The position numbers and the translations under genes were made by a program. From NCBI GenBank assembly GCA_019114755.1, contig DXEW01000032.1, positions 1 through 35,855 of the forward strand: a DNA stretch of 35,855 bases. Reading direction: 5' to 3'. The notes beneath the pieces are model-generated. The model worked only from the letters and a program-made list of their open reading frames with translations, did no database searches and was not told the origin of the DNA. Shown piece by piece: positions 1 to 35,855 of the stretch (positions are counted from its first letter, which is position 1; the number at the start of each line of letters is the position of its first letter). The stretch is from Candidatus Borkfalkia faecavium. GTDB lineage: Bacteria > Bacillota > Clostridia > Christensenellales > Borkfalkiaceae.

Positions 1-150
1 TCACCCTTTTTAAGGGGGAAGGTGGCATGAGCCGCTTTTGCGGCGCGTGACGAATGAGGGTTGATTTATCCTTATTGCTCTCTTTGCCTATCACAAGGAC
101 GGTATCCCCCTCATCAGGCGCTCCGCGCCAGGTCCCTCAGGGGGAAGCCA
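1..150. repeat. Intergenic palindromic repeat pair
   Basis: A non-coding stretch at the window edge. It starts with CACCCTTTTTAAGGGGGAAGGTGGC, broken by nothing recognisable as a gene, followed by a CCGC/GCGG palindrome and GTGACGAATGAGGG. A second unit near 108-150 has facing CCCCTCA and TGAGGGGG-like arms around GCGCTCCGCGCC. From memory, both resemble interspersed repeats common in gut Clostridia. Short reading frames across them have no ribosome binding site and no protein-like composition. Confidence 0.5.
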
Positions 151-188
151 TGTAGAGAACCGTGTTCGGAACGGGTAACTGTTCTGTA

Positions 189-237
189 CAAGATTTCTCC
201 ACTCGGCGGGCTGACGCCCTTCTCGGTCGAAATGACA
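189..237 (+). repeat. Interspersed repeat family R2, copy 1
   Basis: A 49-nt unit beginning CAAGATTTCTCCACTCGG and ending TCGGTCGAAATGACA, with a self-complementary GGGC/GCCC centre. The same unit appears inverted at 35761-35808. It lies in a gene-free stretch beside an R1 repeat. No coding role is visible. Confidence 0.75.
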
Positions 238-256
238 AGGACAGGTTAGATTTTCA

Positions 257-293
257 GAGATCCTTCGGCTCGCTTCGCTCACTCAAGATGACA
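257..293 (+). repeat. Interspersed palindromic repeat family R1, copy 1
   Basis: The unit runs from GAGATCCTTCGG through a CGCTTCGCT-type centre to CAAGATGACA. Related units occur at 6501-6555, 30152-30266, 31731-31778 (inverted) and 35707-35750. A degenerate unit follows at about 312-346, with a GCGCGG/CCGCGC stem and AGGATGACAA. Every copy is intergenic. Confidence 0.7.
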
Positions 294-439
294 GAAAGCG
301 GAAGCCCCTTCGATACGCGCGGCAATACCGCGCGACCGCAGGATGACAAAGGGCGAGGGAGAAGGCGAGAGGCGGGGCTATGTTCCCTTCAAAACACAAA
401 AAAACGGAAAAGCAAACGGCGTATGCGGGCTGAAAACGG

Positions 440-468
440 CTGACTTTGCGCCGCGTTTGTGGTATAAT
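440..468 (+). promoter_or_regulatory. Promoter of the PurF-like gene
   Basis: CTGACT (440-445), a 17-bp spacer and TATAAT (463-468), with TG one base upstream of the -10 box (460-461), giving an extended -10. It lies about 80 bp before the TTG start, so the predicted leader is about 75 nt. No riboswitch fold was recognised in that leader. Confidence 0.7.
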
Positions 469-550
469 AGTCGTGTTCGCCCGAAGGATACGGCGCTTTC
501 GGCACGGCTTGGGGCGGGCTATCACACGCAAGAGAACGGAGGCAACCACT

Positions 551-1948
551 TTGAGCGGCTTTTTCGGCGTCACTTCTAAAAAAGACTGTGTGTTCGACCT
601 GTTTTACGGCACCGACTACCATTCGCACCTCGGCACCCGCCGCGGCGGCATGGCGGTGTACGGCAAGAGCGGGTTCGAGCGCGCCATCCACAACATCGAA
701 AACGCACCCTTCCGCACCAAGTTCGAGCGGGACTTTGACGAGATGGAAGGAAATTACGGCATCGGCTGCATTTCTGACAGCGAGCCGCAGCCCCTTTTGG
801 TGCGCTCGCACCTGGGCAATTACGCCATCACCACCGTGGGGCGCATCAACAATTTAGACGAGCTGGTACAGCAGGCGTTCAGAAACGGCGCCTCGCACTT
901 TTTGGAGATGAGCGGCGGCAACATCAATGCCACCGAGCTGGTGGCGGCGCTCATCAACCGCGGCAGCACCATCGCCGAGGGCATGCGCCTGGCGCAGGAG
1001 GCCATCGACGGGTCGATGTCTATTTTGGTGCTGACGCAGGAAGGCATCTATGCCGCGCGCGACAGGATGGGCAGGACGCCCGTCATTGTCGGAAAAAAAG
1101 AAGGCGCGTATTGCGTCACCTTTGAATCGTTCGCGTATTTGAATTTGGGATATACCTTTGAAAAATCGTTGGGGCCGGGCGAGATCGACCGCATCACCCC
1201 CGAAGGGGCCGAAGTGCTGCTGCCCGCGCGCGACGAGATGAAGATATGCACTTTTTTATGGGTGTATTACGGGAACCCCGCCTCTACCTATGAGGGGCTG
1301 AACGTGGAAGAGATGCGCTACCACTGCGGCGACGCCTTGGCGCGGAGAGACAACATCGAGGCCGACGGCGTGGCGGGCCTGCCCGATTCGGGCACGGCGC
1401 ACGCGGTGGGCTATGCGAACCGCTCGGGCATTCCACTGGTGCGGCCGTTCATCAAATATACGGCCACCTGGCCGCGCTCGTTCATGCCTACCAACCAAAA
1501 GCGGCGCGACCTGATCGCACACATGAAGCTGATCCCCATCCGCTCGCTCATCGAAAACAAGCGGCTGCTGCTCATCGACGATTCGCTGGTGCGCGGCACG
1601 CAGATGTACGGCACCACCAACTTTTTGTTCGGCAGCGGCGCGAAGGAGGTACATATCCGCCTCGCCTGCCCGCCCATCCTCTACGGCTGCCCGTATTTGA
1701 ACTTTTCGCGCTCCGCTTCGGAAATGGAGCTGATCGCGCGGCGCAAGATCGCCAAACTTTCTGGCGAGCATGCCGATATCACCCCCTACACCGACCCCGA
1801 CTCTCCCGAATATGCGGCCATGCTGGAAGAGATCCGCAGCGAGCTGGGCTTTACCAGCCTGCGCTACCACCGCTTAGACGACATGATCGCCTCTACGGGG
1901 CTGCCTTCCTGCAAGCTGTGCACCTATTGCTGGAACGGGAAGAAGTAA
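551..1948 (+). CDS. Amidophosphoribosyltransferase-like protein lacking the Cys nucleophile
   Basis: A 465-residue member of the PurF family, about the usual length. Classical PurF transfers glutamine-derived ammonia to PRPP in the first step of purine synthesis. The start is TTG at 551, eight bases after GGAGG (538-542). The in-frame sequence upstream is not protein-like. The N-terminal Ntn-hydrolase domain carries SGFFGV, then DYHSHLGTRRGG, which matches PurF. However, residue 2, which should be the catalytic Cys, is Ser. The C-terminal phosphoribosyltransferase domain keeps the PRPP loop, LLLIDDSLVRGTQ (339-351). Three cysteines at 454, 457 and 460 form a C-x2-C-x2-C tail that could bind metal or an Fe-S cluster. 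The protein may use free ammonia, use Ser as nucleophile, or have another role. Family assignment is firm; the reaction is not. A second, Cys-bearing PurF may exist outside the window. Confidence 0.85.
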   Translation: MSGFFGVTSKKDCVFDLFYGTDYHSHLGTRRGGMAVYGKSGFERAIHNIENAPFRTKFERDFDEMEGNYGIGCISDSEPQPLLVRSHLGNYAITTVGRINNLDELVQQAFRNGASHFLEMSGGNINATELVAALINRGSTIAEGMRLAQEAIDGSMSILVLTQEGIYAARDRMGRTPVIVGKKEGAYCVTFESFAYLNLGYTFEKSLGPGEIDRITPEGAEVLLPARDEMKICTFLWVYYGNPASTYEGLNVEEMRYHCGDALARRDNIEADGVAGLPDSGTAHAVGYANRSGIPLVRPFIKYTATWPRSFMPTNQKRRDLIAHMKLIPIRSLIENKRLLLIDDSLVRGTQMYGTTNFLFGSGAKEVHIRLACPPILYGCPYLNFSRSASEMELIARRKIAKLSGEHADITPYTDPDSPEYAAMLEEIRSELGFTSLRYHRLDDMIASTGLPSCKLCTYCWNGKK

Positions 1949-1977
1949 ACATATCTTTTGATTTTATTATACGAGAT

Positions 1978-2006
1978 CGGCGCGCCATACGGCGCGCCGT
2001 TTTTTA
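1978..2006 (+). terminator. Rho-independent terminator after the PurF-like gene
   Basis: A perfect 9-bp stem (CGGCGCGCC with GGCGCGCCG) around an ATAC loop, followed directly by TTTTTT. It starts 29 bp after the stop codon. Confidence 0.85.
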
Positions 2007-2081
2007 TTGATGTATGGGCGCAGGAAGAAGAGGGCGGGGGCGCGTCGCGAATGCGGCGCGCCGGGGGTGCCAAAGGCAGCG

Positions 2082-2111
2082 AAAAACGCGCATCGACAGA
2101 TGCGCGTTTTT
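2082..2111. terminator. Bidirectional terminator between convergent genes
   Basis: AAAAACGCGCAT and ATGCGCGTTTTT form a perfect 12-bp inverted repeat with a 6-base loop. Both strands end in a T run. It sits between the plus-strand PurF-like gene and minus-strand gpsA and could end transcription from both sides. The remaining sequence in 1949-2244 shows no gene. Confidence 0.75.
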
Positions 2112-2244
2112 GCATTTCCGAACACCGCAAGATCTGTTCCTTACAAATCTCACAAGGTGCCGCACTCGATTTGACAATTCTTCAATAGCTTCCTGAAATC
2201 ACAAATTTTTCTTCGTCTGCCCGAACGGGAAAGCGGGCGGGCGC

Positions 2245-3240
2245 TTAAAATTCGAACTTCGTATCGCGGGAGAAGAGGCGGGAGATGCGCTCCATGCACA
2301 AGTCGTGCCAGCAGCTCCCCTCTTTGGGCTCTTCGGCAAAGCAGACGTCGTACACCGCCTCGGTGATGGGCAGCTCTACCCCCAGGCGCCTGCCCAGGCC
2401 GCGCATCGCCGCCGCCGTCATCACGCCTTCCGCCAATTTTTCAAACCGCTGCCCCTTGACGAGCATTTCGCCGTACATGCGGTTGTGCGAATGGCGGGAA
2501 AAGAGGGTGGTCTCGTAATCGCCCAGATGCGCCAGCCCGTAGGCGGAAAGGCCGTTGCCGCCCAGCGCCTCGATCAGCCGCGCCACCTCGCGCGCGCCGC
2601 GCGACATGAGCGGGCCTTTGAGGGTGGACACGCCGCCGCCGTCCAGCACGCCCGCGGCGATGCCCATCACGTTCTTTGCCGCCGCGCCGATCTCGGTGCC
2701 GATGATGTCGTTCCCGTAATAGAAGCGGATGAGATCGCTCTTGAAGTCGTCCGCCAGCGCCTTTTTGAGGGCGACGTTATGGCTGTCGATGACCATGCAG
2801 TTGGGGATGCCGGCGGTGAAGTCCTGGATATGCCCGGGGCCCACCCACACGGCGATGCTCTCTTGGGGGATGCCCGCCTCGATGAGGATCTCGGACAGGC
2901 GCTCGCCCGTTTCCGCCTCGATGCCCTTCATGCACAGCACGAAGACCTTGCCCGAAACGTCTGCCGCCGCCTTGATCTTTTGGATGAAGCCGCGCAGGCC
3001 CTGCGAGCTGATGGAGATGATGACGATCTCTGCCCGGGCAACCGCCGCGGCGAGGTCGCAGGTCAGGGTGATGGACGGATCGAGGGTGACGTACTCGTTT
3101 TTGCCCGTGTCTTTGAGCACCTCGTACGAATAGTCGCCGGCGGGGCCCCAGGACCAGACCTGTTTGCCCTTTTTGGTGGCGAGGTACCAGGCAATGAACG
3201 AGCCCCAGCGCCCGCAGCCTAAAACGGATATTTTTTGCAT
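2245..3240 (-). CDS. gpsA: NAD(P)-dependent glycerol-3-phosphate dehydrogenase, divergent
   Basis: The 331-residue protein should interconvert dihydroxyacetone phosphate and sn-glycerol 3-phosphate in the cytoplasm, supplying phospholipid backbone. An N-terminal Rossmann motif, GCGRWG (8-13), replaces the usual GxGxWG. The family's active-site block appears as GTEIGAAAKNVMGIAAG. SHNRMYG corresponds to the substrate-binding SRNR..G, and GPGH stands for the usual GPS/GPT segment. Length is normal. The start is ATG at 3240, preceded by AGGAGG with correct spacing. The longer frame upstream only reads through repeat DNA. The divergence, especially GPGHIQDF and the C-terminal third, leaves a small chance of a related sugar-phosphate dehydrogenase. 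It lies downstream of recR, separated by a structured repeat element. Confidence 0.82.
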   Translation of the reverse strand: MQKISVLGCGRWGSFIAWYLATKKGKQVWSWGPAGDYSYEVLKDTGKNEYVTLDPSITLTCDLAAAVARAEIVIISISSQGLRGFIQKIKAAADVSGKVFVLCMKGIEAETGERLSEILIEAGIPQESIAVWVGPGHIQDFTAGIPNCMVIDSHNVALKKALADDFKSDLIRFYYGNDIIGTEIGAAAKNVMGIAAGVLDGGGVSTLKGPLMSRGAREVARLIEALGGNGLSAYGLAHLGDYETTLFSRHSHNRMYGEMLVKGQRFEKLAEGVMTAAAMRGLGRRLGVELPITEAVYDVCFAEEPKEGSCWHDLCMERISRLFSRDTKFEF

Positions 3241-3352
3241 GATTTGACCTCCTGATCGCGGCCTGAAAAGGCACGGGTTTTGGTTACAAATTGGGGATGA
3301 AAGGCGGGAGAACGATACGCCGCCCTGTGCGCGCACGCCCCAACATTTTTTA

Positions 3353-3382
3353 TGTAAAATGTAGAATGTAAAATGTAGAATT
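3353..3382 (+). repeat. Heptamer array H1 (4 units)
   Basis: Four tandem 7-bp units alternating TGTAAAA and TGTAGAA, ending in TTGAGGATGAAAT. It lies between gpsA and structured element C. The same units recur at 6373-6402, 13954-13983 and 31802-31843, always closing with AATT and an NNGGA-type flank. Confidence 0.9.
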
Positions 3383-3400
3383 GAGGATGAAATAAAACAC

Positions 3401-3617
3401 TTGCGCAAGCAAAACCACGCTTTTGCGCCCGCGCCCCCAATTTGCGCGACAGCGCTTTTGCAGGAAAGGTGAAGGCTGCGCGCGTTTTATAATAAGCGTG
3501 CCCTGAAAAGGCGCGCAGCCGAGGAAAACTCCGATTGCTCCGCCCACAGGGCGGACAATGGGGTTTTCCTAAAATCACGGAAAATCGCAGGCGTCAGCTC
3601 GCCGAGATTTTCGTGAA
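3401..3617 (-). ncRNA. Three-hairpin structured element, copy C
   Basis: Read on the minus strand. Hairpin 1 (3616-3575) has TCACG/CGTGA and AAAATC/GATTTT stems around the loop GAGCTGAC. Hairpin 2 (3570-3522) has AGGAAAAC/GTTTTCCT, ATTG/CAAT and CCGCCC/GGGCGG stems. Hairpin 3 (3520-3474) has a 10-bp stem GGCTGCGCGC/GCGCGCAGCC around a loop containing TTTTCAGGGCAC and TATAAAA, then TTCACC. A tail hairpin GCAAAA-gcgtgg-TTTTGC lies at 3426-3409. The element begins nine bases after the recR stop codon on the same strand, so it is probably transcribed as a 3' extension. It is homologous to copies A (13723) and B (31195). Function is unknown; it may be an RNA or a mobile DNA hairpin element. Confidence 0.6.
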
Positions 3618-3625
3618 CCGGCTTC

Positions 3626-4219
3626 CTACATCTCCTTCCTCTCAATAAAGGCGCGGGAGAGGGTGACGTCGTCGGTGTATTCGATCTCGGAGCCGATGGG
3701 GATACCGCGGCTGAGGCGGGTGACCTTGACGCCCAGGGGTTTGACGAGCTTGGCGATATACAGCGCCGTGGCGTCGCCCTCGACGTCGGGATTGGTCGCC
3801 AAAATGACCTCGTCTACCCCGCCTTCGCCGATGCGCGCCAACAGTTCGCGGATGCGGATGTCGTTGGGCCCTACCCCTTCCATGGGGTTGATGACCCCGT
3901 GCAGCACATGGTACACGCCGCGGTATTCGTGCAGCTTTTCTAAAGCGATGACGTCTTTCGGCTCTTTGACCACGCAGATGACGCGGCCGTCGCGCGCCTT
4001 GCAGACGGGGCAAACCTCCTCTTCGGAAAAGTTGCCGCAGATCTTGCAGTATTTGACCTTCTTTTTGGCGTTCAATATCGCGGCGGCGAACTCCTGCGCC
4101 TGCGTTTCGGTCATGTCGATGACCTTATAGGCGTAGCGCTGCGCCGTCTTTTTGCCCACGCCCGGCAGCTTGGAAAATTCGTTGATCAGCCTGCCGATGG
4201 GCTCGATGTATACTTCCAT
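3626..4219 (-). CDS. recR: Recombination mediator protein RecR
   Basis: The 197-residue length is typical. With RecF and RecO, RecR helps load RecA onto gapped DNA. Domains in order: a helix-hairpin-helix start with LPGVGKKTAQR (18-28); a C4 zinc finger at Cys58, 61, 70 and 73; and a Toprim domain (about 80-175) with VVKEPKDV and ATNPDVEGDATA; then the closing LSRGIPIGSEIEYTDDVTL. The ATG at 4219 follows AAGGAG eight bases away. It starts nine bases after ybaB and is the last gene of the dnaX-ybaB-recR operon, a conserved order in Firmicutes. Confidence 0.97.
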   Translation of the reverse strand: MEVYIEPIGRLINEFSKLPGVGKKTAQRYAYKVIDMTETQAQEFAAAILNAKKKVKYCKICGNFSEEEVCPVCKARDGRVICVVKEPKDVIALEKLHEYRGVYHVLHGVINPMEGVGPNDIRIRELLARIGEGGVDEVILATNPDVEGDATALYIAKLVKPLGVKVTRLSRGIPIGSEIEYTDDVTLSRAFIERKEM

Positions 4220-4228
4220 GCGCGCTCC

Positions 4229-4564
4229 TTACAGCAGACCGCCCATGCCGCCCATGGCGCCGTAGGGAGCCATCTTCTCTTTATACACCTCGTCCGCCTT
4301 CTTGTAGCCGTCGTTGATGGCGGCGACGATCAGGTCTTCGAGCATCTCCACGTCTTCGGGATCGACGATCTTGGGGTCGATCTCGATGCCGTCTATCTTC
4401 TTTTTGGCGTTCATGTACACGACGACCGCTTCGCCGCCGCTGGTGCCGACGATCTCCCAGTCGTCGAGCAGCGCTTCCGTCTTTTGCAGTTCTTCCTGCA
4501 TCTTCTGCGCCTGCTTCATCAGGTTCTGCATGTTGCCGCCCATGCCGCCTTTATATCCTGCCAT
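4229..4564 (-). CDS. ybaB: YbaB/EbfC family nucleoid-associated protein
   Basis: A 111-residue small DNA-binding protein that acts as a dimer on the nucleoid. It starts MAGYKGGMGGNMQNLMKQAQ, with the Gly/Met-rich leader and MQNLMKQAQKMQEEL helix typical of the family. The central DGIEIDPKIVDPEDVEMLEDL is also diagnostic. The start is ATG at 4564, eight bases after GGAGG; an in-frame TTG at 4579 lies upstream of that site and is less likely. It sits between dnaX and recR, as is usual. Confidence 0.95.
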   Translation of the reverse strand: MAGYKGGMGGNMQNLMKQAQKMQEELQKTEALLDDWEIVGTSGGEAVVVYMNAKKKIDGIEIDPKIVDPEDVEMLEDLIVAAINDGYKKADEVYKEKMAPYGAMGGMGGLL

Positions 4565-4620
4565 GTCTGTTTCCTCCAAAATACTGCGAATTATCGTTTG
4601 AAATGCCGTACCCCGAACGC

Positions 4621-6309
4621 CTATTTGACCTCAAAGGGCGCTGCGGGGAAGTTCTTTTTCAGCGCCTCGATGCCCTGCTGCACCGGATCGACGCGGGCGC
4701 CGCGCATGCGCACGTCGTAGGCGCGGATGCCGATGCTCTCCAGCGCCGCCTGTACCGCCTTGGCGTTGTCGGGCGCCTGCAGGCGGCGGAAGATGGTGTC
4801 ACTGTCCGTCACCAGCACCATCGTGTCCCCTTCAAAAAAGGAGCCGAGGTCCTGGCACATGGTGAACAGCACCCCGTTTTTGGCCCCCCGCCGCAGGGCG
4901 CGCAGAAAGTGCGCAAACGCCAGCTTTCTGTTTTCGGGCAGCGATGCATCTACCGCCTGCGCCGCCTGCCTGCGCGGGGCTGCGTCCGGCAAGGGCGCGC
5001 TCGGCGCTGCGAAAAACTCTTCGGGCGGGGCCTCGTCGTCGGCGGGCAGAGGCGCTTCCTGCCGCAGGCGCGGCGGCTCTTCTCCCCGTTCTGCACGCGG
5101 CGCCCTCTCTTCCCGTTCCAAATAAGAAGAAGCGGGCGACGGCTGCGGAGCGGCGTACACGCCCGCGGAAAGCTTGGCTTCCAACATGTCCAGCCGCTTG
5201 GCGAGGGTCAACAGGTCGAGATCGGCGGCGGGGAGGCACGCCTTGACGATGGCCGTTTCCAGCACGATGCGCGGCGCCGAAGAATAGCGAAGGTCGGTTT
5301 CTACCTGTGCGAAGATCTCGCAGGCGCGCAAGAGCTTGCGCGCGTCCGCGCGCGCGGCGATGCGGTGCACCTCGGCGTACAGTTCTTCTGGAAGGCTGAG
5401 CACGGCGTTGCCGTCGCGGCAGTTGGCGGCGACGGTGCACCGGTTCAAGAATACGAGGATATCCTTGGCGAGCACGCCCGCCCCCTTGCCGGAGGCGATG
5501 ATGCGCTCCGCCTCGGTGAGGGCGGAAGAGGCGTCGTCCGTGAGGATATATTCGCCCAGCTTGGCGATCTCGGCAAAGTCTGCGCTGCCGAGCACCTCGC
5601 ACACGTCGGTATAGGTCAGCTTGCCCTTGCTGTACGAGAGGCAGATGTCGGCGACAGAGAGGCTGTCTCGCATGCTGCCCGCGCCCGCCCGCGCGATGGC
5701 CGCCACGGCTTCTTCTTCAAATTCCTTGCCGACGGCGGAAAACACCTGTTTGAGGTGCGCCTCGATGTCTGCCTGCGGGATGAGGCGGAAGTCGAAGCGC
5801 ATACAGCGGGAGAGGATGGTGGCGGGGAGCTTGTGCGGCTCGGTGGTGGCTAAGATGAACACCGCGTGCGCGGGCGGCTCTTCCAGCGTCTTCAAGAGGG
5901 CGTTGAAGGCGGAATCGGAGAGCATGTGCACCTCGTCTACGATGTACACCTTATATTTGCCCGCCACGGGCGGGTACTGCACCTTTTCGCGCAGGTCGCG
6001 CATCTCGTTGACGCCGTTGTTGGAGGCGGCGTCGATCTCGGTGATGTCGAGATTGGAAGGGTCCGCCAACGCCTTGCAGGCGGCGCACTTGCCGCAGGGC
6101 GAGCCGCCCTGCGGATGCTCGCAGTTGATGGCGCGGGCAAAGATCTTTGCCGTGCTCGTCTTGCCCGTGCCGCGCGGGCCGCAGAAAAGGTAGGCGTGGC
6201 CGACGCGGCCCGTCTCGATCTGGTTGCGCAGAATGCGCACGATGTGTTCCTGGCGCACCAGCCCGTCCAGCGTGGTCGGGCGGAAGGCGCGGTATAGAGA
6301 TTGATACAT
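4621..6309 (-). CDS. dnaX: DNA polymerase III subunit gamma/tau
   Basis: The 562-residue clamp-loader ATPase loads the sliding clamp at replication forks. Walker A is GPRGTGKT (44-51); four zinc-ligand cysteines lie at 63, 72, 75 and 78; Walker B contains DEVH (125-128); and ATTEPHKLPATILSRC covers sensor 1 and the arginine finger. After about residue 370 there is a low-complexity Ala/Pro/Glu-rich linker and then a tau-type C-terminal domain. ATG at 6309 follows GAAGG at suitable spacing; the frame continues 11 codons further upstream without support. It is first in the dnaX-ybaB-recR operon. No frameshift signal was obvious, so a short gamma form is not predicted. Confidence 0.95.
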   Translation of the reverse strand: MYQSLYRAFRPTTLDGLVRQEHIVRILRNQIETGRVGHAYLFCGPRGTGKTSTAKIFARAINCEHPQGGSPCGKCAACKALADPSNLDITEIDAASNNGVNEMRDLREKVQYPPVAGKYKVYIVDEVHMLSDSAFNALLKTLEEPPAHAVFILATTEPHKLPATILSRCMRFDFRLIPQADIEAHLKQVFSAVGKEFEEEAVAAIARAGAGSMRDSLSVADICLSYSKGKLTYTDVCEVLGSADFAEIAKLGEYILTDDASSALTEAERIIASGKGAGVLAKDILVFLNRCTVAANCRDGNAVLSLPEELYAEVHRIAARADARKLLRACEIFAQVETDLRYSSAPRIVLETAIVKACLPAADLDLLTLAKRLDMLEAKLSAGVYAAPQPSPASSYLEREERAPRAERGEEPPRLRQEAPLPADDEAPPEEFFAAPSAPLPDAAPRRQAAQAVDASLPENRKLAFAHFLRALRRGAKNGVLFTMCQDLGSFFEGDTMVLVTDSDTIFRRLQAPDNAKAVQAALESIGIRAYDVRMRGARVDPVQQGIEALKKNFPAAPFEVK

Positions 6310-6372
6310 AGTATTTACCTTCGCACGCGAATCTTTAACCAAGTCAAAGCAGTCGAATAAGTCTCATACAAA

Positions 6373-6402
6373 TGTAAAATGTAAAATGTAGAATGTAAAA
6401 TT
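6373..6402 (+). repeat. Heptamer array H2 (4 units)
   Basis: Four tandem 7-bp units, three TGTAAAA and one TGTAGAA, closing with TTATGGAAGAG. It matches arrays at 3353, 13954 and 31802 and lies 60 bp upstream of the dnaX start. Confidence 0.9.
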
Positions 6403-6500
6403 ATGGAAGAGAAAAAATATTTTTCGACCGTCCAAAATTTTACACTTTCCATTCTATCTTGTGTTCTTTGCCGTATTCGGAACAGCTTTTGCGTCCAAGA

Positions 6501-6555
6501 CAAGATCCCTCCGCTCGGTCGCTCGTTCCTCTCGCTCCCTCGGTCGGGATGACAG
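6501..6555 (+). repeat. Interspersed palindromic repeat family R1, copy 2
   Basis: Runs from CAAGATCCCTCCGCTCGG to TCGGGATGACAGG with an inverted CGCTC/GAGCG-rich centre. It is related to the R1 copies at 257, 30152, 31731 and 35707. Confidence 0.65.
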
Positions 6556-6645
6556 GGGGCGTCGCGGATGCGGGGCGCGGGGTACGCGGGGGCGCGTCGC
6601 GAATGCGGGGGCGCGGGATAGCCGTGTGAGGCCGCAGGAGCCCTT

Positions 6646-7218
6646 CTATTCCCCTTTGCCGCGGGCGATGCCGAAGTGCCTTGCCACCTTGTTTTTGGCC
6701 CGCTGGACGGCGTTTTCGGCGCTTTTAGGGCTGACGCCCTGCTGCTCGGCGATCTCGCCCATGCTCAGCCCTTCCATATAGGCGGTGAGGGCGCCGTACT
6801 CGGCGGGCGTCAGTTCGCGCTGCAGAAGCTCGAAAAATTCGCTCGCCTCTTCGCTGCCGATGACGATCTCTTCGGGGTCTGCCCCGCCCGCCTCGTCCGT
6901 TTCGGGCAGGGGCACGCCCTTGTTGAGGGGGCTGTGCTTTTTGCGCGCCGCCGCGCGCACGGCGCTGACGATGCTGCGCCGTATGCACAGATAGGCGAAG
7001 TTCTTAAAGCTCATGCCGCCGCTGCGGAAGTCGGTGACGGCGCGGTAGAGGCCGATCATCCCCTCCTGCACCAGATCTTCGGCATCTCCCCCTTCCAAAA
7101 AGAAGGAACGGGCGACGCCGCGCACGGAATTTTTATACCGCCGCAGCAGCTGTTCGGAGGCAGCCGCATCGCCGCCTTGCGCCGCGGCTGCCAGCGCCTC
7201 GTCGGAAAGTTCGCTCAT
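6646..7218 (-). CDS. sigH: SigH-like sigma-70 family RNA polymerase sigma factor
   Basis: A 190-residue sigma factor of the SigH (sigma-30) type. Region 2 reads DLVQEGMIGLYRAV and then FKNFAYLCIRRSIVSAV, followed by ARKKHSPLN, closely matching SigH. Region 4 carries LTPAEYGALTAYMEGLSMGEIAEQ with a helix-turn-helix, then NAVQRAKNKV. In spore formers SigH drives early stationary-phase and sporulation genes; whether this organism sporulates cannot be told from the window. The ATG at 7218 overlaps the rlmB stop as ATGA, implying translational coupling. The longer frame upstream runs inside rlmB. The position after mrnC-rlmB matches Firmicutes order, but yacP is absent and no rpmG-secE-nusG block follows. 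Confidence 0.88.
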   Translation of the reverse strand: MSELSDEALAAAAQGGDAAASEQLLRRYKNSVRGVARSFFLEGGDAEDLVQEGMIGLYRAVTDFRSGGMSFKNFAYLCIRRSIVSAVRAAARKKHSPLNKGVPLPETDEAGGADPEEIVIGSEEASEFFELLQRELTPAEYGALTAYMEGLSMGEIAEQQGVSPKSAENAVQRAKNKVARHFGIARGKGE

Positions 7219-7925
7219 CGCCGCTGCCTCACCGCCTCGTAGGCGGCGATGCCCAGCGCCACCGAGGCATTCAAAGAATTCACCTTGCCGCAAAGGGGCA
7301 GGGAGAGTATTTTATCGCACTTTTTGCGGGTGAGGGGAGAGATGCCGCTGTCTTCTCCGCCGACGATGAGGGCGATGTCGCCGGTGAGGTCGGAGGCGTA
7401 GATGTCCTCGCCGTCCGCTTCCAACCCGTATACCCAATAGCCGCTCTGTTTGAGCTTATCGACGGCGTAATTGACGCCGGGCACGCGCGCCACGCGGATG
7501 TGGTTGGCGGCGCCTTCGGAAATGCGGATGACCGCGCCCGTGACCTGCGCGCTCTTGTTTTTGGGGATGACGACGCCGTCCGCCCCCGCGCACTCCGCCA
7601 CGCGCAGGATGCTGCCCAGATTGTGCACGTCTTCGATGCCGTCGCAGACGATGACCATCCTGCCCCCCGCTTTGGGGAGCAGAAGGTCGGAAAAGTCCGC
7701 GTATTCGTAGTCGGAGAGGAAGGCGATGACCCCCTGGTGGCGGCCGCTCTCGCTCTCCCTGTCTAAGGCGCGGGCGTCTGCGAACTGCACGCGGATGTTC
7801 TTTTCGCGCGCCATGGCAAAGATCCTGCCGGTGCTGCCCTCCGCGCCCTTCTGCATCAGCAGCTTGTCCACCGCCTTATCCGTCTTTAACAGCTCTAAGA
7901 CGGCGTTGCGTCCTTCGATCTTCAT
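7215..7925 (-). CDS. rlmB: 23S rRNA (guanosine-2'-O-)-methyltransferase, TrmH/SpoU family
   Basis: The 236-residue enzyme should methylate a ribose in 23S rRNA using S-adenosylmethionine. An N-terminal substrate-binding domain begins EGRNAVLELL. The SPOUT knot carries the three family motifs: HNLGSILRVAECAGADG, VGGEDSGISPL, and LPLCGKVNSLNASVALGIA. Length is normal. It overlaps mrnC upstream and sigH downstream by four bases each (ATGA), so the three are translated as one coupled unit. Other tRNA/rRNA SpoU enzymes are possible, but context favours RlmB. Confidence 0.92.
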   Translation of the reverse strand: MKIEGRNAVLELLKTDKAVDKLLMQKGAEGSTGRIFAMAREKNIRVQFADARALDRESESGRHQGVIAFLSDYEYADFSDLLLPKAGGRMVIVCDGIEDVHNLGSILRVAECAGADGVVIPKNKSAQVTGAVIRISEGAANHIRVARVPGVNYAVDKLKQSGYWVYGLEADGEDIYASDLTGDIALIVGGEDSGISPLTRKKCDKILSLPLCGKVNSLNASVALGIAAYEAVRQRR

Positions 7926-8317
7926 ATCAGTTCTCCCGCGATCAATTCGTCGATGCGCGCATAGTCGCCGACGAGGTATAAAAAGCCGATGACGGCTTCA
8001 AACCCCGTAGACACGTTGTATTCCGCCACCGAGGCGTTCTTGCTCTTGGTGGGCTTTTTGGCGTTCCTGCCGCGCAGGAATATCTCCGTCTCCTCGTCCG
8101 TCAAACGGGGGAGCAGCCGCTGCATCAGCGCCGCCTGCCCTTTGGCGGAAACGCGCGCCGAAGCCAGCTTTTGCAGCGTGCCCGTCTTGTAGTCGGAGGC
8201 GAATACCAACGCCTCGCGCACATACAGCGAATAGGCGGCATCCCCCACAAAGGCGAGCACGACGGCGTTCATCGCCCGCGCGCGTTCGCGCGGCATCGTC
8301 TGGTTGAAGGTGATCAT
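7922..8317 (-). CDS. mrnC: Mini-ribonuclease III
   Basis: The 131-residue Mini-III lacks the double-stranded RNA binding domain and matures 23S rRNA ends. The RNase III-type core shows LAFVGDAAYSLYVRE with catalytic Asp26, and TGFEAVIGFLYL with the second acidic residue (about Glu107). A basic RGRNAKKPTKSKNA segment lies between. ATG at 8317 sits only seven bases after the -10 hexamer of the promoter, so the message would be leaderless. The ATG at 8296 is an alternative start, but neither has a Shine-Dalgarno site. Its stop overlaps the rlmB start. Confidence 0.9.
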   Translation of the reverse strand: MITFNQTMPRERARAMNAVVLAFVGDAAYSLYVREALVFASDYKTGTLQKLASARVSAKGQAALMQRLLPRLTDEETEIFLRGRNAKKPTKSKNASVAEYNVSTGFEAVIGFLYLVGDYARIDELIAGELI

Positions 8318-8323
8318 ACCGCT

Positions 8324-8352
8324 ATTATACCATATCGGCGGCAAAATTTCAA
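8324..8352 (-). promoter_or_regulatory. Promoter of mrnC-rlmB-sigH
   Basis: On the minus strand, TTGAAA (8352-8347), a 17-bp spacer and a perfect TATAAT (8329-8324). The expected start of transcription is at or next to the mrnC ATG at 8317. Confidence 0.8.
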
Positions 8353-8394
8353 ACAGAATACAGAATATTGGCGGGCGGAACTAAAAAAAGGGGC

Positions 8395-8492
8395 GCGGAA
8401 AGCAGGCTGTGCCCGTAAAAAGGCAACACACCCAAACGCGGCTCACCGTGCAGCACCTTGGCGGAAAGCAGGCTGTCCTCGCAAAAAGGCAA
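8395..8492. repeat. Pair of 32-bp direct repeats
   Basis: GCGGAAAGCAGGCTGT followed by NCNCGNAAAAAGGCAA occurs at 8395-8426 and again at 8461-8492, a 66-bp period. The two copies differ at about four positions. They lie between rubredoxin and the mrnC promoter and have no coding potential. On the minus strand each copy carries a GCCTTTTT run that could help end rubredoxin transcription. Confidence 0.75.
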
Positions 8493-8518
8493 AGCGGCGC
8501 CCCTGCCGGGAGCGCCGC
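8484..8518 (-). terminator. Terminator downstream of rubredoxin
   Basis: On the minus strand, GCGGCGCTCCC pairs with GGGGCGCCGC across a short GGCA-type loop, then TTTGCCTTTTT follows. The U tract is interrupted by GCC, so termination may be partial. Confidence 0.6.
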
Positions 8519-8525
8519 CGCACCG

Positions 8526-8684
8526 TTACTCTTGGTTGAACTGGTCTTTGCCCACGCCGCAGAGAGGGCAGGTGAAGTCTTCGGGGACGTCTTCCCACTT
8601 GGTGCCGGGTGCGATGCCGTTATCGGGATCGCCCGCCGCCTCGTCGTACTCGTAGCCGCAGACGCTGCATACATACTTAGCCAT
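8526..8684 (-). CDS. rd: Rubredoxin
   Basis: A 52-residue one-iron electron carrier. Both metal-binding pairs are present: CSVCGYEY (Cys6, Cys9) and [11 protein letters not shown] (Cys39, Cys42). The typical acidic middle with [17 protein letters not shown] lies between them. ATG at 8684 follows AAGGAG by nine bases. In anaerobes such proteins often donate electrons to oxygen- or peroxide-detoxifying enzymes; the partner here is unknown. It follows dut and the anaerobic reductase genes on the same strand, ending in a hairpin terminator. It is too short to appear in many ORF lists. Confidence 0.95.
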
Positions 8685-8815
8685 AGGTGTATCTCCTTAT
8701 GATTTATTTTTGCGGGAAGCACGGCGCTCCCCTGTCTTTCAGAAACGACCGCCCGGCCTTTGCCGGCGGAACCGAAACGATCGGACTTGCCTTTACCGGC
8801 AGCGACAAAGACCGC

Positions 8816-9262
8816 TCAGCCTTTTCCGGTAGAGCCGAAGCCGCCTTCGCCGCGGCAGGTATCGGAGAGCTCGTCGCACTCTTCAAACTCCGCCGCAAGG
8901 TACGGGGCGATGACCAGCTGCGCCACCCGCTCGCCCGGTTCGACGCTCTGCTCGTACTTGGAATGGTTGTGCAGGGCGATGCGGATCTCGCCGCGATAGT
9001 CGGCATCGATGACGCCCACTTTATTGGCGGGGGCGAGCCCTTCGCGCGTAGCCAGCCCGCTGCGGGCGTAGATGAGGCCCACATACCCTGCGGGGATCTC
9101 GACGGCAAGGCCGGTGTGGACGACCGCCGTCTCCCGCGGGCCGATGCGGATGGAATGCTCGCTCAAGGCGTACAGGTCGGCGCCCGCCGCAAATTCGCTG
9201 CCGTAGGCGGGCAGCTTTGCCTCGGGCAACAGTTTTTTGATCTTGACTTTGACTTTCTGCAT
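8816..9262 (-). CDS. dut: Deoxyuridine 5'-triphosphate nucleotidohydrolase (dUTPase)
   Basis: The 148-residue trimeric enzyme hydrolyses dUTP to dUMP, keeping uracil out of DNA and feeding dTMP synthesis. All five motifs are visible: AGADLYAL; the ARSGLATREG block; NKVGVIDADYRGEI with the catalytic Asp; GERVAQLVI; and the C-terminal RGEGGFGSTGKG. ATG at 9262 follows AAAGGGG. The TGA stop is followed in the same frame by two further copies of the motif-V coding unit. It sits with nrdG, nrdD and rubredoxin in a dNTP-related cluster. Confidence 0.96.
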   Translation of the reverse strand: MQKVKVKIKKLLPEAKLPAYGSEFAAGADLYALSEHSIRIGPRETAVVHTGLAVEIPAGYVGLIYARSGLATREGLAPANKVGVIDADYRGEIRIALHNHSKYEQSVEPGERVAQLVIAPYLAAEFEECDELSDTCRGEGGFGSTGKG

Positions 9263-9355
9263 GGCATCACCCCTTTCGGCGCATTTGCGCCCCTTTCACT
9301 TGCGTTCGACACAGCGCTCGCGCCGCTTCGGCCGCATCTTTTTTCCGTCCTTTTC

Positions 9356-9883
9356 TTATTTGGAGGGCTGCCATAAGACGATCTCCCCCGCAGCGCGGGT
9401 GGCGGGCAGGTCGATGATGCGCTGGTTGGAAGAGCCGCGGAAGCGGAGCTTCAAGTCCTTCAATTCCTCGACGAACTCGCCGTCTACCAGCACGTCGATA
9501 TACGAGAGCATCTCGTCCGTCGCCTCGCAATGCGCCCTGCCGCCGGGCGCAAGCTCGGTATCGTACAGGTAGCCGCTGTAGCACCAGACCGTCTTTTGCG
9601 GAAATTCGCGGCGGACGCGGCGCAGAAGGGGCAGCAGCGCCCGCTGGTTCTGCGGCTCGAACGGCTCGCCCCCCAACAGGGACAGCCCCGCGATGTACGA
9701 GGGGCGCAGCGCCTCGGCGATCTCTTCTTCCGTCTTTTCCGTAAACGGCGAGCCGTAGGCAAAATCCCACGCCTCGGCGTTGAAACAGCCCTTGCAGCGG
9801 TGGGTGCAGCCGCTGACGAACAGCGACACGCGCACTCCCACGCCGTTGGCGACGTCGTGTTTTTTGATGGTTGCGAAATTCAT
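9356..9883 (-). CDS. nrdG: Anaerobic ribonucleotide reductase activating protein
   Basis: The 175-residue radical-SAM activase generates the glycyl radical on NrdD. The CxxxCxxC cluster is CTHRCKGC (Cys26, 30, 33), followed by the aromatic-rich NAEAWDFAYG. GLSLLGGEPFEPQN is the family's GGE motif. ATG at 9883 gives MNFATIKKHDVANG, the usual N-terminus. No good Shine-Dalgarno site precedes it. It has its own promoter in the 190-bp gap after nrdD. Confidence 0.95.
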   Translation of the reverse strand: MNFATIKKHDVANGVGVRVSLFVSGCTHRCKGCFNAEAWDFAYGSPFTEKTEEEIAEALRPSYIAGLSLLGGEPFEPQNQRALLPLLRRVRREFPQKTVWCYSGYLYDTELAPGGRAHCEATDEMLSYIDVLVDGEFVEELKDLKLRFRGSSNQRIIDLPATRAAGEIVLWQPSK

Positions 9884-9917
9884 ATAGCGAAATAGCGAAA
9901 CGTTTCTGTCCCTATTG

Positions 9918-9946
9918 TAACACATTTTGCGCCGCGGCGCAATCGC
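9918..9946 (-). promoter_or_regulatory. Candidate nrdG promoter
   Basis: On the minus strand, a TACAAT -10 box lies about 30 bp upstream of the nrdG ATG, with TTGCGC 17 bp further upstream. The -35 match is moderate. This suggests nrdG can be transcribed apart from nrdD. Confidence 0.55.
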
Positions 9947-10072
9947 ATGGCGGAAATTTCCGCCAAACTTTTTCCCGCGCGCCCACAGCCTGCGGGCAGG
10001 GCAAAAGCCCTTTCCATATGCAGCGGGCGCGGGATAAAAGCCCTTTCCTGCCGCGCCGAAGCCGAACTCCGC

Positions 10073-12196
10073 TTACAGGTGCAGCACGCGCGCCTTGATC
10101 TCTTTGGTCTTGCCCAGGTTCCAGAAATTTTCGCCCAGATACCCGCAGGTGCGGCGGGTGACGTTCATCTTTTTATGGTCTTTGTTGTGGCAGTTGGGGC
10201 ATTCCCACTCGTTGTCTTCATTGATGACGATCTCGCCGTCATAGCCGCAGACGTGGCAGTAGTCGCTTTTGGTGTTGAATTCGGCGTACTGGATGTTATC
10301 GTAGATGAATTTGACGACCTCTTCCATCGCCTCCAAATTGTGCTGCATGTTGGGGATCTCGACGTAGGAGATGCACCCGCCCGAAGAGATGGTCTGGAAC
10401 TGCGCCTCGAAAGAGAATTTGGTGAAGGCGTCGATATTCTCGCGCACGTCTACATGATACGAATTGGTGTAATAGCCCTTGTCGGTGACGTCTTCGATGG
10501 TGCCGAAGCGCTCTTTATCGATGCGGGCGAAGCGGTAGCACAGCGATTCCGCCGGCGTGCCGTACAGGGCGAAGCCGAGGCCGCTTTCGCGCTTCCATTC
10601 GTCCGTCTTTTCGCGCATATGGCGCATGACGCGCACGGCGAATTCTTCTCCTTTCGGGTCCGTCTGCGGCACGCCCGTCATCAGCTTGGTCACCTCGTAC
10701 AGGCCGATGTAGCCCAAAGACAGGGTGGAATAGCCGCCGAACAGCAGCGGGTCGATGACCTCGCCCTTGTCGAGGCGGGCGATGGCGCCGTACTGCCAGT
10801 GGATGGGCGACACGTCCGACTTGGTGCCCAGAAGGGCGCGGTGGCGGCACAGGAGCGCCTCGCGGCACAGTTCCAGCCGCTCGTCGAACAGCTTCCAGAA
10901 CTTTTCTTCGTCGCCGCCCGCCACGATGCCGATCTGCGGCAGGTTGATGGAGACGACGCCCTGGTTGAAGCGGCCTTCAAATTTATAATTGCCGTTTTCG
11001 TCTTTCCAGGGGGATAAGAAGGATCTGCATCCCATGGGGCTGAAGACGTTGCCCTCGTACGCCTCGCGCATCTTTTTGGCGGAGATATAGTCGGGATACA
11101 GGCGCTTGGAAGAGCACTTGACGGCAAATTCGGTGATGTAGTCGTACTTGCCGCCCTTGAGGCAGTTGATCTCGTCCAACACATATACGAGTTTGGGGAA
11201 GGCGGGGGTGATATATACCCCCTTTTCGTTCTTGATGCCCTCGTAGCGCTGGCGCAGGATCTCCATGACGATCTGCGCGTTTTCTTCCAGATATTCGTCA
11301 TCTTTGTCCAGATACAAAAACAGGGTGACGAAGGGAGACTGGCCGTTGGTCGTCATCAGGGTGTTGATCTGGTACTGGATGGTCTGCACGCCGCTTTTCA
11401 GCTCGTCTTGAATGCGGTCGTCCACCAGCTTTTGCATCTCTTCGTCTGTAAGCTCCGGGCAGGCCTCGCGGAAGTGGCGGATGAACTTTTCGCGGCTCTT
11501 GCGCAGGTATTTGCCCAGGTGGCGGATATCCACCGACTGCCCGCCGTACTGCGAGCAGGCGACGGCGGCGATGATCTGCGTGACCACCGTGCAGGCGACC
11601 TGGAAGCTTTTGGGGCTTTCGATCAGCTTGCCGTTCATCACCGTGCCGTTATCCAACATGTCGCCGATGTTGATGAGGCAGCAGTTGAAGATGGGCTGGA
11701 TGAAGTAGTCTGCGTCGTGGAAGTGCAGCACCCCCTCTTCGTGCGCGCGCGAGATCTTTTCGGGCAGCAGGATGCGCTTGGTGAGGTCCTTGGAGACCTC
11801 GCCGGCGATGAGGTCGCGCTGGGTGGCGGCGGCGAGGGCGTTCTTGTTGGAATTTTCTTCCATCACGTCTTTATTGGAATTGCTGATAAGGCTGAGGATG
11901 GCCTCGTCGGTGGTGTTCGCCTTGCGCACGAGGGCGCGGTTATAGCGGTAGATGATGTACGTCTTGGCGAGGGTATAGTGCCCCTGCTCCATCAGCTTCT
12001 CTTCGATGATGTCCTGTATGTCTTCGACGAGCATGCGCCTCTTCTTTTTGCCCTCGATATAGGCGAGGATCTCTTCGATCTCCTGTTTGGAAGCGCGCTC
12101 CTTCGCCTCTACCTCCGCGTTCGCCTTGCCGATGGCGATGGCGATCTTTGCCCTGTCGTAATCGACGACGGCGCCGTCTCTCTTGATGACCTGCAT
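10073..12196 (-). CDS. nrdD: Anaerobic (class III) ribonucleoside-triphosphate reductase
   Basis: The 707-residue glycyl-radical enzyme reduces NTPs to dNTPs under anaerobic conditions. An N-terminal ATP-cone (about 3-92) beginning QVIKRDGAVVDYDRAKI provides allosteric control. The barrel carries NINLPQIGI-type segments (here SINLPQIGI). The C-terminal zinc site is CHVCGYDG and CPNCHN. The radical loop is RRTCGYLGENFWNLGK, with Gly685 the probable radical site. The start is ATG at 12196 after GGAGAGGG. A NrdR-like box lies upstream. Together with nrdG it fits a strict anaerobe. Confidence 0.97.
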   Translation of the reverse strand: MQVIKRDGAVVDYDRAKIAIAIGKANAEVEAKERASKQEIEEILAYIEGKKKRRMLVEDIQDIIEEKLMEQGHYTLAKTYIIYRYNRALVRKANTTDEAILSLISNSNKDVMEENSNKNALAAATQRDLIAGEVSKDLTKRILLPEKISRAHEEGVLHFHDADYFIQPIFNCCLINIGDMLDNGTVMNGKLIESPKSFQVACTVVTQIIAAVACSQYGGQSVDIRHLGKYLRKSREKFIRHFREACPELTDEEMQKLVDDRIQDELKSGVQTIQYQINTLMTTNGQSPFVTLFLYLDKDDEYLEENAQIVMEILRQRYEGIKNEKGVYITPAFPKLVYVLDEINCLKGGKYDYITEFAVKCSSKRLYPDYISAKKMREAYEGNVFSPMGCRSFLSPWKDENGNYKFEGRFNQGVVSINLPQIGIVAGGDEEKFWKLFDERLELCREALLCRHRALLGTKSDVSPIHWQYGAIARLDKGEVIDPLLFGGYSTLSLGYIGLYEVTKLMTGVPQTDPKGEEFAVRVMRHMREKTDEWKRESGLGFALYGTPAESLCYRFARIDKERFGTIEDVTDKGYYTNSYHVDVRENIDAFTKFSFEAQFQTISSGGCISYVEIPNMQHNLEAMEEVVKFIYDNIQYAEFNTKSDYCHVCGYDGEIVINEDNEWECPNCHNKDHKKMNVTRRTCGYLGENFWNLGKTKEIKARVLHL

Positions 12197-12270
12197 CTTT
12201 GGTTCCCTCTCCGGTGTGGTTTCTCTGCCGAGACGGCGCGGGCAAAGCCGCCCGTCCTCGCGTATATTCT

Positions 12271-12276
12271 ATTATA
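12271..12276 (-). promoter_or_regulatory. -10 element of the nrdD promoter
   Basis: A perfect TATAAT on the minus strand about 75 bp before the nrdD ATG. The -35 position (near ACAGTT) is weak and overlaps the palindrome AACTGT-N10-ACAGTT (12294-12315), which suggests a regulated promoter. Confidence 0.6.
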
Positions 12277-12324
12277 GCACTTTTTTCAAAAAAAACTGTA
12301 ACATTTGCAACAGTTGCGCCAAAA

Positions 12325-12340
12325 ACACTATATCTTGTAT
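12325..12340. promoter_or_regulatory. NrdR-like box upstream of nrdD
   Basis: ACACTATATCTTGTAT matches the remembered NrdR consensus (acaCwAtATaTwGtgt) at 14 of 16 positions. NrdR represses ribonucleotide reductase genes when dATP is plentiful. The usual second box about 31 bp away is not clear; the palindrome at 12294-12315 is 28 bp away centre to centre and does not match the consensus well. Confidence 0.6.
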
Positions 12341-12383
12341 ATTTTTTTGTGCGGGAAGGACGAGGCGGCACTACCCGCGGCAG

Positions 12384-12410
12384 AAAAAAGCGGCCTTGCA
12401 GGGAGGCCGC
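12384..12410 (-). terminator. Terminator of minD-minE
   Basis: On the minus strand, GCGGCCT and AGGCCGC form a 7-bp stem followed by TTTTTT. It lies about 115 bp after the minE stop. Confidence 0.75.
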
Positions 12411-12422
12411 GCAACTATATGG

Positions 12423-12476
12423 CGGCTTCCGCATAGGGAGCCGCGCACCGTATCGGCTTCCGCATAGGGAGCCGCG
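12423..12476. repeat. Two tandem hairpin repeats, 31-bp period
   Basis: CGGCTTCCGCATAGGGAGCC plus GCG occurs at 12423-12445 and 12454-12476. Each can fold as CGGCTTCC with GGGAGCCG. They lie between minE and its terminator stem, which has a similar outline. No reading frame is supported here. Confidence 0.75.
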
Positions 12477-12523
12477 TACTTGTCTTTGGAGACGCCGCCG
12501 CCCGACGGCAAGCGCCTTCCCCC

Positions 12524-12757
12524 CTACTTGACCACCCCGAAGGGGCGCACCTTGGCGGCGTTCGCGTGTACGCTGACGGCGTACCCGCGCCCTTCCTTGA
12601 CCAGCTGCAGGCGGAGCTCGCCCGTCAGGTCGAAAAAGGCGGAGAGGGTGCGCTCCAGCTCGCGCAGGAGCATCCTCTCGCACTCGGCGGAGAGGGGCGA
12701 GCCCTCCCGCTCTAAGATGTGTTTGGCGCGCACGGCGTTTTCGGATAACTTGCGCAT
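12524..12757 (-). CDS. minE: MinE-like cell-division topological specificity factor
   Basis: A 77-residue protein right after minD. The region VRAKHILEREG resembles the MinE helix that carries RLKLVLVHDR, and SPLSAECERMLLRELERTLSAFFDL resembles the anti-MinCD and dimerisation part. The match is weak: the DR motif is lost and the N-terminal membrane-binding amphipathic helix is reduced to MRKLSENA. MinE normally drives MinD oscillation. ATG at 12757 follows AGGAGGGG, which overlaps the minD TAG stop, so the two are coupled. Position supports the call more than sequence does. Confidence 0.6.
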   Translation of the reverse strand: MRKLSENAVRAKHILEREGSPLSAECERMLLRELERTLSAFFDLTGELRLQLVKEGRGYAVSVHANAAKVRPFGVVK

Positions 12758-12766
12758 ATTCCCCTC

Positions 12767-13543
12767 CTATAAACTCTTTTTCAGGCTGCGGCGGATGCTG
12801 CCGAAAAACCCGTTGTACTTGTTGGTGACGTTGTACAGCTTGCGCGTGCCGCGGGCGATGTTTTCCGCCAGCAGGCGGAAGGCCTTCTGCCCGTCGCCGC
12901 TGCCCCGTTCCCCCAAAAACACGCCGTCTTCCTGGGGGATGATGCCGATGAGGGGCAGGTTGAGCGCTTCCGAGATCTCGTGCGGAGATAAAATTTCGCC
13001 GTCGATGATGAGGTCGCCGCGCGCCATGTTGACGACCAGGTCTGCGCTGCGCATGCGGTAGCTGCGCAGGACGGAGATGACCTTGTCGGCATCGCGGAGA
13101 GACGAGATGTGCGGGGTGGTGACGACGATGGCCTCCTCCGCCGACGCCGCCGCGCGGTGGAAGCCTGCGTCGATGCCGGCGGGCGAGTCGATGAGGATAT
13201 AGTCGAAGCGGGGCGCGAGGTTGTCGAGGATCAGCCGCACCGCCTGCGGCGATATGTACTTGTTCGGGTCTGTGTGGTTGGATGCGAGGATGAACAAGTT
13301 CGGGTATTCGGGATGCTGCACCAGCGCCTGCTTGGCGCGGCAGCGCCCCTCGATGGCGTCCACTACGTCGTAGACGATGAGGTTCTCTACGCCGCAGACG
13401 ACGTCGATGTTGTTGAGCCCGAAGTCGGTATCCGCCAGCACGACGCGCTCGCCCATGACGGAGAGCCGCATGCCGAGATTGGCGGCGACGGTCGTCTTGC
13501 CGACGCCCCCTTTGCCCGATGTGATTACGATTTTACGCGCCAC
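12767..13543 (-). CDS. minD: Septum site-determining ATPase MinD
   Basis: The 258-residue ParA-type ATPase positions the division site at the membrane. The deviant Walker A is GKGGVGKT (10-17); the switch region has DTDFGLNNID; and YILIDSPAGID matches the MinD block. The last 13 residues, FFGSIRRSLKKSL, form the amphipathic membrane-targeting helix. The start is GTG at 13543 after GGGGG. No minC is present in this window. The gene reads away from structured element A, with an inverted-repeat fragment in its upstream region. Confidence 0.95.
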   Translation of the reverse strand: MARKIVITSGKGGVGKTTVAANLGMRLSVMGERVVLADTDFGLNNIDVVCGVENLIVYDVVDAIEGRCRAKQALVQHPEYPNLFILASNHTDPNKYISPQAVRLILDNLAPRFDYILIDSPAGIDAGFHRAAASAEEAIVVTTPHISSLRDADKVISVLRSYRMRSADLVVNMARGDLIIDGEILSPHEISEALNLPLIGIIPQEDGVFLGERGSGDGQKAFRLLAENIARGTRKLYNVTNKYNGFFGSIRRSLKKSL

Positions 13544-13576
13544 GGTCTGTGCCCCCGGTCGGTTTGTTTACAGGAT

Positions 13577-13648
13577 AACCAAGTCAAAGTAAAACGGACC
13601 CGCCCTGAAAGGCGCCTTTTGGGGAGGGCCCTCTTTGCTCTGACTTGC
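13577..13648. mobile_element. Short inverted-repeat element, internally deleted relative of 31355-31637
   Basis: The left end AACCAAGTCAAAG and the next roughly 30 bases match the left end of the 31355 element almost exactly, through CCGCCCTGAAAGGCGCC. The right end, read inverted, is GCAAGTCAGAGCAAAGAGG. Only about 72 bp remain, so most of the interior is missing. It lies upstream of minD. Confidence 0.6.
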
Positions 13649-13722
13649 ATATATTGTACATCGTTGCGGCGGAAAAATCTTGCCTGCTTACGCCGAAAAA
13701 GGGGAAAATTTGGCAATAACGA

Positions 13723-13930
13723 TTCACGAAAATTCTTTTGAGCTGACAAAAGAATTTTCCGTGAGAAAGGGGGAAACCTGCCGTTCGCCGTCCTTCGACG
13801 GCTCTGCGGCGGTTTCTCCCCTCTGCGGCGCAATATTTCAGGGCACACCTTTTATAAAATTGCGCCGCATTCACCTCCATCCGTATGCTCATAAGGGAAA
13901 AACGGCAAAAGTGTGATTTTGCCGTTTTTT
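13723..13930 (+). ncRNA. Three-hairpin structured element, copy A (uninterrupted)
   Basis: Hairpin 1 (13724-13764) is TCACGAAAATTCTTTT with its complement and one bulged C, around the loop GAGCTGAC. Hairpin 2 (13769-13821) has outer GGGGGAAACC/GGTTTCTCCCC, middle CCG/CGG and inner GCCGT/ACGGC stems. Hairpin 3 (13825-13868) is GCGGCGCAAT/ATTGCGCCGC, its loop holding TTTCAGGGCACAC and TTATA. TTCACCTCCATCC follows, then a tail hairpin with a 12-bp stem (13899-13910 with 13917-13928), loop GTGTGA and a T run. The tail looks like an intrinsic terminator, so an RNA of about 200 nt is possible. It lies opposite in strand to minD and pgi. No known RNA family was recognised. Confidence 0.65.
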
Positions 13931-13953
13931 CGTATTTGTTTTGAGGTATCCGC

Positions 13954-13983
13954 AATTTTACATTCTACATTTTACATTTTACA
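13954..13983 (-). repeat. Heptamer array H3 (4 units)
   Basis: On the minus strand, three TGTAAAA and one TGTAGAA in tandem, closing with TTGCGGATACC. It directly follows structured element A. Confidence 0.9.
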
Positions 13984-14041
13984 TCCGCCCGACATTTTCT
14001 CCGAGCGGACTAAAGACCCACCGATATCCGATCTTCAAACA

Positions 14042-14070
14042 CAAAAAACAGCCGCGCCTTACGGCGCGGC
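14042..14070 (-). terminator. Rho-independent terminator of pgi
   Basis: On the minus strand, GCCGCGCC and GGCGCGGC form an 8-bp stem with a GTAA loop, followed by TGTTTTTT. It lies about 50 bp after the pgi stop. Confidence 0.8.
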
Positions 14071-14120
14071 CTTGGTGCAAAGAAAATGAAGGTACCTGCA
14101 AAGCGGCAAAGGGAGCCGTT

Positions 14121-15548
14121 TTACACGATATACTTGTCTTCGGCGGCGGGGGCGCTGTCCAGCTCGGCACGCTTGGCCTCGTATCCCTTTTTGCCGAGGA
14201 GCGCAAAGGTCGCCTGCTTGCCTGCCTCCACGCCCGGCTGGTTGAAGGTGTCGATGTTGAACATGGCGCCGGCATACGCCGTCTGCAATTCAAACAGGTA
14301 CATCAATTCGCCCAGGGTGAATTCGTTGACTTCGGGCAGCCAAACGGTATAGCTCTGGCGGCCTGCCTTGGCGAGCGCGTACGCCGTGGCCTTGTTTTCG
14401 GCGGCGATCAGCTCGTTCATCGTATGCCCGCCGAGGAAGGAGACGTCGGGGATGTCTTCACAGCCGTGCGGGATGGGGAACTCTTCGCGGTAGTTTTTGA
14501 CGGAGAGGAAGGTGACCACCTTGTCGAACGGGCCTTCGGTATACAGCTGCACCTGCGAGTGCTGGTCGGTGACGCCCAGCGACTTGACGGGCGTCTGCCC
14601 CACGTTGCAGGGCTTGCCGTCTAAGGTGACGTTTTTGCCCAGGCTCTCCGCCCACAGCTGGCAGTACCAGTCTGACATGGTCTTCAGGCTGTCGGCATAC
14701 GGCATCATCACGCCGACGTTTTTGCCGCGATTCATCGCCATCACCTGCAGTACGGCGCAGGCGAGGGCGGGGTTTTTGGCGATGGAAGGCTTATTGCACA
14801 CGCCGTCCATATACGCGGCGCCCGCGAGCATCGCCTTGATATCCAGCCCCAGCACCGCCGCGGGCAGAAGGCCGACGGGGCACAGCTCCGAGAACCTGCC
14901 GCCGACGCCGTCGGGGATGTAGAAGGTCTTATAGTTATGCTGTTTGGCGAGCTTGATGAGGTTGCCCTTGGCGTGGTCGGTGGTGGCGATGATGTTCTCG
15001 TTCGCCTTTTCGCCGAGGACTTTGTTCAAAATGTCGCTGATGATGAGGTACTGCGCCATCGTCTCGCTGGTGGCGCCCGACTTGGTGATGACGTTGAAGC
15101 AGGTCTTTTCCGGCTCGATGACGTCGAGCAACGCCTTCATGCGCTCGGGGTCGACGTTGTCTTCCACATAAAATTTAGGGCCGCGGCGCTTGGAGGGCGC
15201 GAGGTCGTTGTAATGCAGGTGGCACAGGGCGTTGAACACGGCGATGGGGCCGAGCGCGCTGCCGCCGATGCCCAGCACGACGAAGTATTTGAACTTGCGG
15301 CGCACCTCTTTGGCGGTGGCGATGATGTCTTCGACGATCTCTTTCTGGTTGTACGGGAGCTCCGTCCAGCCCATCATGCCCTTGCCGCGGTGCTCGGCAA
15401 CGTAGTTGAACGCCTGCGCGGCGCTCTCCTTCATCTCTGCCAGTTCGGAATCTTTGAAGCCGTCGCTGCCGATGAATTTCTTCATCATGTAGTTGTAATC
15501 GACGGTCAGGCGCATGCTGGAGCGCCACTCTTTGTTCCTCGTATTCAT
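14121..15548 (-). CDS. pgi: Glucose-6-phosphate isomerase
   Basis: The 475-residue cytoplasmic enzyme interconverts glucose 6-phosphate and fructose 6-phosphate in glycolysis and gluconeogenesis. The sugar-isomerase fold shows VVLGIGGSALGPIAVFNAL and, further on, FNVITKSGATSETMAQYLI, the phosphate-binding SIS block. GGRFSELCPVGLLPAA and the C-terminal QPGVEAGKQATFALLG are also typical of the bacterial form. Length fits. ATG at 15548 follows GGAGG by seven bases. It has its own promoter and terminator, so it is a single-gene unit. Confidence 0.96.
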   Translation of the reverse strand: MNTRNKEWRSSMRLTVDYNYMMKKFIGSDGFKDSELAEMKESAAQAFNYVAEHRGKGMMGWTELPYNQKEIVEDIIATAKEVRRKFKYFVVLGIGGSALGPIAVFNALCHLHYNDLAPSKRRGPKFYVEDNVDPERMKALLDVIEPEKTCFNVITKSGATSETMAQYLIISDILNKVLGEKANENIIATTDHAKGNLIKLAKQHNYKTFYIPDGVGGRFSELCPVGLLPAAVLGLDIKAMLAGAAYMDGVCNKPSIAKNPALACAVLQVMAMNRGKNVGVMMPYADSLKTMSDWYCQLWAESLGKNVTLDGKPCNVGQTPVKSLGVTDQHSQVQLYTEGPFDKVVTFLSVKNYREEFPIPHGCEDIPDVSFLGGHTMNELIAAENKATAYALAKAGRQSYTVWLPEVNEFTLGELMYLFELQTAYAGAMFNIDTFNQPGVEAGKQATFALLGKKGYEAKRAELDSAPAAEDKYIV

Positions 15549-15612
15549 GAAAAAACCTCCGCCATAAATTTCTGTTTGAGGGTGAAGAGATATACACTTT
15601 TCACCGCCTTTT

Positions 15613-15641
15613 ATTGTAAATCAAAACGCGCCGTATGTCAA
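15613..15641 (-). promoter_or_regulatory. Promoter of pgi
   Basis: On the minus strand, consensus TTGACA (15641-15636), a 17-bp spacer, and TACAAT (15618-15613). It is one of the strongest promoters in the window and gives a leader of about 60 nt. Confidence 0.85.
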
Positions 15642-15856
15642 CACTTGAATAAAAATTCAGAAAATATTTTATCATTTTTTCAATATTTTGTGCAGAATGG
15701 ATAGCATACCGCGCCCAAAACGGGCACGCCCTGCGCAAAACGGCCGCATGGCTGCTTTCGCGGGGAGAGGGCGGCGCAATGCAGATGCAAGACGCCGCCG
15801 CATTGATCGGAAAAGCCCCGCTTTACGCGGATAAAACCGCGCGCCCTGCACGGACA
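15642..15856. other. Spacer between the giant gene and the pgi promoter
   Basis: No gene is supported here. An AT-rich patch (15642-15710) adjoins a GC-rich part with several short stems, such as CCGCG-TAAA-GCGG followed by CTTTT on the minus strand near 15816-15838. These may help end transcription of the giant gene. Confidence 0.4.
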
Positions 15857-15884
15857 GAGCCGCGCGCCTTACGGCGCGCGGCTC
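15857..15884 (-). terminator. Strong stem-loop after the giant gene
   Basis: GAGCCGCGCGCC and GGCGCGCGGCTC form a 12-bp perfect stem with a GTAA loop (minus strand), 20 bp after the stop. No T run follows, so it may stabilise the message end or act as an imperfect terminator. Confidence 0.5.
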
Positions 15885-15903
15885 CCCCTTTGCCTTATTG
15901 CGC

Positions 15904-18900
15904 TCATTCGGCCGAGGCGGAGTTTTCGTCTCCGCCGGCTGCCTGCGCGTTTTCTGCCTGTAAATTTTCATCCTGCGCGGCCGCCGCGGCTGCCTGCGCG
16001 GCTTCTTCGGCGCGTTCTGCCTTGGCGGCGTCTTTGCGCCACAGTACCAGCAAGACGACGTCGGCAACGAGGAGCACCGCCGCCGCCACCGCCAGCGCCG
16101 CGATCAGCGAGATCTGCCACACGGGCACCGCAAACAGCAGCCCCGCGGGCGCGAGCGCGTAATTTTGGCGCTCGTCTGCCGCGCCGTCCGCCCCGCTCTC
16201 CGCGCTCTTCTCCGCTGCGGCGATGCGCGCGCGGGCGTCGTGATCCTTTTTGGCAAACACGACGAGCAGCGCGATGAGGATGAGCAAGAGGATAAAGAGC
16301 AGGATGATCAGCCACAGCAGCGAGTGCATGGCGAGCGTCACTTCCCACGCCAGGGCGATGTCGCCTGCGATCTGTTCGCCCTCGGCGAGGTCTGCCCAGC
16401 CGTAGTTGTAGATGTCTTTGAGGGAAACTTGCAGCACATAGGTGCCTTCGGCGTCCGCCGCCAGCAGCAGCTGCTGCCCTTCCATGACGAGCTGCGTGCC
16501 CTCTTCCGCCGTGAAGTCCATCAGCGCGCCGTCGTAACCGGTGACGGCGATGCGCACTTCTTCCCCGTCGTACACGGAAGAGGCGGTGCGCCCGCCCGTA
16601 TCACCCAAAGTGGGCGCGGCGACGAGCCTGCGGGCCACGGTGAAGGATGCTTCCGCTTCAAACGAAGCGTACCCTGCGGCGGAGATGTGCGCCGTCACCT
16701 TGTAGCTGCCCGCCTTGGAAGGCGCGGTGTCGCTGTTCCAGGCGGTGCCGTCGTTGGCGGTGCCGCTGTAGCGGTAAGAAACTTCTGCCCCTGCGGGCGC
16801 GCCCGTGAGCACGGGACTGTTGGGCGCCTCGCCGTACGTCCAGCCTTCGATGGTAAGGCGGACGGAATCGGGCGCGAGTGTGCCTTGGGTGATGGAGAAA
16901 CTGTCGGAAGCGCTGCCGCCCTGATAGTTCGCCGTCTGGGCAAAGGTGACGGTGAGCGTGTAGCTGCCGACCTGCGTGGGCGGCTGGCTGCCGCTGTAGC
17001 CTTCGCCCGCGTAGCGCACGGAGGTGATGGTATCGCGCATGGAAGCGGGAGACACGGTGTAGCCGTTGGGGCTTTCGCCGAACGCCCAGCCTTCGATGGA
17101 AACGGACACATGCAGCGCCGCCCGCGCCACGGTGAAGGAAGTGCTCGCGCTGCCGCCGAGGTAGTTTTCCGTTTCGGCGACGGTGACGGTGAGGGTGTAG
17201 CTGCCGGCCTCTGTGGGAGCCTGCCCGCCGCTATACGCCGCGCCCGCGTTGGTGGTGCCGCCGTACACAGCTTCGATGGCGCCGCCGCCCGGGTTGCCCG
17301 TCACGGTGTAGCCGTTTGCGCTCTGGCCGTACGTCCAGCCATGGATGCTGACGGCGGGCGAGATGGCCGCCTTGGCGACGGTGATGGTCACCTCGGCGTG
17401 CGCCGCCTTGTAGTTGCAGCTCGCCGCGGCGTCGACGGAGACGACTTTGCCGTCGCCCTCGGAAACCGTCGTAAATGTGTTATTGGAATAGACGAGCGCC
17501 GATTCGCCGTGGCTGAGCACCGCGCCGCCCTCGACGCGCTGCAGCGCGCCCGTGTAGGTGTACTGCGTCTGCACGCCGGAAACGTCGATGAACGCCTCCG
17601 CCCGCTCGATGGTCATTTCGACGGTGATATTAGCGTTGGAAACGTCGTAGTCCTGCGTGTCGATGCGCACGCCGACGGTATAGCTGCCCGCGTTGACGGG
17701 AGCCTGCGCCGAGGCGTATGCGTTGCCCGCGTTGTCCTTCCCTTCATACCAAAGGGTGATGCCCGCGGGAACAGCGATCTCGCCGCCGCCCACTTCTTTG
17801 GCGATGAGCACCGCCGCCTTGGGCGCGCCGCTGTACACGAGGTCGGCAGGCAGTTCGATGGAGAGCTCGATCGCCCGTTCGCGAATGGTATAGGTGCCGC
17901 CGACGAGGGTGAGGGCGTAGTTTTCCGCCCCTTCGCCCGTGACGGATATGTAGATGTCGTATGCGCCCGCGGCCGTGCCGGGAACGCGCGAGAGGGAGAC
18001 CTCTACCCTGCCCGCCGCCTCGTCTGCGGCAAACACTTCTGCCGCCTCCGAAGGAGCGAGGGTATAGGTGAGCGTCTGCTCCGCCGCACCCAGCGCCGCG
18101 GAAATGTCGTCCGCGGTGACGGTAACGGGCAGTTTGGCGATAAAGATCTGCGCCGTGGTGTTGGAAAGTTCGTAGTTTTTCAGCTCTGCACCGATGACGG
18201 CTGCAACGGTATAGGTGCCGAAATCCTGCAATGCCTGCGGCTGAACGGACAGGACGATCTCTTCGCCGCCGACGCCGATAAAGCTCGGCTGCACGGAAGC
18301 GCTCTGATCCTCTCCGTTATAGGTGAAGGAGGTCTGCCCCCAGTTCACCGCTGCCGCGAACTTGCGCACGGTGTACTCTTTCTGCGCGCCCGCGACATCG
18401 CCGCCCGCGAGCATATAGTTTGCAAGGTCGACCGCAGCGCCGCTTTGATCGCTTGCGCCCGCGACGGTGAAGGTGTATTCGCCCGCGTCGGTCATTTCAT
18501 CCGCGCCTTCGAGGGCGAGGTCGATATGGCTGTTGCCTGCGCCGATGAAGTACGCCCAGACGTCGCCGCTGTGGTCCTGCTTATCGTAGGTGAAGTCGTC
18601 TTCCGCCCAGCGGATGGTGACGGTATACGGCTCGATGACGAGCGTGCCCGTCAGTTCGTAAGCGGTCTCGCCGCCCGCAAAGGTGTAGTTTGCGCCTGCG
18701 GTGAGGGTTGCGGTCATGGTGTAGGTGCCCGCATCCGCCTCTGCCGCGCTCAGCGCATAGGCGACCGTGCCCGTCGCGCCCAGCGCGCCGCCGCCGATGC
18801 TGCCGCCCGCAGCGGCGCTGCCGTTTACGGTGAGCACGAGGCCGTGCGCCTGCCCGTCGTAGGTGAGGGTCATATCCGCAAAGGCGAGGCCGCTCACGTC

Positions 18901-21900
18901 GTAGACGCCCGGCTGTACGGTAAATTCATGATACTCGGAATATGCGGCGGGGAAGTTGTCGCTGGCGGCTTCGGCGCGCACGCGGTAGTCGCCCGCGTTC
19001 CATACGCTGCCCGTGAACTCGACCCAGCTGCCGCTTTCATCTTTGACTTCAAACAGATAGGTGATATTGACGGAGATCTCGGTGCCGCCGATGGCAGCGA
19101 CGGAACCGCCCGCCGTGACGCTCGCCGCCGTCTCGCCCCAATGGGTGATGCTGACCTGCGGCAGGCTGACGGAGATATCTTCCGCCAGCGCCTCGACGAT
19201 GCGCCAGGTGCGGTCCGTCGTCATGTTGCCGTAGCCCGCCGCGCTCGACTGCCAGAGATAGTTGACGTTGCCGATGATGAGGGTGACGCGGTAGCCGCCC
19301 ACTTCCGTGCCGCTCTCCGCCGCGACGGAATAATCGAACAGGTCATACGCGCTGCCCGTGCCGGTAAAGCGGGTATCCTCTTTGGTGAGCGTCTGCGCCT
19401 GCCCGGTGTACGGCAGGTCGTCGATCTCGACCAGGCCGGGGTCAACGAGCATAGGGCTGACCTTATAGATATACGAAACGTCGCCCGCCAGCACATAGTT
19501 GCCGCCCTGCAGCGATACGGTGACAGTATAGCTGCCCGCGTGCATCTCGTTCGTCAGCGTGCCATCCGCGGTCCAGCCGTCGTCGGCGGTGCCGGTATAG
19601 GTGTAGAGGAAGTTGAGCACATCGATCGTTTCGCCATTGACCAAACCGTCAACGGCAGTTACCGCTGCGGATTCAAACACATCGTCTCCGAAGGCCGCGC
19701 CGGGGCTGTCAAAGCCCGTGATCGTAATTTCTTTGGGAACGATCTCCAGCGTGCCCGTCTGGATGCGGGTCACGTCGTAGTTCTGCAAATTCTCTGCGCC
19801 CGTCACCGTGACGATATAGCTGCCGACGTTCCATGCGGACGGTTCATTGCCGTCTGCATCCAGCAGCGCGAACATCATATTGGCTTCCCAATCTGCTTTG
19901 TCGTGCACTTCGATGAAGTCGTCGCGCAGGTCGTCGCCGTCTATGTCGTACACGGCTACTTTGCCGAAGCCGTATTCGGTAGGTGTCGGCCGCTGACCGT
20001 CATAGGTATGGGCGCCCGTCGCCTCCCCTACGACGATGTAGACGGAGAGCTTGTCGATATAGAAGGTCTCGCTGAAGGTGCCGGACAGCGTATAGTTTTT
20101 GGCGTTTTCATCGCCCGCCTTAAAGCCCTCCACCGTGAAGGTGTAGCCGCCTTCTTGATAGTTTTTGAACTCCTGCACGCCGACTTGCAGCTCGTGGATG
20201 CTGCCGCCGAGGCCGTAGTACGCCTTGACGACGTCAAACTGATCTTCACCGTTATAGGTATAATGCCTTTGCACCGTCCAGGTGACACCCGAAATGACGG
20301 CTTTGTCGATGGTGTACTTCTGCGTGAGCGCGTTGCCGCCCGCGGCGAAGGTATAGTTGTCCGCATGGCTGCCCGTCAGCGCAAAAGTCGCCGTCACGGT
20401 ATGTGCGCCCGCGTCCGTGCCGTTGCCTGCGGTCACTTCGTAACCGACGAGGCGCACGCCGCTCGGCAAGTTGCCGGCGTCTTCGAGGCGGGGATACTGC
20501 ACCTGCCCGTTGTAGACGTATTCGCCGACGGCGAATTGGATATCATCTATATAGTTATGAATATCAAACTCCGCCTTTGCAATGGTCCAGGTGAGGACGG
20601 TCTTTGCCGTATCGGGGCCGTCTTTCCATTCGTAGTTGTCGGGATCTTTGATGCCCAGCGTTATCTCGTATGTGCCGGCATTTTCGGCGTAGAGATACGA
20701 ACTGCCCCCTTCCGGATAATACGCCGCGCCCACGGTAGCGCCTTCAAAGCTCATGGTGACGGGATCGAACCCTGCCAAAAGCTGCTTGGTGACGTCGGGA
20801 TCGTACTCCGTTTGGATAAAGTCTGTGCCGCTGCTGCCGATGGTCGGGCGGGCAAGCTGCGCCTTGGCGATGACCCAGCTGAATTCTTCGTTCCACGAAG
20901 ACGCCCACTCGTAGTTGTCGGCATCCGCCAGTACATACGCGGCGGTGTAGCTGCCGGCATTGATGGCGCGGTTGCCCGTGACGGTAAACACCGTTTCCGT
21001 ACTGCCGTTTGCAAGTTTCACCAAAGCCGCCGTGCAGGTGGTTTCGTCCGCCCAATCATACGCGCCGATCTCTGCCTTGTACGTCTTGACGCCGCCGTCG
21101 TATGTAAACGAACTTTCAGCGCCCGCCTCAGGCACCGCCACTTGGAACTTTTCGATGGTGAATTTGGCGTACGCCTCGCCCATGGCGTAGGTGTCGTCGC
21201 CCGTCACCAGCACGCGCACCCAGTAGGTGCCCGCCTGCGTCGGCAGCGTGCCCATGACGTAAGAGAGCCCGTTTGCCGTATCTTCCGTGGCAGCGCCGTC
21301 GTCATAGGCGTAGGCGATCTGCACGTTGGAATTGTCGTCTCCCGGAACATGCGTCGCGGTGATGACGATCCGATCCGCAGCCCCCGCGCTTTCGCCGGGC
21401 AGGGCGACGGTGACGACGTCGCCGTACGTCCAGCCGTCTGCCGTGATCGTAACTTCGTTATTTGCCAGCGCCACGCTAAAGCTGACGCGGCACAGCTCTT
21501 CGTTGGAAGAAAGCGGGTTCATCCAGGCATAGTTGGCGCCGTCGCTCAATGCCAGCGTCACGTAGAAGGTGCCCGCAGTCGTATCGGCAAAAGTGACTTG
21601 CAGCGTCTTGTCTTGGCTGCTCACCGTGCCGAGCGTCAGTTCGGGCGCATACTCGTTGAGGCTCATCAACGCCGTGTCGTAGCCCGTCAGCGTGTTTTGC
21701 GTGGTGCCGAGGGGCACGTTCCGCTCTACCCAGCCGACCGTCAACACATGCTTGGAAACGACCAGCTGATGATGATCGGTAAGCGCTGTATAGTTCTTGG
21801 TGCCCGCCACCTCTACCTTGACGTAATAGGTGCCGGCGGGGGTATCGTTATTGAAGAAATCTTTCGCCTTTTCGTCGCCGTATACATACGGGTCGTCTTC

Positions 21901-24900
21901 CGTGCCGCTGCCGCTGCGGGAGCCGTAGTAGGTATAGCTCACCGTGCCGAACTCCGCCGCTGCGGGCGTGAAGCGGGAGCCTGTTTCCAGCCCGTCAAAG
22001 GCGAGGTTGATATTGCCGCCGCTTTCCGTGCCCTTGTATGCCCAGCCTGTATGTTCATAATGCTCCGTCCAGCCGTTTTCCGCCTTGGCGATGGTCACGG
22101 TGAAAGTGCCCGCCTTTGCCGCATAGCTCGTGACGGACGGCAGATAGACTTTGTACCAGACGGTATAGGCGCTGCCGGCGTCGTCTTTGACATCCGTCAA
22201 AGAGGTGATGGCGTCGCCGTTTTCGTCATTCAGACGGAACTCCCAAAGGAAGGGGTTGCCGTCCGTCCAATCGGCATTGACGGCGTAGGCGCCGAGCCCC
22301 AGCGTATTTGCCAGATCACCCAGACTTCCGTTCGGACCGTATTGCGCATCGCCCGTCAACAGCAAATAGTACGGCTCGCCGGTATATGTGACCGTGGCGC
22401 CGTCGTTTTTGACCTCGACCCGAATGCCGTCTGCGCTGACGACGATCTCGAACAGGCCTGCGTCGCCCGTGCCATTATAATCTTGAGAACCTATAAAGGT
22501 GATAGCGTAGTTATTATTCTCCGCCTTGCCGACGATGAAGTACTCGCCTGCGGGCGTTGTCGTACCGCGCGTGACCTCGTTTTTATCCGCATCGTAGACG
22601 GCGAGCGAATATACCTCTGTATCGCCGTTTACGATCGCCTCGCCCGTACCGCTCGCCAAAGCCGCGGTCGCCGTCAGCTGCGTATTAGCGACGGCGTCCG
22701 TGCCGTACACGATATCCGTCTTGTCGGCTATCGTCACGGCGATCGCGCGCTGCCCGACGGTCAGGCCGGCGGTGTCGGTAAAGGTGAAGGTGTAGTTGCC
22801 GACGCGAAGGGTGCCCGCCGCCGTATTGCCGAGCTGCATCTGCATGGTAAAGGCGCTGCCCGCTGCGGACGTCACGCTGTAACCTTCGGCGATGACGGCA
22901 AATTGCGTTTCGCCCAAAACGGACGCGAACGATTCGCCGTCTGCAAAGGCACTGCCCGACGTCCCTGCCGTGCCGCGGGCAAAGGTCACCGCATTTGCTG
23001 CGGCGGCAAAGTCGAACTGTGTGCCGTAGGTGGCGGTATATTCGTCTTGCGCAAATTCGATGGTCACCGCGCGGGAGTTGACGGTATACACGCCGTGGTT
23101 TGCCGACCCTGTGCCGCGGAAAGTGACGTCATAGTTGGCGTCGATGGCGTCGCCCTCTTCCGTGTCAGATCCAAAAATGTTATGACTGCCCACGGCGAGA
23201 TGGCCGCCCGTGTAGTCTTGGATATACAAATTGTACGGCTTAGCATCGCCGGGAACGATGGCGTCCTTTCCGCCATCCGTCCAGCCCGTGACCTTGCCGA
23301 GCGTTTCCGTCGCCGTCAAAGTTTTCAGCGCGTCGCCGTATTCGCTCGTCTTGTTTTCAATCGTCACCTTGATCGGGCGGGGGGAGATGGTATATTTTTG
23401 CGTGACAACACCGGGCAAAGCGTAGTTGCCGAGCGCATTGTCATCTTCCGCAAACGAAGCCGTCAGCGTATATTCTGCCGCGTCTTTCATCTCCGCATCC
23501 GGCGTGACCGCAAGCGCTATCGCATCGCCTGCCACCGGCTGATAGGTCGCGGAAACTTTGCCGCTCTGTTCTTCGCCGTTATATACAAGCGTGATCTCTT
23601 CATTCCAGTCGATCGTGACCGTATACGGCGTTATTGTGAACGTTCTGGTCGATTCCAGCCCCTGTGTGAAGTTCGGATCGTCAGAACGGGCGATCACTTT
23701 GTAGCTGCCCACGTTGACGGGGGCGTCGCTCGTCTCTTCGCCGTAAGCCCCTTCTCCCGTCTGCCTCTGATATGTGATAGTGAAGGAGACCTCCTCCGCA
23801 TTCTCGCCCTCGCCGTACTTGCCTGTAGCGGTAAATACCTTTTTCGTGCCGTCATATTCAAGGCTGTCAGGGTCGGTCCAATCCAAATTGCCGAGGACGC
23901 GCGCGACGATCTCGTACTTGCCGGCGTTATTGGTGCCGCTGCTATAACTGAGGCTGCCGCTGAAGGTCACGGCGTAATTGTCATTGCTCGAAGAGCCCAC
24001 GATATAGTAGACGCCGACATTCGTTTTATTGTCGGGAACGATCTGCGAGCCTTCCTCGTCATATACGGCCAGAGTGAAGACGCTGTCATTGCCAAATATC
24101 GGCGTTTCCGATACCCCTGCAGCGGGCTGCGTAAATGCAACGGTGTAAGCACTTGCATAGTCCCCCGCCCCGTCGCCGTACGTCTGCTGCACATCCTCGA
24201 TCGTCACGGTGATGGCGCGCGGGGAGACGGTGAAGCTACCGCTTTGCAGCGTGACAGTATAGTTATCAAGCTGCGGCGTGCTGCAATCGAAAGCGATATA
24301 GCCGCTTTCCGTCACGCCGTCGCCCGCGTTATATGTATCACCTTCGACAACATACGCCTGATAGCTCGGCACAAACGAGCCGAAGACGCTTTCCTTCGTA
24401 TCACTGCCGAGCAGCGTATCCTCTGCCGATCCGTCGATCTGCACGGTATAGCTGTTGATCGATGTATCCGCCGTAAAATCTTCACCATAGACGACAGAAG
24501 CATCCTTCGCCGTCAGGGTGAGTTCGGCGGGGGTGATGGCGATCTGCACGCTGCCCCTCTGCGCCACATGGTTGGGCGCGGAGACGTAGTAGTAGATGGT
24601 GCCGCTGTCCGCTACGTCGCGCACGCTGCCGATCTCGCTGCCGCCGCTTGTGATGGTGCCGTCTGCATTGAACGCCGCCGTGGCAAACTTCCAAGAAATT
24701 TCTTGCCCGTTGACGGAAACAGCCGAATTGACAATGTTGCCGTAGATCGACTCGCTGCCGCCCTCTTGCAGAGGATGTTCCACGCCGTCATATGTGCGCG
24801 AAACGCTTTCGTTGACGGAAACCGTCAGCTCCGCCGCCTTGACGGTGAGGGTGGCTCCTACATAAGAAATAGTATAGTTCGGATCATAGTCTTTTTCAAC

Positions 24901-27900
24901 GATCGAGATCGTGTACTTTACAGTATCGGACGAGATCGGGTCGAACTGCTCATAATCGGTCGTCGCCGTAACGCCCCAACCTTCGGCAGAATCATTGCCC
25001 AACAGCGTATCGTAACCGAAAGTAAACTGCGTAGGCGCTTCGTCCCCGTAGGTGATCTCATACGTGCCCGTGACGCTGATCGTCAACTCAGCCCGCGCAA
25101 TGGTGTACGTCTTCGCCGCAAGGTCTTTCGAAAGCGCATAGTTGCCGCTTTCTGTGCTCGCCGTAAAGGTATAGCTGCCGGCATCGGTAAACGCATCGCC
25201 GCCCGAAGTCAACGTAAGGCTGAAGAAGGCGTCCGCAGAAGACGACTGCACATAGCTGCCGTTTTCATAGCTATACGTATAATGGCGCGCGTAGACGTCA
25301 TTGTCCGCACTTGTGCCGTAGGTATAAGCCGAACCTTTATATGTGAACGACTTCTCGCTCCATGCAATGTCATCTTCCTTCAGCGTATAGGGAGAGATGG
25401 TGAAGGGGTTGGAATATTCATCCACGATCGGCGCATAGTTGTTGCTGGACGGCGCGCTGACATCGACGATCAAACGATATGTACCCGCCGTATCCGCCAC
25501 TTCTGCGGGAACAACGGAAAGCAGATAACTTGCATCGCCGGCGTCATAACTTACTTCATAGACAGTCGTCCATTGACCGCCTTCGCCCTGCCTTTGGTAA
25601 GTATAGGTGATGGCAGAGTCGTAGTTTTCAATGACGTCTTGCAGGATCTCCGTATCGCCGGAAAGGGTGGGAACGCTCGGCGTGCCCGTGCCGTACGTCC
25701 AACCGGAGATCGTTCCGATCGTGATCTCATACGTCGTGCCGGTGATCTGATACCAAATAAACAGCCGATTGCCGGAAACAACGTCTTGCGACTGTTCTGC
25801 CTGCTTCCAGACAAAATTGTCGCCGTCTTTCAGATCGATCGCGACGTAATAGGTGCCAAAGTCGTTGGGAGCCTCTGTGCCGACCTCTGTACTCGTCGTG
25901 CCCGCCGCATAGCCTGTAATGGTGTACAAATTCTGATACGCGGAAGGCACGCTCGTATCGCCCGCATTCAGATCGACGATGTTTGCCGGGGCCTTTTTAT
26001 TTCCGTCGTATTCCAGCTGCTGCTCGCCGACATCGACGCTCACCTCTGCCTTACCGATCGTCCAAGTGAGCTCTTTTGCGTCCGTGCCGCCGCTCGCCCA
26101 AACGAAGTTTTTCGTATCGGTAAGTTCAAGGGTGAAAGTATAGGTGCCCGCTTCGGTGGCGAAGAGACAGCCGCTCTCCTGCCCGTTTGCCTGAGAGCCG
26201 TAACCGCCTTCCGCAATGCCGCTTCCGGACGCGGAAACGGTCACGTTGAACGGCGTTCCGCTTTGCAGAGCCGTACCAAAGCCGTTATAGTTATCCCATT
26301 TCCATGTTTGCTGCGTGCCGACAAATTGACCGTTATAGCTGTATACAGACGTTTTTGCCAATTCATCCGGCAGCGAGACGGCGAAGGGATCGATCGTCCA
26401 TGTGCCGACCTCTTTGCTGCGCTGCGCCGTTGCAAAGTCGTCTGCCGCGCCGTTTTCTTTATAGTTGCCCTTCCAGGCAATGGTGGCGGTATAGCTGCCG
26501 GCATCCGTACCCGCACAGCCGTTGACTACGGTGAAATATTCGTTGTCTGCAAGATCGACCGAGAGATCGTCTACTGTCAGCACGACATCGACCGCCGCAC
26601 CCGTATAGGTGTATTCCTTATCGGAAGCAAACCCCACCGTCACGCCTTTTTGCGAGATGGTGAAAGAAACGCTTTCCGACGTATCCGCATTATAATTATC
26701 CGTTTCTTGAACGGAGGCCGTCAACGTATATTGCCCTGCGTTGACGGGCTTGACCTCTGGCCACGATCCCGATTGGGAATAAGAAGTATCCGTAACGCCT
26801 GTTACCGTATATATAACGGCTGCGCCGCTGTTGTTGCCGCTGACAGAGGGCACGACTGCGCTTCCGTCGTCATACGTCCAATTCTCGACCGTGACAGATA
26901 AATCATTATTTGCTTTGTTGATGGTGAACGCAAACTCGCGCTCTGCATCGCCGCCGTCCGCCCAGACAAAGTTTGTCGTATCGGTCAAAGACAGGGTGAT
27001 GGTATAGCTGCCCGCATCCGTCAGTCTGACGGTGCCGGCGGCTGCATCGGCGGCATCGGAAATGACCGCCTCCCCTTCTTCGACGAGAACGGAGATCGGC
27101 GCGATGTTATTCTTCCCGGCCGTCCACCCGGTAAAGGTATACGTCTGCGCGCTGCCGTCATAGGTATCATTCGGGTCGCTGCCGGTGGGGACGGAAATGG
27201 CAAGCGGCGCGACGCTCCAATCTACGGAATACTCCGCCGTCGTGCTTGCCGGCTGACCGCTGCCGCCTACAACACTTTCCTTCCACTGATAGTTATCGTT
27301 CAGCGTAAAGGTGACCGTGTAATCCCCCGTGACCGTCTCGGTGTTGCCCGAAACCGTATACGCCTCAGAACTGCCGTTCCACGCCGTCAGCGTATTGCCA
27401 TAATCGTAAGTACGCTGCGTTTGGATACCGCTCGGCAGATCGACCCCCTGCCTGGCGATGGTAAATTGCGCTTCGGCGACGGTATCGCCCCACGCACCGT
27501 CTTTATATGTACCGTAATTGTCGGTATTTTCGATCGTCGCCACGACGACGTAATCGCCGGCGCCTGCCATGGCGATATCTTCGACCGGTTCTCTGCCTGT
27601 GCCCGTGAGCCGATAATATGTATGGTTCGGCTCACCGAATGAAGCGCTGAATGACGGCTCCGAAGCGGTTTCTCCATACGTCCAGCCGCTTATGTTGACG
27701 GTAAGCTCGTTTTCCGCCTTGACGATGCGGAATGTGACCGTCGTCTTTGCAAAGGCGTCGCTGTTGTCAAAATCGGCGCCGCTCAACTCTGCCGTCTTGC
27801 CTTCCCAGCGGTAATTATTTCGAGCATCCAGCTGCAATACGACATTATAATTGCCGACATCTGTGCCGACCGCGTTCGTCACGATTTTATAACGGTTATC

Positions 27901-29757
27901 CAGGTCGTTCTCGTCTGCTGTGAGCGCCTTGCCCGTATACGCTTTATAGTTGAAAACCGTCTGCACGCCGTCGCTTGCGGGCGTGGTCTCGGTATACGGT
28001 GACACCTCTTGCTTGCCGATGATAAAGGGCACCGCCCATTCGGTATAGGAAGTGCCGTCGTCCGGCTTCATCGACGACGCGGCAAACCTGCCGTCGGCAG
28101 ACGCTGCGACGGAGACGTACACATAGTAATTGCCGGCATTCGTCGGTATGGTGGTGCCGATCTCACTGCCTTCTGCATCCAAAAAATGATAGGTGACTTC
28201 GCCGTCGCCATAATTGCCGGTGACGGTCAAGATATCCGTTTCGCCGACGGACAGGGTGCCGTTTGCCGTTTCGGTCACGTTGCCGCCATACGTCCAGCCG
28301 TCCTTGGCTTCCCCTGCGTCGTTTTCGGTTTCGCCCGTGAACGAAACGCCGAGGTCGAGCTCTGCCGGGATGATGGTGACGGTGTAGGTGATTTCACTCG
28401 GCGTTCCTTCGCCTACATTCCAATAGTATCCGCCGCTGATCGTAAGCGTAACGGTATATGTGCCAACATCCGTCAAACTCACCGTCCCTGCTGTATTATT
28501 GATTAAGTCTTCAGCGGAGAATTCATCATCTTCTGCCTTTTCGACAGATGTGATTTGCACAGCTTCATTATTAAACTGCTGAAAAGCTACAATCCAAGGA
28601 CTGCCGACAGCCTGACCTTCTTCATCGGCAGCAAATTGATATATCAACTGTAATTCTTCGCCGTAACGCCCCTCTGTCGTCAATTGCCCGTTGCTTGCAG
28701 ATAACGAAAGGGGTGAGTACGGGGTTTTGTTTAACTGTACCGTAATTACGCTGGAATCAACCGTTTTGCCGCATTCCGTATAGTGCAAAACCACTTGTTC
28801 TCTACCGCTCGGATGTGTCCAGTCAAATGCTTCTTTATCACTATCAAGTACATAACTATTCTCTTGATATGTATAATAATCTATCGCAAATTTACTGTTA
28901 TCCCATAAGACGGTGCCCATTCCGCCGTCTTCATACATCACTGTATAAGTGTATTCGCTGCTGATAGTAGTAAACGTGCTGCCAACATCCGTCGTTGCAC
29001 CCGTCGTAGAAATCACCAAAATGCTACTGGGATTTACAGCCTCAATACCTGTCACTGTTACCGTACAACTATTGACCAACAAATTTTCATTTCCGGTATA
29101 ACGGATAGTGACATCTTTATTATATTGTGTTCCGGAAACAGTATCACGCTCCGCAGACAGATCCCCCAAAAATTCTCTGTTCCCGTACATCTCTGTTCCG
29201 GGTACACCGTCTCTTACTTGCTGCACAGTCAAAGAATAAATCGTCAACCCGTTCAGATTACCGATCGGAGTATAAGACTTGACTTGCTCGTTCTCTTTAT
29301 CTTCATCGTAAGTTGCAGCAATTTTGACAATTTGGTTTGGATCGGGCGCCCACTGCACCGTGACGGTCGTGGTCGCCGTTTTATCGCTCGCGTCCTTGAC
29401 CGTAAGGGTAAATTCGGCCGAGGTACGGTTCCCGTCCGTGCCGAAATAGCTTTCGGGGAAGATGCCGTTTACCATAGTAACCTCTTCCCCTTCATATTCA
29501 ATGGTGAGGGTATACTCGTCCTCATCGATCGGCCTCGCCTGCCCGTCCGCCCCTACGCGCGTGACGGTGAGCATCTCTTTGATTTCGTCGATGGTGTTGA
29601 TATCATATATCTGCCCATCCACGGATGCAATGGCAAGGTCGCCCATTTCTGCCCGCACTTCTGCCGCAGGGCGCGCCAAAAGCACGCCGCCGATGGCGGC
29701 GCAGCACAGCGCTGCCGCGCAGATGAGCGCAAGGATGACCTTTTTTGCTCTTGTCAT
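15904..29757 (-). CDS. Giant secreted MBG/YDG-repeat surface protein with two C-terminal membrane segments
   Basis: The protein has 4617 residues. ATG at 29757 follows GGGAGG by about seven bases; a longer in-frame extension to 30000 is not protein-like. Residues 1-36 form an export signal (basic start, hydrophobic 7-28). Residues about 40-345 are a less repetitive Asp/Thr-rich region. From there to about 4440 the chain is made of some 40 repeats of two alternating kinds. One has FTYDGQ-like starts, AGTYTVT-like middles and NYxW. The other starts with GWTYGE-like motifs and ends with FTIAKA. These resemble the MBG and YDG bacterial surface domains in Pfam. Membrane segments lie at about 4478-4502 and 4544-4573, with a 44-residue Ala/Glu-rich tail. 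There is no LPXTG motif. An adhesion or envelope role is likely but not shown. It could be processed. Confidence 0.9.
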   Translation of the reverse strand: MTRAKKVILALICAAALCCAAIGGVLLARPAAEVRAEMGDLAIASVDGQIYDINTIDEIKEMLTVTRVGADGQARPIDEDEYTLTIEYEGEEVTMVNGIFPESYFGTDGNRTSAEFTLTVKDASDKTATTTVTVQWAPDPNQIVKIAATYDEDKENEQVKSYTPIGNLNGLTIYSLTVQQVRDGVPGTEMYGNREFLGDLSAERDTVSGTQYNKDVTIRYTGNENLLVNSCTVTVTGIEAVNPSSILVISTTGATTDVGSTFTTISSEYTYTVMYEDGGMGTVLWDNSKFAIDYYTYQENSYVLDSDKEAFDWTHPSGREQVVLHYTECGKTVDSSVITVQLNKTPYSPLSLSASNGQLTTEGRYGEELQLIYQFAADEEGQAVGSPWIVAFQQFNNEAVQITSVEKAEDDEFSAEDLINNTAGTVSLTDVGTYTVTLTISGGYYWNVGEGTPSEITYTVTIIPAELDLGVSFTGETENDAGEAKDGWTYGGNVTETANGTLSVGETDILTVTGNYGDGEVTYHFLDAEGSEIGTTIPTNAGNYYVYVSVAASADGRFAASSMKPDDGTSYTEWAVPFIIGKQEVSPYTETTPASDGVQTVFNYKAYTGKALTADENDLDNRYKIVTNAVGTDVGNYNVVLQLDARNNYRWEGKTAELSGADFDNSDAFAKTTVTFRIVKAENELTVNISGWTYGETASEPSFSASFGEPNHTYYRLTGTGREPVEDIAMAGAGDYVVVATIENTDNYGTYKDGAWGDTVAEAQFTIARQGVDLPSGIQTQRTYDYGNTLTAWNGSSEAYTVSGNTETVTGDYTVTFTLNDNYQWKESVVGGSGQPASTTAEYSVDWSVAPLAISVPTGSDPNDTYDGSAQTYTFTGWTAGKNNIAPISVLVEEGEAVISDAADAAAGTVRLTDAGSYTITLSLTDTTNFVWADGGDAEREFAFTINKANNDLSVTVENWTYDDGSAVVPSVSGNNSGAAVIYTVTGVTDTSYSQSGSWPEVKPVNAGQYTLTASVQETDNYNADTSESVSFTISQKGVTVGFASDKEYTYTGAAVDVVLTVDDLSVDLADNEYFTVVNGCAGTDAGSYTATIAWKGNYKENGAADDFATAQRSKEVGTWTIDPFAVSLPDELAKTSVYSYNGQFVGTQQTWKWDNYNGFGTALQSGTPFNVTVSASGSGIAEGGYGSQANGQESGCLFATEAGTYTFTLELTDTKNFVWASGGTDAKELTWTIGKAEVSVDVGEQQLEYDGNKKAPANIVDLNAGDTSVPSAYQNLYTITGYAAGTTSTEVGTEAPNDFGTYYVAIDLKDGDNFVWKQAEQSQDVVSGNRLFIWYQITGTTYEITIGTISGWTYGTGTPSVPTLSGDTEILQDVIENYDSAITYTYQRQGEGGQWTTVYEVSYDAGDASYLLSVVPAEVADTAGTYRLIVDVSAPSSNNYAPIVDEYSNPFTISPYTLKEDDIAWSEKSFTYKGSAYTYGTSADNDVYARHYTYSYENGSYVQSSSADAFFSLTLTSGGDAFTDAGSYTFTASTESGNYALSKDLAAKTYTIARAELTISVTGTYEITYGDEAPTQFTFGYDTLLGNDSAEGWGVTATTDYEQFDPISSDTVKYTISIVEKDYDPNYTISYVGATLTVKAAELTVSVNESVSRTYDGVEHPLQEGGSESIYGNIVNSAVSVNGQEISWKFATAAFNADGTITSGGSEIGSVRDVADSGTIYYYVSAPNHVAQRGSVQIAITPAELTLTAKDASVVYGEDFTADTSINSYTVQIDGSAEDTLLGSDTKESVFGSFVPSYQAYVVEGDTYNAGDGVTESGYIAFDCSTPQLDNYTVTLQSGSFTVSPRAITVTIEDVQQTYGDGAGDYASAYTVAFTQPAAGVSETPIFGNDSVFTLAVYDEEGSQIVPDNKTNVGVYYIVGSSSNDNYAVTFSGSLSYSSGTNNAGKYEIVARVLGNLDWTDPDSLEYDGTKKVFTATGKYGEGENAEEVSFTITYQRQTGEGAYGEETSDAPVNVGSYKVIARSDDPNFTQGLESTRTFTITPYTVTIDWNEEITLVYNGEEQSGKVSATYQPVAGDAIALAVTPDAEMKDAAEYTLTASFAEDDNALGNYALPGVVTQKYTISPRPIKVTIENKTSEYGDALKTLTATETLGKVTGWTDGGKDAIVPGDAKPYNLYIQDYTGGHLAVGSHNIFGSDTEEGDAIDANYDVTFRGTGSANHGVYTVNSRAVTIEFAQDEYTATYGTQFDFAAAANAVTFARGTAGTSGSAFADGESFASVLGETQFAVIAEGYSVTSAAGSAFTMQMQLGNTAAGTLRVGNYTFTFTDTAGLTVGQRAIAVTIADKTDIVYGTDAVANTQLTATAALASGTGEAIVNGDTEVYSLAVYDADKNEVTRGTTTPAGEYFIVGKAENNNYAITFIGSQDYNGTGDAGLFEIVVSADGIRVEVKNDGATVTYTGEPYYLLLTGDAQYGPNGSLGDLANTLGLGAYAVNADWTDGNPFLWEFRLNDENGDAITSLTDVKDDAGSAYTVWYKVYLPSVTSYAAKAGTFTVTIAKAENGWTEHYEHTGWAYKGTESGGNINLAFDGLETGSRFTPAAAEFGTVSYTYYGSRSGSGTEDDPYVYGDEKAKDFFNNDTPAGTYYVKVEVAGTKNYTALTDHHQLVVSKHVLTVGWVERNVPLGTTQNTLTGYDTALMSLNEYAPELTLGTVSSQDKTLQVTFADTTAGTFYVTLALSDGANYAWMNPLSSNEELCRVSFSVALANNEVTITADGWTYGDVVTVALPGESAGAADRIVITATHVPGDDNSNVQIAYAYDDGAATEDTANGLSYVMGTLPTQAGTYWVRVLVTGDDTYAMGEAYAKFTIEKFQVAVPEAGAESSFTYDGGVKTYKAEIGAYDWADETTCTAALVKLANGSTETVFTVTGNRAINAGSYTAAYVLADADNYEWASSWNEEFSWVIAKAQLARPTIGSSGTDFIQTEYDPDVTKQLLAGFDPVTMSFEGATVGAAYYPEGGSSYLYAENAGTYEITLGIKDPDNYEWKDGPDTAKTVLTWTIAKAEFDIHNYIDDIQFAVGEYVYNGQVQYPRLEDAGNLPSGVRLVGYEVTAGNGTDAGAHTVTATFALTGSHADNYTFAAGGNALTQKYTIDKAVISGVTWTVQRHYTYNGEDQFDVVKAYYGLGGSIHELQVGVQEFKNYQEGGYTFTVEGFKAGDENAKNYTLSGTFSETFYIDKLSVYIVVGEATGAHTYDGQRPTPTEYGFGKVAVYDIDGDDLRDDFIEVHDKADWEANMMFALLDADGNEPSAWNVGSYIVTVTGAENLQNYDVTRIQTGTLEIVPKEITITGFDSPGAAFGDDVFESAAVTAVDGLVNGETIDVLNFLYTYTGTADDGWTADGTLTNEMHAGSYTVTVSLQGGNYVLAGDVSYIYKVSPMLVDPGLVEIDDLPYTGQAQTLTKEDTRFTGTGSAYDLFDYSVAAESGTEVGGYRVTLIIGNVNYLWQSSAAGYGNMTTDRTWRIVEALAEDISVSLPQVSITHWGETAASVTAGGSVAAIGGTEISVNITYLFEVKDESGSWVEFTGSVWNAGDYRVRAEAASDNFPAAYSEYHEFTVQPGVYDVSGLAFADMTLTYDGQAHGLVLTVNGSAAAGGSIGGGALGATGTVAYALSAAEADAGTYTMTATLTAGANYTFAGGETAYELTGTLVIEPYTVTIRWAEDDFTYDKQDHSGDVWAYFIGAGNSHIDLALEGADEMTDAGEYTFTVAGASDQSGAAVDLANYMLAGGDVAGAQKEYTVRKFAAAVNWGQTSFTYNGEDQSASVQPSFIGVGGEEIVLSVQPQALQDFGTYTVAAVIGAELKNYELSNTTAQIFIAKLPVTVTADDISAALGAAEQTLTYTLAPSEAAEVFAADEAAGRVEVSLSRVPGTAAGAYDIYISVTGEGAENYALTLVGGTYTIRERAIELSIELPADLVYSGAPKAAVLIAKEVGGGEIAVPAGITLWYEGKDNAGNAYASAQAPVNAGSYTVGVRIDTQDYDVSNANITVEMTIERAEAFIDVSGVQTQYTYTGALQRVEGGAVLSHGESALVYSNNTFTTVSEGDGKVVSVDAAASCNYKAAHAEVTITVAKAAISPAVSIHGWTYGQSANGYTVTGNPGGGAIEAVYGGTTNAGAAYSGGQAPTEAGSYTLTVTVAETENYLGGSASTSFTVARAALHVSVSIEGWAFGESPNGYTVSPASMRDTITSVRYAGEGYSGSQPPTQVGSYTLTVTFAQTANYQGGSASDSFSITQGTLAPDSVRLTIEGWTYGEAPNSPVLTGAPAGAEVSYRYSGTANDGTAWNSDTAPSKAGSYKVTAHISAAGYASFEAEASFTVARRLVAAPTLGDTGGRTASSVYDGEEVRIAVTGYDGALMDFTAEEGTQLVMEGQQLLLAADAEGTYVLQVSLKDIYNYGWADLAEGEQIAGDIALAWEVTLAMHSLLWLIILLFILLLILIALLVVFAKKDHDARARIAAAEKSAESGADGAADERQNYALAPAGLLFAVPVWQISLIAALAVAAAVLLVADVVLLVLWRKDAAKAERAEEAAQAAAAAAQDENLQAENAQAAGGDENSASAE

Positions 29758-30035
29758 ATTTTTACCTCCCGTTTGTCTGTCTGCCGCACCGCATGGGGCG
29801 CGGCGGGTGCCTCGGCCGCGCGGGCCTTGGCAACGCCAAAATGAGCGACTGCCCTTTCGCTGTTTGGCAAAAAGAGCTTCGCTCCGCCGGTTTTCACCGC
29901 TTTTGTATTTTGCATCGCCCGCGGCCCGTCCGTTTTTGCAAGAGCCGCCGCGAAAAAGAAAAACTGTATGCGCCCGTAAACAGACGCCCGAGGCGGCCAT
30001 AGAAGGCGCCCCGTGCGGCGCTGCGGCCGTTATGC
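29758..30035 (-). other. Long leader of the giant gene
   Basis: About 280 nt between the likely promoter and the ATG, GC-rich and able to form several stems, for example GGCGGAGC with GCTC-type partners near 29875-29895. The frame of the giant gene stays open for 81 codons here, but the translated sequence is unlike protein and the ATG at 29757 has the good ribosome binding site. No known riboswitch was recognised. Confidence 0.45.
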
Positions 30036-30054
30036 CGCTTGCCCGCTCTTTGAT

Positions 30055-30095
30055 GTATATATTTTATAACAAAAATCGCGTTGTAACACGTCAAC
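30055..30095 (-). promoter_or_regulatory. Candidate promoter of the giant gene
   Basis: On the minus strand, TTGACG is followed after 17 bases by TGTTAT, overlapping TATAAA a few bases on. The AT-rich patch stands out in GC-rich surroundings. The -10 assignment is uncertain. Confidence 0.45.
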
Positions 30096-30151
30096 TTTTG
30101 GCTGAATATGGGTATTTTTGCGATTTTTCATTTTTTTGCATATTGTTTTCG

Positions 30152-30266
30152 GAGATCCTTCGGCTCGCACGGCTGCGCCGTGCCCGCTCAGGATGACAAA
30201 ATGGAATGAGATCCTTCGCCGCTGCGCTCTTCGGGATGATAAAAAAATTCGCTCCTCGGGATGACA
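30152..30266 (+). repeat. R1 repeats, three adjacent units
   Basis: Units at 30152-30198 and 30208-30240 both begin GAGATCCTTCG and end near GGATGA. A truncated unit TCGCTCCTCGGGATGACA ends at about 30266. All lie between the divergent giant gene and the SH3-like gene. Confidence 0.65.
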
Positions 30267-30285
30267 GGCGGCGCCGCGCAGGCGG

Positions 30286-30303
30286 CGCCGAGATTTTCGT
30301 GAA
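30286..30303 (-). repeat. Partial 5' end of the three-hairpin element
   Basis: On the minus strand, TTCACGAAAATCTCGGCG is identical to the first 18 bases of copy C (3617-3600). The rest of the element is absent; a GGCGCC-rich palindrome follows instead. Confidence 0.65.
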
Positions 30304-30325
30304 TACAAGATCCGTGCGATTTCGG

Positions 30326-30354
30326 CAAAAAAATACCCCGCGGCGGGCGCGGGG
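30326..30354 (-). terminator. Terminator-like hairpin facing the giant gene
   Basis: On the minus strand, CCCCGC and GCGGGG form a stem followed by TATTTTTTT. No minus-strand gene feeds into it. It may block antisense transcription from the SH3-like gene region, or be fortuitous. Confidence 0.5.
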
Positions 30355-30356
30355 TG

Positions 30357-30365
30357 TGATACAAT
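30357..30365 (+). promoter_or_regulatory. Extended -10 promoter of the SH3-like gene
   Basis: TGATACAAT gives a TGn-extended -10 about 32 bp before the ATG. No -35 box is evident because the GC-rich hairpin occupies that place. Confidence 0.5.
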
Positions 30366-30396
30366 TTGTTCCCAAACCAAGAAGGAGGTTTTGTGT

Positions 30397-31158
30397 ATGA
30401 AAAAACTATTGCTGACCCTGGCGCTGTGCCTGCCCTTTGCGCTCTGTGCGCCGCTCACCGCCTTTGCCGCCGAAGAGACGGCAGCCGAAGAGCAGCCCGC
30501 GGGCGAGGAGCAAGAGGGCGAAGAAGAGAGCTTCGGCTGGGCGCGCATCACAAAAGAGGGCGTGTACTTGTACCGCAGCGCCGACGAGAGCAGCGGGCTG
30601 TTCATCCTGCCGCGCAGCTATTTTGTGAAGATCACGGGCGAGGCGGGCAGCTTTTACGCCGCCGAGTACCTTTCGGGCGAGGCGGGGCGCACGGCGGTGC
30701 GCGGGTATGTGGCAGCGGACGAAGTGACGCTCGTCGACTATACCCCTTCCGAACCATACCTGCATTACAGCGTAGACGTCACCTTCACCGCGGGAGAAGG
30801 CGCGGGGCTGCCCGGGAGCTTTATCACCGAATACACACTGAGCGCGCCCTTTTACGGCACCTTTTCCTTCGGTTCTTCTACATATTATTATGTGGAAATA
30901 GACGGCGCCTTCGGGTACGTGCCCGCCTCTGCCTGCACCGCGCTCGACTATCCCCTGAACACCGAACACACCCAAACGCCCGCGCCCGAACAGCCGACGG
31001 AAGAAGTGCAGCCCGCCGAAAGCGGCCTGAGCACGGCGAGCATCGTGCTTTTGTGCCTCTTGGGGGCGGCGGCGCTGGCGGCGCTCGTGCTCATCTTTCG
31101 CCCGCAGCTCGGCAAAAAGAAAGCCGCCGAAGAGGCGGGGGAATTCTATCAGGGATAA
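30397..31158 (+). CDS. Membrane-anchored extracellular protein with SH3-like region
   Basis: A 253-residue protein. A signal peptide (1-24, ending TAFA) is followed by an acidic linker (25-46). The body (about 47-190) contains VYLYRSADESSGLFILPRSYFVKI and GYVAADEV, which recalls bacterial SH3 domains that bind cell-wall or surface ligands. A second similar part lies around FSFGSSTYYYVEIDGAFGYV. A Pro/Glu linker then leads to one membrane helix (about 215-234) and a short basic cytoplasmic tail. ATG at 30397 is eight bases after AAGGAGG. It stands divergent from the giant gene, and structured element B starts 37 bases after its stop. The SH3 call is by motif impression only. Confidence 0.75.
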   Translation: MKKLLLTLALCLPFALCAPLTAFAAEETAAEEQPAGEEQEGEEESFGWARITKEGVYLYRSADESSGLFILPRSYFVKITGEAGSFYAAEYLSGEAGRTAVRGYVAADEVTLVDYTPSEPYLHYSVDVTFTAGEGAGLPGSFITEYTLSAPFYGTFSFGSSTYYYVEIDGAFGYVPASACTALDYPLNTEHTQTPAPEQPTEEVQPAESGLSTASIVLLCLLGAAALAALVLIFRPQLGKKKAAEEAGEFYQG

Positions 31159-31168
31159 GCCGACGATG

Positions 31169-31187
31169 TTCACGAAAATCTCGCCGC
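31169..31187 (+). repeat. Partial 5' end of the three-hairpin element next to copy B
   Basis: GTTCACGAAAATCTCGCCG starts eleven bases after the SH3-like gene's stop and repeats the first bases of the element. The full copy B then starts at 31195. This looks like a remnant of an earlier copy or a slipped duplication. Confidence 0.6.
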
Positions 31188-31194
31188 GAATGAA

Positions 31195-31682
31195 TTCACG
31201 AAAATTCTTTTGAGCTGACAAAAGAATTATCCGTGAGGAAGGGGGAAACCTGTTGTTCACCGCCTTCGGCGGCTCTGCAACGGTTTCTCCCCTCTGCGCC
31301 GCGCATTTCAGGGCACACCCTTTATAGGACGCGCGGCGCATTCACCTCCATCCAAACCAAGTCAAAGCAAAAGGGACCCGCCCTGAAAGGCGCCTTTTGC
31401 GCGCCTTGCGGCTCATCCTCATTGCAATACCTCTGGGGGTATTGCTGCTTCGTCTATCGCCCCAATTCATCGCAAAATGCGCTCTTTCAGGGTGCGTAGC
31501 AATCGCAAGCGGGTAGATTGCCGCAGATGCAAGGCAAAGCCCGCAGGTAATATACGGACATATTACCAAGGGCTTTAACGCCGCAGATGTGGTAATATCC
31601 CCGCTTCCGATCGAGTCCTCTTTGCTTTGGCTTGGTTAAGCTCATAAGGGAAAAAAGGAAAAAGTGTGATTTTTCCTTTTTC
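31195..31682 (+). ncRNA. Three-hairpin structured element, copy B, interrupted
   Basis: Hairpin 1 (31196-31236) has the loop GAGCTGAC. Hairpin 2 (31241-31292) has the outer GGGGGAAACC stem, middle TTG/CAA and inner CCGCC/GGCGG. Hairpin 3 (31296-31339) is GCGCCGCGC/GCGCGGCGC with TTTCAGGGCACAC and TTATA in the loop. TTCACCTCCATCC follows at 31341-31353. The tail hairpin (31652-31681, loop GTGTGA) is separated from it by the inverted-repeat element at 31355-31637. Compared with copy A, paired bases change together. It follows the SH3-like gene on the same strand. Confidence 0.65.
31355..31637. mobile_element. 283-bp non-autonomous element with terminal inverted repeats
   Basis: The left end begins AACCAAGTCAAAGCAAA; the right end, inverted, begins AACCAAGCCAAAGCAAA. 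The 23-bp ends match at 20 positions. It lies inside copy B of the three-hairpin element, between CCATCC and GCTCATAAGGG, which are four bases apart in copy A. The interior has hairpins (CAATACC/GGTATTG and GGTAATA/TATTACC) and two GCCGCAGATG words, but no transposase. It is MITE-like. A target-site duplication is not clear. Confidence 0.65.
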
Positions 31683-31730
31683 GAGAATTGTTTGACATGG
31701 TGGGGCGAGCCGTTTCACTGTTGCCCCTCT

Positions 31731-31778
31731 GTCATCCTGAGTAAGTGCGGGCATAGCCCGCACGCATCGAAGGATCTC
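31731..31778 (-). repeat. Interspersed palindromic repeat family R1, inverted copy
   Basis: Reads GAGATCCTTCGATGCGTGCGGGC on the minus strand in broken form and ends in CAGGATGAC; its centre is a perfect TGCGGGC/GCCCGCA stem with an ATA loop. It lies between copy B and heptamer array H4. Confidence 0.65.
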
Positions 31779-31801
31779 TGAAAACAAAAATTCATCCTTA
31801 A

Positions 31802-31843
31802 TTTTACATTTTACATTTTACATTCTACATTTTACATTTTACA
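31802..31843 (-). repeat. Heptamer array H4 (6 units)
   Basis: On the minus strand, five TGTAAAA units and one TGTAGAA, closing with TTAAGGATGAATT. It is the longest array in the window. Its first unit supplies the stop codon of the gene at 31839-32363. Confidence 0.9.
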
Positions 31844-32363
31844 TTGACTGCCCCTGCTTCGCGCGGCGGATGGGCGAGCCGCGGTGGCGGAGGTCGATCA
31901 TGTCCTTTTTGCCCTGCCGCACCGAATCGAGCAGGCGCATCATGTACGGCAGGTCTGCAAACAGGCGCAAAAACCACGCTTCGGTATATCCTGCCCGCAT
32001 GAACAGTTCGCCCGCCTTGCGCTCTAACCGCCGCTGCATGCGGTAATACTGCCGCTCGCTGCAGGGCAGGCCGAAGCCGCCGAACTCCGCCGCCAGCTTT
32101 TCCTGACGGCGGAAATATTTGTATTCCAACAAAAAGCGCTCTTCGCGCGTGAGGCCTGCAAGCACCTCGTCTACCGCCGCGCCGCAGGCGAGCAGGCAGT
32201 CTTTGGCGCGCAGATAGCGCAAGATCTGTTCGACGCACTCTTCCGTCCGTTCCCTGCCGCGGTACGACGCCGCCGCCTTCGCCTCTATCAGCTGCCCCAG
32301 ATGCTCCGCGATGCGCCCGACGCGCGGATATGCCAGCAGCATCGCCGCCTGATATTCTTTCAT
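31839..32363 (-). CDS. Hypothetical protein, possible phage-type or sigma-4-like regulator
   Basis: A 174-residue, basic, largely helical protein with no membrane segment. I do not recognise it with certainty. The segment LTREERFLLEYKYFRRQ, then CSERQYYRMQRRLERK, has the outline of a sigma region 4 or RinA/ArpU-type helix-turn-helix of phage late regulators. ATG at 32363 (MKEYQAAML) follows GGAGGG at a rather long 11 bases. Starts further upstream have no such site. The last Met codon and the stop lie in a heptamer array, so the natural C-terminus may have been altered. A LexA-like box upstream suggests DNA-damage control. Confidence 0.65.
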   Translation of the reverse strand: MKEYQAAMLLAYPRVGRIAEHLGQLIEAKAAASYRGRERTEECVEQILRYLRAKDCLLACGAAVDEVLAGLTREERFLLEYKYFRRQEKLAAEFGGFGLPCSERQYYRMQRRLERKAGELFMRAGYTEAWFLRLFADLPYMMRLLDSVRQGKKDMIDLRHRGSPIRRAKQGQSM

Positions 32364-32412
32364 ATGTCGTTTTTCCCTCCGCCGTTCCATATTTTTTGCT
32401 GCACGCAATTCT

Positions 32413-32441
32413 ATTATCGCATACAAATGGCGCGAATTCCA
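32413..32441 (-). promoter_or_regulatory. Candidate promoter of the hypothetical gene
   Basis: On the minus strand, TGGAAT (32441-32436), a 17-bp spacer and GATAAT (32418-32413), with TG before the -10. Another -10-like TATACT lies at 32491-32486, just upstream of the LexA-like box. Confidence 0.5.
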
Positions 32442-32460
32442 TTTCACCTGCCAAGAAATA

Positions 32461-32474
32461 CAAACATATGTTCG
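32461..32474. promoter_or_regulatory. LexA-like (SOS) box
   Basis: CAAACATATGTTCG differs by one base from CGAAC-N4-GTTCG, the LexA/DinR operator of Firmicutes. It is about 100 bp upstream of the hypothetical gene's ATG. Confidence 0.6.
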
Positions 32475-32500
32475 TATTTTCTTTGAGTATAGCAAATGAA

Positions 32501-32524
32501 ACAGGCATACGTCCGCCTGTTTTT
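32501..32524. terminator. Hairpin with T run, probable bidirectional terminator
   Basis: ACAGGC and GCCTGT form a 6-bp stem with an 8-base loop, extended by AA/TT and followed by TTTTT on the plus strand. It separates the divergent promoters of the two flanking genes. Confidence 0.5.
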
Positions 32525-32577
32525 GAAAATTTTTCCAAAAAAAAGAAAATGCGAGCGGCGGCATGAAAATAGAGTAA

Positions 32578-32611
32578 TTTTGTCGACAAACGGCGGAATT
32601 TATGATATAAT
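32578..32611 (+). promoter_or_regulatory. Promoter of the propeller-like gene with overlapping palindrome
   Basis: TCGACA (32583-32588), a 17-bp spacer and TATAAT (32606-32611), with TG in the extended -10 position. The -35 lies within a perfect palindrome, TTTGTCGACAAA (32578-32589), which could be an operator. The leader contains a GCCCCC/GGGGGC hairpin at 32664-32682, close to the ribosome binding site. Confidence 0.7.
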
Positions 32612-32697
32612 CAAAATGAGCGGACAAGGGCGCGCGAGGCGCTTTGCCGCCAAAAATAAAAGAACGCCCCCGCTATGGGGGGCGCCGAGGATACGGA

Positions 32698-35568
32698 ATG
32701 AAAAAATCGGCACTGAAAAAGGCGGGCGTCGCCCTGCTGGCGGCGCTGTGCGCCTGTTCGCTTACGGCGGGCGTACTGCCCGCGGCGGCGCAAGAGAGCC
32801 CTGCCGCGCGCGCGGCGGACGGCATGCGGCTGTTGATGCCCTCTTCTTACGAGCAATATTACGACCTGAACAGCCCTTCCGACATCGATACGACCGACGA
32901 CTACCTCGCCATCGCCGACGGGGCGCGGCTCGTCCTCTATTACAGGGACGGCGGCACGCAGTTCTATACGCTGGATATGGCGGGCGCCGTTTCGCAGCTG
33001 CAGCTGGTGGAAGCGGACGGCTCTACCTGGCTGTACTTTTTGACCAGCGAAGGGGCAAATTCGCCGCTGCGCTATTTGAAATGCACGCCGAACGGCTTTG
33101 ACGGCGAGCCCATCTACATCTACGAAGAAGAGGACGAAGAGGGCGAAGGCGAAGAGGGCGGCAGCGAGCAGCCGGGCGAAGGCGGCACCGAACAGGGCGG
33201 CTCCGGGCAGGGAGGTCCGCAGCAGGGCGGCTCCGAGCAGCCGGGCGAAGGCGGCAGCGAGCAGCCTGGCACGGGCGAAGAGGGCGAAGGAGAAGATGAG
33301 GACAGAGAGCCCATCGAGATCATCCCCACCCAAGACCCCTACGAGACGGGCATCGAGACCTGCGCCTCGTATGTGGTCAACGTGAGCGCCAACGGCACCA
33401 CGCTGTACTACGCCCCCTCGAGCAACGTCATCATGCGCGCGCCCATGACGGGCGCCGAGGTCGATTTAGACGCGCAGGAGACCATCCAGAACGCCAGCAA
33501 CTTCATCGTGCCCGTGTTCGCTTCGGCGGGCGGCGTGGCCTATTATACCTGGAATACCGAGATCCGCAGCGCCCTGACGGACACGGCGGTATGGAACACG
33601 ACGCAGGCGGTCTCTTCCTTTATCGTGGCGGGAGAAGAGTGCTACTACGTTTCGGCGACCAACAACATGCTCTACCTGGCGGCGCCCGCGGGCGAGGCGG
33701 TGCCCTCCGCCCCCTATGAGGGCGCGGACGGAGAGACTGTATCCGGCATCCGCTCCGTCCACTACGACGGCGAGATGCTGTACGTCGTCTCTTCCGACAC
33801 GGTGCGCGGCTACGACCTTGCCGAAGGCCGCTACAACGGCTACGAGATCAGCCGCTATTCGAGCAGCGACGCCCGCTTAGGCGCGGACGCGCAGGATATT
33901 TCCACCTACGACGACAAGACGGTCATCGCCGATAACGGCAACGGCCGCGTCATCATCTACGACGCCGCCGCAAAGACGTACACCCCCTTCACGCCTGCCT
34001 CTCGCCCCCTGCTGGTATGCGCGGGCGCGGACGTGTTCGCCGTGGCGGATGAATACGACGTGTATATCTATTCTTATGAAGGAACGCTGCTGCACAGGCA
34101 GGCGATCGGCGGCGAGATCTTCGACCTCGCCTATTCCTTCGGCAACTTCTATATCGTAGACAACACCTCGGTGCGCAAGCACTCCATCCTCCGCGACGAG
34201 GCGGGGAACTATTCGCTGCAGGCGGCAGCCGCTTCCGACACAGAGACCTTCCTCTCCGTCGCCACCGACATCGGCGGCAGCGTGTACACCCTCTCTTCGA
34301 CGGGCAGCGTGCGCCGCTTTGACGCGGACAGCTACCTGAGCGGCGCGGGCGAGATCTTGTGCAGCATGACGGGCGCCACGCAGATCGTGGCAGATTACGC
34401 GGGCAACGTGTTCGGCATTTCCGGCAGCACGGTGACCAAGTTCAACCCCGAAAACGGCAACAGCAGCACTCTGTCCGCCTCCCTCGACGGGCTGGTATCG
34501 GGCGCGGACACGCGGCCCGTCGCCTTCTCGTTCGGGTTCCGCACTGACGAAGTGTATATCCTCGCGGACGGCTTTGTCGCCGTCACGCAGAACCTCGGCG
34601 TCAACGCGCTGAGCACCATCCCCGCCACGGGGCTGTACGACACCATCTATACCGCCTCGGCGGACGACGGCTTTGCCTCCGGCAGGCTGGTGCGGGTGCA
34701 AAAGGGCGCCGTTTCGGTGCAGCTCGACCTCACCTCTTTGCAGGGGAAAGACACCCTCGACTGCTCGGTCTACGAGCGGGAAGAGGAAGAGCGCGTGGGC
34801 GTGCTGCTGGCGCAGACGAGCGCCGGGTCCGTGGTCATGTTCTACCATGAAACGGTAGACGACACGGGCGTCAACATCACCCGCCGCTACGAGACCTGCC
34901 TGGTGCTCGGCCGCGGCGGCTGCGAGACCATCGCCGACAGCGATGCGCTGCACGAGGCGCGCGACGACGCCGGGCAGCCTTACAACGTGGGCTATACCAC
35001 CAACGCCGTGGGGCTGTATAAATACCCGCTGATGAGCGCCACCAACGCCTCCGGCAGCAACTATACCTTCTGCATGATCACCCAGCTGGAAAAATCGACC
35101 GAGGTCTATATCCTCTCCGCCCTGTATCTGGACGGAGAAGACGCGCTCGATTGCAGCGGCTACTGCTTCGTGCGCACGCAGGACCTTTCCGGCAACGTGC
35201 GCTACGGCTTCATCCCCATGCAGTACATCCTCCCCTACCTGACCGACAGCGCCGAACAGGAGCCCTTCACCATCGGGCACATCCGCGGCAATACCGCCTG
35301 GACGCTGACGGCGGTAGACGGCTCTACCTACACCACCAAAGACGGCGACCTGGTGCATATCTACGGCGACGCGGATGAAAACGGCATGCTCGTCATCTCG
35401 TACAGCGGCGAAGACGGCCGCATCTACCGCGGCATGATCAACCAAAACATGATCTACGAGGCCAACCAGGCGGTCGTGTACGCGCTCATCTTCGTGCCCA
35501 TCGTCACCGCCGTCGTGCTCTTGAGCTTGTGCTACCTGATCTACCGCAAACAGCCGACGCTGAGCTGA
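32698..35568 (+). CDS. Large single-pass surface protein, beta-propeller-like
   Basis: A 956-residue protein. A signal peptide (1-31, ending PAAA) leads into a first repeat region. A Glu/Gly/Gln-rich low-complexity linker at about 142-203 contains GGSEQPGEGG repeats. The middle (about 210-700) is made of repeating short beta segments such as VSANGTTLYYAP, DGEMLYVVSSDT and DIGGSVYTLSSTGSVRRFD, as in NHL, PQQ or WD-like propellers. The part before the membrane looks SH3-like (VGLYKYPLM, GFIPMQYI). One membrane helix (about 926-949) and a short basic tail end it. ATG at 32698 follows GAGG; the 18 codons upstream are not signal-like. It shares its topology with the SH3-like protein and may act with the giant protein at the envelope. 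The fold is inferred by eye. Confidence 0.8.
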   Translation: MKKSALKKAGVALLAALCACSLTAGVLPAAAQESPAARAADGMRLLMPSSYEQYYDLNSPSDIDTTDDYLAIADGARLVLYYRDGGTQFYTLDMAGAVSQLQLVEADGSTWLYFLTSEGANSPLRYLKCTPNGFDGEPIYIYEEEDEEGEGEEGGSEQPGEGGTEQGGSGQGGPQQGGSEQPGEGGSEQPGTGEEGEGEDEDREPIEIIPTQDPYETGIETCASYVVNVSANGTTLYYAPSSNVIMRAPMTGAEVDLDAQETIQNASNFIVPVFASAGGVAYYTWNTEIRSALTDTAVWNTTQAVSSFIVAGEECYYVSATNNMLYLAAPAGEAVPSAPYEGADGETVSGIRSVHYDGEMLYVVSSDTVRGYDLAEGRYNGYEISRYSSSDARLGADAQDISTYDDKTVIADNGNGRVIIYDAAAKTYTPFTPASRPLLVCAGADVFAVADEYDVYIYSYEGTLLHRQAIGGEIFDLAYSFGNFYIVDNTSVRKHSILRDEAGNYSLQAAAASDTETFLSVATDIGGSVYTLSSTGSVRRFDADSYLSGAGEILCSMTGATQIVADYAGNVFGISGSTVTKFNPENGNSSTLSASLDGLVSGADTRPVAFSFGFRTDEVYILADGFVAVTQNLGVNALSTIPATGLYDTIYTASADDGFASGRLVRVQKGAVSVQLDLTSLQGKDTLDCSVYEREEEERVGVLLAQTSAGSVVMFYHETVDDTGVNITRRYETCLVLGRGGCETIADSDALHEARDDAGQPYNVGYTTNAVGLYKYPLMSATNASGSNYTFCMITQLEKSTEVYILSALYLDGEDALDCSGYCFVRTQDLSGNVRYGFIPMQYILPYLTDSAEQEPFTIGHIRGNTAWTLTAVDGSTYTTKDGDLVHIYGDADENGMLVISYSGEDGRIYRGMINQNMIYEANQAVVYALIFVPIVTAVVLLSLCYLIYRKQPTLS

Positions 35569-35662
35569 TTTTTGGAACGTGTATTTTGGGAAAATGCAGC
35601 CGCCGCGCCGCCCATAAAGCGCCGGCAGACGGCGGGGCAAATGTTTTTTGGAAAGAATAAGG

Positions 35663-35697
35663 AAAAGAGGCAAAACCGTCGTTTTGCCTCTTTTTTA
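35663..35697 (+). terminator. Rho-independent terminator of the propeller-like gene
   Basis: AAAAGAGGCAAAAC and GTTTTGCCTCTTTT form a 14-bp perfect stem with a CGTC loop and a T run. It lies about 95 bp after the stop. Confidence 0.85.
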
Positions 35698-35706
35698 TTG
35701 TTTTCG

Positions 35707-35808
35707 GAGATCCTTCGGTTCGCACGGCTTCGCCGCGCCGAAGGATGACAAGAAACTGATTGTCATTTCGACCGAGAAGGGCGAAGCCCGCCGAGTGGAG
35801 AAATCTTG
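35707..35808. repeat. R1 and inverted R2 repeats
   Basis: An R1 unit (35707-35750, GAGATCCTTCGG to GGATGACA) is followed by an inverted R2 unit (35761-35808, TGTCATTTCGACCGAGAAGG to AAATCTTG). The pair mirrors the one at 189-293. No gene is seen from 35569 to the window end. Confidence 0.7.
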
Positions 35809-35855
35809 CGCGGCGCGTATCGGTTACGAGCGCCTTTGCCGCGTTCTTCCCTGCT

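Follow-up and report, generated by a model that had tools for sequence, protein, structure and literature searches.

A three-hairpin interspersed repeat in Candidatus Borkfalkia and related Clostridia

Described structured repeats and the three-hairpin unit

The BOX elements of S. pneumoniae (boxA, boxB and boxC) are modular, structured and interspersed repeats enriched between convergent genes; in the portions of the BOX account drawn on here, about half of the sites are common to strains, BOX lies at the 3' end of 36 of the 58 genes that overlap it, and no IS with matching ends is described (PMC3049150). REP, according to excerpts of the literature, is a palindrome of 20-40 bp with a GTAG or CGTC tag (PMC3733652), and the GTAG and CGTC families of REP and BIME are palindromic, multi-copy sequences that form head-head and tail-tail dimers, some REPs being no more than 15 nt from a stop codon (PMC3733652, PMC12306157). 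MITEs such as RUP, NEMIS and Correia are characterized in extracts of two of these sources as short, non-coding, structured and patchy (PMC3049150, PMC3733652).

The repeat described here occurs as copies A, B and C in the window, that is, the whole 35,855-nt stretch of DNA analysed (Table 1). By analogy, it would appear to work most like pneumococcal BOX (PMC3049150) and REP (PMC3733652, PMC12306157), insofar as the excerpts cited portray them. Like BOX, it is a modular, structured, interspersed repeat with optional modules, in which hairpin 1 can join hairpin 3 without hairpin 2 and modules shuffle; unlike BOX, compared here by description rather than by sequence, it has many recombining stem types per hairpin and a terminator-like end. 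It shares with REP a position close to stop codons and the formation of dimers and arrays, but it departs from REP in size and tag: its unit is about 210 nt long, comprises three hairpins and a tail, begins at its 5' end mostly with TTCAC, and is not tracked by a Y1 transposase. It is short, non-coding, structured and patchy as MITEs are, from which it differs in that neither a target duplication nor a parent IS was found and in that each end is itself a hairpin.

The initial annotation had described copies A, B and C as an element with a shared order of hairpins 1, 2 and 3, TTCAC(C) and a tail hairpin, and its sequence, coordinates and fold all hold. A spaced hairpin 1 pattern picks out these three copies and no others, 100 shuffles giving a mean of 0.00 matches. 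Folding energies are -96.9 kcal/mol for copy A (z -9.6 vs shuffles) and -95.1 kcal/mol for copy C (z -3.6), and a 15-pair terminator-like hairpin forms the tail of copy A. The copies score 139-145 bits with a covariance model, all three being among the 46 own-genome copies from which it was made. The reported identity of loop 1 applies to these three copies but does not extend to the wider family. Two copies do start less than 40 bases past a same-strand stop codon, as had been noted: copy C lies 8 nt past that of recR, and copy B 36 nt past the TAA at 31156-31158, with a truncated hairpin 1 in the gap. Copy A lies between pgi and a minD/ParA-like gene, both on the minus strand, to which it is antisense, and no sigma-70 promoter was found within window positions 13550-14130. 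A weak fourth model match on the plus strand at 15779-15888 (11 bits, E 0.047) is probably due to chance.

Table 1. Features of the three-hairpin repeat in the window
Feature	Positions	Strand	Description
Copy A hairpin 1	13723-13765	+	TTCACG ... loop GAGCTGAC ... CGTGAG; 3' arm with one extra C
Copy A hairpin 2	13768-13822	+	5' strand purine GGGGGAAACC, 3' strand pyrimidine GGTTTCTCCCC
Copy A hairpin 3	13824-13869	+	TTTCAGGGCACACC and TTTATAAAA in loop
Copy A TTCACC and pyrimidine tract	13870-13882	+	3' of hairpin 3
Copy A tail hairpin	13896-13931	+	Terminator-like, T run
Truncated hairpin 1 just 5' of copy B	31169-31194	+	Read from sequence
Copy B hairpins 1-3 and TTCACC	31195-31346	+	Covariance model, sequence
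Insert splitting copy B from its tail	31354-31639		Ends resemble terminal inverted repeats (read from sequence)
Copy B tail hairpin	31640-31682	+	blastn / profile matches
Copy C hairpins 1-3 and TTCACC	3468-3617	-	3' of recR stop codon
Copy C pyrimidine tract and tail hairpins	3401-3467	-	Sequence, folding
Solitary tail-like hairpin	35658-35694	+	Weak match, E 5.6e-6

Distribution, genomic position and probable mobility

Copies A, B and C are three of 89 covariance-model matches in their own genome (E ≤ 1e-3; 150 of 1094 first-look candidates scored), where blastn with copy A gave 79 whole and partial matches at E ≤ 10. The covariance-model search of related Clostridia proposed in the initial annotation recovered more copies in the own genome, genus, family and order. 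With only part of the candidates scored and stricter filters applied in the family, order, class and G053 surveys, the model matched 24 of the 121 genomes from the family (E ≤ 1e-6), spread over 4 of 18 genera, and 5 of the 151 from the order (E ≤ 1e-4), the own genome being included in both counts. A scan of GTDB genome contigs with the hairpin 1 pattern found at least 109 loci, and 86 of the 109 listed have a profile match. Among the 80 titled loci listed, the 62 that match the profile all carry titles of Clostridia, Firmicutes, Borkfalkia or Gallimonas; the remaining 18 belong to other bacteria, as expected of chance pattern hits. Copies are widespread in one Clostridia genus (hits that carry a name being Candidatus Borkfalkia and Gallimonas) and patchy in further genera and families of the same order. 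One genome of another family, G053, keeps this layout but has other hairpins 1 and 3; a model of its own gave 74 matches in G053 and none in 40 other genomes searched, and among 391 class genomes it matched the own genome alone, under filters that lose weak matches. The repeat family is thus patchy, often high-copy, and in these surveys was found only inside the order. Copy A had no blastn match in plasmids and phages at E ≤ 1e-3, and a viral origin was set aside after none of four pattern hits in viral contigs was confirmed by the profile. A two-hairpin form, in which hairpin 1 is joined straight to hairpin 3 without hairpin 2, was seen in profile pieces at L083:5109-5218 and in L081, L087 and L123.

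Positions relative to genes were counted for first-in-array copies with a called upstream gene, genes being called with a home-made ORF score that leaves some neighbours wrong. On these counts a same-strand gene lies upstream of 32 of 44 own-genome copies and 84 of 117 copies elsewhere, and an opposite-facing one upstream of about a quarter (12/44 and 33/117), copy A included. Hairpin 1 starts 1-16 nt past the same-strand stop in 17 of 32 own-genome and 62 of 84 other copies (79/116 in total), at median distances of 10 and 6 nt respectively, with 5 of the 84 overlapping the called gene. The next gene past the element lies a median of 489 nt (own genome) or 354 nt (others) from the hairpin 3 end, over all first-in-array copies for which one was called. 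Frames of 100 codons or more on the same strand end within 60 nt of 118 of the 213 copies with a hairpin 1 start, and 82 of these 118 begin 0-8 nt past the stop of their frame. Copies next to divergent genes start 1-30 nt from the called gene start in 3 of 12 (own) and 12 of 33 (others) cases, and seven more overlap; several copies adjoin, just outside, a ribosome-binding-like AGGAGG. A copy or piece lies in 31 of 107 gaps between convergent genes, 82 of 483 between tandem genes and 7 of 110 between divergent ones, fractions that are inflated because loci were chosen for holding copies.

Head-to-tail arrays (for example in L026 and L039) and tail-to-tail pairs between genes are both present, along with ten outward-facing hairpin 1 pairs spaced 0.7-4.5 kb apart. 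The tail-to-tail pairs often end TTCAC...GTGAA, and nine regions compared by eye had no consistent duplication. Truncated hairpin 1 stubs occur just 5' of full copies at L021, L022, L032, L030, L020 and copy B. A Pfam scan covered 20 of the 118 upstream proteins, including 15 chosen for recurring between loci; they are varied and largely housekeeping, with DnaA, SMC and tRNA synthetases among them and 3 of 20 without a family. A gene-specific function was rejected on this varied set, in which no role tied to particular genes is evident.

Occupancy of individual sites varies between species. The recR site holds a copy in three genus genomes (G000, G012 and G017) and is empty in 12, two further genomes being unreadable and two lacking a match to the gene. 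The pgi site holds a copy in the own genome alone among 19 genus loci; the neighbouring gene is mostly different among the sequences listed, and G015 keeps the pgi-minD pair without a copy. Neither a precise empty site nor a duplication of the target was found, the species being too diverged for a clean junction. Upstream genes recur across loci: 45 of 118 fall into 19 clusters at >40% identity and 34 at >70%, although these clusters may include paralogs, and such recurrence would also be expected from ancient vertical insertions or from a role at the genes concerned. Where sites are shared, hairpin 1 identity is 0.65 vs 0.68 for random pairs, the adjoining gene DNA being at 0.83 (21 pairs), and hairpin 1 is less alike than the gene DNA in 18 of the 21, a comparison in which some rows are off register and the pairs are not independent. 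Either these sites would have been hit repeatedly, or their hairpins replaced in place.

Taken together, the 89 matches, the patchy species range, the occupied and empty recR sites, the arrays and pairs, and the closeness of hairpin 1 to gene ends suggest that the element, with its three hairpins, pyrimidine tract and terminator-like tail, is probably a non-autonomous mobile repeat of the REP/BOX/MITE kind. Its copies would be spread by a putative trans-acting enzyme, would persist in short intergenic gaps where they do least harm, and might be transcribed as a 3' UTR with its terminator. A rival proposal is a retro-mobile or IS200/IS605-type (RAYT/REP) element moved by a reverse transcriptase or Y1 transposase. 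Its hairpin ends and stop-codon position do resemble REP as depicted in excerpts of PMC3733652 and PMC12306157, and Y1_Tnp is found in 10 of 16 genus genomes, the copy-rich G012 and G015 included. However, the Y1 transposase family (PF01797) is absent from the own genome, which is about 90% complete, and from G002, G008 and G009, which nevertheless have 8-18 blastn matches each, and it does occur in G001, G003 and G004, none of which has a blastn match. A Y1 transposase was therefore discarded as the mover for want of co-occurrence with copy number, as was a reverse transcriptase, RVT_1 being absent from 15 of the 16 genus genomes searched, the own one included. Neither search of the 16 genus genomes, for Y1_Tnp or for RVT_1, yielded an enzyme that tracks the repeat, and this explanation seems very improbable. 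Structured repeats in tandem would fit a catalogued Rfam RNA, the end of an IS or a site of integron type, but such an origin is also very improbable: no Rfam family reached its gathering score in the whole window or E 1 around copy A, in L026 three sub-threshold hits to plastid and microRNA families fall far short of the cut-offs, and no attC core was seen by eye. Nor was a version with an ORF identified outside the spans of the ten outward-facing pairs. The absence of a known RNA family, as first proposed, thus agrees with the Rfam search of the window. No description of this repeat appeared among the papers listed, and on that basis it is taken to be without prior description in print, as it is in Rfam.

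Probable hairpin exchange and the pairing record

The hairpins of the repeat combine almost freely. In 46 own-genome copies, hairpin 1 arms of 21 types and hairpin 3 arms of 18 types form 40 combinations, vs 42.3 in shuffles, 10.8% of which are as low; hairpins 1 and 3 are near-unlinked (mutual information z 1.6), and hairpin 1 is weakly linked to hairpin 2, tract or tail (z 4.1-5.5). Near-identical hairpin 1 pairs make up 5.4% of pairs within species (118/2169) vs 0.8% between species (92/11859), and those within species have a hairpin 3 arm in common in only 6 of 64 cases; these counts cover loci with titles listed, take species from accession prefixes and draw many of the within-species pairs from the own genome. 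This near-free combination, with the divergence of hairpin 1 at shared sites, points to hairpins behaving as cassettes. Entire hairpins would be rewritten from other copies within the genome, or an arm from its partner arm, by way of the short conserved loops and linkers, and such rewriting would keep stems paired while their sequence changes. Chimeric hairpins, with arms of different stem types and a switch at or near the conserved loop, occur at L026:7341 and L027:11556, the former being consistent with exchange at the loop.

Exchange of this kind bears directly on how the paired changes are to be interpreted. The stems were said to differ while staying paired, and across the family 93.5% of stem cells are paired, a value reached by none of 500 shuffles, with covariation of 0.67 vs 0.10-0.21 for slid versions. 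The number of stem pairs with double changes (23) is matched or exceeded by 163 of 500 shuffles, and further pair types (33) are below the shuffled mean of 39.9. A single whole-hairpin exchange brings in many 'compensatory' pairs, so these statistics count one event repeatedly. Much of the compensatory change therefore looks like whole-hairpin exchange and not stepwise RNA evolution, and the step from paired change to RNA selection is weakened when hairpins are exchanged as units. A general caution follows, that strong 'compensatory covariation' can arise from whole-hairpin exchange and not from RNA selection, and the copies, numbering up to dozens per species in many species, provide a large natural set for the rewriting of palindromes without loss of pairing.

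Selection on an RNA made from one strand should leave more G-T than A-C pairs, as in a tRNA control from the same loci (12 G-T and 0 A-C in 143 pairs, from seven tRNAs only). The 680 cells of 68 distinct hairpin 3 arm pairs comprise 639 Watson-Crick, 6 G-T, 5 A-C and 30 others, and 95 distinct hairpin 1 arm pairs contain 13 G-T and 40 A-C, mismatches being undercounted since arms were kept if at least 6 of 10 pairs (hairpin 3) or 4 of 5 outer pairs (hairpin 1) were Watson-Crick; 33 of the 40 A-C lie in the outer five pairs of hairpin 1, where a bulged C can shift the register. The outer stem of hairpin 2 (52 distinct) has 14 G-T and 24 A-C, and G053 has 17 of 39 pairs with double changes and one one-sided cell. 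Over hairpins 1-3, 96 of 140 copies fold better as the antisense strand and 43 as the sense strand. When the hairpin 2-3 region is folded freely, G-U accounts for 261 of 4320 sense pairs (about 6%) and 221 of 4245 antisense pairs (about 5%), and the sense value leaves room for a role as RNA. Overall these data would favour whole-hairpin exchange or arm-templated correction at the DNA level, without ranking the two. The original reading of the paired change as the mark of selection on a folded RNA or a DNA hairpin is thus sustained as to the paired variation and weakened as to RNA, and its DNA-level option fits the G-T and A-C counts and the antisense folding at least as well.

Coupling of hairpin 2 to the pyrimidine tract

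A purine strand, its paired pyrimidine arm and a second, parallel pyrimidine strand have the geometry of a pyrimidine-motif triple helix. The ENEs of MALAT1 and PAN are triple-helix 3' elements in which a purine strand meets two pyrimidine strands near the RNA 3' end. Hairpin 2 and the tract that follows hairpin 3 are strongly coupled in our copies: the class of hairpin 2 matches the tract in 43 of 45 (mutual information z 24.6), and the intervening hairpin 3 is linked to either only at z 5-6, all z values of this coupling being inflated by relatedness. The tract of copy A (Table 1) occupies the site that, in other classes of hairpin 2, covaries with the purine strand; in the class of copy A the relation is indistinct. 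Purine strand and tract agree best in the parallel register (0.534 vs 0.454, z 7.2; 59 distinct sequences of 91 among 128 copies, the 37 dropped being outside the purine-strand pattern and mostly of the GGGGG class), vs z 4.6 and 4.2 for parallel offsets of -2 and -1 and at most 4.0 for antiparallel registers. Tested on 47 distinct cores, the parallel register reaches z 6.1, equalled in 0 of 3000 shuffles. Permutation of seven pairs, hand-picked from the 59 with contrary pairs left out, was as good in 22 of 5040 arrangements for the parallel and 312 of 5040 for the best antiparallel register. The tract mirrors the pyrimidine arm of hairpin 2 (z 4.0 at register 0; at offset -2, mirror z 3.3 and direct z 3.2), in a test of 72 of the 128 copies with some rows misregistered.

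A two-state switch in G053 holds in 18 of 18 rows, GAAAGA going with CACT and GAGGGG or GAAGGG with CACC, although 7 of the 18 were read from the alignment after being missed by the pattern and two linked states may equal one old event. There are exceptions: some pairs, the CACCCACTT classes for instance, break the parallel match, the GGGGGAAACC (GGGGG) class of copies A and B fits less than cleanly, some hairpin 2 classes have A in the tract, the commonest class has C in the purine strand, and the A at position 2 of the purine strand is opposite an A. Exceptions included, the coupling suggests a tertiary fold that would be triple-helix-like, and with it selection on a fold beyond plain junk; the initial annotation had not remarked on it. 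The likeness to ENEs is functional only, with homology unclaimed and the triplex deduced here from covariation alone; the copy set could also serve to test whether triple-helix formation is possible in a 3' UTR repeat of bacteria.

This coupling is part of the case for a functional, cis-acting 3' UTR RNA, in which hairpin 1 would stall at or shield the stop codon, a triplex of hairpins 2-3 and the tract would block 3' exonucleases, and the tail would terminate transcription. Many copies lie just past same-strand stop codons, the tail of copy A is terminator-like, the agreement of hairpin 2 with the tract is kept across an exchangeable hairpin 3, with parallel covariation and the G053 switch, and some G-U pairs are used in free folding, slightly more of them in the sense strand. 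Yet about a quarter of the copies, copy A among them, face the other way, G-T pairs hardly exceed A-C mismatches in hairpin 3 and are outnumbered by them in hairpin 1 and the outer stem of hairpin 2, the antisense strand folds better, the distribution is patchy with a variable recR site, and the CACCCACTT classes and the unclean GGGGGAAACC class detract from the triplex itself. On this evidence a 3' UTR RNA is a possible but rather unlikely explanation of the family. Similarly doubtful is a combined proposal that cassettes are rewritten in place across dozens of loci and built on a conserved purine-pyrimidine-pyrimidine triple helix that would guard or terminate 3' UTRs. A non-autonomous mobile repeat of the REP/BOX/MITE kind is the reading that we prefer.

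The window also contains a 4,698-aa open frame on the minus strand at 15904-30000, overlapped by a 3,578-aa frame on the opposite strand. No tandem array scoring at least 150 was found in this region, and of two parts of the longer frame that were scanned, the N-terminal one gave nothing and the C-terminal one gave MBG domains (PF18887); the frame may encode a giant surface protein. The 286-bp insert that separates copy B from its tail starts with AAACCAAGTCAAAG, ends with CTTTGGCTTGGTTAA, and looks like a separate small inserted repeat. A second repeat with inverted ends, AACCAAGTCAAAG ... GGACCCGCCCTGAAAGGCGCC, was seen within copy B at the position of this insert, beside copy A (about 13578-13650) and at L024:9017, and gaps of similar length, possibly due to the same repeat, split copies at L025:16661-16942, L027:8540-8816 and L027:17226-17506. 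Runs of TACATTCTACATTTTACATT follow many tails (in the window at 13955-13984 and about 3350-3390), as does a repeat GATCCTTCG...CAGGATGACA, and the intergenic regions are mosaics of several repeats.
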